This document shows positions 1-64,000 of a stretch of 64,000 bases of DNA, piece after piece. The stretch comes from Cytophaga hutchinsonii ATCC 33406. Its GTDB lineage: Bacteria > Bacteroidota > Bacteroidia > Cytophagales > Cytophagaceae. The stretch's first letter is position 1, and each line of letters opens with the position of its first letter. Below the pieces are notes generated by a model. The model made no database searches. It had not been told where the DNA came from and saw nothing but the letters and a program-made list of their open reading frames with translations. Position numbers and translations under genes: made by a program. Location of the stretch: positions 1,303,501 to 1,367,500 of the forward strand of contig NC_008255.1 of the NCBI RefSeq assembly GCF_000014145.1, read 5' to 3'.

Positions 1-764
1 TGGAGAATAAAAAGATTTTCACCGGTATCATTCACGATATCTCCGAACTTCGGGAAGTAAAGGAAGCATTGGCCAAAGAACGTGATCTGAGTGAATTGAA
101 ATCGCGTTTTGTAACCATGGCTTCGCATGAGTTCCGTACACCGTTAAGCACGATCTTATCTTCTGTATCGCTTATATCCAGATATAATGATCCGAAAGAT
201 GAAGACAAGCGACTCAAGCATGTGAACCGGATCAAGTCATCCGTGAACAATTTAACGAGTATTCTGAATGACTTTTTATCGCTGAGCAGGCTTGAAGAAG
301 GCATGGTGCTGAATGATCCGATTGAATTTTCAATTCAGGAACTGCTGTATGAAGTGGTGGATGAAATGAATAGTATTCTGAAAGAAGGTCAGGTGATCAG
401 TATAAGCAAAGAGAACGAAATTCAAAAAGTATTTCTGGATAAAAATTTAGTACGCAACATTATGATCAACCTGGTTTCAAATGCGATTAAATATTCCGGA
501 GAAGGTCAGGAAATACGTATACAAACAGCGGCAACAGAACAGGTATTAAGCATTACAATTATAGATGAAGGTATTGGTATTCCGGAAGAAGACCAGTCGT
601 ATTTATTCAGCCGGTTCTTCCGGGCGCACAACGCCACAAATATTCCGGGTACAGGTTTAGGATTAAACATCGTAAAAAAATATCTGGATTTACTGCGCGG
701 GCGCATAGAGTTTACAAGCAAACAGTCACAGGGTACAACATTTATTGTTCAGATTCCTTTTTAA
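1..764 (+). CDS. Sensor histidine kinase, C-terminal part (5' end outside window)
   Basis: The reading frame is already open at base 3 and starts with the tail of a PAS-like domain (GIIHDISELREVKEAL), so the true start lies upstream. A HisKA dimerisation domain follows with the H-box SHEFRTPLS, whose histidine is the expected phosphorylation site. The ATPase domain shows the N-box (NLVSNAIKYS), G1 (DEGIGIP) and G2 (GTGLGLNIVKKYL), so the kinase core is complete. No membrane segment is visible in this part. The stop lies 14 bases before a receiver-CRP regulator, so the two are probably an operon and a cognate two-component pair. The proximity to cbb3 oxidase genes suggests a redox or oxygen role; this is inference and the signal is unknown. 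Confidence 0.93.
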   Translation, partial: ENKKIFTGIIHDISELREVKEALAKERDLSELKSRFVTMASHEFRTPLSTILSSVSLISRYNDPKDEDKRLKHVNRIKSSVNNLTSILNDFLSLSRLEEGMVLNDPIEFSIQELLYEVVDEMNSILKEGQVISISKENEIQKVFLDKNLVRNIMINLVSNAIKYSGEGQEIRIQTAATEQVLSITIIDEGIGIPEEDQSYLFSRFFRAHNATNIPGTGLGLNIVKKYLDLLRGRIEFTSKQSQGTTFIVQIPF

Positions 765-778
765 AACAAGCAGTTAAA

Positions 779-1846
779 ATGAAATCAATTTTAGTAATAG
801 AAGACAATCTAGAGGTAAGGGAAAATATCGCAGAAATACTGGAGCTGGCAGATTACAAGGTATTAACAGCAATGAACGGGAAAGTGGGAGTGGGACTTGC
901 AAAGCAATCCATCCCTGATTTGATCATTTGTGATGTAATGATGCCTGAACTGGATGGGTATGGTGTGCTCCATCTTCTATCAAAATCTCAGGAAACAGCT
1001 GTAATACCGTTTATATTTCTAACTGCTAAAACGGAAAAAAGTGATGTCCGTAAAGGTATGAACTTAGGCGCCGACGATTATTTAACAAAGCCGTTTGATG
1101 ATGTTGAACTGCTGGATGCGGTTGAAATCCGGCTGCGTAAAAAAGAATTGATTCGTAGTGCCGCTGTGGGCGGCGATCTGGATTCCATTCATAAAATTGT
1201 TTCTGAAGCAAGAGGCAATCAGGAATTGGAAAAACTTATTTCAGATCAGCGCAAGATCAGCCGGTTTAAAAAGAAACAGATTCTGTATTCAGAAGGCAAT
1301 AAAGCCAATTCCTTATATTTTATTGTAAGCGGAAAATTGAAAACCTATAAGACTAATGACGACGGGCGTGAGCTGATCACAGGTTTATATAAAGAAGGCG
1401 ATTTTCTGGGTTATATGAATCTGCTTGAAGGCAGTGATCACACCGAATCGGCCATGATGCTGGATGATTCAGAAATTCATATCATTCCCAAAGATGAATT
1501 TTTTGCAGTCTTGTTCAGCAGCAAAGATGTATCTGAAAAGTTCATTAAAATGCTTTCAGACAACCTGATTGAAAAGGAAGAACGTTTGCTGAAACTGGCA
1601 TATAACTCCGTGCGCAAGCGTGTAGCGGAATCGTTGTTTATGATCTATTCAAATTTTCATAAAGATGAAGATCCCTCAGATTTTACGATGGCTATTTACC
1701 GGGACGACCTGGCGGCTATTGCCGGTGCTTCCAAGGAGACAGTCATCCGTACTTTATCCGATTTTAAAGACGAAGGATTGATCAGTATTCAGGGAAGTAA
1801 GATCTCCATTATCAACCTGGATAAACTTCAGAAAATGAAAAATTAA
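779..1846 (+). CDS. Response regulator: receiver domain fused to CRP/FNR-type regulator
   Basis: The 355-residue protein opens with a receiver domain: acidic pocket ED at 8-9, probable phosphoacceptor Asp52 in CDVMMPELDG, Thr82 and Lys104 (LTKPF). From about 155 to 265 there is a cyclic-nucleotide-binding beta-barrel (YSEGNKANSLYFIVSGKLK), and at about 290-345 a CRP-type winged helix (LAAIAGASKETVIRTLSDF). The N-terminal cysteine cluster of FNR is absent, so direct Fe-S oxygen sensing is not supported; phosphorylation by the upstream kinase is the likelier input. It sits between that kinase and ccoI, upstream of the cbb3 genes, and is the best candidate regulator for the ATGAT-type palindromes before ccoS. 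Binding to those sites is inference. Confidence 0.93.
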   Translation: MKSILVIEDNLEVRENIAEILELADYKVLTAMNGKVGVGLAKQSIPDLIICDVMMPELDGYGVLHLLSKSQETAVIPFIFLTAKTEKSDVRKGMNLGADDYLTKPFDDVELLDAVEIRLRKKELIRSAAVGGDLDSIHKIVSEARGNQELEKLISDQRKISRFKKKQILYSEGNKANSLYFIVSGKLKTYKTNDDGRELITGLYKEGDFLGYMNLLEGSDHTESAMMLDDSEIHIIPKDEFFAVLFSSKDVSEKFIKMLSDNLIEKEERLLKLAYNSVRKRVAESLFMIYSNFHKDEDPSDFTMAIYRDDLAAIAGASKETVIRTLSDFKDEGLISIQGSKISIINLDKLQKMKN

Positions 1847-1874
1847 TCGTACTGTTTCACTTCAATGCATTCAT

Positions 1875-4274
1875 ATGGAATTGACTGTTGTTACGGAAAG
1901 TATTTTGTGTACACATTGCGGCCAGGCATGCGAAGATCATTCCATTCATATTAATGAACAGTATTTCTGCTGCAGCGGCTGTAAAACCGTATACGAAATT
2001 CTGAATGAACACGATCTCTGTACCTATTATGAACTTGATACTTCTGCAGGTATTAAGGTCCGGTCATCCATTGGTGATGCATATGCATATCTGGATCAGG
2101 CAGATATTGCAGATTCGCTGGTTGATTTTAAAAATGATTCAACCGTTGTTATACATTTTTTTATTCCTTCTATTCATTGCAGTTCCTGCCTGTGGTTACT
2201 GGAAAAACTTTATACGATTGAACCGGGCATTATCCGCTCGGATGTAAGCTTTACCAAAAAAGAGATTTCAATTACCTATAACAGTTCTGTCGTAAACCTG
2301 CGTCGTATCGTAGAGTTGATGGATTCGCTTGGTTACGCACCACACATACAACTGAATAAAACAACAGAGAAAGAAACGCCTGAAACCAACCGCAGTGTTT
2401 TTTATAAACTGGTAGTAGCAGGTTTTTGTGCTTCGAATAGTATGTTGATGAGTTTCCCGGAATACCTGGGGCTTGACAGGGAAATAGAAGGGATGTATGC
2501 AGAGGTATTCGGATACATTTCTATTGCGCTTGGTTTACCTGTATTATTTTATTCCGCATCTGATTTTTATATCGCTGCCTGGAAAGGAATAAAAAACAAA
2601 ATGATCAACCTGGATATGCCCATTACGATTGGTATGACAGCGTTATTTTCCCGAAGTGTATATGAAATACTGACCCATACCAGCGCAGGGTATATTGATT
2701 CGTTTACAGGTCTGGTCTTTTTTCTGCTCATCGGTAAATGGTATCAAAGCAAAGTATATCAATCGATGTCGTTTGACCGCGATTATCAATCGTATTTTCC
2801 GGTAGCGGTAAACAGAGTTGAGGCCGATGGGCTGAAACCAGCTGCTATTTCTACGCTTCGTGCAGGAGAGGAGATCGTAATCCGTTCACAGGAGATTATT
2901 CCGGCAGATGCAACATTAATAAGCGAAAGCGCATACATCGATTATAGTTTTGTTACAGGTGAATCACTGCCTGTTAAAAAACATAAAGGTGAATTGATCT
3001 ATGCCGGTGGCAGACAAACAAAGGAAAGTATTCACCTGCGCATAGAAAAAGAGGTGTCACAGAGTCATTTACTGCAGCTGTGGAATAATCAGGTGTTTGA
3101 TAAATCGAAAGGCGGCAATTCTGTTTCGCAGCTTGCAGATCGCTTCGGCCGTAATTTTACCATTGCTTTATTGATATTGAGTGCTATAACATTCGGATAT
3201 TGGTATACCATTAATATTGCTGCAGCATTTAATGCATTAACAGCTGTCTTGATTGTAGCGTGTCCGTGTGCGCTGGCGTTATCCATTCCGTTTGCTTATG
3301 GTAATGCGATTCGTATTCTGGCAAAAAAAGGATTGTTTTTACGGAGTACAGAGGTAGTTGAAAAACTTGCACACATAGATACAATTGTATTTGATAAAAC
3401 GGGTACGATTACCCAATCCGACCAGTCTGCGGTTACCTTTTATGGAAATAAACTCACCATGGAACAGCTTGGCTGTATTTATGCAGTCGTGCAGCATTCG
3501 ACGCACCCGCTAAGCATGAAGCTTGCTGCCTATTTAAAACCGCACGCATTACATTATGTTGTTTCTGATTTTGAAGAAATTTCAGGAAAAGGCCTGCAGG
3601 CAAGCATTGCAGGTAATAATTATAAAATCGGATCGGCAGCTTTTACACAGCGAAGAGAGGCGGGTACATTAGCCGGAGCATATGTTGGTATTTCTGTAAA
3701 TGATGTATTTTACGGTTACTATATCTTCCGGAATAAATATCGGATGCACATGGACACATTGATACAGCAGCTGAAAGGTACATACCGGTTGTATGTATTG
3801 TCCGGAGATAATGATACGGAAAAAAAACAGCTGGAAGCTATTTTTCCGGAAGCAGAAAATATTATTTTTAATCAAAGCCCCGAAGATAAGCTCGCCTTCA
3901 TATCCGGGCTGCAACAGCAGGGAAAACAGGTTTTAATGTTGGGCGATGGGTTGAATGATGCCGGTGCATTAAAGCAGAGTAATGTAGGTATTTCTGTTTC
4001 AGAAGAAGTGTATAATTTTTCCCCATCCTGCGATGGTATTATGGATGCATTATATATTTCTTCATTGAGTCGTATGTTAAACTTTAGTAGAGGAACGGTA
4101 AAAGCGGTAAAAGCAACATTATTATTTTCCATTTTATATAACATTGTTGTCATTACACTGGCAGTTCAAGGCCTGTTCAGTCCGCTTGTTGCAGCGGTGA
4201 TTATGCCGGTAAGTTCTGTTACGGTTGTATTAATGGTTGTTTTGACAACAAATGTGCTTGCCCGGAAAATGTGA
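1875..4274 (+). CDS. ccoI: Copper-translocating P1B-type ATPase for cbb3 oxidase assembly (CcoI/FixI)
   Basis: This 799-residue P-type ATPase has a Cys-rich N-terminus (Cys12, 15, 19, 32, 33, 36, 49), the zinc-ribbon-like metal-binding module found on CcoI proteins, followed by an HMA-like segment with HCSSC at 101-105. The membrane CPC motif is at 463-465, the catalytic Asp507 lies in DKTGT, TGES marks the actuator domain and GDGLNDAGAL the hinge. Family knowledge: CcoI moves copper for the CuB centre of cbb3 oxidase. The other ccoI-type partners (ccoS, ccoG, ccoH, ccoNOQP) are in the same window, which supports this over a detoxifying CopA. It follows the hybrid regulator by 28 bases on the same strand and may be co-transcribed. 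Confidence 0.93.
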   Translation: MELTVVTESILCTHCGQACEDHSIHINEQYFCCSGCKTVYEILNEHDLCTYYELDTSAGIKVRSSIGDAYAYLDQADIADSLVDFKNDSTVVIHFFIPSIHCSSCLWLLEKLYTIEPGIIRSDVSFTKKEISITYNSSVVNLRRIVELMDSLGYAPHIQLNKTTEKETPETNRSVFYKLVVAGFCASNSMLMSFPEYLGLDREIEGMYAEVFGYISIALGLPVLFYSASDFYIAAWKGIKNKMINLDMPITIGMTALFSRSVYEILTHTSAGYIDSFTGLVFFLLIGKWYQSKVYQSMSFDRDYQSYFPVAVNRVEADGLKPAAISTLRAGEEIVIRSQEIIPADATLISESAYIDYSFVTGESLPVKKHKGELIYAGGRQTKESIHLRIEKEVSQSHLLQLWNNQVFDKSKGGNSVSQLADRFGRNFTIALLILSAITFGYWYTINIAAAFNALTAVLIVACPCALALSIPFAYGNAIRILAKKGLFLRSTEVVEKLAHIDTIVFDKTGTITQSDQSAVTFYGNKLTMEQLGCIYAVVQHSTHPLSMKLAAYLKPHALHYVVSDFEEISGKGLQASIAGNNYKIGSAAFTQRREAGTLAGAYVGISVNDVFYGYYIFRNKYRMHMDTLIQQLKGTYRLYVLSGDNDTEKKQLEAIFPEAENIIFNQSPEDKLAFISGLQQQGKQVLMLGDGLNDAGALKQSNVGISVSEEVYNFSPSCDGIMDALYISSLSRMLNFSRGTVKAVKATLLFSILYNIVVITLAVQGLFSPLVAAVIMPVSSVTVVLMVVLTTNVLARKM

Positions 4275-4426
4275 TTTTATTGTCTAATAATTGGATTTTA
4301 TTTTATTTTTTTATTAATTGAATTAGAATTACTTACATGCTTTTACGTGTTTTGTTTACCGTAGGTAATTCATGATTTGAATAGCTTTCAGTTTATTTTT
4401 AACAGTTAAACAAACAGTATTTTTAC

Positions 4427-4705
4427 ATGGAAAGGTATATGAATAGTACAGGTAAATCGGAAATTACCCACTATGAAACAGGAGATGTATTCATCCGCAT
4501 TCAGTATAGAAAAAGTATCGTTGAATATAACGCATCCATGGTCTCGCAGAAACATGTTGAGGCAATGAAACTGCTTGCAGCAAAAGGATCTGGTTTATCA
4601 CGCTATATTGACAAGAATATTGTTCATGCAAAACCCAAACAAAAATCAGCACCCCAAACGCAGGGCCTGCGCAGATTGTTGGGTTTGCTTCCGTTTTTCA
4701 GATAA
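4427..4705 (+). CDS. Small conserved-looking hypothetical protein, 92 aa
   Basis: I do not recognise this family. The protein is soluble-looking, with no signal peptide or membrane segment, a mixed N-terminal part and a basic C-terminus (KPKQKSAP, then LRRLLGLLPFFR). A second ATG four codons in is an alternative start. It stands alone between ccoI and a universal stress protein, preceded by about 150 bases of A/T-rich sequence. The ORF is uninterrupted and codon use resembles the neighbours, so it is probably real, but no function can be given. Confidence 0.6.
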   Translation: MERYMNSTGKSEITHYETGDVFIRIQYRKSIVEYNASMVSQKHVEAMKLLAAKGSGLSRYIDKNIVHAKPKQKSAPQTQGLRRLLGLLPFFR

Positions 4706-4849
4706 TAATTCTTATAAATTATTTTTTAAATACGTTATCGTTTTATAAAACCTGAAAAATGATAGCACGTTCGTTTATAATCCGTATAAAACTGTATTGA
4801 CCTTATTGTCTATTTAAGCTAATTTGTTGCAAACCAATACTTGTTAGCA

Positions 4850-5686
4850 ATGATTAGAAATGTATTAATTCCAGTAGATTTTAGTGATGTTTCAATGAAT
4901 GCAATTGAATATGTGAAACATCTGACCCGAAAAATGAGCTGCACGATTTTTTTGTTTCACAGCAAAAGAATGATTGTAACTCCTGATCAGGCTATACAAA
5001 CAATGTATAATGGCATGTTCGATGATGCTGACGACTTAAATTTAAATCAGCATATGGATGAACTGGCTGCCGGCCTGGCCAGTGAATACATTACAGTTAA
5101 TAAGGTTATCCGGATCGGTTCTTTAGCCGAAGATATCAGCAATGTTGTAAAAGAACATAATATAGATTTGATTGTTTCCGGAACGAATGGAGCAGGCAAT
5201 ATTGAAGGACTGTTTTTGGGAACAAATTCAGTTGGTATATTTAAGCACGTTACCTGTCCTGTATTGATCATTCCTTCAAATTGTAATTTCAGACTTATAA
5301 AAAAAATCCTTTACGCTATCGATTTTCAGGAAGGCCATTCAAAAGAATTAAAAAGAGTTTGCAGGTTTGCGGAACTGTTTGATGCAGAAGTAAACGTTAT
5401 ATATATAAATACAGAAGCATCTATATACAGCGATGCAAAAGAAAAGCTGGATCAGCTTGCAGAAATACATGTCAATGAAATTAAATACAATAAAATTTCA
5501 TATACTGTAAGCCACGATGATACGGTATTTGAAGGGCTGGAAAAGGAAATTGCTTCCGGATATATTGATGTAATTTGTATGGCCACAGGTAAAAAAAGTT
5601 TTTTAGAAGAACTGTTTTTTAAAAGCAATACAAAAGAAATGGCCTTTCACACACGTATACCTTTACTGGTTGTACATTTAAATTAA
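4850..5686 (+). CDS. Universal stress protein, tandem UspA domains
   Basis: The 278-residue protein contains two Usp folds, about 1-140 and 145-278. The first begins RNVLIPVDFSD and ends with GTNGAGNIEGLFLGTNS, the ATP-binding G-x2-G-x9-G(S/T) motif of ATP-type Usp proteins. The second (KILYAIDF) has only a weak version ending in HTRIPLLVVHL. I chose the ATG at 4850 rather than a TTG nine bases upstream because MIRNVLIP is the usual family start. Usp genes often accompany low-oxygen respiratory genes in Bacteroidota and this one sits between ccoI and the ccoS-NOQP cluster. The target process is unknown. A strong hairpin follows the stop. Confidence 0.9.
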   Translation: MIRNVLIPVDFSDVSMNAIEYVKHLTRKMSCTIFLFHSKRMIVTPDQAIQTMYNGMFDDADDLNLNQHMDELAAGLASEYITVNKVIRIGSLAEDISNVVKEHNIDLIVSGTNGAGNIEGLFLGTNSVGIFKHVTCPVLIIPSNCNFRLIKKILYAIDFQEGHSKELKRVCRFAELFDAEVNVIYINTEASIYSDAKEKLDQLAEIHVNEIKYNKISYTVSHDDTVFEGLEKEIASGYIDVICMATGKKSFLEELFFKSNTKEMAFHTRIPLLVVHLN

Positions 5687-5705
5687 CAGAAATCTACGGA
5701 AAGAA

Positions 5706-5746
5706 AAAGAGCGGGCTGTCAGATATGATCTGATACCTCGCTCTTT
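5706..5746. terminator. Bidirectional terminator-like hairpin
   Basis: Arms AAAGAGCG (5706-5713) and CGCTCTTT (5739-5746) enclose a second inner stem, TCAGAT/ATCTGA, and are flanked by A-rich and T-rich tracts. It lies between the convergent usp and desaturase genes and can serve both. Confidence 0.8.
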
Positions 5747-5786
5747 ATTTTCTAAAACTATCCGGTATTTTTCAGGTCCGGATTTT

Positions 5787-6533
5787 TTACATGTAATTCA
5801 AATCATTATTCCGTTTTAATTTGATGATGTGAAAGGCATTGAAAAATAAGATGATCGGGTAGGCCGGATCAAATTCGTGCCACTTAACACCAAAATTAGC
5901 ACGGCCACCAAGTTTGTGATGGTTGTTGTGATAGCTTTCTCCAAACATGAGAAAATCAACAGGCAGTAAGTTTTTAGCCGTATCATTAACTACAAAGTTT
6001 ACATAACCATATTTATGGGCAAACCAATTAATAATAGCTCCGTGTACAGGGCCCATCAGATAATGAATCGGTAGTAATAAAAACATCCACCAATGTGTTG
6101 CAAAATATACATAGAACAGGGTATAGGCAGTACCCCACGCAACACGTGAAAACCAATTGTCTCCCATCTTTTCTATAAATCCCCAGTAAGGTACATTTTT
6201 TTTATACTTCGGATCAAGCTCTATGCGTCCGTGTAAAATGTCATTATAAATATTTTTAGTCTTCCACATCATATCAAACATTCCGGTAGAATATTTAGGA
6301 GAGTGCGGATCTTTATCTGTATCTGCATAGGTGTGATGCAGACGGTGCATCACACCATATGCATAGGGACTCAGATAAGATGAACCCTGAAACAGCCACG
6401 TAAGTATGTAAAAGAATTTTTCCCAGCCTTTAGACATGGTAAACATTTGATGTGCGGCATACCGGTGCAGAAAGAATGTCTGCATAAATAAAGATAGATA
6501 CCAATGCGCAACAAAGAATAGTAAGATAATCAT
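5787..6533 (-). CDS. Membrane fatty-acid desaturase (acyl-CoA desaturase family)
   Basis: The 248-residue protein has the three histidine boxes of integral-membrane di-iron desaturases: HRYAAH near residue 24, HRLHH in the middle and HNNHH near residue 204. Hydrophobic segments surround them, as expected for a protein that introduces a double bond into membrane acyl chains using O2. It is shorter than eukaryotic stearoyl-CoA desaturases because it lacks N- and C-terminal extensions, which is normal in bacteria. It is transcribed divergently from the ccoS-ccoNO operon with about 280 bases between them, so a shared oxygen-responsive control region is possible (inference). Position of the double bond and the electron donor cannot be told from the sequence. 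Confidence 0.9.
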   Translation of the reverse strand: MIILLFFVAHWYLSLFMQTFFLHRYAAHQMFTMSKGWEKFFYILTWLFQGSSYLSPYAYGVMHRLHHTYADTDKDPHSPKYSTGMFDMMWKTKNIYNDILHGRIELDPKYKKNVPYWGFIEKMGDNWFSRVAWGTAYTLFYVYFATHWWMFLLLPIHYLMGPVHGAIINWFAHKYGYVNFVVNDTAKNLLPVDFLMFGESYHNNHHKLGGRANFGVKWHEFDPAYPIILFFNAFHIIKLKRNNDLNYM

Positions 6534-6588
6534 ATCAACGTTGATTCAGTTTATTTTTCAAAAGTATGCAGCATTTCGTTTTTTGTTC

Positions 6589-6602
6589 ATGATAAAAATC
6601 AT
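6589..6602. promoter_or_regulatory. FNR/CRP-like palindrome 1
   Basis: ATGAT-AAAA-ATCAT is a perfect palindrome of the 5-4-5 layout used by CRP/FNR-family regulators (compare FNR TTGAT-N4-ATCAA). It lies in the divergent region between the desaturase and ccoS. A CRP-type regulator is encoded 5 kb upstream. Occupation is inferred only. Confidence 0.45.
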
Positions 6603-6726
6603 ACATGCAAACAGCATACATCACATGTGTAAAATGCTTGTATAATATGGTTGTTTAAAAATATTCTAGCTGATAAATACTGCTGAATGCCATGTAATAC
6701 AAGAGGTACAGCTGTTTGTTGGAATA

Positions 6727-6740
6727 ATGATAATTGTCAT
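6727..6740. promoter_or_regulatory. FNR/CRP-like palindrome 2
   Basis: ATGAT-AATT-GTCAT has the same 5-4-5 layout as the element at 6589, with one mismatch, and lies 76 bases before the ccoS start. A further inverted pair TCATAC/GTATGA sits at 6759-6778. The repetition in one intergenic region makes a regulatory role more likely than chance, but it is untested. Confidence 0.4.
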
Positions 6741-6815
6741 GTAATGCATTGGTCAATCTCATACTATAGAAGGTATGACTTGAGTTACTTTGTTCCGGAA
6801 TAACCAATCACAATA

Positions 6816-6983
6816 ATGAGTGTATTATTCATCTTAATAGGAATAAGTCTGCTGGTTGCTATCTGTTTTTTAGCAGCCTGTATATGGTCTATAAAAGATG
6901 GACAATACGACGATGAAGATACACCTGCTCATCGCATGCTTTTTGATGATGTTCCAAAAAATAAAACAACAAATAATAAATAG
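6816..6983 (+). CDS. ccoS: cbb3 oxidase assembly protein CcoS
   Basis: This short gene encodes 55 residues: one N-terminal membrane helix (SVLFILIGISLLVAICFLAA) followed by WSIKDGQYDDEDTPAHRMLFDD. That layout, one helix then a W-x5-GQ(Y/F)-(D/E)-D motif, is characteristic of CcoS/FixS. CcoS is needed for cofactor insertion into cbb3 oxidase. The stop is five bases before ccoNO, so it opens the operon. Confidence 0.92.
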   Translation: MSVLFILIGISLLVAICFLAACIWSIKDGQYDDEDTPAHRMLFDDVPKNKTTNNK

Positions 6984-6988
6984 AGTAT

Positions 6989-9127
6989 ATGAACAACAAC
7001 ACGCTCGAAAAATTTTCCTATGACAATATAATTGTCAGGAATTTTATTTTTGCAACAATGATCTGGGGAGTGATCGGTATGGTGGTAGGTTTGTTAGCTG
7101 CCCTGCAACTGGTTTTTCCAGTATTGAATTTTGCAGATATTACTACGTTTGGCCGTATACGGCCATTGCATACAAATGCGGTTATTTTTGCCTTTGTAGG
7201 TAATGGTATTTTTTCCGGTGTATATTATTCCTTACAGCGTTTATGTAAAGCACGTATGTTCAGCGATACCTTAAGCAGGATAAACTTCTGGGGCTGGCAG
7301 CTGATCATTGTTTCAGCAGTGGCAACCTTACCTTTTGGCATCACAACAAGTAAAGAATATGCCGAGCTGGAATGGCCGATTGATATTGCAATTACGATCA
7401 TCTGGGTTGTTTTTGGCTGGAACATGTTTGGTACCATTCTTAAAAGAAGACAGCAGCATTTATATGTAGCCATCTGGTTTTATATCGGTACGTTTGTAAC
7501 CGTTGCCGTACTCCACCTTGTTAACTCGTTTGAAATTCCGGTAACATTTCTGAAAAGTTATTCCTGGTATGCAGGTGTACAAGATGCACTGGTGCAATGG
7601 TGGTATGGCCACAATGCTGTTGCATTCTTTTTAACAACGCCATACTTAGGGCTTATGTATTACTTTGTTCCTAAAGCGGCCAACAGACCCGTTTATTCCT
7701 ATCGTCTTTCCATCATTCACTTCTGGGCATTGATATTTATGTATATCTGGGCCGGGCCGCACCACTTGCTTTATACGGCCTTGCCAGACTGGGCGCAGAC
7801 GTTGGGTGTTGTATTCTCTGTTATGTTGATTGCTCCTTCCTGGGGAGGCATGCTCAATGGGTTACTAACTTTACGCAGTGTGTGGGATAAAGTACGCGTG
7901 GAACCGGTATTGAAATTTTTTGTTGTAGCCATTACAGCTTATGGCATGGCTACTTTTGAAGGACCTATGCTTTCTTTAAAAAGTGTAAATGCAATTGCAC
8001 ACTATACAGATTGGATCGTGGCACACGTACACGTAGGTGCACTTGGCTGGAATGGGTTCTTAACATTTGGTATGATTTACTGGCTGATCCCGCGTATGTA
8101 TAAAACGGAATTATTCTCAACCAGACTTGCCAACTTCCATTTCTGGATCGGCACCCTTGGTATCCTCTTTTATGCATTGCCGATGTATTGGGCCGGCTTT
8201 ACACAAAGTGCCATGTGGAAAGAATTTACACAGGATGGCGTATTAGCGTATCCGAATTTCCTTGAAACAGTATTGCAGCTTCGTACCATGTACATGCTTC
8301 GCGCATTGGGTGGTGTGTTTTACCTCACAGGTGTTATTGTGATGTGTTATAACATTGCTAAAACAGTAGCTGCAGCAACGGTATTTGAGAAAAACGAAGA
8401 AGCGGAAGCTCCTGCATTACCTGCTGTATATCACGCACACAAAGGTGATCACTGGCACCGATGGATCGAACGCAAACCAATACAATTGATGTTTTTCAGT
8501 TTGATTGTGATTCTGATTGGCGGGATGGTAGAAATGATTCCGACATTTCTGGTTAAATCAAATATTCCTACAATCAGGTCGGTTAAACCTTATACACCGC
8601 TTGAACTCGAAGGCCGTGATATTTACATCCGCGAAGGATGTAACAACTGCCACTCTCAAATGGTGCGTCCGTTCCGTTCTGAGACCGTTCGGTATGGCGA
8701 GTATTCCAAAGCAGGAGAGTTTGTGTACGACCACCCGCATTTGTGGGGTTCTAAACGTACCGGTCCGGATTTACATCGTGTTGGCGGCAAATATCCAAAC
8801 TCCTGGCATTACAACCACATGCTCGATCCAACACTTACTTCACCGAATTCCATCATGCCGGCATATGCTTCGATGTTAGAAAATATACTGGATATTTCCG
8901 ATACCGAAAAAAAGATAGCAGCCATGCGTACACTTGGCGTGCCATATGCGGAAGGATATGAAAAAAATGTTCATGCAGAAATGCGTATACAGGCCGACGC
9001 AATTGTGAAAAGCCTGGCTGCAGATAATATTAAAGTGACCAGGGATAAAGAAATTATTGCAATGATTGCTTACCTGCAGCGCCTTGGTACAGATATTAAA
9101 GTTAACGATTCAACTTCAATCAAATAA
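6989..9127 (+). CDS. ccoNO: cbb3-type cytochrome c oxidase, fused subunits I and II (CcoN-CcoO)
   Basis: The 712-residue protein joins the two core subunits of cbb3 oxidase. Residues about 15-480 are CcoN: many membrane helices with haem and CuB ligands in RPLHTN, WWYGHNAVAFF and AHVHVGALGW. Residues about 505-712 are CcoO: a membrane anchor (FFSLIVILIGGMVEMIP), then a haem c site CNNCH at 551-555 followed by QMVRPFRSE. In proteobacteria these are separate genes; the fusion is known from Bacteroidota. The linker carries a short acidic and His-containing stretch. The enzyme reduces O2 to water with high affinity and pumps protons. It is tightly spaced with ccoS and ccoQ. Confidence 0.96.
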   Translation: MNNNTLEKFSYDNIIVRNFIFATMIWGVIGMVVGLLAALQLVFPVLNFADITTFGRIRPLHTNAVIFAFVGNGIFSGVYYSLQRLCKARMFSDTLSRINFWGWQLIIVSAVATLPFGITTSKEYAELEWPIDIAITIIWVVFGWNMFGTILKRRQQHLYVAIWFYIGTFVTVAVLHLVNSFEIPVTFLKSYSWYAGVQDALVQWWYGHNAVAFFLTTPYLGLMYYFVPKAANRPVYSYRLSIIHFWALIFMYIWAGPHHLLYTALPDWAQTLGVVFSVMLIAPSWGGMLNGLLTLRSVWDKVRVEPVLKFFVVAITAYGMATFEGPMLSLKSVNAIAHYTDWIVAHVHVGALGWNGFLTFGMIYWLIPRMYKTELFSTRLANFHFWIGTLGILFYALPMYWAGFTQSAMWKEFTQDGVLAYPNFLETVLQLRTMYMLRALGGVFYLTGVIVMCYNIAKTVAAATVFEKNEEAEAPALPAVYHAHKGDHWHRWIERKPIQLMFFSLIVILIGGMVEMIPTFLVKSNIPTIRSVKPYTPLELEGRDIYIREGCNNCHSQMVRPFRSETVRYGEYSKAGEFVYDHPHLWGSKRTGPDLHRVGGKYPNSWHYNHMLDPTLTSPNSIMPAYASMLENILDISDTEKKIAAMRTLGVPYAEGYEKNVHAEMRIQADAIVKSLAADNIKVTRDKEIIAMIAYLQRLGTDIKVNDSTSIK

Positions 9128-9130
9128 GAT

Positions 9131-9322
9131 ATGCTAAAGTTTATCAAATCACACATGTCAACGATAGGCGGCATTGAGATCTACCCCTTGATATCGTTCA
9201 TTATTTTCTTTGTATTCTTTTTGATTGTAGCCATTCTGGTTTTTAAAGAAAGCAAAGAAAATATTTCAATCATGTCCAATCTTCCTCTGGAAGATGAAAC
9301 AGAGCATTCTTCTAACATCTAA
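9131..9322 (+). CDS. ccoQ: cbb3 oxidase small subunit CcoQ
   Basis: The 63-residue protein has one membrane helix (YPLISFIIFFVFFLIVAILVF is its core) followed by a short polar acidic tail, the layout of CcoQ/FixQ. It begins three bases after ccoNO. CcoQ stabilises the oxidase complex. The assignment rests on size, topology and position between ccoNO and ccoP, as the family is weakly conserved. Confidence 0.82.
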   Translation: MLKFIKSHMSTIGGIEIYPLISFIIFFVFFLIVAILVFKESKENISIMSNLPLEDETEHSSNI

Positions 9323-9335
9323 TAAAATCAGATAT

Positions 9336-10145
9336 ATGAAAACAGGTATTTTATGTATGGTTTCTTTTTTATGCACACTGCAAAATTCATGGGCATCAAG
9401 TATTGCGCCTGAAACACCGGTTGTGGAAAATACATCTTCTGTGATCCTGATCTTTGCATTGTGCACGCTGATCGTTTTATTATTAGGGCTTCTGTTCTTT
9501 TTATATTATCTCAATACCGCATTACGTGTGATGTTTGCCGCAGATAATAAAGAAGAGAAACCGTTGTTTGATTTTACAGGTGCCGTACCGGTTGATCGCG
9601 AACATGAGATTCTGATGGATCACAATTACGATGGTATCCGTGAACTGGATAATAATCTGCCTACCTGGTGGGTATACCTGTTTTATGCAACGATTATTTT
9701 TGCAGGCGGATATTTCTATTATTATCAGACATCCGGGTATGGTGATACACAGGTGCAGGAATATGAAAAGTCTTTGATCGCTGCACAGGAAGAAATGAAA
9801 TTGTATGCAAGCAAAGTAGATGAAAATTCTGCAACGGTACTTACGGACGCTACTGCGATTGAAGAAGGGAAAAAACTGTTCCTGGAAAATTGTGCAGCAT
9901 GTCACGGTAAGCTTGGGGAAGGCGGTGTCGGGCCTAATTTTGCGGATGATTACTGGTTACATGGCGGTGATATAAAAGAGATTTTCAAAACGGTAAAATA
10001 TGGTGTACCTGAAAAAGGAATGATCTCGTGGCAATCACAGATCAGTCCGGTACAGATTCAGCAGGTGTCGAGCTATATCCTGACATTGAAAGGTACAAAT
10101 CCTCCGAATCCTAAAGCACCGCAGGGGGAACTGGTGCAGAAATAA
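9336..10145 (+). CDS. ccoP: cbb3 oxidase cytochrome c subunit III (CcoP), single haem
   Basis: I place the start at the ATG at 9336 because it gives a signal-like N-terminus (KTGILCMVSFLCTLQNSWAS) and avoids overlap with ccoQ; the resulting protein has 269 residues. A membrane helix follows at about 30-60, then the conserved CcoP stretch (DHNYDGIRELDNNLPTWW) and a second helix. The periplasmic domain has one haem site, CAACH, in a cytochrome c fold with an axial Met likely in KGMISW. Proteobacterial CcoP carries two haems; this one has a single CxxCH, a form seen in Bacteroidota. The subunit feeds electrons to CcoNO. Confidence 0.92.
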   Translation: MKTGILCMVSFLCTLQNSWASSIAPETPVVENTSSVILIFALCTLIVLLLGLLFFLYYLNTALRVMFAADNKEEKPLFDFTGAVPVDREHEILMDHNYDGIRELDNNLPTWWVYLFYATIIFAGGYFYYYQTSGYGDTQVQEYEKSLIAAQEEMKLYASKVDENSATVLTDATAIEEGKKLFLENCAACHGKLGEGGVGPNFADDYWLHGGDIKEIFKTVKYGVPEKGMISWQSQISPVQIQQVSSYILTLKGTNPPNPKAPQGELVQK

Positions 10146-10174
10146 TATAAGTGTAGAACATAGTTTCATGGAGC

Positions 10175-11584
10175 GTGGAAGCAGAGCATAAACATATCGA
10201 TCAGTCATTCAGAGATCACATCTCAACGGTAGATGCAGAAGGTAAACGGATTTGGTTATATCCTAAAAAGCCAAAAGGTTTCTTTACGTCTATCAGAAAT
10301 TATGTGAGTTATGTATTTCTTACACTCTTTATTGTTACGCCGTTCATACGTATAGAAGGTGATCCGCTGATCCTGCTGAATGTGCTGGAACGTAAATTTA
10401 TATTGTTCGGGATCATCTTCTGGCCGCAGGATTTTCATTTGTTTTTATTGGCAATGATTTCTTTTGTGGTATTCATTGTTCTCTTTACGATGATCTATGG
10501 TCGTGTATTCTGTGGATGGGTATGTCCGCAGACTATATTCATGGAAATGGTTTTTCGTAAAATTGAATATTGGATCGAAGGCGATTACAGAAGCCAGATT
10601 GCATTGAATAATGCTTCCTTAACATTGAATAAGTTATTGAAAAAACTTGCCAAGCATGCGATGTTTCTTTTATTTTCTTTCTGTATCTCAAACTTATTTT
10701 TAACCTATATCATTGGTACAGATGAATGGCAGCAGATCGTTTCAGATAATCCGCTGAATCATATCGGAGGTTTTTCTTCCATACTTATTTTTACCGGTGT
10801 TTTCTACGGTGTCTATGCACGTTTCAGAGAACAGATCTGTACGACGATCTGCCCGTATGGGAGGCTGCAGGGTGTATTGCTTGATAAGAATTCGATCAAT
10901 GTTGCCTATGATTATATCCGGGGGGAACGCAGAGGACACCTGAAACGCGGAGAAGACCGGGAAATTGCGGGAAAAGGAGATTGTATTGATTGTCATCAAT
11001 GCGTACATGTATGTCCAACAGGCATTGATATACGCAATGGTGTACAGATGGAATGTATCAACTGTACGGCTTGTATTGATGAATGTGACAGTATCATGGA
11101 TAAGATTGGTAAGCCTCATGGTTTGATTCGGTATGCATCTGAAGAGGGTATACGGAATCAAATATCCTTTACATGGACAAGACGTGTGATAGCCTACACT
11201 GGTATATTATTGGTTTTAGTTGCGGCGTTCGTAACGCTGCTGGCTACGCGGCCGGATGTTGAAACAACTGTATTACGTACACCGGGCATGCTGTATCAGC
11301 AGCAGGAAAACGAACGGTATAGTAATCTTTATAATTTTAAAATTGTAAATAAGACAAGAGACACGGTACCGATCAGTTTTAACATTATTGGCCAAGCCGG
11401 TGAAATTAAATTAATCGGACAGATTCCGGAGATTGTTCCTAATGCCATTTCAGAAGGGGCTTTCTTCATTCTGCTGGATCAAAAAGATATTCACTCGATT
11501 AAAACCCCTTTTACTATTGGCGTGTATAAGGGAACAGAATTAATTGATGAAGTAAGTACGTCGTTTGTTGGACCAGTATTATAA
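10175..11584 (+). CDS. ccoG: Cytochrome c oxidase accessory protein CcoG (FixG/RdxA)
   Basis: The 469-residue membrane protein has about five membrane helices, a CGWVCPQTIF motif after helix 2 and two 4Fe-4S ferredoxin motifs (CIDCHQCVHVCP and CINCTACIDEC). The C-terminal third is a periplasmic Ig-like domain, as in the IG-fold CcoG family. CcoG is a copper reductase needed for cbb3 maturation. The start is a GTG: the nearest ATG is out of frame and an in-frame TAG lies just upstream. It follows ccoP by 29 bases in the same operon. Confidence 0.94.
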   Translation: MEAEHKHIDQSFRDHISTVDAEGKRIWLYPKKPKGFFTSIRNYVSYVFLTLFIVTPFIRIEGDPLILLNVLERKFILFGIIFWPQDFHLFLLAMISFVVFIVLFTMIYGRVFCGWVCPQTIFMEMVFRKIEYWIEGDYRSQIALNNASLTLNKLLKKLAKHAMFLLFSFCISNLFLTYIIGTDEWQQIVSDNPLNHIGGFSSILIFTGVFYGVYARFREQICTTICPYGRLQGVLLDKNSINVAYDYIRGERRGHLKRGEDREIAGKGDCIDCHQCVHVCPTGIDIRNGVQMECINCTACIDECDSIMDKIGKPHGLIRYASEEGIRNQISFTWTRRVIAYTGILLVLVAAFVTLLATRPDVETTVLRTPGMLYQQQENERYSNLYNFKIVNKTRDTVPISFNIIGQAGEIKLIGQIPEIVPNAISEGAFFILLDQKDIHSIKTPFTIGVYKGTELIDEVSTSFVGPVL

Positions 11585-11594
11585 TAGTAAGAGT

Positions 11595-12035
11595 ATGAAA
11601 TTACATTGGGGAAATTACATCGCAATCTTTTTTACGTGTTTTGTTGTGTTCATGTTTTGGCTCATATCCAAAACATTCAGCATCAATACAGAATTGGTTA
11701 GTGAAGATTATTACGATAAAGAAATTGCCTATCAGCAGAAAATAGATAAACTTTCAAATGTGCGTCGATTAAACGCAGCCGTGCAGGTGATACAGACAGA
11801 AGATTCCATTCAATTTATTTTTCCTGAAGCATATGCACATACAGCTGTAACAGGAATAATTAAATTATACCGGCCGTCGGATATTTCAAAAGATAAGACC
11901 TTTTCAATTACACGTATAAATAACCGGCAAACGTTTTCGAAAAAAGAATTTATAAAAGGTAATTATGTTGTACATGTTGATTGGAAAGGAAATACAATTC
12001 CTTTTTATACAGAAGAAACGCTATATATAAAATAA
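11595..12035 (+). CDS. ccoH: FixH-family cbb3 assembly protein (CcoH)
   Basis: The start is placed at the ATG at 11595, ten bases after ccoG, rather than at an in-frame TTG inside ccoG. The 146-residue protein has one N-terminal membrane helix (WGNYIAIFFTCFVVFMFWLI) and a periplasmic domain beginning ELVSEDYYDKEIAYQQKID, a signature of the FixH family. FixH/CcoH helps assemble cbb3 oxidase with CcoI, CcoG and CcoS, all present here. Confidence 0.9.
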   Translation: MKLHWGNYIAIFFTCFVVFMFWLISKTFSINTELVSEDYYDKEIAYQQKIDKLSNVRRLNAAVQVIQTEDSIQFIFPEAYAHTAVTGIIKLYRPSDISKDKTFSITRINNRQTFSKKEFIKGNYVVHVDWKGNTIPFYTEETLYIK

Positions 12036-12036
12036 T

Positions 12037-12738
12037 ATGATCTGGGCTGGATTAATAATGGGCATTTTGGGAAGTCTGCATTGCATTGGTATGTGCGGGC
12101 CGATCGCCCTTGCCTTACCCATTCAAACTGCTGATAAACGTATGCGTCTTCTGGCTGCATTATTTTATAATAGCGGACGAGCTGTAACCTACAGTATACT
12201 CGGAGCAATTGTTGGAACATTAGGTGCCGCATTTAAAATAGCTGATTTGCAGCAGATCGTATCAATTGCTTCAGGCTGCATGCTTGTAGTGTTGATCCTG
12301 GCTCCGTTTATATTCAGAAAAACTGCTTCCGGTAAAACATGGATCGCGATTCCGTATGTACACGCGTTAAAACAGTCGATCTCCGGGCATTTAAAACAGC
12401 ATACATTTTCTTCTTTGTTTGTTATTGGTTTACTGAATGGTTTATTGCCCTGCGGGTTAGTATCGCTGACACTGATAGGATCTATAGCGATGGAGGATGT
12501 ATTTCAAAGCAGCCTGTATATGGCTTTGTTTGGTCTCGGTACATTACCGGCTATGGTAGCATTGATTTTTACAAAGAATTATATTCCTGCATCATTAAAA
12601 CACTTATTTCAAAAGGCTGTACCTGTTTTTGTATGTGCCTTAGGAATCGTATTGATTTTACGCGGAATGAATTTAGGAATTCCGTATGTAAGTCCGGCTG
12701 CAGATAAATCCGGCTGCGCTGAAGTATCTTGTCATTGA
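12037..12738 (+). CDS. SafE/TauE-like membrane protein of the cbb3 locus
   Basis: The 233-residue protein has about six membrane helices. It starts with GILGSLHCIGMCGPIALALP, whose HCxGMCGP motif marks the branch of the TauE/SafE superfamily (related to CcdA/DsbD membrane domains) usually found beside ccoGHIS. A second motif, NGLLPCGLV, sits in the pseudo-repeat. The paired conserved cysteines suggest thiol or copper transfer during oxidase assembly; sulfite export is unlikely from context. It starts one base after ccoH. The C-terminus has two extra cysteines (SGCAEVSCH) that might bind metal. Confidence 0.85.
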   Translation: MIWAGLIMGILGSLHCIGMCGPIALALPIQTADKRMRLLAALFYNSGRAVTYSILGAIVGTLGAAFKIADLQQIVSIASGCMLVVLILAPFIFRKTASGKTWIAIPYVHALKQSISGHLKQHTFSSLFVIGLLNGLLPCGLVSLTLIGSIAMEDVFQSSLYMALFGLGTLPAMVALIFTKNYIPASLKHLFQKAVPVFVCALGIVLILRGMNLGIPYVSPAADKSGCAEVSCH

Positions 12739-12743
12739 TCTAT

Positions 12744-14108
12744 ATGGAAATTACTCATTCTGAAAAGAGCTTAATTCAAAAATACAATGTTTCCTGTCCG
12801 CGGTATACAAGCTACCCGACAGTGCCGTATTGGGATACAGCCAATTTTAAAAAGCAGGAGTGGGAGCATGGTGTGCGTACAGATTTCTTTCATGCCAATA
12901 CACATGGTGGAATCAGCTTATACATACATTTGCCTTATTGCGAAAGTCTGTGTACATATTGTGGGTGTAATACCCGTATTACAGTCAATCATGCGGTTGA
13001 GATGCCCTATATAAAATCTGTTCTGAAAGAATGGAAATTATATCTGAATTTATTTAAAGAAAAGCCCATCCTCACAGAATTGCATTTGGGCGGTGGTACA
13101 CCCACATTCTTTCATCCGGATAATCTGGAGTTTTTGATCCGTTCCATATTATGCGATTGCATTATCCCTGAACATACATCGTATAGTTTTGAAGGGCACC
13201 CCAACAATACAACCAAAGAACATTTAGATATTCTTTACCGGTTAGGCTTCTCCAGAGTGAGTTTTGGTATACAGGATTTCGATTTACATGTACAGGAAAT
13301 CATCAATCGGGTACAGCCTTTGGAAAATGTTGTACGTGTAACAGAAGAAGCCCGTGCCATTGGTTATACATCAATTAATTATGATCTCGTATATGGCTTG
13401 CCTTTACAAACCTTAGCAGGCATAACAGATACCATTTCAAAATCCATTGCATTGACACCAGATCGGATTGCTTTTTACAGCTATGCACACGTACCCTGGC
13501 TGAAACCAGGTCAGCGGAAATATACTGAACTCGATTTGCCGGATGATGAAGTAAAGCGGGCGTTATATGAAGCAGGCAAGGCGTTGCTGTTACATGCCGG
13601 ATATATTGATATTGGTATGGATCATTTTGCATTGCCGGGAGATGCTCTTACCCGTGCAGCTGACAATGGAACGCTGCATAGAAATTTCATGGGCTATACC
13701 GCACAGCATACTGGTTTTGCTATTGGATTGGGTGTGTCAGCAATTAGTGATACCTGGGGAGCATTTGCTCAAAATGTTAAAACGGTTGAAGCGTATCAGA
13801 AGCTCGTGGATATGGATCTGATTCCGATATTCAAAGGACATGTATTAACCAAACAGGATCTGAAAATCCGCACACATATCTTAGCTGTAATGTGTACATA
13901 TAAAACCACGTGGTGTAAAGGCGATCTTTCCGATGCATTGATAAATAGATTTGCGCCATTGGAAGCAGACGGTTTAATCATAACTACAAGCAATAGCTTA
14001 CAGGTGACTGATCTCGGCAAGGCGTTTTTACGGAACATCTGTATAGCCTTTGATGAAAGGTATTGGGAGGGAGCTTCTTCGGCTGTTCAGTTTTCAAAAG
14101 CAGTTTAA
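12744..14108 (+). CDS. hemN: Oxygen-independent coproporphyrinogen III oxidase (HemN)
   Basis: The 454-residue radical-SAM enzyme has the cluster motif CESLCTYC (C-x3-C-x2-C) near residue 61, the glycine-rich LGGGTPTF and the C-terminal HemN domain. It makes protoporphyrinogen IX for haem without O2, so it supplies haem b for cbb3 oxidase at low oxygen. I chose the ATG at 12744, five bases after the preceding stop; a TTG at 12729 overlaps the upstream gene. The length is typical of true HemN rather than the shorter HemW. A terminator-like hairpin follows, so this gene probably ends the operon. Confidence 0.93.
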   Translation: MEITHSEKSLIQKYNVSCPRYTSYPTVPYWDTANFKKQEWEHGVRTDFFHANTHGGISLYIHLPYCESLCTYCGCNTRITVNHAVEMPYIKSVLKEWKLYLNLFKEKPILTELHLGGGTPTFFHPDNLEFLIRSILCDCIIPEHTSYSFEGHPNNTTKEHLDILYRLGFSRVSFGIQDFDLHVQEIINRVQPLENVVRVTEEARAIGYTSINYDLVYGLPLQTLAGITDTISKSIALTPDRIAFYSYAHVPWLKPGQRKYTELDLPDDEVKRALYEAGKALLLHAGYIDIGMDHFALPGDALTRAADNGTLHRNFMGYTAQHTGFAIGLGVSAISDTWGAFAQNVKTVEAYQKLVDMDLIPIFKGHVLTKQDLKIRTHILAVMCTYKTTWCKGDLSDALINRFAPLEADGLIITTSNSLQVTDLGKAFLRNICIAFDERYWEGASSAVQFSKAV

Positions 14109-14130
14109 TTTTTTTGTTCGTTTAATGAAT

Positions 14131-14170
14131 TTGTCCTGTCATAGTAAAAAATGGCAGGACAATATTTTTC
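14131..14170 (+). terminator. Rho-independent terminator after hemN
   Basis: Arms TTGTCCTGTCAT (14131-14142) and ATGGCAGGACAA (14151-14162) pair with a single G-T wobble around an 8-base A-rich loop and are followed by TATTTTTC. This closes the cco-hemN transcription unit. Confidence 0.85.
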
Positions 14171-14325
14171 ATACTGACCAGGATAAGTCAGTGGTATGAT
14201 ACAGGAAATTGTGAAATGAAATAAGCTGATTTGAATAAATTGCCTGTTGAATTAATAAGAAGAATAGTACGCCTTCCATGTTTTTTCCGCATAATATAAA
14301 AGGTGTAAGTATTCTGCATACTTGT

Positions 14326-15393
14326 ATGAAGAAGATCAGACTATACGTAATTACCGGTATTGCCATAGGTATATTAATTGCTGTAAAGCTTATTTTTTTT
14401 CCTTCTCAGAAAGCCGGAGGCAACAGTTCAGGCAAAGATAAACAGTCTGCTGTTCCTGTAACGGTTTGTATTGTTGGAGATGATGCATTTCAGGATCATA
14501 TTTATGCAAGCGGTACCATTGTTGCAAATGAAGAGGCTGCATTAAAAGCAGAAGCAACAGGTATTATAACGTACCTGAATCTTCCGGAAGGTCAACGTGT
14601 AAAGGCCGGAACATTATTACTCAAAGTAAATGATGCAGATCTTCGTGCGCAGCTTGATAAAATTAATATAAGGTTACGTCTGGCAGAAGAATCAGAAGTA
14701 CGGCAGAGAAAGTTGCTTAAACTGTCAGGCGTTAGCCAGCAGGAATATGATATTGCGCTGGCGGATCTGAAATCCTTACTGGCAGATAGTACATATCATC
14801 AGGCATTGCTTGCAAAGACAGAAATACGTGCACCATTTGACGGGGTAATCGGTATTCGCAATGTAAGTATCGGAAGCTACCTCACACCTGCTGTTACAGT
14901 TGCATATATTCACCAGCTTGATCCGGTTAAAATAGATTTTTCACTGCCTGAAAAATATACCAGTCTTTTTAATGCAGGTGATGTCGTTCATTTTAAAACG
15001 GAAGGTTCTGCTGAAGTTCATACTGCAACGATATCGGTGAAAGACCCGATGGTTGATGCAGGAAGCAGAAGTGTTCGTTATCGTGCGCTGAGCCGTAACG
15101 CAGATGGCCGGTTGTTACCCGGTGCATTTACTCATGTAGAACTTTTTCTGAAAGATAAATCAGGAACACTGTTTGTGCCTACAGAAACCATTATTCCATT
15201 TTTAACAGGTAAAAAAGTTTTTATCGTGAAAAATGGATTGGCAGAAGAACGTATTATAGAAACAGGCCTGCGTACCGCCGATAATGTACAGATTCTTTCA
15301 GGGCTTGCAGCAGGAGATTCCGTTGTTGTTAAAGGTAATTTTCAGCTGAAGAAAAATACGCCGGTTAAAGTTGTACAAGGGAAAAAGAAGTAA
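14326..15393 (+). CDS. RND efflux periplasmic adaptor (membrane fusion protein)
   Basis: The 355-residue protein begins with a membrane anchor (LYVITGIAIGILIAVKLIFF), then the usual order of half-lipoyl (YASGTIVANEEAALKAEATG), short alpha-hairpin, second half-lipoyl (IRAPFDGVIGIRNVSIGSYL) and beta-barrel domains. These proteins bridge an RND pump to an outer-membrane channel. I chose the ATG at 14326 since the upstream in-frame ATG (14278) adds a non-conserved leader. The pump gene follows by 11 bases. No TolC-like channel gene is present in the window, so the pair must use one encoded elsewhere. The substrate is unknown. Confidence 0.92.
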   Translation: MKKIRLYVITGIAIGILIAVKLIFFPSQKAGGNSSGKDKQSAVPVTVCIVGDDAFQDHIYASGTIVANEEAALKAEATGIITYLNLPEGQRVKAGTLLLKVNDADLRAQLDKINIRLRLAEESEVRQRKLLKLSGVSQQEYDIALADLKSLLADSTYHQALLAKTEIRAPFDGVIGIRNVSIGSYLTPAVTVAYIHQLDPVKIDFSLPEKYTSLFNAGDVVHFKTEGSAEVHTATISVKDPMVDAGSRSVRYRALSRNADGRLLPGAFTHVELFLKDKSGTLFVPTETIIPFLTGKKVFIVKNGLAEERIIETGLRTADNVQILSGLAAGDSVVVKGNFQLKKNTPVKVVQGKKK

Positions 15394-15404
15394 ACGGAAA
15401 CGCA

Positions 15405-18400
15405 ATGAGTTTATCAACCATCAGTATAAAAAGACCGGTATTGACCATTGTCATGAATGGAATCATTCTGCTTTTCGGATATCTTGGGTATCAGAAATTA
15501 GGAATCCGTGAATTTCCGGTGATTGATCCACCTGTTGTATCCATACGTGTAGGCTATGCCGGCGCAAGTGCTGAAGTTATCGAATCGCAGATCACATATC
15601 CGTTAGAGAAAGCAATCAATGGCATTGAAGGGGTAAAATCAATCGCGTCCTCAAGCAGCATCGGATCAAGCAATATCAGTGTGGAGTTTGAGCTGGGCAT
15701 CGATATGGAGACTGCAACCAATGATGTACGCGATAAAGTATCGCAGGCGCAGCGCTCGCTTCCACAGGACCTTGATGGACCGCCTGTAATCAGTAAGAAT
15801 AATAATTTGTCAGAATACATTATTGCAATGACTGTTACGAATAAATCGCTGACAGACCTTGAAATATGTGAATATGCAGATGATGTATTGATTCCCCGGT
15901 TACAGACGATTCCTGGTGTCAGTACGGTACAGTTGATGGGAGAGAAAAAGTATGCCATGCGTCTTTGGCTTGATCCCATAAAGCTTGAAGCTTACGGAGT
16001 AACGCTGCAGGATGTGAAGCAGGCACTGGATAAAGAAAATGTTGAACTGCCTGCTGGCAGGCTGGAAGGAAACAGTACAGAACTAACTGTGAAAGCGAAT
16101 GCAAAATTCAGCAATGCATATGGCTTTGATAATATGATCATCCGGTCAGAGAATAACAGAGTAGTGCGTTTGCAGGATGTTGGTTATGCCGAATTAGGGG
16201 CAGAAAATGAACAAAGCAGCTATCGCATCAATGGTGTGCCGAGCACCGCTTGTATTCTGATACCACAGCCCGGTGCAAACCATGTTGAAATTGCCAAAGA
16301 GTTTTATAAACGGTATGAACAGCTTAAAACTGAACTGCCGGCAGAGTATGAATTGAGTATTTCAAATGACATGACACGCTTTGTTACCAAGTCTATTCAT
16401 GAAGTAATCGAAACACTTTTTATAGCGGTGCTGCTTGTTGTAATTATTATTTATCTATTCTTTCGTGACTGGTCTGTTGCATTGCGTCCATTGATTGATA
16501 TACCTGTTTCTCTCATCGGTACATTTTTTATCATGTATCTGTTTGGTTTTTCTATTAACATATTAACGCTGCTTGCAATTGTATTATCAACCGGCTTGGT
16601 TGTTGATGACGGGATCGTGGTAACAGAGAATATTTATAAAAAAATGGAGCTGGGTATGAATCCCTTTCAGGCGGCTATTGACGGAGCCAACGAAATTGTA
16701 TTCGCTGTTATTTCAACTTCTGTAACATTGATCGCGATTTTCCTGCCGATTATTTTTATGGAAGGTTTTGTCGGAAAATTATTTATGGAGTTTGGTATTG
16801 TTGTAGCATCGTCCATCTTTATTTCAATTTTTGTATCACTCACCCTCACACCTATGTTGAATGCCTGGCTGGTCAAAGATGTTCATAAGAAGACTCGTTT
16901 CTATGAAAAGACCGAACCGTTTTTTGTTGCACTCAATGAATCGTATCGCAAGTCATTACAGCAGTTTATGAAAAAACGCTGGCTGGCTTTTTTTATTCTG
17001 GGTATTGCCATGGTGCTTACTGTTTTTGTCTGGAAGGCGCTTCCCGCAGAGATTGCTCCGCTGGAAGACCGCAGTATGATTCGTATTACGATTACAACAC
17101 CTGAGGGGGCAAGCTTTGAATATACCGATGATTTCATGCTTCGCTTTAGTAAAACAATTATGGATTCTGTTCCTGAAAAATTCCTTGTACTGACAATTAC
17201 CGGTGCAGGTTTTGGTTCCGGAAGTACAAATGCAGGGCTTTGCCGTATTCCGTTGGTTGACCGTTCAGAACGGGACCGAAGCCAGCAGGAAATTACCGAT
17301 CAGCTCAATCGTATCGTTAAAAAATTTCCGGAAGCAAAAATTCAGGTCGGGCAGGAGCAGACTATTAATACAGGGTTCAGAGGGTTACCCGTTCAATATA
17401 TTATTCAGGCTCCCACATTTGAGAAGCTGCGTGAAGTGCTGCCGAAGTTTATGGAAGAAGCCCAAAAAAAACCTGCCTTCTCTATTGTTGATGTAAACCT
17501 GAAATTCAATCGTCCGGAAGTACAAGTGCTGATTAACCGGGAGAAAGCCCGTAACGTAGGCGTAACAGTGACAGATATTGCACAGTCGCTGCAGCTGGCC
17601 CTAAGCGGACAGCGTCTTGGATTTTTCAACCGGTCAGGAAAGCAATATCAGGTAATTGGCCAGTTCGACCGCAGGAACCGGAATGAAACTGTGGATCTTA
17701 AAAATATCTATGTGCGCAGTAATGCCGGCATTTTAATTTCATTGGATAATCTTGTTGAACTGCAGGAAGCAAGCAGTCCGCCTCAGTTATTTCGTTACAA
17801 TCGCTATATGTCTGCAACTGTTTCCGCAGGGCTCGCATCTGGTTATACAATAGGCGACGGATTGAAAGCAATGGATGAAGTTTCAGATCAATTACTGGAT
17901 AAATCATTTTCGACTGCATTGCAAGGACCTTCCCGCGACTTTGTTGAGAGTTCGTCTAATACATCATCTGTCTTTATTCTGGCCTTACTGCTGGTGTATA
18001 TGATCCTTGCCGCGCAGTTTGAAAGTTTTATTGATCCCTTTATTATTATGTTAACCGTTCCGCTGGCGATCGGTGGCGGCGTTTTTTCGCTGTGGTATTT
18101 CAACCAGACAAATAACCTGTTCAGTCAGATCGGACTCATTATGCTGATAGGCTTAGTCACAAAAAACGGAATCCTGATTGTTGAATTTGCCAATCAGTTA
18201 AAACAGGAAGGATTGAGTATTGCTGAATCTGTCGTAGAAGCATCCGTAGCCAGGTTGCGGCCTATTCTGATGACCAGTATTGCTACAGCCTTAGGCGCAT
18301 TACCTATTGCCGTTGCATTCGGAGCTGCCTCTAAAAGCCGCACCGGTATGGGTATCGTAATTGTAGGCGGTTTACTTATTTCGTTAGCACTTACCTTGTA

Positions 18401-18485
18401 TGTAATACCTGCGGTATACAGTTATTTTTCAAGGGCTGCAAAGAAAGACGTTAACGTACACGATAAAGTTAACGTAGTTACTTAG
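15405..18485 (+). CDS. RND-family inner membrane efflux transporter (AcrB/MexB-like, HAE1)
   Basis: The 1026-residue transporter has the two-fold repeat of the family: one membrane helix, a large periplasmic loop, six helices, then the same again. Typical motifs include KRPVLTIVMNGIILLFGYLG at the N-terminus, GLVVDDGIVVTENI with the paired Asp of TM4 that carry protons, and GLVTKNGILIVEFAN in the second half. This separates it from heavy-metal CusA types and from SecDF. It works with the adaptor just upstream. A long hairpin follows the stop. Confidence 0.95.
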   Translation: MSLSTISIKRPVLTIVMNGIILLFGYLGYQKLGIREFPVIDPPVVSIRVGYAGASAEVIESQITYPLEKAINGIEGVKSIASSSSIGSSNISVEFELGIDMETATNDVRDKVSQAQRSLPQDLDGPPVISKNNNLSEYIIAMTVTNKSLTDLEICEYADDVLIPRLQTIPGVSTVQLMGEKKYAMRLWLDPIKLEAYGVTLQDVKQALDKENVELPAGRLEGNSTELTVKANAKFSNAYGFDNMIIRSENNRVVRLQDVGYAELGAENEQSSYRINGVPSTACILIPQPGANHVEIAKEFYKRYEQLKTELPAEYELSISNDMTRFVTKSIHEVIETLFIAVLLVVIIIYLFFRDWSVALRPLIDIPVSLIGTFFIMYLFGFSINILTLLAIVLSTGLVVDDGIVVTENIYKKMELGMNPFQAAIDGANEIVFAVISTSVTLIAIFLPIIFMEGFVGKLFMEFGIVVASSIFISIFVSLTLTPMLNAWLVKDVHKKTRFYEKTEPFFVALNESYRKSLQQFMKKRWLAFFILGIAMVLTVFVWKALPAEIAPLEDRSMIRITITTPEGASFEYTDDFMLRFSKTIMDSVPEKFLVLTITGAGFGSGSTNAGLCRIPLVDRSERDRSQQEITDQLNRIVKKFPEAKIQVGQEQTINTGFRGLPVQYIIQAPTFEKLREVLPKFMEEAQKKPAFSIVDVNLKFNRPEVQVLINREKARNVGVTVTDIAQSLQLALSGQRLGFFNRSGKQYQVIGQFDRRNRNETVDLKNIYVRSNAGILISLDNLVELQEASSPPQLFRYNRYMSATVSAGLASGYTIGDGLKAMDEVSDQLLDKSFSTALQGPSRDFVESSSNTSSVFILALLLVYMILAAQFESFIDPFIIMLTVPLAIGGGVFSLWYFNQTNNLFSQIGLIMLIGLVTKNGILIVEFANQLKQEGLSIAESVVEASVARLRPILMTSIATALGALPIAVAFGAASKSRTGMGIVIVGGLLISLALTLYVIPAVYSYFSRAAKKDVNVHDKVNVVT

Positions 18486-18494
18486 GAGTATGGT

Positions 18495-18537
18495 AACAAA
18501 AAATATTGTTAAATTATTTGGCAATATTTTTTTTGTT
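18495..18537 (+). terminator. Terminator-like A/T-rich hairpin after the RND operon
   Basis: The left arm AACAAAAAATATTG (18495-18508) pairs with the right arm at 18522-18537, which has two extra T bases, followed by a T-rich tract. It is A/T-only in the lower stem, so it is weaker than most intrinsic terminators. Confidence 0.6.
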
Positions 18538-18842
18538 AAATGTACAAACCTCTGTTAGTAGGTTAAATTTACAAACCCATTTCGGCAATGATTATTCTTG
18601 CTTCATTCGGTCTCATTCGCTGTGACGAAGAATCAGAATTTTAGCTTATTTGATCCAGGGGCGTACAATCCTGATCTTTGTTCTTTTACTCTTTTTGCTC
18701 ACGGCATGTCGGAGCAAAAGAACAGGGACAGAAGAATTAAAAGGAGAGAGGGATGAGAATAAGAAAGAGAGCTGTTTACTATTCTTTTTGTAAACATTGT
18801 AACCCATAATTCGTATGAAATGAAAAATCATTTATTTAAATT
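18538..18842. other. Intergenic region without recognisable gene
   Basis: I see no convincing coding sequence here. A 61-codon minus-strand frame has no recognisable content. The stretch presumably carries the promoter of the following membrane-protein gene. Confidence 0.5.
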
Positions 18843-19331
18843 ATGAATATCAATGTATTGATATCAAGTATCTACGCTATTGCATTTTTATTAATTCTGA
18901 TTGTATTTAACAGGTTACATAAGGATAAAAATCCATTCCGTGTGATGCGCTTCTGGGTTATACAGATAATCGCAGCTGTTTCGATAACCGTATTAGTTTT
19001 AGTGATCCTTGTGAATACGCTATTTAAAAAATATACACCGGACGATAATCTTGGTAATCATTTTGAACAGGAATCAATATCTGCAGTAATGATCATTCAA
19101 TGGAAAGACACCGTTCAGATAAATGATGTAGCACGTTTTTTAGATAAGATGCATTCCGTACAGCAAGTGTTAGGTCCTGTAAAATTCCAGAATAAAGGAA
19201 GAATAATAGTTATAAGAAAAAATGGCCGTAAAGATAGCATACATACCAATGGACATGGATACGGGCCGTATAAAGGTAAATGGTATCAGTCAGATAAGAA
19301 TGTACTGGAAGAATATTTTAAGGAGAAATGA
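18843..19331 (+). CDS. Hypothetical membrane protein, 162 aa
   Basis: I do not recognise this protein. It has two membrane helices at about 4-22 (VLISSIYAIAFLLILIVF) and 38-60 (IIAAVSITVLVLVILVNTLF), then a mostly hydrophilic region of about 95 residues ending in basic and Tyr/Lys-rich sequence. The soluble part would face the periplasm or cytoplasm depending on orientation. It is a single gene between the RND operon and ilvC (convergent), with a shared terminator-like hairpin downstream. Confidence 0.65.
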   Translation: MNINVLISSIYAIAFLLILIVFNRLHKDKNPFRVMRFWVIQIIAAVSITVLVLVILVNTLFKKYTPDDNLGNHFEQESISAVMIIQWKDTVQINDVARFLDKMHSVQQVLGPVKFQNKGRIIVIRKNGRKDSIHTNGHGYGPYKGKWYQSDKNVLEEYFKEK

Positions 19332-19356
19332 TTTCATTACAACTATATAATAAGCA

Positions 19357-19394
19357 AAAAAGTGACCGCCAGCTTTACGCCGTCGGCCACTTTT
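19357..19394. terminator. Bidirectional terminator-like hairpin
   Basis: AAAAGTGACCG pairs with CGGCCACTTTT (one mismatch) around a short GC-containing loop, flanked by A and T tracts, between two convergent genes. It can end ilvC on the minus strand and the membrane protein on the plus strand. Confidence 0.75.
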
Positions 19395-19427
19395 CATTTT
19401 ATACTAAACTTCTGATTTTAGTCGTAC

Positions 19428-20906
19428 TTAAGAAACGATTGCTTTCATTTCAGTCATTGCTTCACGTAATTCAGCACCAACGATTTCGATCGGGTGAGAA
19501 CGTAATACTTCATTTACAGCGATCAGCATCTGGTTGTCAACACCATTATCTTTACCCGCGTTGAAGTTTTTACCAATGATGTCTGTATCTACTGTCTTCA
19601 TGAAGTTCGCCAATAATGGCTTACAGGCATGATCGAATAAGTAGCAGCCGTATTCAGCTGTATCAGAAATTACACGGTTCATTTCGAATAATTTCTTACG
19701 CGCGATTGTGTTCGCGATAAGCGGTGTTTCGTGTAATGATTCGTAGTAAGCAGATTCATCAATGATACCTGATTCAGTCATTGTTTCGAATGCCAGTTCA
19801 ACACCCGCACGAACCATAGCAACCATCAGCAAACCATTGTCATAATATTCCTGCTCAGCAATTTTAACGTCACCTGCAGGCGTTTTTTCAAATGCAGTTT
19901 CACCTGTTGCAGCTCTCCATGTCAATAAATTTTTATCGCCATTCGCCCAGTCTTCCATCATGATGCGGGAGAATTCTCCGCTGATGATATCATCCTGATG
20001 CTTACGGAATAATGGACGCATGATATCTTTCAATTCTTCAGATACCTGGAACGCCTTGATTTTAGCAGGGTTTGAAAGACGATCCATCATACCGCTGATA
20101 CCGCCATGTTTCAATGATTCCGTGATAACTTCCCATCCGTACTGGATCAATTTAGAAGCATATCCTTTATCAATGCCTTTTTCAACCATTTTGTCGAAGC
20201 AAAGGATAGAACCAGTTTGCAACAAACCACAAAGGATTGTTTGCTCACCCATTAAATCAGATTTTACTTCAGCAACGAAAGATGATTTCAATACACCAGC
20301 TCTGTCACCACCTGTACCTACGCAGTAAGCCTTAGCATAATCCCAGCCTTTACCTTCAGGATCGTTTTCAGGGTGAACGGCGATCAACGTAGGGACACCG
20401 AAACCTCTTTTATATTCTTCACGAACTTCAGAACCCGGAGACTTAGGAGCAACCATGATTACCGTGATGTCCTTACGGATCTGCATACCTTCTTCAACGA
20501 TGTTGAAACCGTGAGAGTAAGATAAGGTAGAACCTTTTTTCATTAATGGCATAACTGCAGACACAACAGCAGTATGTTGTTTATCCGGCGTTAAGTTAAT
20601 TACTAAATCAGCAGTAGGAATTAATTCTTCGTACGTGCCCACTTTGAAACCATTTTCAGAAGCATTTAAAAATGATTGTCTTTTAGAATCAATGGCTTCT
20701 TTACGTAATGTATAAGAAACATCTAAACCAGAATCACGAAGGTTTAAACCCTGGTTCAAACCTTGTGCACCACAACCTACGATTACAATTTTTTTACCTT
20801 TCAAAGCAGCTACACCGTCAGAAAACTCACTTCTGTCCATGAATTCGCAAACGCCTAACTGATCTAATTTTTCTCTTAATGAAAGAGTATTGAAATAATT
20901 TGCCAT
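19428..20906 (-). CDS. ilvC: Ketol-acid reductoisomerase, class II (IlvC)
   Basis: The 492-residue enzyme carries the NADPH-binding Rossmann motif [18 protein letters not shown] near residue 43 and metal/substrate residues in the helical domain ([11 protein letters not shown] and ESLKHGG). Its length fits the long class II enzymes, which have a duplicated C-terminal knotted domain, rather than the class I form of about 330 residues. It catalyses the second step of valine and isoleucine synthesis. It stands alone here with no other ilv genes in the window, which is unusual as ilvC is often in an ilv-leu operon. Confidence 0.96.
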
Positions 20907-21289
20907 TTGATATGTACGTGTTTATGAATAACAATTTTACAAGTTCAAAATTGCAGAAAAATCCTGTAAAAACATGGTTGAATTCTTCTTTTTTAGGTAT
21001 TATTTATGGTTTGATAATACTTTTAATAGTTTTAATTTTTATAAACATCAGACAATTAATTATTTAGTATAATATTAAATTGTGTAGTATTATCGCTTCG
21101 GAATGATTTATAAAGGATAACAGCAAGGAGGATTTTCCTGCAGCGGTAACTCCTGGTGTCGCCCACGTATAGCGCGCAAGTATACAATACATACAAATAA
21201 AAGGGATTTATCTTTCCTTAAATTTTCCCGGTAACATATAGTACCCTGTTGCGTTAGTTATACCGATACATAATTATTTTGGGATAAAC
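20907..21289. other. Intergenic region upstream of ilvC and the 21290 gene
   Basis: This 380-base stretch is A/T-rich in its first half and has a more mixed segment around 21120-21180. I see no gene, no clear RNA fold and no repeat. It should contain the divergent promoters. A leader or attenuator for ilvC could be present but no leader peptide rich in Ile or Val was seen. Confidence 0.45.
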
Positions 21290-21667
21290 ATGGAAAAAAT
21301 ATTTTGGACAAAGGAATATCAGGAAGATGTAGGAACGAAGGACGAACAAGGATGGTATGATTATGCGTACAGATATTATATCTATTGGTTTACATTTCCA
21401 AACAGGCAAAAAATAAAAGTCAGAAGGTATACAGATACCCCCGATCATTGCAGCATATTTCTTCCTGAAGAAGATTTAGCCATAAAAAAAGCGCTTGATA
21501 AGTCGCCATCTAAAAATTACATTTTTGGCGTTGTTAATTTTCTTTTAAAAAAAGAAGGTGCCAAAACAATTGATTATTACAACATGGGGTATAAGTCTAT
21601 TGATTTGAGCAAGGTGAGGAATAATAGGAATGAATTTGTTTTTGAAGAAGGAAAGGTTGGCAAATAG
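21290..21667 (+). CDS. Hypothetical protein, 125 aa
   Basis: I do not recognise this family. The protein is soluble and rich in Tyr, Lys and Asp in its N-terminal half (DYAYRYYIYWF), with no signal peptide. It is a single gene divergent from ilvC. Its stop codon lies inside the left arm of a strong GGTTTCAACC-type hairpin that probably acts as its terminator. Confidence 0.6.
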   Translation: MEKIFWTKEYQEDVGTKDEQGWYDYAYRYYIYWFTFPNRQKIKVRRYTDTPDHCSIFLPEEDLAIKKALDKSPSKNYIFGVVNFLLKKEGAKTIDYYNMGYKSIDLSKVRNNRNEFVFEEGKVGK

Positions 21668-21870
21668 CCCACGGTTTCAACCGTGGGCTGATAAAAAATT
21701 TTATTGAAAGGTAACGTTATGTGCCCATGGTTGAAACCATCAGTTATGAATAAGCATCAATCCAACCGGTATCATTGTATGTTATGAGGTAAAACGGTTG
21801 AAACCGTTTTTAATGTTACGTTATGGATAAATGAGAAACGTAAAGCCCACGGTTGAAACCGCAGGCTTTA
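21666..21870. repeat. Cluster of four palindromes with GGTTGAAACC core
   Basis: Four hairpins share the core GGTTGAAACC or its complement: 21666-21689 (arms AGCCCACGG/CCGTGGGCT), 21727-21740 (ATGG/CCAT), 21791-21810 (AAAACGG/CCGTTTT) and 21841-21870 (TAAAGCC plus CGG). The loop sequence is constant while the outer arms differ but stay paired, as expected of a structured repeat family. The first and last also overlap the stop codons of the flanking convergent genes and can terminate them. Confidence 0.8.
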
Positions 21871-22308
21871 TTCGTAATTTCCTTTTCTGCGGTTGGCTTT
21901 AATATCTTTCTGAATCTTTTTACTTTCCAGGCGTTTCTTAACCGAAGCATGCGTTGGCTTGGATGCCTTGCGTGGTTTATTTTCCTTAAAACAGAAAGCA
22001 AGAAGAATACTTAATTTATCGATCGCGGTTTTTTTATTCTGTAATTGGCTTCTGCTTGTATCGCAGGTAACACGGATCTCTCCGTCATTATCAATCTTAG
22101 ATGAAATTTTTTCTAATACGCGTGCACGCGCATCTTCTGAAAGTACAGCAGATGTTGAAGGCGACCAGTAAATTTCAACCTTTGTGCTTACCTTATTTAC
22201 ATTCTGTCCGCCTTTGCCGCCGGAAAGAGACGTTTGAAAACGGGCTTCCTGTATAATACCGGATTCCTTCCAGTAATCAGGGTTGCTATAGCGGGGCGGG
22301 AACATCAT
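21868..22308 (-). CDS. arfB: ArfB-like ribosome-rescue peptidyl-tRNA hydrolase
   Basis: The 146-residue protein has the GGQ motif in SGGKGGQNVNKVSTKVE, the catalytic loop of class I release factors, and a basic C-terminal tail (KKRLESKKIQKDIKANRRK) like that of ArfB/YaeJ, which reads the empty mRNA channel of stalled ribosomes. It lacks a codon-recognition domain. I chose the ATG at 22308 because it forms an ATGA overlap with the stop of the upstream DUF1684 gene; the longer frame to 22386 has a non-conserved leader. It would release peptides from non-stop complexes. Confidence 0.9.
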   Translation of the reverse strand: MMFPPRYSNPDYWKESGIIQEARFQTSLSGGKGGQNVNKVSTKVEIYWSPSTSAVLSEDARARVLEKISSKIDNDGEIRVTCDTSRSQLQNKKTAIDKLSILLAFCFKENKPRKASKPTHASVKKRLESKKIQKDIKANRRKGNYE

Positions 22309-22949
22309 TCGTGCGTGTGGAAATATGATTTTTCTCCTGCAGGTATTGCTACCGGCAAATGATTCTCTGCAGGCGGAATAGGACACGTGTATTGATAATT
22401 ATAGACACAAAAAGGATTGTACGCATAATTGAAATCAATGATTACAGTTTTGTTATTTGAAAGTTCTACATCCAGGTAACGGCCGCCTTCATAGCTGCCT
22501 GCGCCATTTGTCTGATCGTAAAAAGGAACAAACAATAAGGGTTTTGCCTGCACATCATCCGGATATTTATACAAGCGGAGCGAGCACATTTTATCATCAA
22601 TCTTGAACGTGGCCGTTGCAAAATATAAATAAAACGACTGCTTGCCATCTGTACGCGGCATGCTGATCAGCTGTGTATCCTGCGTAAACGTAATGTATGC
22701 CTTAACCCGGTAGTTTTCAGAATAATCATAATACGAGAGTCCTTCAAACGTTTCTTTTTCTTTGATCGGGGATTTTATAGATGTTTTAAAATGATCGTCT
22801 TTCTGCTCGCGGTATTTTGCAACAATATCAACCGGTTTGTTTACTTTAATGCTTGATAACATTAAGCTGACAGCGATACCTACGGCAATGAGTACGAAAA
22901 TGATGTGTAAAATCTGTTTTCGTTTAATGCTATTATATTTTTCCTTCAT
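22305..22949 (-). CDS. DUF1684 family secreted or membrane-anchored protein
   Basis: The 214-residue protein has an N-terminal membrane helix (ILHIIFVLIAVGIAVSLMLS), then the DUF1684 region with TATFKIDDKMCSLRLYKY, GAGSYEGGRYLDVEL, DFNYAYNPFCVYN and CPIPPAENHLPVAIPAGEK. This domain is common in Bacteroidota; its function is unknown and it is often fused to or near FAD-binding proteins. The start is the ATG at 22949 (the TTG at 22955 is less likely). It overlaps radC by 17 bases at its 5' end and arfB by four at its 3' end, so the three are probably one transcript. Confidence 0.85.
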   Translation of the reverse strand: MKEKYNSIKRKQILHIIFVLIAVGIAVSLMLSSIKVNKPVDIVAKYREQKDDHFKTSIKSPIKEKETFEGLSYYDYSENYRVKAYITFTQDTQLISMPRTDGKQSFYLYFATATFKIDDKMCSLRLYKYPDDVQAKPLLFVPFYDQTNGAGSYEGGRYLDVELSNNKTVIIDFNYAYNPFCVYNYQYTCPIPPAENHLPVAIPAGEKSYFHTHE

Positions 22950-23634
22950 CTGCAAAACTATACCACGTATGATTACAAATTATCACATGATCTAAAACAG
23001 GTGTTTCTAAAAACGTTCCTGCCTCACACAATTTTTTAGTTAAACTGTAATCTGCCTCACTTGGTTTCGTATTTCCGGAGGGGTGGTTATGTACTAAGAT
23101 AATAGATGAAGCTAAATTTTCCAACGCATATTTGTAAATGAGCTTAGGATCAGCTACTGTACCTGAAACGCCGCCGGTACTGATGCGTATTTTCTTTTCA
23201 ATCCGATTTGCCCGGTTCAATAGTAAAATCCAGAATTCTTCATACGGAAGATCAGCCAGATTACTTTGCATATAGTTGTACACATCTTCGGAAGATTTTA
23301 CCTGTGGCCTGATTTCAACATCTGCAACTTTCCGGCGCCTGCCTAATTCCAATGCGCTTACTAAGGTAATTGCCTTAGCTTCGCCAATTCCCTTGAATTT
23401 TTGTAAGGCTTTTACATTCTGCCGGGCAAGGTTATTCAGGCTTTGATTATTGTCCTGCATAATCTGTTTGGCAAGTTCTACAGCACTTACATTTGTTGTG
23501 CCTGAGCCAAGTAAAATAGCAATGAGTTCTGCATCACTCAAGGCAGAAATGCCTTTTAATAAAAGTTTTTCACGTGGACGGTCTTCTTCTGCCCAGGATA
23601 AAATCTTGGACGCGGGTAGTATATAATTTTCCAT
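22933..23634 (-). CDS. radC: RadC family JAB-domain protein
   Basis: The 233-residue protein has an N-terminal helix-hairpin-helix region (LQKFKGIGEAKAITLVSALELG) and a C-terminal JAMM-like zinc site with HNHPSGNTKPSEAD. Despite the name, a DNA-repair role for RadC is not established; the JAMM fold suggests a metalloprotease or related hydrolase. Length and motifs are standard for a chromosomal copy. It heads the radC-DUF1684-arfB group on the minus strand. Confidence 0.93.
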   Translation of the reverse strand: MENYILPASKILSWAEEDRPREKLLLKGISALSDAELIAILLGSGTTNVSAVELAKQIMQDNNQSLNNLARQNVKALQKFKGIGEAKAITLVSALELGRRRKVADVEIRPQVKSSEDVYNYMQSNLADLPYEEFWILLLNRANRIEKKIRISTGGVSGTVADPKLIYKYALENLASSIILVHNHPSGNTKPSEADYSLTKKLCEAGTFLETPVLDHVIICNHTWYSFADEGKI

Positions 23635-23662
23635 AGCTGTAGTATGTTAAACGTATTTGAAA

Positions 23663-23696
23663 AAATAAACCGTTAAAAAGAATGAACGGTTTATTT
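23663..23696 (-). terminator. Terminator-like hairpin between acetyltransferase and radC
   Basis: AAATAAACCGTT (23663-23674) and AACGGTTTATTT (23685-23696) are perfect 12-base arms with a 10-base loop. It lies downstream of the acetyltransferase gene on the minus strand. Confidence 0.8.
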
Positions 23697-23733
23697 GGGC
23701 GTAAGTATTCAGATAAAAAATGAATGGTATCTA

Positions 23734-24195
23734 TTAATATTTAATTTTAATGAACGTCTTGTTTTTATTTGGCAGAAAGCCAAGTTGCAGATAGAACGCC
23801 TGGGCCCGCGTGTTTTTGGGTGAAACTTCCAGTGCCAGCGCCTGTATGTCGTGAAATGTTTTTTCAATCAATGTAATACAGGTTCTGCCATAGCCTAAAC
23901 TTCTTTTATCGGGAACGATATAAAGTTCATCAATAAACAGCAGGTATCCCTGGTATTCGTTGCTCCAGTATTTTATCAGAATAACATATCCCACCAGGGC
24001 ATTTTCAGCATCATAAACAAATTGAATGGAACCGCTTTCAGGGTGATTGGTCAGGTGAATGATGGTATCATTTATGGATTCTTTCGTAATTACATGGGTC
24101 GGATCATATTCTTCATAAAAATGAAAGATCATTGTGTATAAAGCATCCATTTCTGCGTGTGCAAATGTATTGATGGGTTTGATGTGTATGTCCAT
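23734..24195 (-). CDS. GNAT family N-acetyltransferase
   Basis: The 153-residue protein has the GNAT layout: motif A in DELYIVPDKRSLGYGRTCITLIE (R-x2-G-x-G/A type acetyl-CoA loop, here RSLGYG) and motif B in EVSPKNTRAQAFYLQLGF. It is a small stand-alone acetyltransferase; the substrate cannot be predicted. It is flanked by terminator-like hairpins on both sides and is likely monocistronic. Confidence 0.88.
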   Translation of the reverse strand: MDIHIKPINTFAHAEMDALYTMIFHFYEEYDPTHVITKESINDTIIHLTNHPESGSIQFVYDAENALVGYVILIKYWSNEYQGYLLFIDELYIVPDKRSLGYGRTCITLIEKTFHDIQALALEVSPKNTRAQAFYLQLGFLPNKNKTFIKIKY

Positions 24196-24256
24196 GGGAA
24201 ACTGAATAATGAGTTACAGTTTTCAAGGTAATAAAAAAAAAGAAGCTTAAGTAAAA

Positions 24257-24292
24257 AAATAAAGGTTCTGCTGATAAGCAGAACCTTTATTT
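24257..24292 (-). terminator. Strong terminator after the GH74 gene
   Basis: AAATAAAGGTTCTGCT (24257-24272) pairs perfectly with AGCAGAACCTTTATTT (24277-24292) around a GATA loop. It is just downstream of the GH74 gene stop and reads as a classic rho-independent terminator on the minus strand. Confidence 0.88.
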
Positions 24293-24314
24293 ACAGGTGT
24301 TAAAAAATAAACAC

Positions 24315-27300
24315 CTAGAATTTTACAATTTTTGTTGTGTACACACCCGACTCGGTAGTTAAAATAACCGAATACATACCTGCAGATAAGGATTCACCTA
24401 ATGTAATTTCCGTTGCATTGATGTCCTGTCTGCTGTCAACAATACTACCTGCGCTGCTGATGATCAATAAAGATTGAATCTTTCCGATATTGTCCAGTTT
24501 AATGGTTGTATGTGACTGGAATGGCTGCGGAGAAACAGTGATGTTTGTATTGGCTCCGTTGATCGTTGCAGTCGTAATACACGGATTTTTTCCGGTTGTA
24601 CCACCCACACAGATCGAACAATTGTCCATAAATGCCGCGCCATTTGGTACACCCGCACAATCTAAACAGCTTGTTTCTGTTTTTCCACAGCCGCAGTTAC
24701 CGGCAGCTGTTTTGGCAGGATCAGCCGGACAGGTATCGCCTGCGGTAGAAACATAACCTGATGGCTGCGTACACGAAGAAACTGTAACGTTCGGATCGCC
24801 TTTCCCGTCACCATCGGCATCTTCATACCAGGTAAGTGAATTAGTTACCGTAACCGTTTTATCTGCTGATGTTGCAGAACAAGTTGTAGCAGAGTTTGTA
24901 ACCGTTACTTTATACGTGCCTGCAACATTCACAGCATACGTTGAAGCAGTAGCTCCGGAGATCGTGCCTGCAGCATTTGACCATTGGTAGGTTAAACCGG
25001 TACCGGAGTTTGCGGCAAGTGAAAGGGCAGAACCGGCGCAGAATGAATTGGCAGTTGTTGTAATGGCAGCAGTTGGTAATGCCGTTGCGGTAATGGTTTT
25101 ATCTGCTGATGTTGCAGAGCAGGTTGTAGCAGAGTTTGTAACCGTTACTTTATACGTGCCTGCAACATTCGCAGCATACGTTGAAGCAGTTGCTCCGGAG
25201 ATCGTGCCTGCAGCATTTGACCATTGGTAGGTTAAACCGGTGCCGGAGTTTGCGGCAAGGGAAAGAGCAGAACCGGCGCAGAATGAACTGGCAGTTGTTG
25301 TAATAGCAGCTGTTGGTAACGCCGTTGCGGTAATGGTTTTATCTGCTGATGTTGCAGAACAGGTTGTAGCAGTGTTTGTAACGGTTACTTTATACGTGCC
25401 TGCAACAGTTGCAGCATACGTTGAAGCAGTAGCTCCGGAGATCGTACCTGCCGCATTCGACCATTGGTAGGTTAAACCGGTACCGGTGTTTGCGGCAAGT
25501 GAAAGGGCAGAACCGGCGCAGAATGAACTGGCAGTTGTTGTAATAGCAGCTGTTGGTAATGCCGTTGCGGTAATGGTTTTATCTGCTGATGTTGCAGAGC
25601 AGGTTGTAGCGGTGTTTGTAACCGTTACTTTATAGGTGCCAGCAACATTCACAGCATACGTTGAAGCGGTTGCCCCGGAGATCGTACCTGCAGCATTCGA
25701 CCATTGGTAGGTTAAACCGGTACCGGTGCTTGCGGCAAGTGAAAGAGCAGAACCGGCGCAGAATGAACCGGCAGTTGTTGTAATGGCAGCTGTTGGTAAT
25801 GCCGTTGCGGTAATGGTTTTAGCATCAGCTGTTGCTGTACAGCTGCCCGCGTTTGTAACGTCTACCGTATACGAACCGGCAGCAGTTGCTGCATAGGTTG
25901 AATTGGTAGCTCCGGTGATGGCAACATTATCTTTGTACCACTTATAGGTTGTTCCTGTACTTGCCGTTAATAAAAGAGAACCGCCTGTACAGAAAGACGT
26001 AGAAGCGCTGGTGATTGTTGCTGTACACGTTGCTGTTGTTGTTTCTCCGTAAGCAATACCTCGGCCAACGGTGCTCATATACACACGGCCGTAAACATTC
26101 ATGTCTCCGATAATAAATTGCCCGTTACCAGGTCCGCCGTATTCATGCGCATCATCGTTTATACGTACCCAGGTTACACCTTTATCGATTGAACGGAAGG
26201 CGCCTTTTACACCGCCTACAGTTCCCCAGATATAAATGGTATGATACGTTGCTGAAGGTGCTGCTTTACCTAAGCCAACTGCCGAACAGGTAGTAACGTT
26301 TGATATGGATGTAAATGTTGTGCCGGAATTTGTTGAATGTTTTAAACCGCCATCATATAAGGCGAGCCAGATATCTCCTTCAATACCCGGAACGGTACGC
26401 ATGATCGGTGAACCGTTTGTTCCCGCATTTGAAGCAGCCGTGAAATTTGCACCACCATCGGTACTTACCATAACTGAACCGGAGGTATTGCTGTACGCAT
26501 AGAATTTACTGGAATTCACCATATCTGCAACGGGCACGGCATCTTTAATGCTGATGCCATTACAGGTAGACCAGGAGCTGCCGTTGTTGGTAGAACGATA
26601 CATGGTAGATGACCCTTCCGGACAGTGTAATAGGGTAGTGCCATTTGCAGAAAGAGCAACTTTACCTTTTGTACCATTAAGCGATGTGGTTTTTGTCCAG
26701 GCGCTTGCTCCCTGATTCAGCGTATAATACATGTCATTTCCGACACGTACCATTTTACTGCTGTTTAAGGCAGCAACAGCCAAACCTGTTGTTGTACCAA
26801 TGTTGGGTGTATGGATCGGAGCATATTGTGTAACATCTGTATGAATAAAACCATCATAATCGCCAATGACAGAAACTAACGGACCGCCCGTAATACTTAC
26901 AATATCCAGCGGGACTGTTTCTTCAAGTCCTTTTACCAAAAACTTCCAGGTTGTTGTTGCCGCGTTTACATTGTCGCAAACAAATATTCCGTTTCCGGAA
27001 ATAACATATGCCTGCGCTGTATTGAACGGATTGAATTCGATGCAGCCAGCCCAGTGAATAGACTTTCCGGTGATCCAGGTACAGCCGTTCGGGTTAACGG
27101 TTATTCCGCTGTTTCCTACTAAATCTGTCCAGGTTGCACCTCCGTTTGTACTTAAAAAGAAACGGTCTCCGTAAGAATCCGGAAACTGTGTCCAGTATAA
27201 ATTCGTTGTTGATGCAATCAATCGGTTCGGGTTATTCGGATCCACACTGATACCGCCAAAGCCTGCAACCATAGTAGGTACTGTTGGCGTAACATTTGTC

Positions 27301-28181
27301 CATACACCCGTCGTAATATTATATTTCCATATTTGTCCGTTGGAAATATTCCATGGACCTTCTTTATCTGCATAGGTGATATACATATTATTATCACTTG
27401 CCAATACTGCGCGTTGCGGCATTAAATTTGGTCCGCCGGTTACAGCGCTGAAGGATGCACCACCGTTTGTGCTTTTATAAAAATTATCATTTGTCTGAGA
27501 GATACCAAAAAATATGGTTTGCGATGCGTTGCCCGTTGTACCGCTTTTCGGGTCAATCAAAACAAAACTTAAACCATTACCATTTGGTGTACCGCTGCCT
27601 GTTGTTGTTACATTGTTCCAGCTTGCACCGGAATCCGTACTTTTAAACAAACCATTATATCGTGTTCCGCAAAAAAGAATGGATCCTTTATTCGGATCTA
27701 CCACCAGTTTTTCACCGTTCTGCCTGCCCATGCCGTTGCCATGTGCTTTAAACTTAGACGTTACATCTGTTACAGCAAATGTGTTTCCATAATCAGACGA
27801 GCGTAATATTGCCGTTTTACCTGCGTTGAAATAATCCGTACCAACAAGCATGTATACATTTTTTGATGCTTTGGGGTCCATCGCGATCGATTCAACCCCC
27901 TGATATCCTGTTTCACTTTCTGAATTCCAATCGAGTAGGGGAATCCATTTCGAGTTTGTTGCATCCCAGCGGTATGCACCGCCAACATCGGTGCGGGCAA
28001 ACATAACATTCTGCTCGGTTTTACTGGTGATGATTCCGGAAACGAAACCGCCGCCACCTATAGCAACGTTATCCCATTTATAGGTTTGTGAAAATGTAAC
28101 CGTGTATGTAAGCAGGAACAATAATGGAAGGATGATTCTCTGCGTATACACTTGAAAGAAGGAGTAGGAGGATTTAGTCAT
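24315..28181 (-). CDS. Secreted GH74 xyloglucanase with Ig-like repeats and type IX sorting domain
   Basis: The 1288-residue protein starts with a signal peptide (LPLLFLLTYTVTFSQ). Residues about 33-720 are a GH74 double beta-propeller: VAIGGGGFVSGIITS, ARTDVGGAYRWD and several BNR/Asp-box repeats (STDSGASW, STNGGATW, STNNGSSW). GH74 enzymes cut the glucan backbone of xyloglucan. From about 725 a first Ig-like module is followed by four near-identical 80-residue repeats, a TSP3-like calcium segment (DADGDGKGDP), a Cys-rich linker (GNCGCGKTETSCLDC) and a type A sorting domain beginning SPQPF and ending YTTKIVKF. So it is exported by type IX secretion and probably held at the cell surface. The linker and sorting cassette match those of the PL11 and PL1 proteins nearby. 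Confidence 0.93.
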   Translation of the reverse strand: MTKSSYSFFQVYTQRIILPLLFLLTYTVTFSQTYKWDNVAIGGGGFVSGIITSKTEQNVMFARTDVGGAYRWDATNSKWIPLLDWNSESETGYQGVESIAMDPKASKNVYMLVGTDYFNAGKTAILRSSDYGNTFAVTDVTSKFKAHGNGMGRQNGEKLVVDPNKGSILFCGTRYNGLFKSTDSGASWNNVTTTGSGTPNGNGLSFVLIDPKSGTTGNASQTIFFGISQTNDNFYKSTNGGASFSAVTGGPNLMPQRAVLASDNNMYITYADKEGPWNISNGQIWKYNITTGVWTNVTPTVPTMVAGFGGISVDPNNPNRLIASTTNLYWTQFPDSYGDRFFLSTNGGATWTDLVGNSGITVNPNGCTWITGKSIHWAGCIEFNPFNTAQAYVISGNGIFVCDNVNAATTTWKFLVKGLEETVPLDIVSITGGPLVSVIGDYDGFIHTDVTQYAPIHTPNIGTTTGLAVAALNSSKMVRVGNDMYYTLNQGASAWTKTTSLNGTKGKVALSANGTTLLHCPEGSSTMYRSTNNGSSWSTCNGISIKDAVPVADMVNSSKFYAYSNTSGSVMVSTDGGANFTAASNAGTNGSPIMRTVPGIEGDIWLALYDGGLKHSTNSGTTFTSISNVTTCSAVGLGKAAPSATYHTIYIWGTVGGVKGAFRSIDKGVTWVRINDDAHEYGGPGNGQFIIGDMNVYGRVYMSTVGRGIAYGETTTATCTATITSASTSFCTGGSLLLTASTGTTYKWYKDNVAITGATNSTYAATAAGSYTVDVTNAGSCTATADAKTITATALPTAAITTTAGSFCAGSALSLAASTGTGLTYQWSNAAGTISGATASTYAVNVAGTYKVTVTNTATTCSATSADKTITATALPTAAITTTASSFCAGSALSLAANTGTGLTYQWSNAAGTISGATASTYAATVAGTYKVTVTNTATTCSATSADKTITATALPTAAITTTASSFCAGSALSLAANSGTGLTYQWSNAAGTISGATASTYAANVAGTYKVTVTNSATTCSATSADKTITATALPTAAITTTANSFCAGSALSLAANSGTGLTYQWSNAAGTISGATASTYAVNVAGTYKVTVTNSATTCSATSADKTVTVTNSLTWYEDADGDGKGDPNVTVSSCTQPSGYVSTAGDTCPADPAKTAAGNCGCGKTETSCLDCAGVPNGAAFMDNCSICVGGTTGKNPCITTATINGANTNITVSPQPFQSHTTIKLDNIGKIQSLLIISSAGSIVDSRQDINATEITLGESLSAGMYSVILTTESGVYTTKIVKF
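24850..25810 (-). repeat. Four near-identical 240-bp intragenic repeats (GH74 gene)
   Basis: The same phrase (atctgctgatgttgcaga) recurs at about 24861, 25101, 25341 and 25581, an exact 240-base period (80 codons). Identity at DNA level is very high including third positions, which indicates recent amplification or gene conversion. Each unit encodes an Ig-like module with one Cys pair. Confidence 0.9.
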
Positions 28182-28249
28182 TCAATATATGTGTTTAACC
28201 AGCTATTAAAGTTACATTATTTAGTAAAATAATCATATGTGCTATTGGC

Positions 28250-28304
28250 TATAGCGTTAACCTGTTTATAGAACAACTTGTTCCATAAACAGGTTAACGC
28301 TATA
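28250..28304. terminator. 55-base near-perfect palindrome, probable terminator or cruciform
   Basis: The 20-base arms at 28250-28269 and 28285-28304 (TATAGCGTTAACCTGTTTAT and its complement) pair without mismatch, and the 15-base centre holds a further GAACAA/TTGTTC pair. It follows the end of the decayed cassette on the minus strand, so it may be the original terminator of the rhamnogalacturonan lyase unit. It lies about 70 bases upstream of the GH74 start. Confidence 0.75.
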
Positions 28305-28322
28305 AATCAGTGTTTTATAACT

Positions 28323-28770
28323 TTACTTGTAAACCTCAAACTCGGTTTCTACAACAAGGATATACAATCGGCTAGGTAAAGATTCCCCGGATTGTATTTC
28401 TGAGGTGCCTGTACCGGGATGGTATTCTATTAAAGACCCTGCAGATTGAAAAAAGTAACGGATTAATTGGATTATTTTTTAATGAAAGGACTACGTTTTG
28501 TGTAAATGGTTGAGGGAAAATGGATAATGTATTTTTAGAAAAGGTTAAATACATAAAAATATCCGTTGTTGCACAAAGAGATTTTCCGGTGGTGCCGCCT
28601 GCAGGTGTTGCAGTTATCCAGCAAGGCTGTTCCGTTAGGAATATCCGCACAATCCAGACACGAAGTTTCTGTGTTGCCGCATCCGCCGGACAGCCATCGC
28701 CGGCTGTTGCTCCATAGCCTGCAGGTTGTGTGCAGGCTATGGAGCAACAGCCGGATCGCCTTTGCCATCG
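28323..28770 (-). pseudogene. Decayed copy of the C-terminal linker and sorting cassette
   Basis: Read on the minus strand in shifting frames, this stretch retraces the C-terminal part of the adjacent PL11 protein: CGNTETSCLDC then NGTALLDNC, later SIFPQPF, and finally ESLPSRLYILVVETEFEVYK followed by a stop at 28323. Compared with the intact version it has frameshifts and has lost the piece equivalent to KIAAGN and several loops. It abuts the intact PL11 stop almost directly. It is best explained as a duplicated 3' end left by recombination between the repeated cassettes, now drifting. Confidence 0.85.
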
Positions 28771-28773
28771 TAT

Positions 28774-31700
28774 TTACTTTTTTACGATCCGGGTAGTATA
28801 CATGCCATTTTCGGTTGTAATAATCACCGAATAAAGACCTGCTGCTAATGATTCGCCGATTGTTATTTCATCTGTGCTCAATCCCTGTCTTGTTTCAACA
28901 ATAGCTCCGGAAGCACTTATGATTGTTATGGATTGGATCATGCCTATGTTATAAACCGTGATGGTAGTAGTACCGTCAAACGGTTGCGGGATCACTTGAA
29001 TGTTAGCTGCTGAACCGTTTACTGTTGCCGTTGTTACGCAGGCTGATTTGCCGGTATTGCCGCCTACACAGATGTTGCAGTTGTCCAGTACAGCCATTCC
29101 GTTAACAACACCCGCACAATCCAGACACGAAGTTTCTGTATTGCCGCATCCGCAATTGCCCGCAGCGATTTTGCCGGCATCGGCCGGACAGCCATCGCCG
29201 GCTGTGGCTACATAGCCGGCAGGTTGTGTGCATGCCGTCATTGTAACAGCAGGATCGCCTTTGCCATCGCCATCAGTATCTGCATACCAGGCAGATGGTT
29301 GCGTAGTAAGAATTTGAGTTACAGCCGACGTTGCTTTACATCCGGAAGCATTGGTTACTTCTACGGTATAGGCGCCCGCTTCCGTAACGGTTTGTGTTGA
29401 CGCTGTGCCAAGCGCTGTAGTTCCTTTGAACCATTTATATGTTGTTCCTGTACTTGCTGTCAGCACTGCTGAACCACCTGCGCAGAACGATGTTGCTGAT
29501 GCTGTAATGATTGCCGGCGGTGCAGCATTCAGTGTTATTTGTGTTACAGCCGACGTTGCTTTACACCCGGAGGCATTGGTTACTTCTACGGTATAGGCGC
29601 CCGCTTCCGTAACGGTTTGTGTTGACGCTGTGCCAAGCGCTGTAGTTCCTTTGAACCATTTATATGTTGTTCCTGTACTTGCTGTCAGCACTGCTGAACC
29701 ACCTGCGCAGAACGATGTTGCCGTTGCTGTAATTGTTGGCGTTGCCTGTGGAGTACTGAGGGTTACAGTTGATGGTGCCGATGTTGCCTTACAGCCTGCC
29801 GCATTTGTTACTTCCACGGTATAGGCGCCAGCTTCTGTAACGGTTTGTGTTGACGCTGTTCCAAGGGCTGTTGTTCCTTTGAACCATTTGTATGTTGTCC
29901 CTGTACTTGCTGTCAGCACTGCTGAACCACCCGGGCAGAATGATGTTACCGTTGCTGTAATTGTTGGCGTTGCCTGTGGAGTACTGAGGGTTACAGTTGA
30001 TGGTGCCGATGTTGCCTTACAGCCTGCCGCATTTGTTACTTCCACGGTATAGGCGCCAGCTTCTGTAACGGTTTGTGTTGACGCTGTTCCAAGGGCTGTT
30101 GTTCCTTTGAACCATTTGTATGTTGTCCCTGTACTTGCTGTCAGCACTGCTGAACCACCCGGGCAGAATGAAGCAGCAGAAACCGTGATTGCTGCCGTTG
30201 GTTTCGATACCTGAAGAATAAAGTCGCTGGTTGTTTTGCAGCCGTTGGCATCCGTATAAGTAGCTTTATACGTTCCTGCCTGTGTAGCGGTAATAGCAGT
30301 AAGAACCGGATTCCTTAAGGATGAATTGAAATTATTTGGCCCTGTCCAACTCCAGCCAGAAGCAACATTAGGATGCGGTCCGAAATTGACTGTGTCAGCT
30401 TCACAGACTGCAGCTGTTGAACTACTGGTCCATGCATTTGCATCTATTTTTACATATGGAGTAATAACGGGTAATGTATTAACCGTGATTGTTACCGGAA
30501 TACTTGTTGCTTTACAGCCTGAAGCATTCGTCACTTCTACCGTATAATTTCCGGCTGTAGTAGCTGTATAGGTTGCAGCTGTTCCTACCTGAGAAGTTCC
30601 ATTGAACCATTTATAGGAAGTTCCTGTGGTTGCTGTCATAAGCACAGACCCACCGGCACAGAAAGCAGTTGAAGGTACAGCTATTGCCGGGACACAACCT
30701 GTTGTATTATTTCCAACGATTGTTATATCAGGTTTAGCAGGCGTTGCCATATCGGTACCCAGATAATAACTAAGATGCGGGGGCTGATTATATGCAGCAT
30801 TCTGCCAGGCAATAGCTACGCGGTATTGCGGGTCATGCAGCAAAGTTCTGAATTTGTAATCAGACGGAATGGTTGTTGTATAGATCAGCAGATTTTTATT
30901 ATCTGCTGAATGTAAAATAATTTCTTCACGCCAGTCTCCGAATAAATCTCCGGAGATATTCGGTGTGGCTTTTGTTGTATTACATGGAGTACCGCCGCCA
31001 TAAGAGGCATCATATAATGTTGCTAACCGGTTCATGCGGTTATTCACATAATCCCATTCATCCAGCTTAGCCCCATCCAGTAATTCGCGCTGCAGGTCGC
31101 CATCCCAGTAAACACCAAAGTTTACAGAAGGTTTTGACGTTCCTATGGCTACACCTTTACATGTATACAACGAACCCGATGATCCCCATACTTCATATCC
31201 TTTATAACGCGGATCAATATCACCGGCCATACAGCGGCCGATATCTCCCTGATCTCCGCCACCCAGGCTCCAGATCGGCTGTCCGGTTTTTGCATCTTTA
31301 AAAGCCAGGCCATTGTTGCCATATTTTTTAGGTTCTTCATGACACTGCCATACTTCCTGGCCCGGTCTGTCAGGGTCCATATCACTCATGTGCAGCGCAT
31401 CACCGTGCCCAAGTCCATTTGAATATAAACCTTTACCATCATTATCTACCGCGCTTGAGCCGTTACATACTTCCTGCCTGCCATCTCCATCAACATCTCC
31501 AACCGTCATCTGGTGATTGCCCATGCCTGCATAGCTGCCATTTCCGGACGCATTGCTGTCAAAGATCCAGCGTTGTGTTAACTGGCCGTTTCTGAAATCC
31601 CAGGCAGAACGTACCAAACGTGTGTAGTAACCACGTCCGAAAACCATGCTCGGGCGCTGTCCGTCAAGATAAGCAACCGTTGCAATAAAACGATCTACTC

Positions 31701-32574
31701 TGTTTCCATAATTGTCTCCCCAGCTTGACACCGTGCCTCTGCCGGGCGTATAATTTGCAGTAGCCATTGCAGCTCCTGTTTTCCCGTTAAATACGGTTAG
31801 AAATTCAGGGCCGCTTAAAATATAACCGCTGCTGTTCCTATAATCTGCTGTTGCAGATCCTATCACAACGCCTTTGCCATCTTTTGTTCCGTCGGCAGTT
31901 TTACACGCCATTTCTGCTTTTCCGTCTCCATCAAAATCATACACCAGGAATTGTGTATAATGCGCGCCTGCACGGATATTTTTTCCAAGATCGATTCTCC
32001 ATAAAAACACACCTTTCATTGTATAACAATCAATGTATACATTCCCGGTATAGCCAGATTGCGAATTGTCCTTTGCATTGGAAGGGTCCCATTTAACAAC
32101 TATTTCCAATGTGCCATCGCCATCCACATCACCTACACTACAATCATTCGGACTATACGTATAAGCTTCTCCTGTTGGCGTTGTTCCGCCTGCAGGTACA
32201 TTTAACGGCAGCGTATAATATTTTTGTGCCCATGGTGTTGCAGCCTCAGAAGCGGCCTGCTCAACACCATTAACGATAGCTTTTACGGTATAGGAAGCAG
32301 AGGTGCTGCCCGCATTATCCGTATAATTGCTTACTGTAAGCGGTGTACTGTTTATTTTTGTACCGTTTCGGTATAAATTGAACGTGATGTTATCTTCTGT
32401 CCCCAGCCATCTCCAGCTGACAAATACTTTGGTTCCACCCATACTTACAGCTACAACCCCTCGGTTGAGCTGTTCCATCTGGTATTGAGCAAATGTATGC
32501 TGAAAAGTAATGCCAGAAAGGAAAATTATAAAAATGATTCTTTTCAGCGTTGAGAGAATGTAGAATTCTTTCAT
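28774..32574 (-). CDS. Secreted PL11 rhamnogalacturonan lyase with Ig-like repeats and type IX sorting domain
   Basis: The 1266-residue protein has a signal peptide (IIFIIFLSGITFQHTFAQ) and a PL11 catalytic domain at about 30-630: LNRGVVAVSMGGTKVFVSWR at its start, FG-GAP-like calcium sites (VGDVDGDGTLEIVVKWDP, DFDGDGKAEM, DVDGDGRQEV) and GLGHGDALHMSDMDPDRPG, all typical of YesW/YesX-type endolyases. These cut the rhamnose-galacturonate backbone of pectin by beta-elimination. Then come Ig-like modules, including four near-identical copies of 75-76 residues, a TSP3-like segment, the Cys-rich linker and a type A sorting domain (PQPFDG to YTTRIVKK). Export by type IX secretion is expected. The upstream region carries the 176-bp tandem array. 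Confidence 0.93.
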   Translation of the reverse strand: MKEFYILSTLKRIIFIIFLSGITFQHTFAQYQMEQLNRGVVAVSMGGTKVFVSWRWLGTEDNITFNLYRNGTKINSTPLTVSNYTDNAGSTSASYTVKAIVNGVEQAASEAATPWAQKYYTLPLNVPAGGTTPTGEAYTYSPNDCSVGDVDGDGTLEIVVKWDPSNAKDNSQSGYTGNVYIDCYTMKGVFLWRIDLGKNIRAGAHYTQFLVYDFDGDGKAEMACKTADGTKDGKGVVIGSATADYRNSSGYILSGPEFLTVFNGKTGAAMATANYTPGRGTVSSWGDNYGNRVDRFIATVAYLDGQRPSMVFGRGYYTRLVRSAWDFRNGQLTQRWIFDSNASGNGSYAGMGNHQMTVGDVDGDGRQEVCNGSSAVDNDGKGLYSNGLGHGDALHMSDMDPDRPGQEVWQCHEEPKKYGNNGLAFKDAKTGQPIWSLGGGDQGDIGRCMAGDIDPRYKGYEVWGSSGSLYTCKGVAIGTSKPSVNFGVYWDGDLQRELLDGAKLDEWDYVNNRMNRLATLYDASYGGGTPCNTTKATPNISGDLFGDWREEIILHSADNKNLLIYTTTIPSDYKFRTLLHDPQYRVAIAWQNAAYNQPPHLSYYLGTDMATPAKPDITIVGNNTTGCVPAIAVPSTAFCAGGSVLMTATTGTSYKWFNGTSQVGTAATYTATTAGNYTVEVTNASGCKATSIPVTITVNTLPVITPYVKIDANAWTSSSTAAVCEADTVNFGPHPNVASGWSWTGPNNFNSSLRNPVLTAITATQAGTYKATYTDANGCKTTSDFILQVSKPTAAITVSAASFCPGGSAVLTASTGTTYKWFKGTTALGTASTQTVTEAGAYTVEVTNAAGCKATSAPSTVTLSTPQATPTITATVTSFCPGGSAVLTASTGTTYKWFKGTTALGTASTQTVTEAGAYTVEVTNAAGCKATSAPSTVTLSTPQATPTITATATSFCAGGSAVLTASTGTTYKWFKGTTALGTASTQTVTEAGAYTVEVTNASGCKATSAVTQITLNAAPPAIITASATSFCAGGSAVLTASTGTTYKWFKGTTALGTASTQTVTEAGAYTVEVTNASGCKATSAVTQILTTQPSAWYADTDGDGKGDPAVTMTACTQPAGYVATAGDGCPADAGKIAAGNCGCGNTETSCLDCAGVVNGMAVLDNCNICVGGNTGKSACVTTATVNGSAANIQVIPQPFDGTTTITVYNIGMIQSITIISASGAIVETRQGLSTDEITIGESLAAGLYSVIITTENGMYTTRIVKK
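29320..30220 (-). repeat. Near-identical 225-228-bp intragenic repeats (PL11 gene)
   Basis: At least four copies of a unit of 75-76 codons, each reading FKGTTALGTASTQTVTEAGA within the repeat. Adjacent copies are almost identical in DNA (for example the stretches starting at 29761 and 29989 are 228 bases apart). The same module type, with different exact sequence, occurs in the PL1 gene. Confidence 0.88.
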
Positions 32575-32741
32575 ATAAATGATGTTGGTTATAGAAATTG
32601 ACTTTATCTACTTCTAATACAAAAAAGGCTTAAAAAGGTAACAGGTTTTGTTCATGTTTTTCGTAAAAAAATCCTGTATTACACCTGGTTGAATTTTATT
32701 GACTCTTTATCTGCTGCTATTGGCTTAACCGGATAACAAAC

Positions 32742-33594
32742 CCCTTAGCTAAAGCCGCACGGCAATAAAAGCGGCGCAGGGCATAAAAAGGAAAGGCCAG
32801 GTATTGTGTCGTTACAAAAATAAGTCAGGATACAATACTTGAGAAAGGCTGCGCTTCATTGCCGTCTCATTTATGAGATGGTATGTGAATGAATTGAATA
32901 TGGATTAACAGCTTTTACCCTTAGCTAAAGCCGCACGGCAATAAAAGCGGCGCAGGGCATAAAAAGGAAAGGCCAGGTATTGTGTCGTTACAAAAATAAG
33001 TCAGGATACAATACTTGAGAAAGGCTGCGCTTCATTGCCGTCTCATTTATGAGCTGGTATGTGAATGAATTGAATAGGAATTAACAGCTTTTACCCTTAG
33101 CTAAAGCCGCACGGCAATAAAAGCGGCGCAGGGCATAAAAAGGAAAGGCCAGGTATTGTGTCGTTACAAAAATAAGTCAGGATACAATACTTGAGAAAGG
33201 CTGCGCTTCATTGCCGTCTCATTTATGAGCTGGTATGTGAATGAATTGAATATGGATTAACAGCTTTTACCCTTAGCTAAAGCCGCACGGCAATAAAAGC
33301 GGCGCAGGGCATAAAAAGGAAAGGCCAGGTATTGTGTCGTTACAAAAATAAGTCAGGATACAATACTTGAGAAAGGCTGCGCTTCATTGCCGTCTCATGT
33401 ATGAGCTGGTATGTGAATGAATTGAATATGGATTAACAGCTTTTACCCTTAGCTAAAGCCGCACGGCAATAAAAGCGGCGCAGGGCATAAAAAAGGAAAG
33501 GCCAGGTATTGTGTCGTTACAAAAATAAGTCAGGATACAATACTTGAGAGAGACTGCGCTGCATTGCCGTCTCATGTATGAGCTGGTATGTGGC
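32742..33594. repeat. Five-copy tandem array of a 176-bp noncoding repeat
   Basis: Units begin CCCTTAGCTAAAGCC at 32742, 32918, 33094, 33270 and 33446, an exact 176-base period; the fifth is slightly truncated and has one extra A. Copies differ at only a few positions. Each unit contains nested complementary segments in the order ACGGCAAT, GCGCAG, GTATTGTGTC, then GATACAATAC, CTGCGC, ATTGCCGT, so a unit can fold into one long interrupted hairpin of about 110 bases, with smaller local hairpins (GCCGC/GCGGC and CTCAT/ATGAG). No frame is open through it. It fills most of the gap between the PL11 start and the LRR gene stop. Confidence 0.95.
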
Positions 33595-33614
33595 AAATAA
33601 ACAGCAATAAAAAA

Positions 33615-35234
33615 TTACCTCATAAGGCTTACACCGATGCTGCCGGATTCATTGATGATAATGACATAATAACCCGAATCGGCCATGCCGCCAGCATCGG
33701 TTGATCCGTCCCACGCGCCGGGAACCTGAAGTGTTTTAATTAATTTTTTAGAAGTATTGTAAATCCGTACCGTTCCAATGTCAGGAATAAAATAATTATC
33801 CATGATGCCATCTCCGTTGGGGGAAAAAACAGATTCGCAATCGCTTCCTTTATCCAGCAGGAATGTCTTGTAGGTTGTGCAGTTTCTTGAATCGGTTGCC
33901 TGTAATACATACGTTCCCGGTATGATGTTAGGAAACTGTGTAGCTGTAATTCCTGTCATATTTTTTACAGGACTTGTTGATTGAAGGATATAATTGACCG
34001 GAGCTACAGCACCGTCAACCGTTGTGCCGGCAATGTCTATCAGGGAGCCTTCACGGCAATCGGAAGATAATACACTTATGTTTAGCTTGCTGATGTCCAT
34101 ACACGTACGTACGGTTAGTTTTGATGTATTGGTCTTTAGTGTAAGGCCCGGCAATGCAGCATTTGTAATGTATGCAGAATATATACCTGAATCACTCATG
34201 AAAGCAGGAGCGAAGCTGTAGTTCCCTGTAGCATTTGTTAACAAGGGTGTGTTGTTTTTATACCAGGTAAATGTATTTGTTGTAAGTGCAGGGTCGATCG
34301 GAATCTGGTAGGTATACATATTACGTTCGCGTATATCCACATAGGCAGGAATACTGATGTTCTTCTGCGGTGCATAGGTAAAGACAGAAAAATTCGGAAG
34401 TGATGCCAGCGGAATAAGATCTTCAAACGTAAGGTAATTCTCTGAAAGGTTTACAGTAGTAAGGTTTGGTTTGTTGGCAAAGTTCGGAAGTGTGCTTACT
34501 CTGCAATTCTGAGCAAGCAGTTTAATCAGTTTTGTGTTTGTATGTAAACCCGAAAGATCTGTCATGTTTGTCTTTTCACAATTGAATATTTCAAGATTGA
34601 GAAGAGTCGGCAGGCTGGGAATACTATGGATATTGGTGTTGCTTATACTAAGCTGTTGAAGATTACTATTCATGCTTAAGTCAGGCAACACACTGATTGA
34701 ATTAAAATCCAGCGCTAATGTTTTAAGATTTACCAATGCAGAAAGATCCGGTATTTCAGTCAGCGCATTTCCGGCAGCATTTAAATACAGCAGCGTTGTT
34801 TTATTTGCAATGCTTGCAATAGAAGTTATTTTATTATTCCCGACATACAAATCAATTAACTGGTAAAGGTCTGCCAGATTAGGAATGGAAGTGATTTGAT
34901 TTCCGTTTACATAAATCCGGCGTAAATTTTTCATGTAGCTTAACTGCGACACGTTTGTTACTCTATTATTTCTCAAACGCAGAATTCCCGTTTTTTCAAA
35001 GAACTGTATTCCGTCAGGGTTTTGAATGTCTGCATTGTCAAGATTCAGATCGGCCGACATCATTTTTGCTGCGGCTACATTCAGCTGCCCTTCAGCATTC
35101 ATATAGGCAGGGTAATCTCTTATTAATACATTTCGAAGATTTATATCCGGAATGGTATAATAAGGCTGGGCATTTGCCGCGTATATGCCGGCAAATAAAA
35201 AATAGATAACTGATATGTATAGGTATTTTTTCAT
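33615..35234 (-). CDS. Secreted leucine-rich-repeat protein with type B (gliding-associated) sorting domain
   Basis: The 539-residue protein has a signal peptide (YISVIYFLFAGIYAANAQ), about nine leucine-rich repeats at 85-290 (for example LRRIYVNGNQITSIPNLADL), an Ig-like part, and a SprB-like repeat ending VLQATDSRNC. The C-terminus (FSPNGDGIMDNYFIPDIG, then VPGAWDGSTDAGGMADSGYYV) is the gliding motility-associated C-terminal domain, the type B signal for type IX secretion. It probably acts at the cell surface as an adhesin or binding protein (inference). Its start overlaps the stop of the anti-sigma gene (TAATG), and a SprF-like gene, the usual partner of type B cargo, lies just beyond the sigma factor. 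Confidence 0.9.
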   Translation of the reverse strand: MKKYLYISVIYFLFAGIYAANAQPYYTIPDINLRNVLIRDYPAYMNAEGQLNVAAAKMMSADLNLDNADIQNPDGIQFFEKTGILRLRNNRVTNVSQLSYMKNLRRIYVNGNQITSIPNLADLYQLIDLYVGNNKITSIASIANKTTLLYLNAAGNALTEIPDLSALVNLKTLALDFNSISVLPDLSMNSNLQQLSISNTNIHSIPSLPTLLNLEIFNCEKTNMTDLSGLHTNTKLIKLLAQNCRVSTLPNFANKPNLTTVNLSENYLTFEDLIPLASLPNFSVFTYAPQKNISIPAYVDIRERNMYTYQIPIDPALTTNTFTWYKNNTPLLTNATGNYSFAPAFMSDSGIYSAYITNAALPGLTLKTNTSKLTVRTCMDISKLNISVLSSDCREGSLIDIAGTTVDGAVAPVNYILQSTSPVKNMTGITATQFPNIIPGTYVLQATDSRNCTTYKTFLLDKGSDCESVFSPNGDGIMDNYFIPDIGTVRIYNTSKKLIKTLQVPGAWDGSTDAGGMADSGYYVIIINESGSIGVSLMR

Positions 35235-36337
35235 TATCTGGTAATAGTCACTTCTCCGGTTACTTTTGTCCCATCCGTGTAGTCGATAAGATACACATAA
35301 AGCCCTGCTTCAGCAAGTGCTCCGGTACCATCGCTTCCGTTCCATTCAATGTAATCAAGGGATGGATTTGTAACGCGGTAAACAATTTTTCCGCTTCGGT
35401 TATAAATGGTCAGGCTTCCTTTTTTATCTGTATCGAACGCGATAGAGCATGTCTCGCCAAGCATCGGATTGATGTTGAATTTCGTTCCCTGTTGAATAGC
35501 AGGTGTGCAGTTTTTTTCAAGGATAGAAATTTTCTGTTCGGATAAACATCCGTTTCGGTCTGATATTTTCACCTCATAGATTCCGGCACCCAATGCAGAA
35601 ACATTTTTCTCTTTAATTTTTTTGTTGTTAAGTGTGTACGTATACGGAGCAATTCCGCCGCTGATCTTATCAATATGTATCGAGCCTGTCTCCGTGTTCA
35701 TGCAGCTGTTCTCCGTAGTAATGACAGATGTTATTTTGGTTAAAGAACAATCTGTTTTTTTATTTTCTTCACCTGCTGTTGTCTCAAGAGCAGGTTCTGT
35801 TTTTGTATTGACGGGAACAATCACAGGTGTACCAGCAATAACCAGGCTGCCAGCTTGTGCTGTGTCAGTTGCTTGTGTACGGGTAACGATATCGCTTATA
35901 TCCGTTTTTGCAGGCAGGTTCAGAGCTGTTGCTGTTTTTTGCGTCGTGTTTTCAACCGGTGCAATATCTGGATTATTTTCCTTTTCAATATGTGAAGCGG
36001 CAGATTTCTGGAGAGAAACTGTTTGAATATCTTTTTTACCAGGCAGCATAAAAAACAAGGAGCCAAGCAAACATAAGGCACCTGCGCTAATCCATTGCCA
36101 ATGCATGCGGAAGAACGAAGGCGTTTGCATGTTCAGCAGATCTTTTTCTATCTGGCTTCGCACACTTTTTAATTCGGCTTCGAGGATCAGGTTATTGAGC
36201 ATGCGCTGTTCCTGCACTTCGTTCGCAAAAGCCTTATCCTGCATCAGCTGCTGTTCAAATGCCGCTAATTCCTGCCCCGTGAGTTTGTTCTCAAGGTACT
36301 GGTCAATCAGGTAATAGTGTTCAAGATCCGGTCTCAA
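35234..36337 (-). CDS. Anti-sigma-like membrane protein fused to a sorting-like C-terminal domain
   Basis: The 367-residue protein has an N-terminal cytoplasmic segment of the anti-sigma type (YLENKLTGQELAAFEQQLMQD), a single membrane helix at about 81-98 (WISAGALCLLGSLFFML), a Thr/Ala-rich linker, a SprB-like repeat (CMNTETGSIHIDKISGGIAP) and a C-terminal domain with SLTIYNRSGKIVYRV and WNGSDGTGALAEAGLYVYLI, which matches the gliding-associated type B sorting domain. The gene starts with TTG overlapping the sigma stop by four bases (TTGA), which implies translational coupling. A type IX sorting domain on an inner-membrane anti-sigma factor is odd and is discussed as a finding. Confidence 0.82.
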   Translation of the reverse strand: MRPDLEHYYLIDQYLENKLTGQELAAFEQQLMQDKAFANEVQEQRMLNNLILEAELKSVRSQIEKDLLNMQTPSFFRMHWQWISAGALCLLGSLFFMLPGKKDIQTVSLQKSAASHIEKENNPDIAPVENTTQKTATALNLPAKTDISDIVTRTQATDTAQAGSLVIAGTPVIVPVNTKTEPALETTAGEENKKTDCSLTKITSVITTENSCMNTETGSIHIDKISGGIAPYTYTLNNKKIKEKNVSALGAGIYEVKISDRNGCLSEQKISILEKNCTPAIQQGTKFNINPMLGETCSIAFDTDKKGSLTIYNRSGKIVYRVTNPSLDYIEWNGSDGTGALAEAGLYVYLIDYTDGTKVTGEVTITR

Positions 36338-36909
36338 GGCTTTAGTATATTTAATAGATCTGAATTTTCTTTAATGATCTTATGGAAAGATTGTTTGCAT
36401 CTGTAATGCATTGTTTTGGCTGCATTTTCACTGGAAAGCTGCATCTTTTCCTGAAGTTCTTTCATACTTAATTTTTCGTATGCAACCAGTCCGAGTAATT
36501 TCCGGCAGGCATCTTCAAGTTTACTGTAAGCGATATCCAGTGCTTTTCTTTTTTCGGCTGAGATCATAGAATCAAGCTGATTATATGATTCGGCTGAAAG
36601 ATGCTGGTCTTCAATATCTACATGAACGAGCTTTCGTTTTCTTTTAGCTGCATTGATCCATAAGTTTTTCGATATCGTGAAAAGGTATGCATCAACCGAT
36701 AAATTGTCTTCAAACTTGTTTTCGATTACAGATTTGAAGAAAATAATAACCGCATCCTGAAAGATGTCATTTGCTTCATCCTGCGTGCCGCTATTGCTTA
36801 AGATATAACCTTTTACTTTTTTGAGGGTATGACTATACAGATAAGACAACGCTTTTTCGTTTTGCCTGTTTTTAATACATTCAACAATTGTTCTGTTTAT
36901 ATCCTTCAC
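36334..36909 (-). CDS. ECF-type RNA polymerase sigma factor
   Basis: The 191-residue protein has sigma region 2 at about 25-95 (DEANDIFQDAVIIFFKSV, then FTISKNLWINAAKRKRK) and region 4 at about 125-180 (LSMKELQEKMQLSSENAAKTMHYRCKQSF). It lacks regions 1 and 3, as expected for extracytoplasmic-function sigma factors. The start is GTG at 36909. It leads an operon with the anti-sigma-like and LRR genes, whose joints overlap by four and one base. It is transcribed divergently from the SprF-like gene with about 110 bases between, so it may control both directions. Confidence 0.93.
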   Translation of the reverse strand: MKDINRTIVECIKNRQNEKALSYLYSHTLKKVKGYILSNSGTQDEANDIFQDAVIIFFKSVIENKFEDNLSVDAYLFTISKNLWINAAKRKRKLVHVDIEDQHLSAESYNQLDSMISAEKRKALDIAYSKLEDACRKLLGLVAYEKLSMKELQEKMQLSSENAAKTMHYRCKQSFHKIIKENSDLLNILKP

Positions 36910-37018
36910 GTATCTGTATTACAAACTGGCTTTAAAAAAGTAACAGGCTTTATTTAATATTTTAGTAATAAATGTAAAAAATATTTTATTATTAATAGAA
37001 TTGATGTTGTTTTGTTCA

Positions 37019-37897
37019 ATGAATGCTGTCCGTAACTGGTATATTCTTCCCGTATTTTTTATCACATCCTTTATTTCAAAAGGGCAAAACGGAGCGCTTA
37101 TACCGGATACATACGATCAGTTCTTTCAAAACTACTACCTCATAAATCCAGCAAATACGGATACAGCAGGCGTTATCTTACACATGGGGCATAAGTCGCA
37201 GCTGGGTGTTTTCCGCGGTGTAAGACAAACCTATTTTGATGCAAATTTTCGCATACAATCTAATCGTTTTAATCGTGCACACTCCGTAGGTATTCAATTG
37301 TTTAATAATAGTGAAGGAGATTTTTTCAGTAAAAACAGGATATATGGAAGGTACGCATTTGATATACACCTTTCAGAAACCTATTTTTTATCCGCAGGAA
37401 TAGCAGTAGGTGCCGTTAGTTATGCATTTAAAGCAACGCAATCCAGTGCCGGCGGTTCTGATCTGGCATACGATGGCAGCACAGGCCTTTGGGTGGTAGG
37501 CCGCAAGCTTAAAGCAGGTATTTCGATACAGCAGATTTCTCAGGGGAAACTCAGTCCGCTTGGACAAATCTTTGAATTGAGAAGACAATACAATGCGAAT
37601 GTCAGTTATCTGTTTTTTATTAATCCCGATATTCAGCTCACAACACATGTGTGGTATAAGTATCAGCAACACAATATGCATGATGTACAGGTTGCAGCTA
37701 TTATAACGCTACAGAATCTGGTAGAATTCGGCGGAAATTATAAGTATCAGAAAGGTGTTGTGCTGATCGGCGGATTAAAAGACATTCACATAGGAACATC
37801 CAGCCTATCTCTTGCCATGTCTTATTCAACAGGCATATTAAACTACCTGGCAAAAGGTGATAACGCGGTAGAGGTATTTCTAACATACAGCAGATAA
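37019..37897 (+). CDS. PorP/SprF-family type IX secretion outer-membrane protein
   Basis: The 292-residue protein has a signal peptide (RNWYILPVFFITSFISKGQ) and the PorP/SprF start DTYDQFFQNYYLINPANTD, followed by amphipathic beta-strand-like segments expected of an outer-membrane barrel, ending in an aromatic strand (VFLTYSR). SprF-like proteins pair with a particular type B cargo and help its export; the cargo candidates are the LRR protein and perhaps the anti-sigma fusion on the other strand. I chose the ATG at 37019 for the signal peptide; an ATG at 37004 is also possible. Confidence 0.88.
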   Translation: MNAVRNWYILPVFFITSFISKGQNGALIPDTYDQFFQNYYLINPANTDTAGVILHMGHKSQLGVFRGVRQTYFDANFRIQSNRFNRAHSVGIQLFNNSEGDFFSKNRIYGRYAFDIHLSETYFLSAGIAVGAVSYAFKATQSSAGGSDLAYDGSTGLWVVGRKLKAGISIQQISQGKLSPLGQIFELRRQYNANVSYLFFINPDIQLTTHVWYKYQQHNMHDVQVAAIITLQNLVEFGGNYKYQKGVVLIGGLKDIHIGTSSLSLAMSYSTGILNYLAKGDNAVEVFLTYSR

Positions 37898-37902
37898 AAA
37901 AA

Positions 37903-37951
37903 GTTAGTAATTATGAATCATAATGTATTTTTATAATTCATAATTACTAAC
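37903..37951. terminator. Bidirectional terminator between convergent genes
   Basis: GTTAGTAATTATGAAT (37903-37918) and ATTCATAATTACTAAC (37936-37951) are perfect 16-base arms, with A-rich sequence before and T-rich sequence after. It lies between the SprF-like and PL1 genes and can end both. Confidence 0.82.
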
Positions 37952-37960
37952 TGCTAACTA

Positions 37961-40936
37961 CTATTTTTTTACAATCTTTGTTGTATACACACCCTGTTCA
38001 ACATGAATAAGAACGGTGTATAATCCAGATGCAAGCGATTCACCCACGGTGATGTATGGTGCATTGATCTGCTGAGTTGTTTCAACAACTGTACCCGCAC
38101 TGTTTATGATTGTGATGGATTGGATCATGCCCAGATTTTCTATTGATATAGATGTATGCACATCAAAAGGCTGCGGCACAACTTTAATATTTGTATTTGT
38201 TCCATTAATTGTTGCCGTTGTTACACAAGCCGTTTTTTCAGTATTGCCGCCTACACAGATGGAACAGTTATCGTAAAATGCAGTTCCGTTCGGTGTTCCC
38301 GAACAATCCAGACAAGAAGCTTCTGTATTGCCGCAGCCACAGTTGCCCGCAGCTGTTTTTCCCGGGTCTGCCGGGCAGGCATCTCCCGATACGGAAACAT
38401 ACCCTTGTGGTTTCGTACAGGAAAGCAGCGTTGAAGCTGCATCGCCTTTGCCATCGTTATCAGCGTCTGCATACCAGACAGTTTGCTGTGTTGTGTTGAT
38501 CTGCGTAACGGAAGAGGCGGCTTTGCATCCGGAAGCATTCGTTACTTCTACGGTATAGGCACCTGCTTCTGTAACGGTTAAGGATGCTGCTGTACCAACC
38601 GGTACTGTTCCTCTGTACCATTTGTACGAAGCGCCGCTGCTGGCTGTTAATACAGCTGAACCGCCTGTACAGAATGAAGTCGATGAAGCCGTTACCGTTG
38701 GTATTGTTGCGGTATTCACACCGATTTGTGTTACAGCCGATGTTGCTTTACACCCGGAAGCATTCGTTACTTCTACAGTATAGGCACCTGCTTCTGTAAC
38801 GGTTAAGGATGCTGCTGTACCCACCGGTGCTGTTCCTCTGTACCATTTGTACGATGCGCCGCTGCTGGCTGTTAATACAGCTGAACCGCCTGCGCAGAAT
38901 GAAGTGGATGAAGCGGTTACCGTTGGTATTGTTGCGGTATTCACAGCGATTTGTGTTACAGCCGATGTTGCTTTACACCCGGAAGCATTCGTTACTTCTA
39001 CAGTATAGGCACCTGCTTCTGTAACGGTTAAGGATGCTGCTGTACCCACCGGTGCTGTTCCTCTGTACCATTTGTACGAAGCGCCGCTGCTGGCTGTTAA
39101 TACAGCTGAACCGCCTGCGCAGAATGAAGTCGATGAAGCCGTTACCGTTGGTATTGTTGCGGTATTCACAGCGATTTGTGTTACAGCCGATGTTGCTTTG
39201 CATCCGGAAGCATTCGTTACTTCTACGGTATAGGCACCTGCTTCTGTAACGGTTAAGGATGCTGCTGTACCCACCGGTGCTGTTCCTCTGTACCATTTGT
39301 ACGAAGCGCCGCTGCTGGCTGTTAATACAGCTGAACCGCCTGCGCAGAATGACGTAGCTGATGCTGTTATCGTTGGGGTTGCCTGAAGTGTCCCTGTAAG
39401 TGTTCTGGCTGCAGAAGTTGCTTTACAGCCTGCCGCATTGGTTACTTCTACGGTATAGGCACCGGCTTCGGCAGCGGTGTACGTTGCTGCGGTTCCCACT
39501 TGTTCTGTCCCTCTGAACCATTTGTACGAAGCGCCTGTAGTGGCTGTCAGCACAACAGAACCAGACGGACACAGATTGGTGGTTGAAGAAGAAACGCTTG
39601 CCGTTGGTAATGCAGATACCGTTACTGTGTTGGTTGCAGACGTGCCGGTACCGCCCGCATTGTCTGTAGCAGTAGCTTTGATGGATAAGGTACCTGCCGC
39701 TGTTGGCGTATAGGTAATCGAGTAGGGAGATGTATTGTCTGAACCAAGCAAGGCAGTGCCGTTGTAAAAATCTACTTTCTGAATGGTACCATCGCTGTCC
39801 TGTGCAGAAGCTGTCAGGGTAATTGCCGTTCCTATACAGCCTGAAGCGCCATTGGCAGGAGCAGAAAGTGTTGCTGTGGGGTTATTGTTTACAGGTGTTG
39901 TTCCGCAGCCGCATTGCGTAGGGCTGTCCAGCGTTGCGCCCGAACCGCAGGCAGTGTTTGTTACCAGTGCCTGCACCGTATTTGCTGGTGCAACTGTCAG
40001 CGTGTAGGGAGGAGTGAAGGATGTACCGCTTCCGGCTGTATTGCCGCTTGTATTTGTAAAGATGTTGTTGCGTGCGGTTACCGCCGTGAAATCATTTTCA
40101 AACAGATCAATCGGCTTGTTCACACCGATAAAAACATTGCTTTCTATCAGCAGGTCTGCTTTATAGCCCGCGCGGATAACGTTGTTTGAAACGGTGCTGT
40201 TATACAGATTGTTTGCAAGGTGTATTTTACCGAACCGTACACGCGGCATACGTTCTACACATCCCTGTCCCCACCAGCAGTACTGGAAAGTAACACGCAG
40301 TTTGCCTGCATCACCGGTGGCGCCGTCTGAACTGCCGATCAGGTTTGTGTACCGGTGATCATCCGAACCTCCCGGTCCGTTTGGTATAGGGGCTTTTATA
40401 TAGCTGAATTTGCACCACGTTACTGAAATATAATCCGAAGCATTTTTAATGTCGAAATTTCCATCCATACCATCCTGAAAATCGCAGTGGTCTACCCAGA
40501 AATTTGTACAGGCATCTATAGTAAGGTTATCGTTACCATCTGTGTCGTAGGCCCCCGGACCTTCAAACGTTAAATTCCGCATGATGAAATTTTTAGACCG
40601 TTTGATGTACATAATTCCTGAACCGTCTTTGGTTTTATCAACCGAGATCATACGTGAACCCGCTAAACCGATAATGGTTTTTCCATCGGTATCCTGTATG
40701 GTAATGCGTCCGTTGGTTGGAAAGGTAATCGTTCCGGATACATGTACTACTTTTACAGAAGTGCTGGTAAGTGCAGTCTTTAACGCCGCATAGGTTGTAA
40801 CAACTGTAGGTGTGGCAGAGCCGCCGCCCGTTACACCTCCGTTTTGTGTGGCCCAGCCCACGGGCGCACATTTATCCTGTGCCTGTACAAATACAATGCT
40901 CAGTATACTGAATAGTACTAAATAGACATGTTTCAT
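37961..40936 (-). CDS. Secreted PL1 pectate lyase with Ig-like repeats and type IX sorting domain
   Basis: The 991-residue protein has a signal peptide (YLVLFSILSIVFVQAQ) and a PL1 right-handed beta-helix at about 25-310, with NFWVDHCDF, SDDHRYTNLIGSSD and QGCVERMPRVRFGKIHLANN; the Arg in RMPR matches the catalytic region of pectate lyases. A bacterial Ig-like domain follows (VDFYNGTALLGSDNTSPYSI), then five Ig-like repeats of which four are nearly identical 75-residue units, the TSP3-like segment (DADNDGKGD), the Cys-rich linker and a type A sorting domain (PQPFD to YTTKIVKK). It cleaves polygalacturonate by calcium-dependent beta-elimination and is expected to be exported by type IX secretion. 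Confidence 0.94.
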   Translation of the reverse strand: MKHVYLVLFSILSIVFVQAQDKCAPVGWATQNGGVTGGGSATPTVVTTYAALKTALTSTSVKVVHVSGTITFPTNGRITIQDTDGKTIIGLAGSRMISVDKTKDGSGIMYIKRSKNFIMRNLTFEGPGAYDTDGNDNLTIDACTNFWVDHCDFQDGMDGNFDIKNASDYISVTWCKFSYIKAPIPNGPGGSDDHRYTNLIGSSDGATGDAGKLRVTFQYCWWGQGCVERMPRVRFGKIHLANNLYNSTVSNNVIRAGYKADLLIESNVFIGVNKPIDLFENDFTAVTARNNIFTNTSGNTAGSGTSFTPPYTLTVAPANTVQALVTNTACGSGATLDSPTQCGCGTTPVNNNPTATLSAPANGASGCIGTAITLTASAQDSDGTIQKVDFYNGTALLGSDNTSPYSITYTPTAAGTLSIKATATDNAGGTGTSATNTVTVSALPTASVSSSTTNLCPSGSVVLTATTGASYKWFRGTEQVGTAATYTAAEAGAYTVEVTNAAGCKATSAARTLTGTLQATPTITASATSFCAGGSAVLTASSGASYKWYRGTAPVGTAASLTVTEAGAYTVEVTNASGCKATSAVTQIAVNTATIPTVTASSTSFCAGGSAVLTASSGASYKWYRGTAPVGTAASLTVTEAGAYTVEVTNASGCKATSAVTQIAVNTATIPTVTASSTSFCAGGSAVLTASSGASYKWYRGTAPVGTAASLTVTEAGAYTVEVTNASGCKATSAVTQIGVNTATIPTVTASSTSFCTGGSAVLTASSGASYKWYRGTVPVGTAASLTVTEAGAYTVEVTNASGCKAASSVTQINTTQQTVWYADADNDGKGDAASTLLSCTKPQGYVSVSGDACPADPGKTAAGNCGCGNTEASCLDCSGTPNGTAFYDNCSICVGGNTEKTACVTTATINGTNTNIKVVPQPFDVHTSISIENLGMIQSITIINSAGTVVETTQQINAPYITVGESLASGLYTVLIHVEQGVYTTKIVKK
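38495..39410 (-). repeat. Near-identical 225-bp intragenic repeats (PL1 gene)
   Basis: Four units at an exact 225-base spacing (the block around 38584 recurs at 38809, 39034 and 39259), each coding a 75-residue Ig-like module with YKWYRGT and EAGAYTVEVTNASGCKA. Identity at DNA level is near complete, including silent positions. Confidence 0.9.
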
Positions 40937-41102
40937 CGTCGGTCTCTTATTAGTGTGAGAAGTATATTTTTTTAGTGTATGAATATTCGGTTTTAAAACT
41001 TCATTCTATTTAAATACACCAGAGCTATGACCGAGGTAACGGAATTTTCAATATTTTTTTATAAAAGTGGATTAATTCAATTTCGGAAAGGGATATAAAA
41101 AA

Positions 41103-41130
41103 AGAAACCCATTTGATGAAATGGGTTTCT
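41103..41130 (-). terminator. Hairpin terminator 1 downstream of the DinB-like gene
   Basis: AGAAACCCATTT and AAATGGGTTTCT are perfect arms around GATG, with an A-rich run on one side that becomes a U tract on the minus-strand transcript. Confidence 0.75.
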
Positions 41131-41155
41131 GAAGTAAAAGATCGTGTCTGTTAAA

Positions 41156-41193
41156 AAAACGGAAAGGCAGGTATTACCAGCCTTTCCGTTTTT
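41156..41193 (-). terminator. Hairpin overlapping the 3' end of the DinB-like gene
   Basis: AAAACGGAAAGGC pairs with GCCTTTCCGTTTT across an 11-base loop containing the stop codon. With the run of A on the left this reads as an intrinsic terminator on the minus strand, placed partly inside the coding sequence. Confidence 0.7.
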
Positions 41194-41713
41194 TTAATGC
41201 TGTGATATGCGCCAGGTGGTGATTGCTGTGCCAGGCATACATGCCGATGTATTCATCAATTTTAAATGGTGCGTGGTGTTCCGGATGGTTAAACTCCCGT
41301 TTTAATTCAGCGGCTGAAAGTGATTCCAGTAAAGCGGTCCACCGGGTATGCAAGCCGTCTAAGATATGCAGGCTGAATTCTATAGCCATTTTACTGTCAA
41401 TGCATTCTGCCCAGCGGTCTTCCCAGTAAGGTTTGATCGTAGGAGTGTCTTCTGTCAGCGCCAGCTTAAAACGAATAAAACTGTTCATATGACTATCTGC
41501 ACAATGATGAATCACCTGTCTGATCGTCCACCCGCCCGGGCGATACGTTGTATCAAGCTGCGCCTGACTCAGTGTTTCTGCAGCTTCCCGCAGGCGTTGC
41601 GGAAATAAATGTATGTCAGATATAAACGCCGTAAGTTGTGCGGCAGAAGGGTCAACTGTTTTTTGGTATTCCCCGATCGGAAATTTTAATGCGTGTAATT
41701 CAGTGTCAGTCAT
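41174..41713 (-). CDS. DinB/YfiT-like metal-dependent protein
   Basis: The 179-residue protein belongs to the DinB four-helix family. It begins LKFPIGEYQKTVDPSAAQL, as in the YfiT (BstA-like) branch, and has the three metal-ligand histidines in RQVIHHCADSHMN and AWHSNHHLAHI. Relatives are thiol S-transferases that use bacillithiol, or uncharacterised hydrolases; the exact reaction here is not known. It is a single gene flanked by terminator hairpins downstream. Confidence 0.85.
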   Translation of the reverse strand: MTDTELHALKFPIGEYQKTVDPSAAQLTAFISDIHLFPQRLREAAETLSQAQLDTTYRPGGWTIRQVIHHCADSHMNSFIRFKLALTEDTPTIKPYWEDRWAECIDSKMAIEFSLHILDGLHTRWTALLESLSAAELKREFNHPEHHAPFKIDEYIGMYAWHSNHHLAHITALKKRKGW

Positions 41714-41907
41714 GTAAACGTGAAAAGTTAAAAGTGTAAGGTAACGTATTTAGTTTTATCTGTTGACGGAGATCGGTACTGACCGGTGCCCCAGGATATC
41801 GATCTTTTAATTAGGATTATTTAATCCCTGATTATTGGAATACAGATCATACGCAGATAGGTTTAAATCGTGTAATGACTACATATTACACGTTAAACGA
41901 TACACTG

Positions 41908-42684
41908 TTATTCCGCTTCGATCAGCAGTTTATAATCTTCGATGGCGCTATAGATGCCATACGCCGTGTGGGTTTTTCCTTTTTCAGAATTCAGATAGAT
42001 TTCTTCTTCTTTGTGTGTTAAGAAACCTGTTTCCACAAGTACGGCCGGCATGGTTGTTTTCCATAACACCAGAAAACCTGCCTGCTTAACACCTCGGCTG
42101 TAGCGTTGGTTGTATGTTTTGAATTCTTCTTCAATGCGTTCTGCAAGTATCATGCTGTTGCTTAAGTTGGCGCTTTGATACAGGGAAAACATGATGTACG
42201 ATTCCGGTTTGTTGGGATCAAAACCATCGTAGTTTGCCTGGTTGTTTGCTTCCATGAGAATAGAAGAATTCTCCCGTTGCGCTACCTGCATATTCGATTC
42301 TGTTTTATGCAATCCCATGCAGTACGTTTCTGTTCCGGCAAACTGCTCGGGGCCCGCATTCACATGGATTGAAATAAACAGGTCGGCATCAATCCTGTTG
42401 GCAATACCCGCACGGTCGTGCAGTTCAATAAAACGGTCGTCTTTGCGGGTGTAGGTAACTTCAATATCGGGAAGATTTGTTTTGATCAGTTCGCCCAGCT
42501 CAAGCGCAATCTGCAAGGTGATATCTTTTTCCCTGGAATATTTTCCGTTGCAGCCCGGGTCTTTACCGCCATGGCCCGCGTCAATAACAATTTTTTTTAA
42601 GGCAACTCCTTTTTTGTTTTTTATATGGAACGATAAAAAACAAAGGCTGATGCATAAGAACCATGCAAATGATCTGGACAACAT
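41908..42684 (-). CDS. N-acetylmuramoyl-L-alanine amidase (Amidase_3)
   Basis: The 258-residue protein has a hydrophobic N-terminal export signal (FAWFLCISLCFLSFHI) and one Amidase_3 domain with the zinc ligands in IDAGHGGKDPG, the Glu in SREKDITLQIALELG, FISIHVNAG and the catalytic Glu in AVLVETGFLTHKEE. It cuts the bond between MurNAc and the stem peptide in peptidoglycan. No LysM or SPOR domain is present. I use the ATG at 42684, which leaves one base after the preceding stop; the TTG at 42705 would overlap. It is the second gene of an operon with the DoxX-like protein. Confidence 0.92.
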   Translation of the reverse strand: MLSRSFAWFLCISLCFLSFHIKNKKGVALKKIVIDAGHGGKDPGCNGKYSREKDITLQIALELGELIKTNLPDIEVTYTRKDDRFIELHDRAGIANRIDADLFISIHVNAGPEQFAGTETYCMGLHKTESNMQVAQRENSSILMEANNQANYDGFDPNKPESYIMFSLYQSANLSNSMILAERIEEEFKTYNQRYSRGVKQAGFLVLWKTTMPAVLVETGFLTHKEEEIYLNSEKGKTHTAYGIYSAIEDYKLLIEAE

Positions 42685-42685
42685 A

Positions 42686-43771
42686 TTATTTTTTTGTTGC
42701 GTCAACTAAAGCAGCTTTTGAAAATGTTTCAGAAGAGAAATCACCTACAATATTTCCTTCATTCAGCACAACGATACGTGGCGGAGAAGGCGCTTTATCA
42801 AGCAAACGGAAGAATTTAGTGGCTTCAACAAATGCATACGGGAACGTGCATCCGGCAAATTTAAAGAAGGCATCTTTTTGAGACTCTTCTCCCCAGAAGA
42901 TAATGTGTACCGGAGGAAGTTTTGTGGTTTTGTTTAACTCACAGATTTCTTTGGCTGTATGCATACAATGGTCGCACTCTACATTAAACAGACATACAAT
43001 CTGTCTGCCTGCATCCAGATTGGTTGTGCCGGTACTGAAGTTTGTATACGGAGCGAAGATGGATGTGCGGCGCTGAACCGTCGGAACAGCCGGTTCCGGA
43101 GGCAACACAACAGCATCTGTCTGTGGTTTTTTATCCGATGGCTTTACTTCTGTACCTGTTTTGCCTTTTTTATTCAGCGTAGTTTTGTCTACATATACCG
43201 TATCAATCTGAATGATGCGCTCTATAACAGGTGCAGGAGGGGTAAGGATTTCAGCCGTGTCACAGCCGCATTCCGGTTGGTATTTCCAGAATACAAACCC
43301 AAAACATACCAGAAGAATGGCAAGCGGGTAGCGGTGTTGATTTGCTTTAGCCACCTGCGTTTTTGTATAAATGTAAACCAATATGCCAAGGGTAACAACA
43401 TTTTTAATCAATGCCTGCGAAGGTGTCATCGGGATCAGGTCGCCCATACAGCCGCAATTACCGCTGTCTCCATGTAAAAAGATCTGGTAGCTTAAGTGGA
43501 TGCAGAAGCCAAGCAGCATAAGGAACATGGCCGGCAAAATGAATTTTTTAAAGTAATGATTTTGAAGGAACGCGATCCCTAAGAAGAATTCTGCCGCAAT
43601 TACAACGCGCGCAAGTATAGGCGCAAAGCAGATATTTGTTATGTTCTGTACAACCAATTGATGTTCAAAAGCAGCAATACTCGGAATTAATTTAGAAATA
43701 GCTGAAAAAATAAACAGCGCAGATACTATAAAGCGTAAAATCCAGATAAGGGGTTGGTTGTTATTTTTCAT
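42686..43771 (-). CDS. DoxX/MauE-like membrane protein with C-terminal thioredoxin-like domain
   Basis: The 361-residue protein has a four-helix DoxX/MauE-like membrane domain at about 8-140, including a Cys pair in GDSGNCGCMGDL as in MauE. A fifth helix and a proline-rich linker lead to a C-terminal thioredoxin-like domain at about 245-355 with the CxxC-type motif CDHC. This resembles the BT_3928 family of Bacteroidota. The membrane and soluble thiols suggest electron transfer for periplasmic disulfide chemistry (inference). It is coupled with the amidase gene. Confidence 0.78.
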   Translation of the reverse strand: MKNNNQPLIWILRFIVSALFIFSAISKLIPSIAAFEHQLVVQNITNICFAPILARVVIAAEFFLGIAFLQNHYFKKFILPAMFLMLLGFCIHLSYQIFLHGDSGNCGCMGDLIPMTPSQALIKNVVTLGILVYIYTKTQVAKANQHRYPLAILLVCFGFVFWKYQPECGCDTAEILTPPAPVIERIIQIDTVYVDKTTLNKKGKTGTEVKPSDKKPQTDAVVLPPEPAVPTVQRRTSIFAPYTNFSTGTTNLDAGRQIVCLFNVECDHCMHTAKEICELNKTTKLPPVHIIFWGEESQKDAFFKFAGCTFPYAFVEATKFFRLLDKAPSPPRIVVLNEGNIVGDFSSETFSKAALVDATKK

Positions 43772-43949
43772 AAGCAGGTATGCGTGTAACGTTATAAGGC
43801 TTTAGATGATTCGGTCAGAATAATCCGGCGGCCTGGCCGGAATTTATGACTAATATCGCATTTTTAACGAATAAATCATATTTCAGGTATACAGATCGCC
43901 TGATTGTTTTATTTGAATTATCTTTGGGCTGATTATCCTGTCAACACGT

Positions 43950-44825
43950 ATGGCCGACCTGCATCAGATCAGGCAGAATTTCTCATCCATGCCGGATGAA
44001 AAGCTGCTGCATATTGCTACTCATGAAAGAAATACACTAACAAAAGAAGCGCTGGCTGTGTTTATTGAAGTGTATAAAACCAGGCCACTGGACGCTTCTA
44101 TTTTTGAACCTACCCCAGAAGAGCTGGATTATGATAAGGAACAGCACTGGTTTTTCGCATTGGAAGAAAAAAGAAAAGGGAAAACAGCTGAAGAGCTTTA
44201 CGGGAGCCTAACAGCAAGGAATCTGAAAGATGAACAGGCAGCGGCAATCATAAGCCGCTTGCCCGAACCGGATATCAATGATGAAGATTTTGAAACGTAT
44301 ATAAAACATCAGTGTGAGCATGTGTTCTTAGCAGGGAACTTTGCACGGGTGCTAATAATTGGCACAGGTATATGCGCAATTGCTTATGGAACAATGAAAT
44401 TTTTTGTTCCCTTTACTATACTCGGTATTGCAATGCTGCTGCTGGCCGTATGCTTTAAAATAGGAACAAAGCACGGAGGTGCATTTTGGGTAAATCGGAT
44501 TAAGCATAAGCCTGAAAGCATTGTCTGGATAAAACCCATTGTAGAAAAACACACCGTATGGTATCTTATTACGTTGTTCAAAACAAGTCATTTTCAAATA
44601 TGTACAAGAGATTCGATTGAGATAACGTTTGAATGCACCGATCCGGTTGAACGGAACATTTTTCTGACAGGCATTAAAAAATATATTCCGCATGCCCATA
44701 TCGGATATTCGTTTCCGTTAGATCATATGTACATTCAAAACCCGGCGGGTTTTATTAATGCCTTGCAGCATAAAAACCTATATCTGCCTGTTGCAGACAT
44801 TGCACTGCCGCCTGTATCGGTATAA
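43950..44825 (+). CDS. Hypothetical membrane protein, 291 aa
   Basis: I do not recognise this protein. The N-terminal 125 residues are soluble and charged (SSMPDEKLLHIATHERNTL), followed by two adjacent membrane helices at about 128-170 (NFARVLIIGTGICAIAYG and FTILGIAMLLLAVCF), and a C-terminal soluble part of about 115 residues. A TATCTTTG element (43919-43926), matching the Bacteroidota -7 consensus TAnnTTTG, lies 23 bases before the ATG. It stands alone. Confidence 0.65.
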   Translation: MADLHQIRQNFSSMPDEKLLHIATHERNTLTKEALAVFIEVYKTRPLDASIFEPTPEELDYDKEQHWFFALEEKRKGKTAEELYGSLTARNLKDEQAAAIISRLPEPDINDEDFETYIKHQCEHVFLAGNFARVLIIGTGICAIAYGTMKFFVPFTILGIAMLLLAVCFKIGTKHGGAFWVNRIKHKPESIVWIKPIVEKHTVWYLITLFKTSHFQICTRDSIEITFECTDPVERNIFLTGIKKYIPHAHIGYSFPLDHMYIQNPAGFINALQHKNLYLPVADIALPPVSV

Positions 44826-45210
44826 TGGCAGGGGCAAACCTTGCGGTTGCCCTGTAAACGGACAGATTGCCTTATTAAAAGTAACGTAAAGATTATTTCA
44901 CCTACCACGGAATTTAATCCTAAAAATCGGATAAATACAAATCAAACATTCAATTGTTCTATTTCTTAGAATAATCGTACTTGTGGATAAAAGTTCTGGT
45001 GTTTTATTTTTTATGCTGGTGACTTTTGGCTACTGGCATACTACTATTTTATTCGTTTAAACATTGCTATGTATATATTTTTTTTTGTAACATTACCTTA
45101 CTGTTCAATATTTTGAAAAATATACATGTGTTAATAATTCAAAAATTACAATTTCGGGAGATCGTTTTTCAAAATTAACAAACAGTTTTAATCCAAAATA
45201 TCCATTCCTT
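44826..45210. other. Intergenic region before the NHL gene
   Basis: A short hairpin (CAGGGGCAAACC with GGTTGCCCTG, 44829-44854) follows the upstream gene but lacks a T tract. The rest is very A/T-rich sequence with no recognisable gene, presumably holding the promoter of the NHL-repeat gene. Confidence 0.5.
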
Positions 45211-46977
45211 ATGTACATCAATAAGACGAGAATTTGTCTGTTACTCATATCTGCACTACAATTTATAGGCATTGCATCCGCGCAAAACTATTTATTTGAA
45301 CGGAAACTAAGCGGCTATAAAAATTCCAGAATAGCACCGGTATTCATCAGTCCGCTGGGTATTGTTGTTGACTCCGTGAATAACGTGTACGTGTCTGATA
45401 TTGACCGGGTACAAAAGTTTGACGCAAAAGGAACGCTGTTGAAAAAATGGGGGCGCTTTGGTTTTGGCGAAGGACAGTTTTCAGATGCATCCCGCATGGC
45501 CATTGATAAGCAGGGTTTTTTATATGTGCTTGACGGGTTCCGTGTTCAGAAAATGACACTGGATGGACAGTTTGTTACTAAATGGGGAAGATACGGAACA
45601 CATGAAGGGGAGTTTTCTTTTTTAACAGGCATTGCTATTGACAGCATGAACAATATTTATGTTACAGACCGTGCCAATCACTGCGTACAGAAATTTACCA
45701 GCGATGGTGTCTTTCTGAAAAAATGGGGTGTGCTGGGTAAAGAACCCGGGCAGCTGAATGAGCCGGAAGATATTGTGATCGATACATACGGCTTTCTCTA
45801 CATTGCCGATGCCAGCAATCACCGCATTCAGAAGTTTAACGGCGACGGTGAAATGGTCGCTTCCTGGGGTTCATACGGCGAAGGTAAAGGCCAGTTCAAT
45901 TACCCGAACGGATTAGCGATTGATAAAAAAAATCACCTGTTTGTTGTTGACTATAACAACACGCGTATTCAGGAACTTTCAAACACAGGTGTATTTATAG
46001 CGAAGTGGGGAAAGATCGGCGATAAACCAAATCACTTTAACGCCATTACAGGCATTGCTCTGGATGCCTCTGATAATATTTATACCGTTGAAGCAGGCAA
46101 TCAGCGCGTACAGAAATTTACAAACCAGGGGCATTATGTGTTGCTGTGGGGCAATCCGCTTGGACAGAATGAACAGTTCTATTTTCCTTTTAATGTGGTA
46201 CTCGACAGGGCAAACAACGTATATGTAATGGATATTAATTACATACAGAAATTTTCACCTACCGGAGATTTTATACAGAAGTGGGGCAACATAGGTTCCT
46301 GGAACAATACGTATGGCAACCTTGCAGACTTTGCCATTGACCATGCAGGCAATGTGTACATTGCAGACGATCAGAAACACTGTATTATGAAATTCTCGCC
46401 GGATGGACAAATGATTTCTACCTGGGGGAATTACGGCTCAGGCAACGGACAGTTTAATGACCCCATTGCACTGGCTATTGATGGAGATGATAATATTTAT
46501 GTAGTAGACAGAGATAATCACCGGGTACAGAAGTTTAACAGCAACGGCGACTTCCTTTCTAAATGGGGGCAGCAGGGCACGGGCGCAAGTCATTTCTCCT
46601 GGCTGGCAGATATTGCCATTGATGCAAAAGGAGATATTTATATTGTAGACTCTCAAACCAGAGAAGTGCAGAAGTTTACCAATACAGGTGAGTTTATTAC
46701 CAAGTGGGGCGGACAGGGCACTACAAACGGAAAGTTTTTAACGCCGATTGGTATTGGTGCTTGTCCGGCAGGGGATATTTATGTATCTGACCTGGAAAGA
46801 AACTGCATACAGAAGTTTTCAAATACAGGAACGTTCATTACAGTGATCGGCGGACCCGGTATTGACGATGGTCAGTTCCAAAGCCCGCGCGGCGTAGCAA
46901 TCGATTCGTTCGGCAGCCTGTACATTGCAGACGCCGATAATAACTGCGTACAGAAATTCGCCCCCGTACATAAATAA
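45211..46977 (+). CDS. Secreted NHL-repeat beta-propeller protein
   Basis: The 588-residue protein has a signal peptide (CLLLISALQFIGIASAQ) and about twelve NHL repeats of roughly 47 residues, each with a core like GIAIDSMNNIYVTDRANHCVQKF followed by a KWG turn. Twelve repeats could form two six-bladed propellers. Unlike other secreted proteins here it ends right after the last repeat (VQKFAPVHK) with no sorting domain, and a sorting-domain fragment lies on the opposite strand 470 bases away. It may bind polysaccharide or protein; no catalytic site is visible. Confidence 0.88.
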   Translation: MYINKTRICLLLISALQFIGIASAQNYLFERKLSGYKNSRIAPVFISPLGIVVDSVNNVYVSDIDRVQKFDAKGTLLKKWGRFGFGEGQFSDASRMAIDKQGFLYVLDGFRVQKMTLDGQFVTKWGRYGTHEGEFSFLTGIAIDSMNNIYVTDRANHCVQKFTSDGVFLKKWGVLGKEPGQLNEPEDIVIDTYGFLYIADASNHRIQKFNGDGEMVASWGSYGEGKGQFNYPNGLAIDKKNHLFVVDYNNTRIQELSNTGVFIAKWGKIGDKPNHFNAITGIALDASDNIYTVEAGNQRVQKFTNQGHYVLLWGNPLGQNEQFYFPFNVVLDRANNVYVMDINYIQKFSPTGDFIQKWGNIGSWNNTYGNLADFAIDHAGNVYIADDQKHCIMKFSPDGQMISTWGNYGSGNGQFNDPIALAIDGDDNIYVVDRDNHRVQKFNSNGDFLSKWGQQGTGASHFSWLADIAIDAKGDIYIVDSQTREVQKFTNTGEFITKWGGQGTTNGKFLTPIGIGACPAGDIYVSDLERNCIQKFSNTGTFITVIGGPGIDDGQFQSPRGVAIDSFGSLYIADADNNCVQKFAPVHK

Positions 46978-46984
46978 CGCAACC

Positions 46985-47268
46985 GTAGGGGCGAATTGCA
47001 TTCGCCCCTACATTCAAATCGCATCCGTCCTTTCATTCGAATTGCATCCGTCCTTTTATTCAAATCGCATTCGCCCTTTCATTCAAATCGCATCCGTCCT
47101 TTCATTCAAATCGCATCCGCCCAATTTAAAAGGGCGAATTTTAATTTTTAAAGGCGAATGCGATTCGCCTGTTTTAAAAGGGGAATGCGATGCTAATCCT
47201 AAAGGGCGAATGATGCTAATCCTAAAGGGCGAATGATGCTAAACCTAAAGGGCGAATGCGATTCGCCC
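46985..47268. repeat. Symmetrical block of short repeats built on GGGCGAAT palindromes
   Basis: A 12-base-arm hairpin (GTAGGGGCGAAT, 46985-47011) is followed by five 23-base units at 47011, 47034, 47057, 47080 and 47103 (consensus CATTCAAATCGCATCCGTCCTTT). A central palindrome lies at 47152-47170, then three 23-base units of the opposite orientation at 47189, 47212 and 47235 (GATGCTAATCCTAAAGGGCGAAT, 21-of-23 or better identity shown only in part), closing with the palindrome at 47250-47268. A related hairpin occurs at 62190. Confidence 0.88.
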
Positions 47269-47327
47269 GTACGTAGCAGAAGCATTTAATAAATATATTG
47301 CGGCATATGCCGTTGAAATCCCCCGCC

Positions 47328-47394
47328 ATGGTTGGTGTTTAGCCCGTCAGCATTATCCGGTGTGATTGCGAATCACCCGGGCGTCACCAACCAT
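47328..47394. repeat. Nested hairpin before the orphan sorting-domain fragment
   Basis: ATGGTTGGTG (47328-47337) pairs with CACCAACCAT (47385-47394), and an inner hairpin CCGG-GTGATT / AATCAC-CCGG lies at 47357-47380. It may be a terminator for the minus-strand fragment or a repeat element; no T tract follows. Confidence 0.6.
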
Positions 47395-47442
47395 TTGCAT
47401 GAAATTGCCCATTTTTATTATGTTTTATCTAATCCGAAACCA

Positions 47443-47730
47443 TTACTCCTTAACCAGCTTCATCACGGTAAAGGCTGCATCGTTTGTTAAGCGCACAAAA
47501 TACATACCCGGTGGAAAGGCCGATACATCTGTTGTGGTAAGAGCACCGGTTACGGTTTCTTTTTTCAGGGTCATTCCTTCCGGATTAATAATCTCCAGCT
47601 GTGTGAATACCTGCGTGCCGGTATTTTCAATAGACACCGTACCGGTAGCAGGGTTGGGGTAGAGTGTAATAAACGCAGGCGGTCCGCACAGTCGTACTCC
47701 AGGTGCCGTGCCGTATCTGACTCCGTTCCT
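47443..47730 (-). pseudogene. Orphan type IX sorting-domain fragment
   Basis: On the minus strand the frame reads CGPPAFITLYPNPATGTVSI and continues to FPPGMYFVRLTNDAAFTVMKLVKE, then a stop. LYPNPATG plus the Gly-Met-Tyr-Phe-Val-Arg and final Lys-rich strand are the usual type A sorting domain. There is no signal peptide or passenger: upstream, beyond about 47730, the frame leaves recognisable sequence. It is the tail of a lost secreted protein, perhaps removed when the accessory island to the right was inserted. Confidence 0.8.
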
Positions 47731-47744
47731 TAAAAGGAACGGTA

Positions 47745-48041
47745 ATGAAACGCGGCAGTATCATTTATAAATTGTGTATGTATTTATTCTGTATCATGAT
47801 AACCATATTAATCAGTTTAATCCTGGTTCAGACAATAGACAATACGAGAGTATGCACTAAATATGTAGATTGTATTGTTTTGAAACGCATTAAAAACAAT
47901 ACTGTTATTGAAGAAACATATGTAGATATGGATACCTATATTAAAGCCATTGAAGCATTAAAAATAGCTGAACAAGAAATCATTGAACATAAAAAGGAAA
48001 TAAGACGATTGAAAATATCTTCTATAATACAAGTGTCCTAG
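47745..48041 (+). CDS. Small membrane-anchored hypothetical protein, 98 aa
   Basis: I do not recognise this protein. It has one N-terminal membrane helix (LCMYLFCIMITILISLILV) and a hydrophilic tail whose last 35 residues look helical and charged (ALKIAEQEIIEHKKEIRRLK), possibly a short coiled coil. It is on the plus strand and convergent with the minus-strand cluster. A short hairpin (CGTTCCTT/AAGGAACG) lies just before the start. A real gene is likely but not certain. Confidence 0.5.
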   Translation: MKRGSIIYKLCMYLFCIMITILISLILVQTIDNTRVCTKYVDCIVLKRIKNNTVIEETYVDMDTYIKAIEALKIAEQEIIEHKKEIRRLKISSIIQVS

Positions 48042-48046
48042 AAAAT

Positions 48047-48499
48047 TTATCCTAAATCATAATTATCTAAACTTTTCAGAAAATCATCAATATTATTTTC
48101 TGCAATATCCATTTCCTTACTATCAGCTAATATTACTTTCTTAAAAGAATTAGTAAAGAATACTGTTATAAATCTGCTATTATTAAAAGCTATATTATTT
48201 TCTGGATGTTTTGTTCCTACAATTAACAATTGATATTGATAAGTATTAACCGTAATATCTTTCATTTGTATCCTATATCTATGACACATTTTTTCATACA
48301 CTTCTTTAAAGTCATATTTCTCCATTTTTACAATAAATATACTTTCATTAATTCCATTACTACCAATTCCATATAAATATAGATTTCCAATATTACTTGC
48401 AGGTGCGGAATTAATAAAATTAAATTCTAAATTTTTATTATCAATTTTAATTCTGCCTGATGTGCCGAGTGGAATTATTTGATGTGGTATATATATCAT
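48047..48499 (-). CDS. Hypothetical protein, 150 aa (accessory island)
   Basis: I do not recognise this protein. It is soluble, without signal or membrane segments, Asn- and Ile-rich, with mixed alpha/beta character and an acidic C-terminus (ENNIDDFLKSLDNYDLG). It is the last gene of the minus-strand cluster 48.0-51.4 kb, 44 bases after the duplicated-domain protein gene. Base composition is much more A/T-rich than genes before 47 kb, as for the rest of the cluster. Confidence 0.6.
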   Translation of the reverse strand: MIYIPHQIIPLGTSGRIKIDNKNLEFNFINSAPASNIGNLYLYGIGSNGINESIFIVKMEKYDFKEVYEKMCHRYRIQMKDITVNTYQYQLLIVGTKHPENNIAFNNSRFITVFFTNSFKKVILADSKEMDIAENNIDDFLKSLDNYDLG

Positions 48500-48543
48500 A
48501 GTTTTATTTTTTTGTTGTGATTAATATAATCTATTCTAAATAT

Positions 48544-49032
48544 TTAATAAATGTTATCAAATCCTTTTTGAGCTAAGGATATACCATTTTGTGAAGCAAC
48601 AATGAATTCCTTCTTAATTAAATTGCTTATAGATTTATCAATTAAATCTATTTCTTTAGGATTCAAATCTTCTGTAAGACCATAATTTAGCCACCGATTA
48701 TCTATTATGTGTCCAACTCTTGAATTTGTATCTAAAAACCGATTCATGATAGATTTGCCAATCTTTTCAATAGCGTCTTTCTCATTTATAGGATAAATCG
48801 TATCATATCCTTTCTCGGTAAGAACTATACAAAATGCACCTGTTCTTTGCTCTGTTAAAATAAGACCCTCATCATACATTTCTTTAAGAGTATCATTAAA
48901 GGAATCCTGTTCTTTAGGATTTAACTTTGGGAAAATTGCATGTGAAATAACACCTTGGTCAATCACATGATTTGGTTTTGATTTTTGTTTTTTAAAACGC
49001 TCAAGAATTTCTGATTTAGCTTTATTTGCCAT
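48544..49032 (-). CDS. Protein with two tandem winged-helix-like repeats, 162 aa
   Basis: The protein is an internal duplication of about 78 residues. Repeat 1 (about 5-80) ends LTEKGYDTIYP and repeat 2 (about 88-162) ends LAQKGFDNIY. They align along KSEILERF / KSIMNRFL, HVIDQGVISHAIFPKLNPKE / HIIDNRWLNYGLTEDLNPKE, and LKEMYDEGLILTEQRTG / ISNLIKKEFIVASQNG. The order of helices plus a final beta-hairpin with L-T/A-x-KG resembles a winged helix, so it may bind nucleic acid or act as a protein adaptor; this is inference. It lies between the two-gene membrane group and the 150-aa protein in the same direction. Confidence 0.72.
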   Translation of the reverse strand: MANKAKSEILERFKKQKSKPNHVIDQGVISHAIFPKLNPKEQDSFNDTLKEMYDEGLILTEQRTGAFCIVLTEKGYDTIYPINEKDAIEKIGKSIMNRFLDTNSRVGHIIDNRWLNYGLTEDLNPKEIDLIDKSISNLIKKEFIVASQNGISLAQKGFDNIY

Positions 49033-49135
49033 AGTAGTTGTTGTTCAATGCAGTTGTTCCCCTGATAAGCCTATAAGACAAAATATTTCGTAAAAAAATT
49101 TCGTAAAGTATAATAAAAACTTAGGCCTTATTATA

Positions 49136-49765
49136 TTAAGGCGTAGAGATGATATTATATGTATTATTAACCATAGATACATAATTTACAACCATAAATC
49201 TTGCCCTATACCAAAACAAACAAGTCAATAAAAAATAAATGAGAGAATAGTTTAAAATGCATTGTGTTAAATAGTATATACTCCAACCAAATGTGATTAA
49301 GGTTAAACCTTTGAATAATTCATTCATTAAATTCCAATATTCAGAACTACTATACTTTCCCTCATATTGTAGTTCGCATACTTTTTTTCTAAATGAAATA
49401 TGATTATTTATTTGCGTGCTTTGAGAATTTAAAATTCCAACTTGTCTATAACCATTAACTACAAAATTCAAAAAAGATAAGGTTCTCTTGATTAATATAC
49501 TCTTGTAGCTTTTTTTCTTAAAATCCCATATATACATACCAATTTTAGTAATTATTAAATCAACTCCATGAACTATATGTCCTAATAAATAAAGCCCAGG
49601 AATTAATAGAAAAAGTATTGTTGCGGGATTGTCTTTTATACCTCTTTGTGATATTTGAAAAAAATGAAATAAAGAAGCTTTAAACTCAAATAATAGAGTT
49701 AATAAGAGAAAAATTCCTATTAATAAATAAGCAAAGAAATCACGGATTGTATATTTATCTGTCAT
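49136..49765 (-). CDS. Hypothetical four-helix membrane protein, 209 aa
   Basis: I do not recognise the family. Membrane helices are visible at about 9-28 (FFAYLLIGIFLLLTLLF), 48-66 (ILFLLIPGLYLLGHIVHG), 150-170 and 173-195. A soluble loop of about 75 residues separates helices 2 and 3. The opening IRDFFAYLLIG is similar to that of several small membrane proteins I associate with defence islands, but I cannot name one. It follows the 94-aa gene by 12 bases and is probably part of the same operon as the RexA/RexB-like pair. Confidence 0.65.
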   Translation of the reverse strand: MTDKYTIRDFFAYLLIGIFLLLTLLFEFKASLFHFFQISQRGIKDNPATILFLLIPGLYLLGHIVHGVDLIITKIGMYIWDFKKKSYKSILIKRTLSFLNFVVNGYRQVGILNSQSTQINNHISFRKKVCELQYEGKYSSSEYWNLMNELFKGLTLITFGWSIYYLTQCILNYSLIYFLLTCLFWYRARFMVVNYVSMVNNTYNIISTP

Positions 49766-49777
49766 GAAAAAATAAAA

Positions 49778-50062
49778 TTAATATTGAATACTTACTGAAA
49801 CTTCTTCTTCACTTAAATTTTCTATTTGTATAAAATTGTAATTGGGTTGTGAATATTTCTCACTTTTTTTGTTTTGTGGATGGGAATATTTTTCACCAAA
49901 ACCATTTGAAAAATCAACCTTTATAAATTCTTCTGTTTCTTTTGTTAGAACAAAATTCTTTTTTAATAAAACACGCATAATTGATATTTTATGCGGAGGT
50001 ATTGTTATAACTTGAAAATCATTATAATCATTAATTATCTCATCCATAGTATTAATTATCAC
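49778..50062 (-). CDS. Small hypothetical protein, 94 aa (accessory operon)
   Basis: I do not recognise this protein. It is soluble with alternating polar stretches (YSHPQNKKSEKYSQPNYNF) and an acidic C-terminus (ENLSEEEVSVSIQY). The start is GTG at 50062, which overlaps the stop of the upstream membrane protein gene by four bases (GTGA); an ATG at 50047 is an alternative. The overlap argues that it is translated with the RexB-like protein. Confidence 0.6.
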   Translation of the reverse strand: MIINTMDEIINDYNDFQVITIPPHKISIMRVLLKKNFVLTKETEEFIKVDFSNGFGEKYSHPQNKKSEKYSQPNYNFIQIENLSEEEVSVSIQY

Positions 50063-50499
50063 TTACGATTATTGAATTTTAATATTTCAAAAATAGCAAC
50101 ACCTGTATCCCTTAAAATATCAATTGAATTAATAAAAATACTACCAATAATTGTATTAAATGCGACATCATGATATTTAAAAGTTGTTTTAATAACAGAA
50201 CTATCTTTTAATATTAAAAATACAATTGCCAATGCTATTAAAATGATTTGCTCATATAAGGATTTCTTAACTTCTTTTATTGCACCATCAAAATCAATAA
50301 TATGTTTCTCGGCAATCTCTTGCATCTTAGATATAATAAGACTTATCGTTGCAGTATTAATTGCTAATAAAGTTATTAGAATAACAATAAGATTTCCATC
50401 TAAAAATTTAGCCCAAAAATCACTTTCTAATGCATTAGATAATATTGTCAGTATAAAACTGATTCCTAAATAAGTGAATATGTTTTTTATGTAATTCAA
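50059..50499 (-). CDS. Small polytopic membrane protein, RexB-like position and topology
   Basis: The 146-residue protein has four hydrophobic segments at about 6-23, 37-56, 84-97 and 112-129 (for example VILITLLAINTATISLII). Lambda RexB has 144 residues and four membrane helices and acts as an ion channel triggered by RexA. The sequence itself is too diverged for me to claim homology. The start is TTG, overlapping the stop of the upstream 287-aa gene by four bases (TTGA), so the two are translationally coupled as in rexA-rexB. It is followed by the 94-aa gene with the same kind of overlap. Confidence 0.65.
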   Translation of the reverse strand: MNYIKNIFTYLGISFILTILSNALESDFWAKFLDGNLIVILITLLAINTATISLIISKMQEIAEKHIIDFDGAIKEVKKSLYEQIILIALAIVFLILKDSSVIKTTFKYHDVAFNTIIGSIFINSIDILRDTGVAIFEILKFNNRK

Positions 50500-51359
50500 C
50501 TTCCGATTATTTTATTGTAAGCAGTAATAACAGCATTTGGATTCCCCGTAAGTTCAATTGAATCAATTGATACTTGAGTGGATGATTTTTTAGTTTTAAT
50601 CTTTCTTTTTATTCCTTTAACTTTTATTGAAATTTCGCCTCCACCTTCTGAGGCATAATCAACCATACCTTTTAAGTCTTCATTATTGCTATCTATATGC
50701 TCCAAAGAAGAATCTTCGGGAGCTTTCATTACTAACTTAGTTGTATGACTATTTGTTGTGTCTATAATGCTTTTAAATGATTCCCTTAATGAACCACTAA
50801 TATTACTCATATTCGGCTTTATCAGTTCAAATTCTAAGCCTTCAACACGACCTTCATACTGATTAGCTATTTGCCAAAACTCAAAAGTTTTGAATATTGG
50901 CTTTATGTATATTTGTAAATTGTATGCTCTTAATAAATCTCTGTATTTTGATTCCAATATATGCAACACAACATCAGAACTACTAAACGCTTGTATATTT
51001 CTACTAATAGCTATTTTTTGAATTTCCGGATTGTTATTTATAATAACTAATACATCAGGATAATCTTCAACTTGCTTTTGAGTAAAATTACTGTCTTGAA
51101 TTATTCTACCTTTTTTAGCAGCTAATCTAAAAACTATCAAATCATCTTCTGAATAAATGCTTTTATAAGGAAGAGTTTCATTTTGTTTGTTATAATAGCT
51201 ATTATTAGCTTTCAACACTGTAGAAAAATATAAGTTCTTATTCGCCTTTAAATCATCTACGTTTGTAAATTCGCTAAAAAGCACCATTTGGTTAGTAGAA
51301 GATATAGGAACTATTTGAAATCTAAAAACGTCAAAAATAATATCTTTGGTCTTATCCAT
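50496..51359 (-). CDS. RexA-like candidate sensor of an abortive-infection pair, 287 aa
   Basis: The soluble 287-residue protein has no signal or membrane segment. It shows a pattern similar to lambda RexA (279 residues): a first beta-rich part, then PDVLVIINNNPEIQKIAISRN followed by SSSDVVLHIL, then YIKPIFKTFEFWQIA and a C-terminal region with YASEGGGEISIKVKG; RexA has the corresponding run of strand, helix and IEPL segment. This is my reading by eye and no alignment score stands behind it. It heads the minus-strand operon, with a four-base overlap to a RexB-sized membrane protein. In lambda, RexA senses phage DNA-protein complexes and opens RexB. The role here is inferred from architecture. 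Confidence 0.6.
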   Translation of the reverse strand: MDKTKDIIFDVFRFQIVPISSTNQMVLFSEFTNVDDLKANKNLYFSTVLKANNSYYNKQNETLPYKSIYSEDDLIVFRLAAKKGRIIQDSNFTQKQVEDYPDVLVIINNNPEIQKIAISRNIQAFSSSDVVLHILESKYRDLLRAYNLQIYIKPIFKTFEFWQIANQYEGRVEGLEFELIKPNMSNISGSLRESFKSIIDTTNSHTTKLVMKAPEDSSLEHIDSNNEDLKGMVDYASEGGGEISIKVKGIKRKIKTKKSSTQVSIDSIELTGNPNAVITAYNKIIGS

Positions 51360-51511
51360 AAAAGTAGAGGTTTTTCAAAAATAGCAATTGTCTTATAGTT
51401 TTTAACTATTTTAAGACAAATTGTTTCAATTAACTAAAATAAATGCCTCTAAATATAATAATTTAAAGACACTTATTTTAAAATATAGTAAAAGCATAGA
51501 TTTTTTTATTA

Positions 51512-52024
51512 CTATGCTACTTTTCCATAATACCTATCCCTACACTTCCCGTAGTTATTTCTACCGTTAATTTTTAAGAAATACTGAAACTCTTTTTCCT
51601 TCTGCTTAAATATATCCAACGCCACTCTATTCTCCATCACAGCACTCTTAACAGATGATGCTTCTCTCTTTCCATTTTCAATAGACATAAACCAATTCAA
51701 ATACCCCTGTAGATATTTCGTAGAAACACCCTTCAACTCGCAATCTAAAAACCTTTGAAGCTTACCACAGTAATAATTCAACGTTTGATTATGAACTGTC
51801 TTATCAGTCTTAGAAACGTGATCTTTTGCCTTAAATACTTTATTCACTACTCTCTTTCTTTTATAATATTTACCATATGATACATGCTTATCACTAAATA
51901 CTACTAAGCCCTTCTTAACTCCTAAATAATTCTCTACATCCTGAGCACTTGACTTACCCATATGCGATGCAAACAATTCTAAATTCTTAGTTGTTCTTGA
52001 ATAAGACATGATACCCCCTCTCAT
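51512..52024 (-). pseudogene. C-terminal remnant of an IS1595-like (ISXO2-type) transposase
   Basis: The 170-codon frame matches the end of IS1595-group DDE transposases: FSDKHVSYGKYYKRKRVV (second catalytic Asp region), then VHNQTLNYYCGKLQRFLDCE and GVSTKYLQGYLNWFM, the His-Asn-x-N-x-x-x-x-L and final helix pattern of that group. The N-terminal zinc ribbon and first Asp are missing, so it is truncated and cannot act. Its 5' end stops where a fragment of another gene begins on the opposite strand (52025). No inverted repeats were found at its ends. Confidence 0.7.
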
Positions 52025-52174
52025 GTAGAATTATCTGGATTAAAATCGATCGAAATTAATGATGCTATACATGTAGCAACAGCGTTAATTCGTGAAAAAA
52101 ATAATTCTTTAATTGCTACGAAGGATTCTCGAATAAGATTAATCGATTTTTTAAAAGAAAGAATATTATTCTGA
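52025..52174 (+). pseudogene. 3' fragment of a PIN-domain (VapC-like) gene
   Basis: On the plus strand the frame reads VELSGLKSIEINDAIHVATA, then LIREKNNSLIATKDSRIRLI and ends LKERILF. The pattern D-A-x-H-x-A-T-A followed by a strand and T-x-D-x-R is the C-terminal half of PIN nucleases. The N-terminal half is absent; the frame runs into the transposase remnant. It is a scar of a toxin gene or of another PIN-domain protein. Confidence 0.7.
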
Positions 52175-52263
52175 TATTTCTTTTTTCTAGATTCCAAGAC
52201 GCATATTTTCCTACTTATTTGATTCTGTGAGAGAGCATAGATTAATTGAATTTCAATCTAGGC

Positions 52264-52437
52264 TTATCCATCAACTTGATAGTATTCTTCTGAAGTTCCA
52301 TTATCTCTTATCCTTTCATCTAAAAGCTTTTTAAACTTACCAGTATCTAACTTCTCACCATACGCAAGCAAATCATACACACACATATATTTAAAAGACA
52401 TTAGCAATCTGTTTAATTCGGAGAGTTTAATAGGCAT
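52264..52437 (-). CDS. Small hypothetical protein downstream of an XRE regulator
   Basis: I do not recognise this 57-residue protein. It looks helical and charged (KFKKLLDERIRDNGTSEEYY). The ATG at 52437 is 12 bases after the XRE gene stop and on the same strand, so the two are probably co-transcribed. A TTG at 52446 is an alternative start. It could be a toxin-like partner or an unrelated small protein. Confidence 0.45.
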   Translation of the reverse strand: MPIKLSELNRLLMSFKYMCVYDLLAYGEKLDTGKFKKLLDERIRDNGTSEEYYQVDG

Positions 52438-52449
52438 ACACCTCAAATA

Positions 52450-52758
52450 TTAATCAAAACCTTCACTAAAGAATTCTTCTGCTGTCATCCCTAAAGCATT
52501 TATTACGTTCATCAAACTAGAAAAACGGATATCTTCTCCTGATTCATAACGTGAAAATTGTGATCGGGAAATATTGTGCTCATAGGCGAAAAAGTCGGCA
52601 TTTGTATAACCCAACTTTTTACGTATTTGTCGGATTCTAGCTGCTAAAGCTTGAATATGTTTATCTGTTTTTTTGTTTACAACTTTTTTAGTCACCTTAG
52701 TTACCTTTTTGGCAGGATTGTTACCTAATTTTTTAGCTATTGCTTTTTTCTTTTCCAT
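52450..52758 (-). CDS. XRE-family transcriptional regulator with basic N-terminal tail
   Basis: The 102-residue protein has a lysine-rich, disordered-looking N-terminus (KKAIAKKLGNNPAKKVTKVT) and an HTH_3 domain at about 35-95: IRQIRKKLGYTNADFFAYEH, then SRSQFSRYESG and FSSLMNVINALGMTAEEFF. This type of short XRE protein is common in Bacteroidota mobile regions and may regulate its own operon. The ATG at 52758 is used; a TTG two codons upstream is less likely. It is divergent from the 52873 gene. Confidence 0.88.
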   Translation of the reverse strand: MEKKKAIAKKLGNNPAKKVTKVTKKVVNKKTDKHIQALAARIRQIRKKLGYTNADFFAYEHNISRSQFSRYESGEDIRFSSLMNVINALGMTAEEFFSEGFD

Positions 52759-52837
52759 AAACAAAAGAAAAAAGTATCCTTTGTATAACTAACCATTAAT
52801 TAATGGGAAACTATGTAAAGGATTTATAAATAATCAT

Positions 52838-52845
52838 TATATTTG
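52838..52845 (+). promoter_or_regulatory. Candidate -7 promoter element
   Basis: TATATTTG matches the Bacteroidota -7 consensus TAnnTTTG and lies 27 bases before the ATG of the 52873 gene. No clear -33 TTG is seen at the right distance, so it is a weak call. Confidence 0.4.
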
Positions 52846-52872
52846 CTTATTATCCATTTTGATCAGCTATTT

Positions 52873-53259
52873 ATGGAAACTACAATGAAATACAGCAAAG
52901 AAGAAATAATACTATTATTGCTCGCAGATATGAAGAGCAGAAGGCTTCTAATTGGGCTTGAAGCAACAGGTCTGGCAACAGATGATTTTAACTCAAATCT
53001 GGCAGATCTCATTTTTTCAAAAATTGACTTGCCAAAACAATATGAAGCACAGATGTATAACTGGTATGAAGATACAGTTTACACATTACTTGAAATAGAT
53101 ATGCATTATTTCAGAATACATCAGGAATTTTTAGCCCTTAAGTTTTATGATGCCATTCTTGAGAAAAAAAATCAATTAATTAATCAATTACCAGATACAT
53201 TAGGTACACATTTTTATTCAATCTTATCTTGGCTGAAACTTAATAAATATAATAATTGA
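52873..53259 (+). CDS. Hypothetical protein, 128 aa, paralogue of the next gene
   Basis: I do not recognise the family. The protein is soluble and largely helical. It shares a pattern with the protein of the next gene: ADMKSRRLLIGLEATGL / EDLCLQQLLIGMENIGL near the N-terminus and a central Trp-Tyr/Phe-containing helix (MYNWYEDTVYTLLE / FDEWFDKYNPIYEK). So the two are probably diverged duplicates. The ATG at 52873 gives METT; an ATG at 52885 is also possible. Confidence 0.6.
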   Translation: METTMKYSKEEIILLLLADMKSRRLLIGLEATGLATDDFNSNLADLIFSKIDLPKQYEAQMYNWYEDTVYTLLEIDMHYFRIHQEFLALKFYDAILEKKNQLINQLPDTLGTHFYSILSWLKLNKYNN

Positions 53260-53416
53260 TTGGTGCATTTCTTATCTTTTGTTAACCTCGAATAAATAAT
53301 GAATACCTAATTTTGAATCAGCACTTAAGTTGACTGAGAAGAATCGAATCCGCTGAAAGCTACCCAGGCTTTCACGGATTTATTTATCAGTAAATTGGTT
53401 ATATAAATTCGTTGGT

Positions 53417-53731
53417 ATGAATACAGATAAAACAATTTTAGTAGACTTGATCGTAGAAGATCTTTGTTTACAGCAGTTATTGATCGGCATGGAAAATATT
53501 GGCCTTAAATCCCAATATGAGCCATCCATTCAGCATTCCATTGCAGCATTAATGGGAATAAACACAGATGAAATGTTTGATGAATGGTTTGACAAATATA
53601 ATCCTATTTATGAAAAGGCCTTGCTTTTGAAATACCAGGATAAAAAATCGTTACGTTTATTGGCAGAAGCATTTATTATTTATCTGGATGGAGTAATCAT
53701 ACAAGAAGGATTATTGTTAAGCAATGAGTAA
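53417..53731 (+). CDS. Hypothetical protein, 104 aa, paralogue of the preceding gene
   Basis: This soluble helical protein resembles the product of the gene at 52873 over about 80 residues (LLIGMENIGL, FDEWFDKYNPIYEKALLLKYQ). It is shorter at the C-terminus. There are 157 bases between the two genes, including a short hairpin (GAAAGC...GCTTTC) at about 53355-53373 that may end the first. Its stop overlaps the LuxR-type gene on the other strand by 15 bases. Function unknown. Confidence 0.6.
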   Translation: MNTDKTILVDLIVEDLCLQQLLIGMENIGLKSQYEPSIQHSIAALMGINTDEMFDEWFDKYNPIYEKALLLKYQDKKSLRLLAEAFIIYLDGVIIQEGLLLSNE

Positions 53732-54673
53732 TGAATATTCCAGCTTTGCTAAAAGTTCAGACTTTTGGCTCACACCTGTTTTTGAATAAATGTTACTTAT
53801 ATGTTTCGCTACAGTTCTGTCAGATATAAATAATTCTTCTGCAATTTCTTTGTACGTATACGCTTTTGCAAGCAGGTGTATAATTTCCCTTTCACGGGCT
53901 GTTAAATTAAAATCAGCGCAGTTTTCCTGAAAACGTTTTTCATCAAATACGATTTCAATTTCAGTGTTTTTAGAGTCATCTTTTGATAATAAAAGCATCT
54001 GGTATTCTAATCTTGATTCAGAAATCTTTTTTCTAATAGCAATAATAATTAAAAGAAGGAATCCTGCATTTGCTATTGTATTTTCTACCAATTGACTGCC
54101 GTCAAAATAAACAATAATAGGTAATGCAGTCCAGAATATAACAGTAATATATATGCCTGCCATTTCAATTTTAGAAAATGTCTGTATTAAATAGCTATAT
54201 GCTTCCCGAATAGCTTTTGTAAAGCAAAAAATAAAACTCAGTGCATATATAAAAGGCACAATTACCACCAGTTTTCGGCTTAGGTTTATATCTCCGGTGA
54301 AATAATAAGGAACTACAAAACACATGAAAAATGGCATGAATAAAAAAACCACAGAGCCCCAATACGCATAAAACTTAAGAGATGCCAAATTAAAAGATTT
54401 ATAGATGTAATAGGGTAGGTAAAATGATAATAACAGGCCTCCGGAATATGCAATGGTATTTTGTACCTCTATAGATAAGGGTATGTTTTTATCGGGCAGG
54501 AAACCGCTTACACTATTATAATATACAGCAAATAAAAGCAACAGAAGAAAACGTAATCGTTGTATGTCGGTTGGCCGTGAAAAATAATAAATGATCTGAA
54601 ATAGAAAGAAAATAAATTCAACAACCAAAATAAAAAAAACGAAGATGTGAATTTCAGTTCCAGGCAAGAGCAT
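53717..54673 (-). CDS. Membrane protein with C-terminal LuxR-type DNA-binding domain
   Basis: The 318-residue protein has about seven membrane helices in its first 220 residues and a LuxR/GerE helix-turn-helix at about 255-312 (LTAREREIIHLLAKAYTYKEIAEELFISDRTVAKHISNIY in outline). Such membrane-bound LuxR regulators occur in Bacteroidota and would sense a membrane or external signal and act on DNA near the membrane. The start overlaps the acetyltransferase gene by 20 bases, so the two are co-expressed. The signal and target are unknown. Confidence 0.87.
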   Translation of the reverse strand: MLLPGTEIHIFVFFILVVEFIFFLFQIIYYFSRPTDIQRLRFLLLLLFAVYYNSVSGFLPDKNIPLSIEVQNTIAYSGGLLLSFYLPYYIYKSFNLASLKFYAYWGSVVFLFMPFFMCFVVPYYFTGDINLSRKLVVIVPFIYALSFIFCFTKAIREAYSYLIQTFSKIEMAGIYITVIFWTALPIIVYFDGSQLVENTIANAGFLLLIIIAIRKKISESRLEYQMLLLSKDDSKNTEIEIVFDEKRFQENCADFNLTAREREIIHLLAKAYTYKEIAEELFISDRTVAKHISNIYSKTGVSQKSELLAKLEYSLLIA

Positions 54674-55253
54674 GATGAATATTTATTTCTTTTTTAAGAA
54701 TGAATAACGAATATCCTAGGCGTAATTCCTGAATAATTTCAAATCCGTTTTTTTTATACCAAGGTAAATTTGACAGCGTGGATGTTTCTAAATATACAGG
54801 CAATCCTATTTTAGTATATAATTCAGTTATTTCGTTAAGCAATGTACTTCCATAGCCTTTACCTTGCTCTTTTGGAGCAACTCCTAAAAACCATAAGTGT
54901 GCATAGGAATTTTCAGCATGAGCATTTTTGATTGCTTCTTCTCTTTTGAGAATTTTTGACACCTTCTTTATGCCGCTGCATAATAATAAAAAGCTAATGT
55001 CAAGTTCAATACTCTTTAATGTTACTTTTTTTTTATGTGGAAGTAAAACTAAGCCACACGCTTTTTTATCATCAGATAAGTAAACATTACCAAAAAGCAT
55101 GCACATATCAAAGGCATATTCCATCAGCGCTTTGATTTGAGCAGAACGGTTTTTCCCTCCTCTGATAACATATTCTACACTCTTATTTGAATTAAAAGAT
55201 TGAGTAAGAATTTCTATAGCAGCTTTTCTATCTGAGTAAGTAGCTTCGATCAT
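54654..55253 (-). CDS. GNAT family N-acetyltransferase
   Basis: The 199-residue protein has the GNAT core in its second half: LWFLGVAPKEQGKGYGSTLL (motif A, Q-x-x-G-x-G) and LETSTLSNLPWYKKNGFEII (motif B). The N-terminal part is longer than usual and lacks clear features. It lies upstream of, and overlaps, the LuxR-type gene, suggesting shared regulation. The substrate is not predictable. Confidence 0.87.
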   Translation of the reverse strand: MIEATYSDRKAAIEILTQSFNSNKSVEYVIRGGKNRSAQIKALMEYAFDMCMLFGNVYLSDDKKACGLVLLPHKKKVTLKSIELDISFLLLCSGIKKVSKILKREEAIKNAHAENSYAHLWFLGVAPKEQGKGYGSTLLNEITELYTKIGLPVYLETSTLSNLPWYKKNGFEIIQELRLGYSLFILKKEINIHHALAWN

Positions 55254-55388
55254 TATTTAATAATAGCTTAATAATGTTTCAAAATTAAATAACGAAATCT
55301 CTTAACACAAGCAAAAAAGTATTGCTTTCCAAAATCTTAACATAGGTTATAAGTAATGTGTAATAAGTGTATATAATGCCAATAAATA

Positions 55389-55404
55389 GCATATACGTAT
55401 ATGC
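55389..55404. promoter_or_regulatory. 16-base perfect palindrome upstream of the initiator-like gene
   Basis: GCATATACGTATATGC is fully self-complementary and lies 139 bases before the ATG at 55543, in a 290-base A/T-rich intergenic region. It could be an operator. The sequence is mostly alternating A/T, so chance is possible. Confidence 0.4.
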
Positions 55405-55542
55405 ATATGTATGATAAATACGTAGAAAAATACATGAACAAATGTAAAGAATACGCTATAGTATGTATTTTATATATCGCAGTACCTTTCAATTTTTGTT
55501 CATCGCAACTCAGATTAATTTTTTACACAAATCACATTATAA

Positions 55543-56211
55543 ATGAACTACATTAAGCATCTAAATAAAGTTTTTGAAAGTATTTATTACGACGAAAGAT
55601 TAACGCCAAGCCATGTATCATTGTATATGGCATTATTTCGGCAATGGAACATACACCGGTTTAAAAATCCCTTATTGTATCAACGCTTGGAAATAATGAA
55701 AGGAGCGTGCATTGGTTCACTGACAACATATACAAAATGCCTCAAAGAACTGCATGAATGGAAATATATCAATTATAAGCCGAGCCGGAATTCGAACAAT
55801 TCATCCATTAGCATGTACAGTTTCTGTACATCAGTATGTACAGGTGCAAGTACAGACACATGTACAGAAACTGTACATGAAAGTGTACATGTATTATATA
55901 TAAACAATAATAAACAGAATAAACATAGGGGAAACGAAAATACATCCCCAACCCATAATGAGGTTAAAGAATTTTTTAATGAAAAAGAATGGCCGGAACA
56001 GGAAGCAGATACATTTTTTTTTCATTACCAGGCAACGGGTTGGTGTACCGCTAATCAAACAAAAATTCAGGATTGGAAAGCCGCTGCTCAAAAATGGATG
56101 TTAAAAAAAGTAAAATTTGACACCAGTGAAAGTGTAAATAAATCAACACATAAAAATATAAATGAAAAATTACACACCAATACAGACAGAAACTACTCAG
56201 AACCACTCTAA
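55543..56211 (+). CDS. DnaD-like replication initiator/primosome protein of a mobile element
   Basis: The 222-residue protein has an N-terminal winged-helix-like domain (about 1-90; SHVSLYMALFRQWNIHRF, TTYTKCLKELHEWKYINY). A low-complexity Cys/Thr/Val linker follows at about 91-125 (FCTSVCTGASTDTCTETV). The C-terminal segment (about 142-190) has NEVKEFFNEKEWPEQEADTF, then YQATGWCTANQTKIQDWKAA and a final W, which is the pattern of DnaD-like domains in phage replisome organisers. The DNA coding for the linker holds the TGTACA repeat array. It is followed by a DnaC-like ATPase gene, the usual initiator-loader order. I infer a replication role for a phage-like element. Confidence 0.72.
   Translation: MNYIKHLNKVFESIYYDERLTPSHVSLYMALFRQWNIHRFKNPLLYQRLEIMKGACIGSLTTYTKCLKELHEWKYINYKPSRNSNNSSISMYSFCTSVCTGASTDTCTETVHESVHVLYINNNKQNKHRGNENTSPTHNEVKEFFNEKEWPEQEADTFFFHYQATGWCTANQTKIQDWKAAAQKWMLKKVKFDTSESVNKSTHKNINEKLHTNTDRNYSEPL
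55812..55891. repeat. TGTACA repeat array inside the initiator-like gene, candidate origin
   Basis: Six TGTACA hexamers start at 55814, 55825, 55837, 55861, 55872 and 55884, spaced by 11 or 12 bases within each half. The block 55812-55831 is the exact reverse complement of 55860-55879, and the 21 bases at 55871-55891 recur exactly, inverted, at 61280-61300. The dense repetition goes beyond what the peptide requires. Confidence 0.9.
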
Positions 56212-56221
56212 GTCAGCAGGT

Positions 56222-56860
56222 ATGAATAATCAAACAGAAAAGGTACTTGATTTTGATGAATGCATTACATTTTTAAATAAAAAAGGTAAAGAACTTTTCG
56301 GATTAAAATTTTTTATTGATCCCGCAGATTATGAAGTGGTTTATAAAATATTGATCTACATTATAAAAGACGAAAGGAATGCGCAACGCCATAAGATTAG
56401 TTTGGATAAAGGCATCATGCTTTCTGGGCCTGTAGGATGTGGTAAAACAACACTCATGAATCTTATGAATCATATAATTCCTGTAGCAAACAGATACATT
56501 GTTCGTTCATGTAGATTAGTGAGTTATGATTTTATATCACAAGGGTATGATGCTATTCACAAATACAGCTATCAGTCATTTAAGAATAATAAAAAAGTAG
56601 TTACACCACAGGCTTGGTGTTTTGATGACTTAGGCACTGAAAGCAGTCTTAAATACTATGGTAATGAATGCAACGTAATGGCTGAAATTCTGCTCTCACG
56701 GTATGATTTGTTTATAGAAAAAGACATGGTTACTCATATTACTACAAATCTAGTAGCAGAAGAAATCGAATCGTTTTACGGAGTCCGCGTAAGAAGCCGC
56801 ATGCGTGAAATGTTTAATCTCATTTCGTTTGATAGAAATTCAAAAGATAAACGTGTATAA
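56222..56860 (+). CDS. DnaC/IstB-like P-loop ATPase (helicase-loader type)
   Basis: The 212-residue protein is an AAA+ ATPase with Walker A (GPVGCGKTTLMN), Walker B (AWCFDDLGTE) and a sensor region (THITTNLVAEEIESFYG, then RVRSRMREMF with a likely arginine finger). It resembles DnaC/IstB-type loaders found next to replication initiators in phages and transposons. I chose the ATG at 56222, ten bases after the preceding stop; an ATG at 56162 would overlap by 50 bases. There is no IstA-type transposase nearby, so a replication role is more likely than transposition. Confidence 0.85.
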   Translation: MNNQTEKVLDFDECITFLNKKGKELFGLKFFIDPADYEVVYKILIYIIKDERNAQRHKISLDKGIMLSGPVGCGKTTLMNLMNHIIPVANRYIVRSCRLVSYDFISQGYDAIHKYSYQSFKNNKKVVTPQAWCFDDLGTESSLKYYGNECNVMAEILLSRYDLFIEKDMVTHITTNLVAEEIESFYGVRVRSRMREMFNLISFDRNSKDKRV

Positions 56861-57057
56861 TTTAATTAGTATTAATTATTGTAATTTAGAATATAAAGAA
56901 GTTGACAATCGGATATTTATAGCTAGTATTTTTCCAATTATAAAGAAAATTTATATTTTTATAATTTTTTAAAATAATATTTGTCATATTGTAATGCGTA
57001 ATTATAGTTAAAATTTTTTAATAATATTTGTGCGAATAAAATAATATCCCTAAAAGC

Positions 57058-59001
57058 ATGGAAAAATCAGAAATAATTAAAAGTTTAATAACTGTTTCAG
57101 CACCTTTGATTTCTAGTATAACTGATTCATTTTTAAAGCCTAAAATTAAAGAACTATCGGATATATTCTCAATTAAGACAAAAAATTTCGAGCATTTAAT
57201 TGAAAATAAATTTAATAAATACCTAATAAATTCATATGAAAAGTATTCAATAATAAATACGATTGTATTTCATAATCAACAGAAGTTATTAAAGGAATTA
57301 TACATTCCATTAACAGTTGTAAATTCAGATAAGCAATCATTTGTAATTGATAATTACAATGAAAAATTATTGTCAAATTTTCAAAGAGTATTAATTACTG
57401 ACACAGCTGGCATGGGTAAATCCACAATAATGAAAAGAATTTTCCTTTCAATTATTGATGAAAATAAAGGCATTCCTATATTAATTGAATTAAGGAGGTT
57501 GTCAAAATCTAAGGACATAATAGATGAAATTATTGAACAGTTGTCAACCATTAACGAAGTAGTTGATAAAAGTTTTGTTCTTCATTTAATTCAGAAAGGA
57601 GATTTTATCTTTTTATTAGATGGATTTGACGAAATTCCTTTAGATAGTAGAAAAACTGTGACAAAGCAAATTCAAACATTTATTAATAAAGCAGGCAATA
57701 ATTTTTTTATCTTAACATCACGTCCTGAAACAGCGCTTTCATCATTCGGTGATTTTAAAGAATTTAAAATTAATTCTCTTACAAAATTGCAAGCATTTGA
57801 ATTATTAACAAAATATGACCACAATGGTACCTTGTCTAAACAATTAATCAAAAAATTAAAAGAACATCAATACGAAAATATTGAAGAGTTTCTGCACAAT
57901 CCTTTACTAGTTTCTTTATTATTTGCTGCATATGAACATAAACAAACTATACCTCTTAAAAAACACATATTTTATAGGCAAGTTTATGACGCTTTATTTG
58001 AATCCCATGATTTAACAAAAGGTGATTCTTTTATAAGGGGGAAGTTTTCGTTACTAGATATTGATGAGTTTCACAGAGTATTAAGACATATAGGTTATAA
58101 TTGTATAATTAAAGGTAAAATTGAATTTACAAAAGATGAAATTTTAAACTTAATAACAGAAGCCAAGGGGTTTACAAGTGGATTAATATTTAAAGAATCA
58201 GATTTTCTAAAAGATTTGATTAATACGGTACCACTTTTTACTATTGATGGTATTTATTACAGATGGTCTCATAAATCATTACAAGAATACTTTGCAGCAC
58301 AATTTATTTTTTTGGATTCAAAAGAAGCTCAAAAAGACATTTTAATTAAAATTTACAAACATTCAGATTCTGATAGATTTCTTAATCTATTGGATTTGTA
58401 TTATAGTATCGATTACAAATCTTTTAGTGAGGTTATAATATATAATTTATTAAACGATTTCTTTGTTTATTTGCAGGAATCGTATAAGTATATTAACAGT
58501 GAACATAAAAAAGAGAGGCAACTTATTACTTTTGCATATGATTATGTGTTTATTAAATTTTCGTTAGATAAACACAAAGATCTAAAAAATTTATGGGCTA
58601 ATGCCTCTGATGGAATTTCCAATAAAGATTGGGAACTATTAATTAATCCTGTTTCGAATGAAGAAAAAATAAATTTCATCAAAGTTCCAGTAAGTAAAAA
58701 ATTTACAGCTAAAATTTTAGGTTTTTTGTTAATGAAAAAAGAAAAATTTGTTAAAGTATATAAAGTAGTTAATGAAAGGAATATAATTATTGATATTGAG
58801 GATTCAATTCCTTATTTTTTAACAGATAATAAAAAGTTAATATTAAATTCAACAGATATATTTAAAAAAACTAATTCTTTAATTATTATATTTAATCATC
58901 AAGGTATACTTACTATTGATGAAGAACAAGGGCAAAAAGCTTTAAAAAAAATTAGGGAATCAATGACAAAAAACACAAAAGATAGATTACTTAATTTTTG
59001 A
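57058..59001 (+). CDS. NACHT-domain STAND NTPase (bacterial NLR-like, candidate antiphage protein)
   Basis: The 647-residue protein has a helical N-terminal region (1-105), a NACHT domain at about 108-290 with Walker A AGMGKST (117-123, Lys121), Walker B FLLDGFDE (185-192) and sensor FILTSRPET, and a winged-helix/helical part with the diagnostic YRWSHKSLQEYFAAQFI at about 400-416. The last 230 residues show no known repeats such as LRR, TPR or WD40; the C-terminus is a compact alpha/beta stretch. Bacterial NACHT proteins of similar design protect against phage. Here it is cargo between a replication pair and a cluster on the opposite strand. The gene is very A/T-rich. The ligand and effector activity are unknown. 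Confidence 0.86.
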   Translation: MEKSEIIKSLITVSAPLISSITDSFLKPKIKELSDIFSIKTKNFEHLIENKFNKYLINSYEKYSIINTIVFHNQQKLLKELYIPLTVVNSDKQSFVIDNYNEKLLSNFQRVLITDTAGMGKSTIMKRIFLSIIDENKGIPILIELRRLSKSKDIIDEIIEQLSTINEVVDKSFVLHLIQKGDFIFLLDGFDEIPLDSRKTVTKQIQTFINKAGNNFFILTSRPETALSSFGDFKEFKINSLTKLQAFELLTKYDHNGTLSKQLIKKLKEHQYENIEEFLHNPLLVSLLFAAYEHKQTIPLKKHIFYRQVYDALFESHDLTKGDSFIRGKFSLLDIDEFHRVLRHIGYNCIIKGKIEFTKDEILNLITEAKGFTSGLIFKESDFLKDLINTVPLFTIDGIYYRWSHKSLQEYFAAQFIFLDSKEAQKDILIKIYKHSDSDRFLNLLDLYYSIDYKSFSEVIIYNLLNDFFVYLQESYKYINSEHKKERQLITFAYDYVFIKFSLDKHKDLKNLWANASDGISNKDWELLINPVSNEEKINFIKVPVSKKFTAKILGFLLMKKEKFVKVYKVVNERNIIIDIEDSIPYFLTDNKKLILNSTDIFKKTNSLIIIFNHQGILTIDEEQGQKALKKIRESMTKNTKDRLLNF

Positions 59002-59044
59002 TTTATTATGAACGTATATTTCTATCACAAAATAGAAATATACT

Positions 59045-59075
59045 AGAAAAGGCCTCAGCAAAAGAAGCCTTTTCT
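59045..59075. terminator. Bidirectional terminator after the NACHT gene
   Basis: AGAAAAGGC (59045-59053) pairs with GCCTTTTCT (59067-59075) between the convergent NACHT gene and the small membrane-protein gene. T and A tracts on both sides suit termination in either direction. Confidence 0.75.
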
Positions 59076-59081
59076 AATTAA

Positions 59082-59273
59082 CTATTTTTTCTTTTTGATA
59101 ATTCTTACTAATCCTTTAAGGTTTAACGATACAATAAAACTTACCGTTGCGCCAATTGCTGCCAATAAACAGGTTTTGACCAAATCATCTGAATGTATAT
59201 TGGAAAGGACGCTCAAAAGCGTCCCTCCAACAGTGCAGAAGATTGTTCCGTTATTGTTCTGTATTTGGCTCAT
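59082..59273 (-). CDS. Small membrane protein, 63 aa (holin-like candidate)
   Basis: This small protein has two hydrophobic segments (about 8-27, GTIFCTVGGTLLSVLSNI, and 33-52, TCLLAAIGATVSFIVSLNL) and a basic C-terminal end (RIIKKKK). Two helices with a charged tail is the layout of many class II holins, and the genes upstream encode another small membrane protein and a DUF5675 protein. This resemblance is not proof of lysis function. The ATG at 59273 is chosen; a TTG at 59291 is less likely. It overlaps the upstream gene by 23 bases. Confidence 0.6.
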   Translation of the reverse strand: MSQIQNNNGTIFCTVGGTLLSVLSNIHSDDLVKTCLLAAIGATVSFIVSLNLKGLVRIIKKKK

Positions 59274-59484
59274 CTTGCTTTGTAGATTCAACCGCTGTTT
59301 GACTAACAGCCGTTAATACAGCACCTGCAACTATGACATAGCTAGCTATAGAAACAACAGCGATAGGAACAGCAATAGGAGATGCAATAATTGTAGTTCC
59401 TGCAGCAGCTAAACTTAAACCAATGGTTCGTAACACTTTGAAGAATTTTGGCGTTGGAGATTTTACTCGTTGTACTACATTCAT
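59251..59484 (-). CDS. Small membrane protein, 77 aa
   Basis: The 77-residue protein has a basic start (RVKSPTPKFFKVLRTIG) and two hydrophobic stretches (LSLAAAGTTIIASPIAV and VSIASYVIVAGAVLTAVS), ending in a polar tail (KQDEPNTEQ). Its start overlaps the DUF5675 stop by four bases (ATGA), implying translational coupling. I do not recognise the family. It may be a second component of a holin-type or anchoring module. Confidence 0.6.
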   Translation of the reverse strand: MNVVQRVKSPTPKFFKVLRTIGLSLAAAGTTIIASPIAVPIAVVSIASYVIVAGAVLTAVSQTAVESTKQDEPNTEQ

Positions 59485-59897
59485 AATAAAGTAGAATTTG
59501 AAGGTTTAATTGTTAGATAAATGGAGTTGCCTTTTTTAAACTCGGGGCCAACTAGATCCAATAGCTTTTTTAAAGCATGTTTAGAATCTAACCCAATTCC
59601 GGTTCGGATTATTTCAGTAACAGGCGCAATACATCCGCGTAATTCTTTTAGTGCATCATTTGCTGGATGTATAGTTATAAACCTTCTGTTCGTAACATTT
59701 TCTATCCCTAAATGCCAGTCAAATTTTTTACTAAAACATCTGTGCAGTTTATATCTGCCCTCTGGTATACATGAAATACTAGTTGAATTATTTAGCCAAG
59801 GCAACTCAATAGTTTGGCAAATAAGTTTTTCTTCATAAAACAGGTTGCCATCAGTTGGTAATCCTGTTTTATAGTTTCTTTCCAATAGTAGGTCCAT
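59481..59897 (-). CDS. DUF5675 family protein
   Basis: The 138-residue protein has the DUF5675 pattern: an opening LLLERNYKTGLPTDGNLFYE, then CQTIELPW, a short loop, IPEGRYKLHRCFSKKF and FITIHPANDALKELRGCIAP. Members are found in phage-derived and mobile regions of Bacteroidota. The conserved His in IHP and the Cys in RGCIAP suggest a peptidoglycan-active enzyme (L,D-transpeptidase-like chemistry), but no function is established. It overlaps the genes on both sides by one and four bases. Confidence 0.82.
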   Translation of the reverse strand: MDLLLERNYKTGLPTDGNLFYEEKLICQTIELPWLNNSTSISCIPEGRYKLHRCFSKKFDWHLGIENVTNRRFITIHPANDALKELRGCIAPVTEIIRTGIGLDSKHALKKLLDLVGPEFKKGNSIYLTIKPSNSTLL

Positions 59898-60652
59898 TAT
59901 TCAACATGAACAATCTCAAGGCAATTATAAGCCCCATTTTTCAGAGAGTATTGTACATTGTTGATTTCCTGATAAAATTCCAGTGCAAGTAAATGCATAA
60001 CGGTAGTGTCAGTCGTAATTATAGGCGCTTTAGTAGGCGATAATTGTAAAATCCCTCTGTCTGCAGTTAATTCTAGATTTACAGGTAAAGAGTATTGTAC
60101 ATCGGCTTTACCGGTAGCGAAATCAATGCTTAAAAACGCGCTTTTTAATGTTACATGGGTAGCGCCTTGGGGACCTTCAATTTCATTAAGAGGAGATAGG
60201 TCATCAATTGTAATTTCACCCGTTGCTGGATCTAGCACTAAAGGCTTAAATAGAATAGTTCCCAATAATGCATCAATATTGAAATTGAATTTTCTTAGAA
60301 ACGCTTTTCCCTTATCTGTTTTAATCCCCGTTGCGACATTCCGGCTGCCGCGTGCGCTTGTTTTATCTTCTTTAAGAATAAAGCTCATAACCTGAGTAAG
60401 TCTGGCTGTAACTTTGCTATCAGAAGCATTCTTCATAAAACTGCGGATTGCATCACGTAGCATTTTTCCGGATGTTCCTGCCATACCAAACTCCTGTGCG
60501 TTTTCACGTGTCCGTTGAAATTTGGGATCACTTTCAAATTTACTTTTGGTAGAGGGTAATTGTTCTTTAACGATAAGCCCGTCTTTGGTTCTGAGGAATG
60601 TCATCCCGCCGATTGTTCCATCAATTTTTAATAAGCCTTTTTGTCTAGCCAT
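59897..60652 (-). CDS. Conserved hypothetical protein of Bacteroidota mobile regions, 251 aa
   Basis: The protein begins ARQKGLLKIDGTIGGMTFLR, then has a helical basic part (SGKMLRDAIRSFMKN) and a beta-rich C-terminal half (PLVLDPATGEITIDDL, TLKSAFLSIDFATGK). The N-terminal pattern of a short Gly-x-x-Gly-x-(M/L)-x-F strand is like that of DUF6266-type proteins found beside lysis or secretion modules. I cannot assign a function. It heads the minus-strand group 59.1-60.7 kb and its stop shares a base with the DUF5675 start (TAATG). Confidence 0.7.
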   Translation of the reverse strand: MARQKGLLKIDGTIGGMTFLRTKDGLIVKEQLPSTKSKFESDPKFQRTRENAQEFGMAGTSGKMLRDAIRSFMKNASDSKVTARLTQVMSFILKEDKTSARGSRNVATGIKTDKGKAFLRKFNFNIDALLGTILFKPLVLDPATGEITIDDLSPLNEIEGPQGATHVTLKSAFLSIDFATGKADVQYSLPVNLELTADRGILQLSPTKAPIITTDTTVMHLLALEFYQEINNVQYSLKNGAYNCLEIVHVE

Positions 60653-60742
60653 GATAATTTTTTATGTGTGGATGTTGATTAATTAGATACTGCATTACAG
60701 GCATAATGAAGTAGCAATAGTTATCCGTGATTGCATAGATGC

Positions 60743-61243
60743 TTAGTTGCAGCCCATGCAATATTTTTGTTTGTTCGGGTAGTTATAATTTCTGAATAAC
60801 CACGGCGGACAAACCGAGTCTTTTCCGCAATGCCAGAGGCCTGCTTTATCTAGTATGGCATCCTGCATACATTGTTTTAACATTGCCTCATGAGAATAAG
60901 TAGAATAGTGCCAGGCATAACCCTTTCTGATAAGTAGGCTGTCCAGTCTCTTGCCATCAACATATGCATTAACAAGCACGCGTCCATACAAGTCTCTTGT
61001 GTGTGCGGTAATCAGGATTTTTTTGCCTGCTACTATTTTACTTAGCGCTTGGTACGATTCGTATCCGTAGGTTTGTGAAAGTTCCGGTGCATCAATAGAA
61101 GCAAGGCGGCACGTGTAGGATCGGTGTTTCCATACCGCTACAAATGTATCACCATCTTTTATGCGGGTAATTCGCGCAGGTTGTTGAGAATAGGCAGTAC
61201 TCATTAAGAGTAGCGTGGACAGAATGAAAATAATCTGTTTCAT
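60743..61243 (-). CDS. Secreted thermonuclease-like nuclease (SNase family)
   Basis: I start the gene at the ATG at 61243, which gives a signal peptide (QIIFILSTLLLMSTAYSQ) on a 166-residue protein; the longer frame to 61393 has no sensible leader. The SNase core shows ARITRIKDGDTFVAV, CRLASIDAPELSQ with the Asp of the active site, and DLYGRVLVNAYVDGKRLD; Arg and Glu of the nuclease site are recognisable in RLASIDAPE and YGRV. The C-terminal Cys-rich end (CGKDSVCPPW and YCMGCN) is typical of Bacteroidota members. It should cut DNA or RNA outside the cytoplasm. A TGTACA element lies 37 bases upstream. Confidence 0.88.
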   Translation of the reverse strand: MKQIIFILSTLLLMSTAYSQQPARITRIKDGDTFVAVWKHRSYTCRLASIDAPELSQTYGYESYQALSKIVAGKKILITAHTRDLYGRVLVNAYVDGKRLDSLLIRKGYAWHYSTYSHEAMLKQCMQDAILDKAGLWHCGKDSVCPPWLFRNYNYPNKQKYCMGCN

Positions 61244-61279
61244 TTTTTTTAGGTTGGTTATTGAATTAATAAATAATGA

Positions 61280-61300
61280 CATGTACACTTTCATGTACAG
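61280..61300. promoter_or_regulatory. TGTACA-N6-TGTACA element upstream of the nuclease gene
   Basis: Two TGTACA hexamers start at 61282 and 61294. The full 21 bases are the exact reverse complement of 55871-55891 inside the initiator-like gene. It lies 37 bases before the nuclease start and is a likely binding site for a protein of the element. Confidence 0.85.
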
Positions 61301-61516
61301 ATTCCCCCATAAGTCAATAAAGACAAGGTTTGTGGAGAATAGATTGGATAACATAAATGTTTTTTTCATTGCCTGTAATAATTTGTTATGCAATTTTACA
61401 GCGTTAAAAAATCAGAAGGAATGCAACTATGTCATACTGGTATTAAGAGGTAGTATATTGCATCAAAAGATCACAAATGGTATAAATTGTAACAAAGCGT
61501 AATAAATAGTACTGCT

Positions 61517-61717
61517 ATGAAAAAAATGCACCGCGCAATAATCTATGCAAAGGATATTCAGCTAATTACAGGAAAAGGGCTGAGGTCTGCTCGCTACATG
61601 ATGCAGAAAATTAAAATTTCATTAAACAAATCACCGGAAAGTCTGATCACCATTGATGAATTCTGTGTTTACGCAGGCATTGATAAGGAAGATATCATGC
61701 ATCTCATAATTGATTAA
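61517..61717 (+). CDS. Small conserved hypothetical protein, 66 aa
   Basis: The 66-residue protein (HRAIIYAKDIQLITGKGLRS, ARYMMQKIKISL, then ITIDEFCVYAGIDKEDI) looks like a small helix-turn-helix: the first part fits an excisionase-like or winged recognition region. Similar short proteins are frequent in Bacteroidota genomes near mobile regions. It is divergent from the nuclease and directly followed by the 11-base repeat array. A DNA-binding role is inferred only. Confidence 0.65.
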   Translation: MKKMHRAIIYAKDIQLITGKGLRSARYMMQKIKISLNKSPESLITIDEFCVYAGIDKEDIMHLIID

Positions 61718-61844
61718 AGTACAATTCATGTATCAAGTAAGTACGACTTAAGTATGAAGGGAGTACGCAGACAGTACGAAGGGAGTACGGCGACAGTATG
61801 AGAGGAGTATGGGGACAGTACGGAGACAGTATGAAGGGAGCATC
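61718..61844. repeat. Eleven-base-period iteron-like array (AGTAYG)
   Basis: AGTACG or AGTATG starts at 61740, 61751, 61762, 61773, 61784, 61795, 61806, 61817 and 61828, an exact 11-base period. Degenerate units in phase lie at 61718 (AGTACA), 61729 and 61839 (AGCATC). The spacer bases alternate between AAGGG-like and GGGAC-like. It starts just after the stop of the 66-aa gene. From about 61845 to 62189 I see no gene. Confidence 0.9.
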
Positions 61845-62189
61845 AATACTACACGGATAGTAAAAGGAAAGACTAAAGAAAAACCATAGTGCAAGAACTA
61901 AATATGTATGTCAGGAGCATAAAATAAGTTCACTAAGATAGGCCAGTTGAAAGTCAAAATAGAAATGTGGTCATCACTGAACCTGAAAATTATCTCGCTT
62001 ATTAATTACTTCGTGGCCATTTGGATAGTATTATGTAAGACCTGTAATAAATATTAATATGGGATTTTTTTATACGTATATTAACATTCGACATTTATCT
62101 TGGTTGTTTTATTGAAGTGTCGAGTTTGCTACACGTATTTGGTCGCTATGTATTAGCGTTTATATTTAGTAATGATTGCTCTTGTTTTA

Positions 62190-62212
62190 AAGGGCGTATT
62201 CAATACGCCCTT
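62190..62212. repeat. Perfect GGGCGTATT hairpin, related to the 46985 repeats
   Basis: AAGGGCGTATT and AATACGCCCTT are perfect 11-base arms around a single C. The GGGCG(A/T)ATT core and layout match the palindromes at 46985 and 47250. It lies between the repeat array and the penicillin-binding protein gene, downstream of that gene's stop, so it may also act as its terminator. Confidence 0.75.
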
Positions 62213-62323
62213 ACGGTAATGGGCGTAGTTGTTTGACAGGTATCGCAAGTACCAACCTGCGTTCACGTATGGGCGAATCGCATGCGCCTGATTTTATGCA
62301 GCAATCACATCCGCGTTCCACAA

Positions 62324-64000
62324 CTAATAAAACCCAACCGTAATTTTTATACTGCTGTTGCGGCCCTGGTCGTCGCTGCACGCTATCTTGGTTACACCTT
62401 CCTGCGGTAAAAAAAATACTTCGTCTTTCGGGCCCGCTTCCTGGTAAAACCTGCCGTTGATATACCAATATACTTTACGTACATCATTGGGTACAATGCT
62501 TTTTAATTGCAGTTCAGTAGGTACCGCCCGTTCAATCAGGTATTCTTTATTGGCTACAGGCATTACAATCTTCGGGTGCTGCTCTTCCATCACCCGTATG
62601 CACATGGGGTTGTGTACCGGCGGCTTTTCATACGGTATGTGCTGGCTGTCATAAAAATCTGCCAGTGCCACACTCAGGTTGGGGTACAGCTTAACGGTAT
62701 AGCCGCCATCCGGTATGCACGAGGTGCAGTAGCTGTACTGCCCGTTTGCCGCAACCGTATATTCTTTCAGGTGCATGCACACCGCATTGGTTGATACCTT
62801 CGGTATATACTGGTCTATCATGCTCTCCGTGCAGTGCGGGCCCATCGGCAGCCCGCTGTAGGTGCATACCGTACGCAGCCCCAGTTCCTTCGGTTTAAAG
62901 AACCAGTGCTGCTGCGAATTATAATCCAGCGTGTTGAACAGCTCAAACAGCAGGGGCGTGGCAATGTCTGCCCCGGTAAGTTCATGTACACCGGTGGCAT
63001 CAAAATTGCCCACCCATACACCAATGGTATATTTCTGGTTGTAGCCGATACACCAGGCATCCTTGCGGCCAAACGAAGTGCCGGTTTTCCAGGCAATGTG
63101 CGGTATGTGAAAACTGCTCTGCATGTTGTTGGGCAGGTCGGGGCGGGTAATCTGCGTTAAGATCTCCGAGATCATATACGCCGAAGATTCGGAGAGCACG
63201 CGGCTGGCCAGGCTGTCAGCGTCCTGCTGCAGGGTTGCGTAGTGATAGCGTATGCCGTGCTGCGCAAAAACCGTATACAGGTGTGTGAGCTCTTCCAGCG
63301 TTACGCCGCAGCCCCCCAGCGATACCGAGAGGCCCAGGTGTGCCTGGTCGCGTTTGATCTGCTTAAAGCCGTTCTTGGCCAGCACCTGCGTAAAGGCATT
63401 GGGCGTGATCTGTTCAATGGTTTTCACCGCCGGTATGTTCAGCGAATAGGCCAGTGCTTTTTCAACCGATACCAGCCCGTTAAAGTGTTCATCAAAGTTG
63501 GTGGGTACATAGCCGTCAAAATTGGTGGGAATATCTTCAATCACCCTTTTGGGCGTAAGCAGTCCTTTGTCAAAAGCCATGCCGTAGATAAAGGGTTTCA
63601 GTGTGCTGCCCGGCGAGCGGATGGCGTTTACGCCGTCTACCTGTCCGTCGTGTTCGCTGTCGTAAAAATCATTGGCGCCGATATAGGCTTCCATGCGGCG
63701 GGTTTCATTGTTGTAGATAACCAGCGCGCTGTTGTGTATGCCCAGCTGGCGTATGCGTGCCATGTAGTTGGTCAGGATCAGCTGTGCGCGTTCCTGCGTG
63801 GTTACTTTAAGGGTGGTGCCGATCTCCGTTGCCTTCGGGTATTTTTTATGCAGGCGTATGCTCAGGTGCGGCGCCCGTTTGGGCAGCGGCTTGCGGCTGG
63901 CGTATACATCTTCTTTCAGCGCGTCCTGTATGCGCTGGGGTTCAAAGATACCTGCTTCGCCAAACCGTTTCAGCCATTTGTTGCGTTCCGTTTTCAGCAG
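62324..64000 (-). CDS. pbpC: Penicillin-binding protein 1C, C-terminal part (5' end outside window)
   Basis: The frame is open to the window edge (LLKTERNKWLKRFGEAGIF at the first bases on the minus strand) so at least 559 residues are seen and the N-terminal glycosyltransferase domain is outside. The transpeptidase domain has the nucleophile motif SPGSTLKP, YSLN as the SxN motif and KTGTS. The last 100 residues form the BiPBP_C domain typical of PbpC (PKIVMPVANKEYLIERAV to a final beta-strand). PBP1C polymerises and cross-links peptidoglycan; alpha-2-macroglobulin genes often lie upstream. Base composition is visibly more G+C-rich than the rest of the window. Confidence 0.93.
   Translation of the reverse strand: MLKTERNKWLKRFGEAGIFEPQRIQDALKEDVYASRKPLPKRAPHLSIRLHKKYPKATEIGTTLKVTTQERAQLILTNYMARIRQLGIHNSALVIYNNETRRMEAYIGANDFYDSEHDGQVDGVNAIRSPGSTLKPFIYGMAFDKGLLTPKRVIEDIPTNFDGYVPTNFDEHFNGLVSVEKALAYSLNIPAVKTIEQITPNAFTQVLAKNGFKQIKRDQAHLGLSVSLGGCGVTLEELTHLYTVFAQHGIRYHYATLQQDADSLASRVLSESSAYMISEILTQITRPDLPNNMQSSFHIPHIAWKTGTSFGRKDAWCIGYNQKYTIGVWVGNFDATGVHELTGADIATPLLFELFNTLDYNSQQHWFFKPKELGLRTVCTYSGLPMGPHCTESMIDQYIPKVSTNAVCMHLKEYTVAANGQYSYCTSCIPDGGYTVKLYPNLSVALADFYDSQHIPYEKPPVHNPMCIRVMEEQHPKIVMPVANKEYLIERAVPTELQLKSIVPNDVRKVYWYINGRFYQEAGPKDEVFFLPQEGVTKIACSDDQGRNSSIKITVGFY

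Follow-up and report, generated by a model that had tools for sequence, protein, structure and literature searches.

A cluster of short repeats in the middle of a protein-coding gene of Cytophaga hutchinsonii ATCC 33406 raises the question of what such repeats do inside a gene. They lie in a 64,000-nt stretch of contig NC_008255.1 that was analysed as a whole (referred to as the window in the rest of the text; all positions are those of the window). The original prediction read them as a replication origin embedded in its own initiator gene, as in phage lambda, and our analysis supports this reading with the corrections given below. The array and the AT-rich tract next to it most likely constitute a replication origin that an integrative element carries within its initiator gene, and relatives keep the layout in which the winged helix is followed by the iterons, the AT-rich tract, the C-terminal domain and the loader. 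The features at the core of this candidate origin are the following.

55543-56211, plus strand: initiator gene, 222 aa, coding for a winged helix (residues 3-91), a disordered linker (residues 98-130) and a C-terminal helical domain (residues 138-202)
55814-55889, no strand assigned: array of seven candidate iterons within the initiator gene, with cores at 55814, 55825, 55837, 55849 (AGTACA), 55861, 55872 and 55884
55812-55831 (left arm) and 55860-55879 (right arm), no strand assigned: perfect 20-bp inverted repeat, peculiar to the window copy
55890-55925, no strand assigned: AT-rich tract (86% AT, three TAAACA words), proposed unwinding element
56162-56860, plus strand: DnaC-like AAA+ helicase-loader gene, given as the listed open reading frame; the likely true start is the ATG at 56222

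Six TGTACA hexamers at 11-12-base spacing had been claimed, and all six were found (55814, 55825, 55837, 55861, 55872 and 55884) together with a seventh, degenerate site that had been missed, AGTACA at 55849, which occupies the 24-bp gap between the hexamers at 55837 and 55861. Successive sites are spaced by 11, 12, 12, 12, 11 and 12 bp and share an 8-bp consensus, ATGTACAG whichever way it is read; neighbouring sites are separated by 3-4 bp, and all three reading frames are represented among the copies. TGTACA occurs 41 times in the window compared to 18.1 expected from shuffles, and six of these occurrences fall inside 76 bp. The general repeat score of the initiator gene was equalled by none of 200 synonymous-codon shuffles. 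The count of TGTACA alone gave a weaker test (6 compared to a mean of 2.54, with 6 reached in 61 of 10,000 synonymous shuffles), because TGT-ACA is also a Cys-Thr codon pair. The perfect inverted repeat of 20 bases that had been reported was recovered with the arms listed above. No DnaA box of the form TTATnCACA was found in 55001-57000, and scans of the whole window for Rfam families (gathering threshold) and for tRNAs were empty.

An AlphaFold2 model of the initiator, computed with 46 sequences, contains a confident winged-helix domain ahead of the linker, as had been expected (residues 3-91, block-mean pLDDT 87-98), then a linker with pLDDT below 50 (residues 98-130), then a helical C-terminal domain. 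The array does lie in the part of the gene that codes for this linker. The top matches of the winged-helix model among solved structures were 4pql ('N-Terminal domain of DNA binding protein', Z 9.4) and 4pt7 ('Structure of initiator', Z 9.1); 5kbj ('Structure of Rep-DNA complex') scored Z 8.3, and TFIIE, ORC and LexA scored similarly, at about 8-8.5. We take 4pql, 4pt7 and 5kbj to be structures of staphylococcal RepA proteins, members of the RepA_N family. In the viral fold library, phage 'replication initiator' and 'replisome organizer' models were among the best matches, and two matches were named lambda O-like (E 0.03-0.04). By sequence, neither the window protein nor any of the 46 family members matched the lambda O family of Pfam, and sequence membership of that family was rejected on this ground; the RepA_N domain of Pfam was likewise absent from the window protein and the 46 members, and a search of PDB sequences with the family profile returned nothing significant. 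The C-terminal domain had been called DnaD-like. The model shows it as helical; the DnaD label is weakly supported: three DnaD-like PHROG families were matched by 2, 1 and 1 of the 46 members, and the domain model had no match at Z ≥5 among 34 chains of solved structures, which does not count against a DnaD or a RepA_N fold.

Relatives of the initiator were found in 50 of the 395 Bacteroidota genomes sampled. The genome collection yielded at least 581 stretches with a relative, N-terminal-only relatives possibly included, and the best 80 were kept. An alignment-based scan of viral contigs matched 124 stretches, of which 80 were kept, whereas a scan of the same contigs with the initiator as a single protein found nothing. 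Nineteen of the first 30 loci carry a full-length open reading frame, 10 only the N-terminal part and one a shortened open reading frame.

We gathered 116 genes (the window gene, loci L070-L153 and further initiators), which gave 58 linkers once near duplicates were removed, and counted identical 6-mers with at least two G/C by their distance in a 40-residue stretch at each linker, using as the null synonymous codons redrawn within each gene. Pairs at a distance of 11 were found 97 times compared to 7.5 expected (95 compared to 7.8 when the window was left out), at 12, 66 times compared to 26.9, at 22, 25 times compared to 3.5 and at 23, 27 times compared to 3.8. Distances of 34, 35, 45, 47 and 59 also passed z 4, and no further distance in the range 6-60 did so. 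When the count was repeated on 40 residues each of the winged-helix domain and the C-terminal domain, pairs at a distance of 11 numbered 1 and 6 (0.8 and 5.1 expected, respectively) and no distance reached z 4. Of the nine peak distances, only 12 and 45 are divisible by 3; the other seven are not what peptide repeats alone would produce. The 58 linkers share ancestry and are therefore not independent events; the pooled figure measures conservation, not 58 origins.

The iteron cores vary by lineage (GGTACA, GGGACA, GAACAAG, GATAA, TGTACA) and the pitch recurs. Words enriched in the linkers over the synonymous null include GGGACA (z 8.8), GACAAG (z 7.2), TAAACA (z 8.9) and ATAAAC (z 9.6). Single genes are uneven: 22 of 35 scored at or below 10 of 200 shuffles and 13 did not, one of the 22 (L051) having its top window outside the linker, and in a single-motif test 17 of 58 genes scored at or below 3 of 60 shuffles. 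Among phage relatives, three of the four tested have in-gene repeats at 0 of 200 shuffles, and the repeat signal fails in the phage gene tooticki gp036 (69 of 200 shuffles). A comparison of homologues had been proposed as a check, the expectation being that the DNA repeat is kept while the linker peptide varies; the pooled data from the 58 linkers bear this out. At the family level, selection in the linker-coding stretch acts on DNA, not on peptide.

In the family, an AT-rich tract with TAAACA usually comes after the iterons. The AT-richest 36 nt fall in the linker in 41 of the 58 genes (14.9 expected), and AT words were counted 108 times compared to 52.6. AT words and iteron words occur together in 44 genes, and in 39 of these the AT words lie downstream. 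The longest G-free run falls in the linker in 32 of the 58 genes, and elsewhere in the window gene. By its composition and position, the AT-rich tract that adjoins the iterons is a putative unwinding element. The iterons and the protein may also have changed together, as the GATAA iteron type occurs in none of 42 genes with His at a recognition-helix residue compared to 5 of 11 others; this co-variation is suggestive but, with 3 independent pairs, not significant once the tree is used.

A DnaC-like loader gene had been placed directly after the initiator, and the protein indeed matches DnaC-like phage loaders (PHROG 50, E 9.6e-17; PHROG 3277, E 7.8e-12). The ATG at 56222 is its likelier start because homology in most relatives begins near residue 17-30. 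Among the best 80 named relatives, a loader homologue follows the initiator in all 80 (median 18 bp, maximum 1.1 kb), an excisionase-like HTH gene precedes it in 79 and RteC in 75. In a wider set of 36 loci, a loader was found in 30, a xis-like gene in 27, RteC in 26 and an integrase (tyrosine recombinase) in 10, and no loader was recognised beside the initiator in the remaining 6 (L058, L061, L063, L066, L067 and L068), which are mostly distant ones. Pfam names the neighbouring families as RteC (PF09357, E 1.2e-42 in L002), HTH_17 for the excisionase-like genes and, in some loci, TraG. Such RteC- and excisionase-bearing integrative elements of Bacteroidota, which in the relatives also have a tyrosine recombinase as a neighbour, are presumably CTnDOT-like. 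Bacteroidetes are among the phyla listed as having dciA, and dna[CI] genes have been described as phage-derived (PMC5109545), which is consistent with an element that brings its own loader.

The initiator and loader genes belong to a larger island of low G+C content, with the following features.

48000-61900, no strand assigned: low-GC island, 0.26-0.31 G+C over 48-60 kb compared to 0.39 for the window; borders approximate
57058-59001, plus strand: NACHT/SNaCT5 NTPase gene (SNaCT5 is the C-terminal domain), element cargo next to the replication genes
59251-59484, minus strand: gene for a small hydrophobic protein, with a homologue in collinear position both in locus L056 and in the Marivirga plasmid
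59481-59897, minus strand: DUF5675 gene, likewise with a collinear homologue in L056 and one in the Marivirga plasmid
59897-60652, minus strand: 'MARQKG' protein gene, likewise with a collinear homologue in L056 and one, which is split, in the Marivirga plasmid
60743-61243, minus strand: SNase (staphylococcal-nuclease-like) gene, start inferred, with a homologue in L056
61279-61304, minus strand: further pair of iterons that, spacer included, repeats the array sequence at 25 of 26 bases; it separates the genes for SNase and the small HTH protein
61517-61717, plus strand: gene for a small HTH-like protein, 66 aa; L056 has a homologue, and so does the Marivirga plasmid, near the integrase

The NACHT protein had no match in PADLOC. 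Locus L056 repeats the order of the island (XRE, initiator, loader, two small TM proteins, DUF5675, 'MARQKG', SNase and small HTH) and has a xis-like gene in addition. The plasmid p1 of Marivirga sp. BKB1-2, a circular record of 25,320 bp and the sole match among 72,556 plasmid records, shares with the window island the order initiator, loader, one TM protein, DUF5675, 'MARQKG' and small HTH, and the order runs on through a tyrosine recombinase and an HTH_17 gene to the initiator and loader again. In the p1 initiator gene, the iterons are ACAA words with gaps of 12, 11, 11, 6, 5, 11 and 23 (4 of 500 shuffles). No known Rep family and no relaxase was found among the 30 Pfam-scanned open reading frames of p1 (initiator included; 26 of the 27 that have at least 100 aa). 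A collinear element is thus recorded as a circle, and the initiator homologue is the only initiator recognised in it. Several p1 genes, the loader included, appear shortened or split, and since the record carries an integrase, p1 could be an excised circle.

The window copy differs from its relatives in what surrounds it. Its island has the initiator and the loader, and no member of the xis-like, RteC or integrase families was recognised beside them. No PF00589 integrase match lies within 150 kb of the copy, which is at 1.36 Mb in the genome; such matches occur at 1.51 (a fragment), 1.70, 3.09, 3.83 and 3.88 Mb, the fragment being about 155 kb away and the nearest full match about 340 kb away. 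Ten further open reading frames of the island contained no integrase and no relaxase by Pfam. The tyrosine integrase and the excisionase-like gene that together mark an intact mobile integrative element are both missing at the window locus, so that this copy may be stranded and may not replicate alone. Their absence argues for lost mobility, and the intact iterons and open reading frames of the window copy argue for recent or current function. Overall, the carrier resembles an integrative element or island more than it does a clear prophage.

Three systems in which an origin lies within an initiator gene offer points of comparison. The lambda origin is placed between two protein domains of O; its iterons are longer than the 8-bp sites of the window, and lambda P is not known to be a DnaC-like AAA+ protein, unlike the window loader. 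Iterons and an adjacent AT-rich tract lie within the O gene with the loader gene P in the same region, an arrangement like that of the window, and the iterons number four in lambda and six in Stx phages (PMC7466680), compared to seven short 8-bp sites at 11-12 bp here. For SPP1, gp38 has been described as binding direct repeats inside its own gene (oriL), with an adjoining AT-rich DUE and a requirement for the helicase loader gp39, and a second origin of similar organisation (oriR) about 13 kb from oriL (PMC6316719). Likened to gp38 by description, the window protein comes with in-gene repeats, an AT-rich tract and a loader as well, and has a second iteron pair 5.4 kb away; however, this second site consists of just two iterons, and no counterpart was found next to SNase in L056. 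In pSK41, the winged-helix N-terminus of Rep binds four Rep boxes central in rep, the protein part encoded by the origin is dispensable and the C-terminal domain contacts the host DnaG (PMC5703833). Rep resembles the window protein in its winged-helix N-terminus (predicted for the window protein) and mid-gene repeats but is longer, 319 aa compared to 222 aa, and, unlike RepA_N initiators, the window family has no RepA_N match in Pfam and, in its best 80 relatives, a loader downstream. By analogy with these systems, our best reading is that the candidate origin would work like lambda ori, SPP1 oriL and the pSK41 origin, in a family with no sequence match to lambda O or RepA_N.

The second iteron site, about 5.4 kb from the array, stands out in the window, where the next best match has 8 mismatches. 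The whole genome has six places at which two TGTACA words are set 12 bp apart, and three of these are inside the low-GC island. No such site was found near the SNase gene of the collinear locus L056, and no clear match outside the initiator gene was seen in other loci, many of which extend only about 3 kb on each side; weak 18-mer matches to the iterons lie outside the gene in five other loci. The site at 61279-61304 resembles the distant SPP1 origin, yet it would also fit an operator near the SNase gene.

This site bears on an alternative that we consider unlikely, in which the repeats serve as operators. The winged-helix protein would then act chiefly as a transcription regulator, binding its own gene and, at 61279-61304, the DNA upstream of SNase, and the array would repress or tune expression instead of being an origin. 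Besides the near-identical second pair and spacer, this view draws on the existence of N-terminal-only open reading frames (10 of 30 loci, 54-105 aa) and on the annotation of one phage homologue as 'transcriptional regulator'. However, an array in the middle of a gene, followed by an AT-rich tract and, in the best 80 relatives, by a loader gene would be unusual for an operator, and the second site did not recur near the SNase gene of L056, nor did the other loci searched, many of which extend only about 3 kb on each side, give a clear match. Initiators commonly autoregulate, so that operator and origin roles are compatible. The array could also be a recombination, excision or transfer site (an att core or oriT) bound by an excisionase-like or other element protein, as the gene adjoins excisionase-like and RteC genes in relatives and an integrase or TraG gene in some loci. 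This appears very improbable, given that the repeats are found within the initiator gene of phage relatives too, and are present in the window genome with no xis-like family member beside the gene.

Two further explanations place the function in RNA, single-stranded DNA or protein. A hairpin formed by the 20-bp inverted repeat might be the working feature, acting as an attenuator, a terminator, a primosome site or a single-strand origin, and the window stretch does fold far better than shuffles (z -7.1 as DNA, -7.8 as RNA). Yet only 6 of the 58 linkers, the window among them, have an RNA fold below z -2, and in the other 57 linkers inverted 6-mer pairs stay at the null level (49 compared to 45.8) whereas direct pairs number 441 compared to 146.8, which leaves this explanation with very little credibility. 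The inverted repeat was on the same figures rejected as a conserved element. The least probable explanation of all is that a low-complexity linker peptide yields DNA repeats incidentally. The linkers are rich in Ser, Thr and Asn, the 12-bp unit of relatives can encode Gly-Thr-Ser-Ser repeats, and in the window TGT-ACA is read as Cys-Thr three times, with a TGTACA count that 61 of 10,000 synonymous shuffles reach; however, none of the spacings 11, 22, 23, 34, 35, 47 and 59 is divisible by 3, the window copies lie in three frames and the pooled signal exceeds the synonymous-codon null.

Under the preferred reading of an in-gene origin, the winged-helix domain would bind one 8-bp iteron per helical turn, and several initiator molecules would align on one face of the DNA. 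Aligned in this way, they could strain and melt the adjoining AT-rich tract, and the C-terminal domain together with the DnaC-like product would then bring the host replicative helicase to the opened strand. A broader and much more tentative proposal, which we regard as possible but doubtful, is that widespread integrative elements and phages of Bacteroidota replicate as autonomous circles from such an initiator-embedded origin with minimal 8-bp iterons, one per turn, initiator and iterons drifting together, and that the window copy, with its SPP1-like second site, may fire from the chromosome as an immobilised NACHT-carrying island. No in-gene origin in Bacteroidota is indicated in the literature titles and abstract openings searched. 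One study reportedly describes a conjugative transposon carrying an autonomously amplified plasmid (PMC10865816). Five annotated records label the initiator match as a hypothetical protein or transcriptional regulator. If the in-gene origin reading is right, full-length relatives come with an origin mapped to about 120 bp, the replication of Bacteroidota integrative elements becomes directly testable, with minimal replicons and vectors for the phylum, and another winged-helix initiator has its origin in linker-coding DNA. The linker-coding stretch, serving two codes, is a clean case of DNA-level selection within a gene.

Several other repeats lie in and around the island. At 61718-61840, directly behind the 66-aa HTH-like gene, are ten AGTAC/AGTAT words, nine of which follow one another in consecutive 11-bp steps (61740-61828); this 11-bp AGTAY array is absent behind the homologous small HTH gene in Marivirga p1 and in L056. 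Tandem 23-bp repeats (46971-47257) adjoin the island on its left, and both of its flanks carry GGCGAATGCGATTCGCC-like palindromes (47150-47270 and 62190-62291). Inside the island, an open reading frame at 51512-52024 matches an ISXO2-like (IS1595) transposase domain below the threshold.

Among the relatives, ten loci (L021, L022, L027 and L029-L035) carry homologues that consist of the winged-helix part alone (54-105 aa as called). Some genomes have several, and some of these loci have stops in the matched stretch. The short homologues are possible regulators or antagonists that could occupy the iterons, and some may be truncated genes. In Polaribacter phage Freya_1, gp55 (L242, 2989-3879) is annotated as a 'transcriptional regulator', and a 'DNA replication protein' comes next; the DNA that encodes the gp55 linker is strongly repetitive (0 of 200 shuffles) and may mark the phage origin. 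In Bacteroides phage BS-TP3, the hypothetical gene gp42 (L241, 2560-3324), near a helicase gene, contains TTAAGTAA repeats about 12 bp apart (0 of 200 shuffles).
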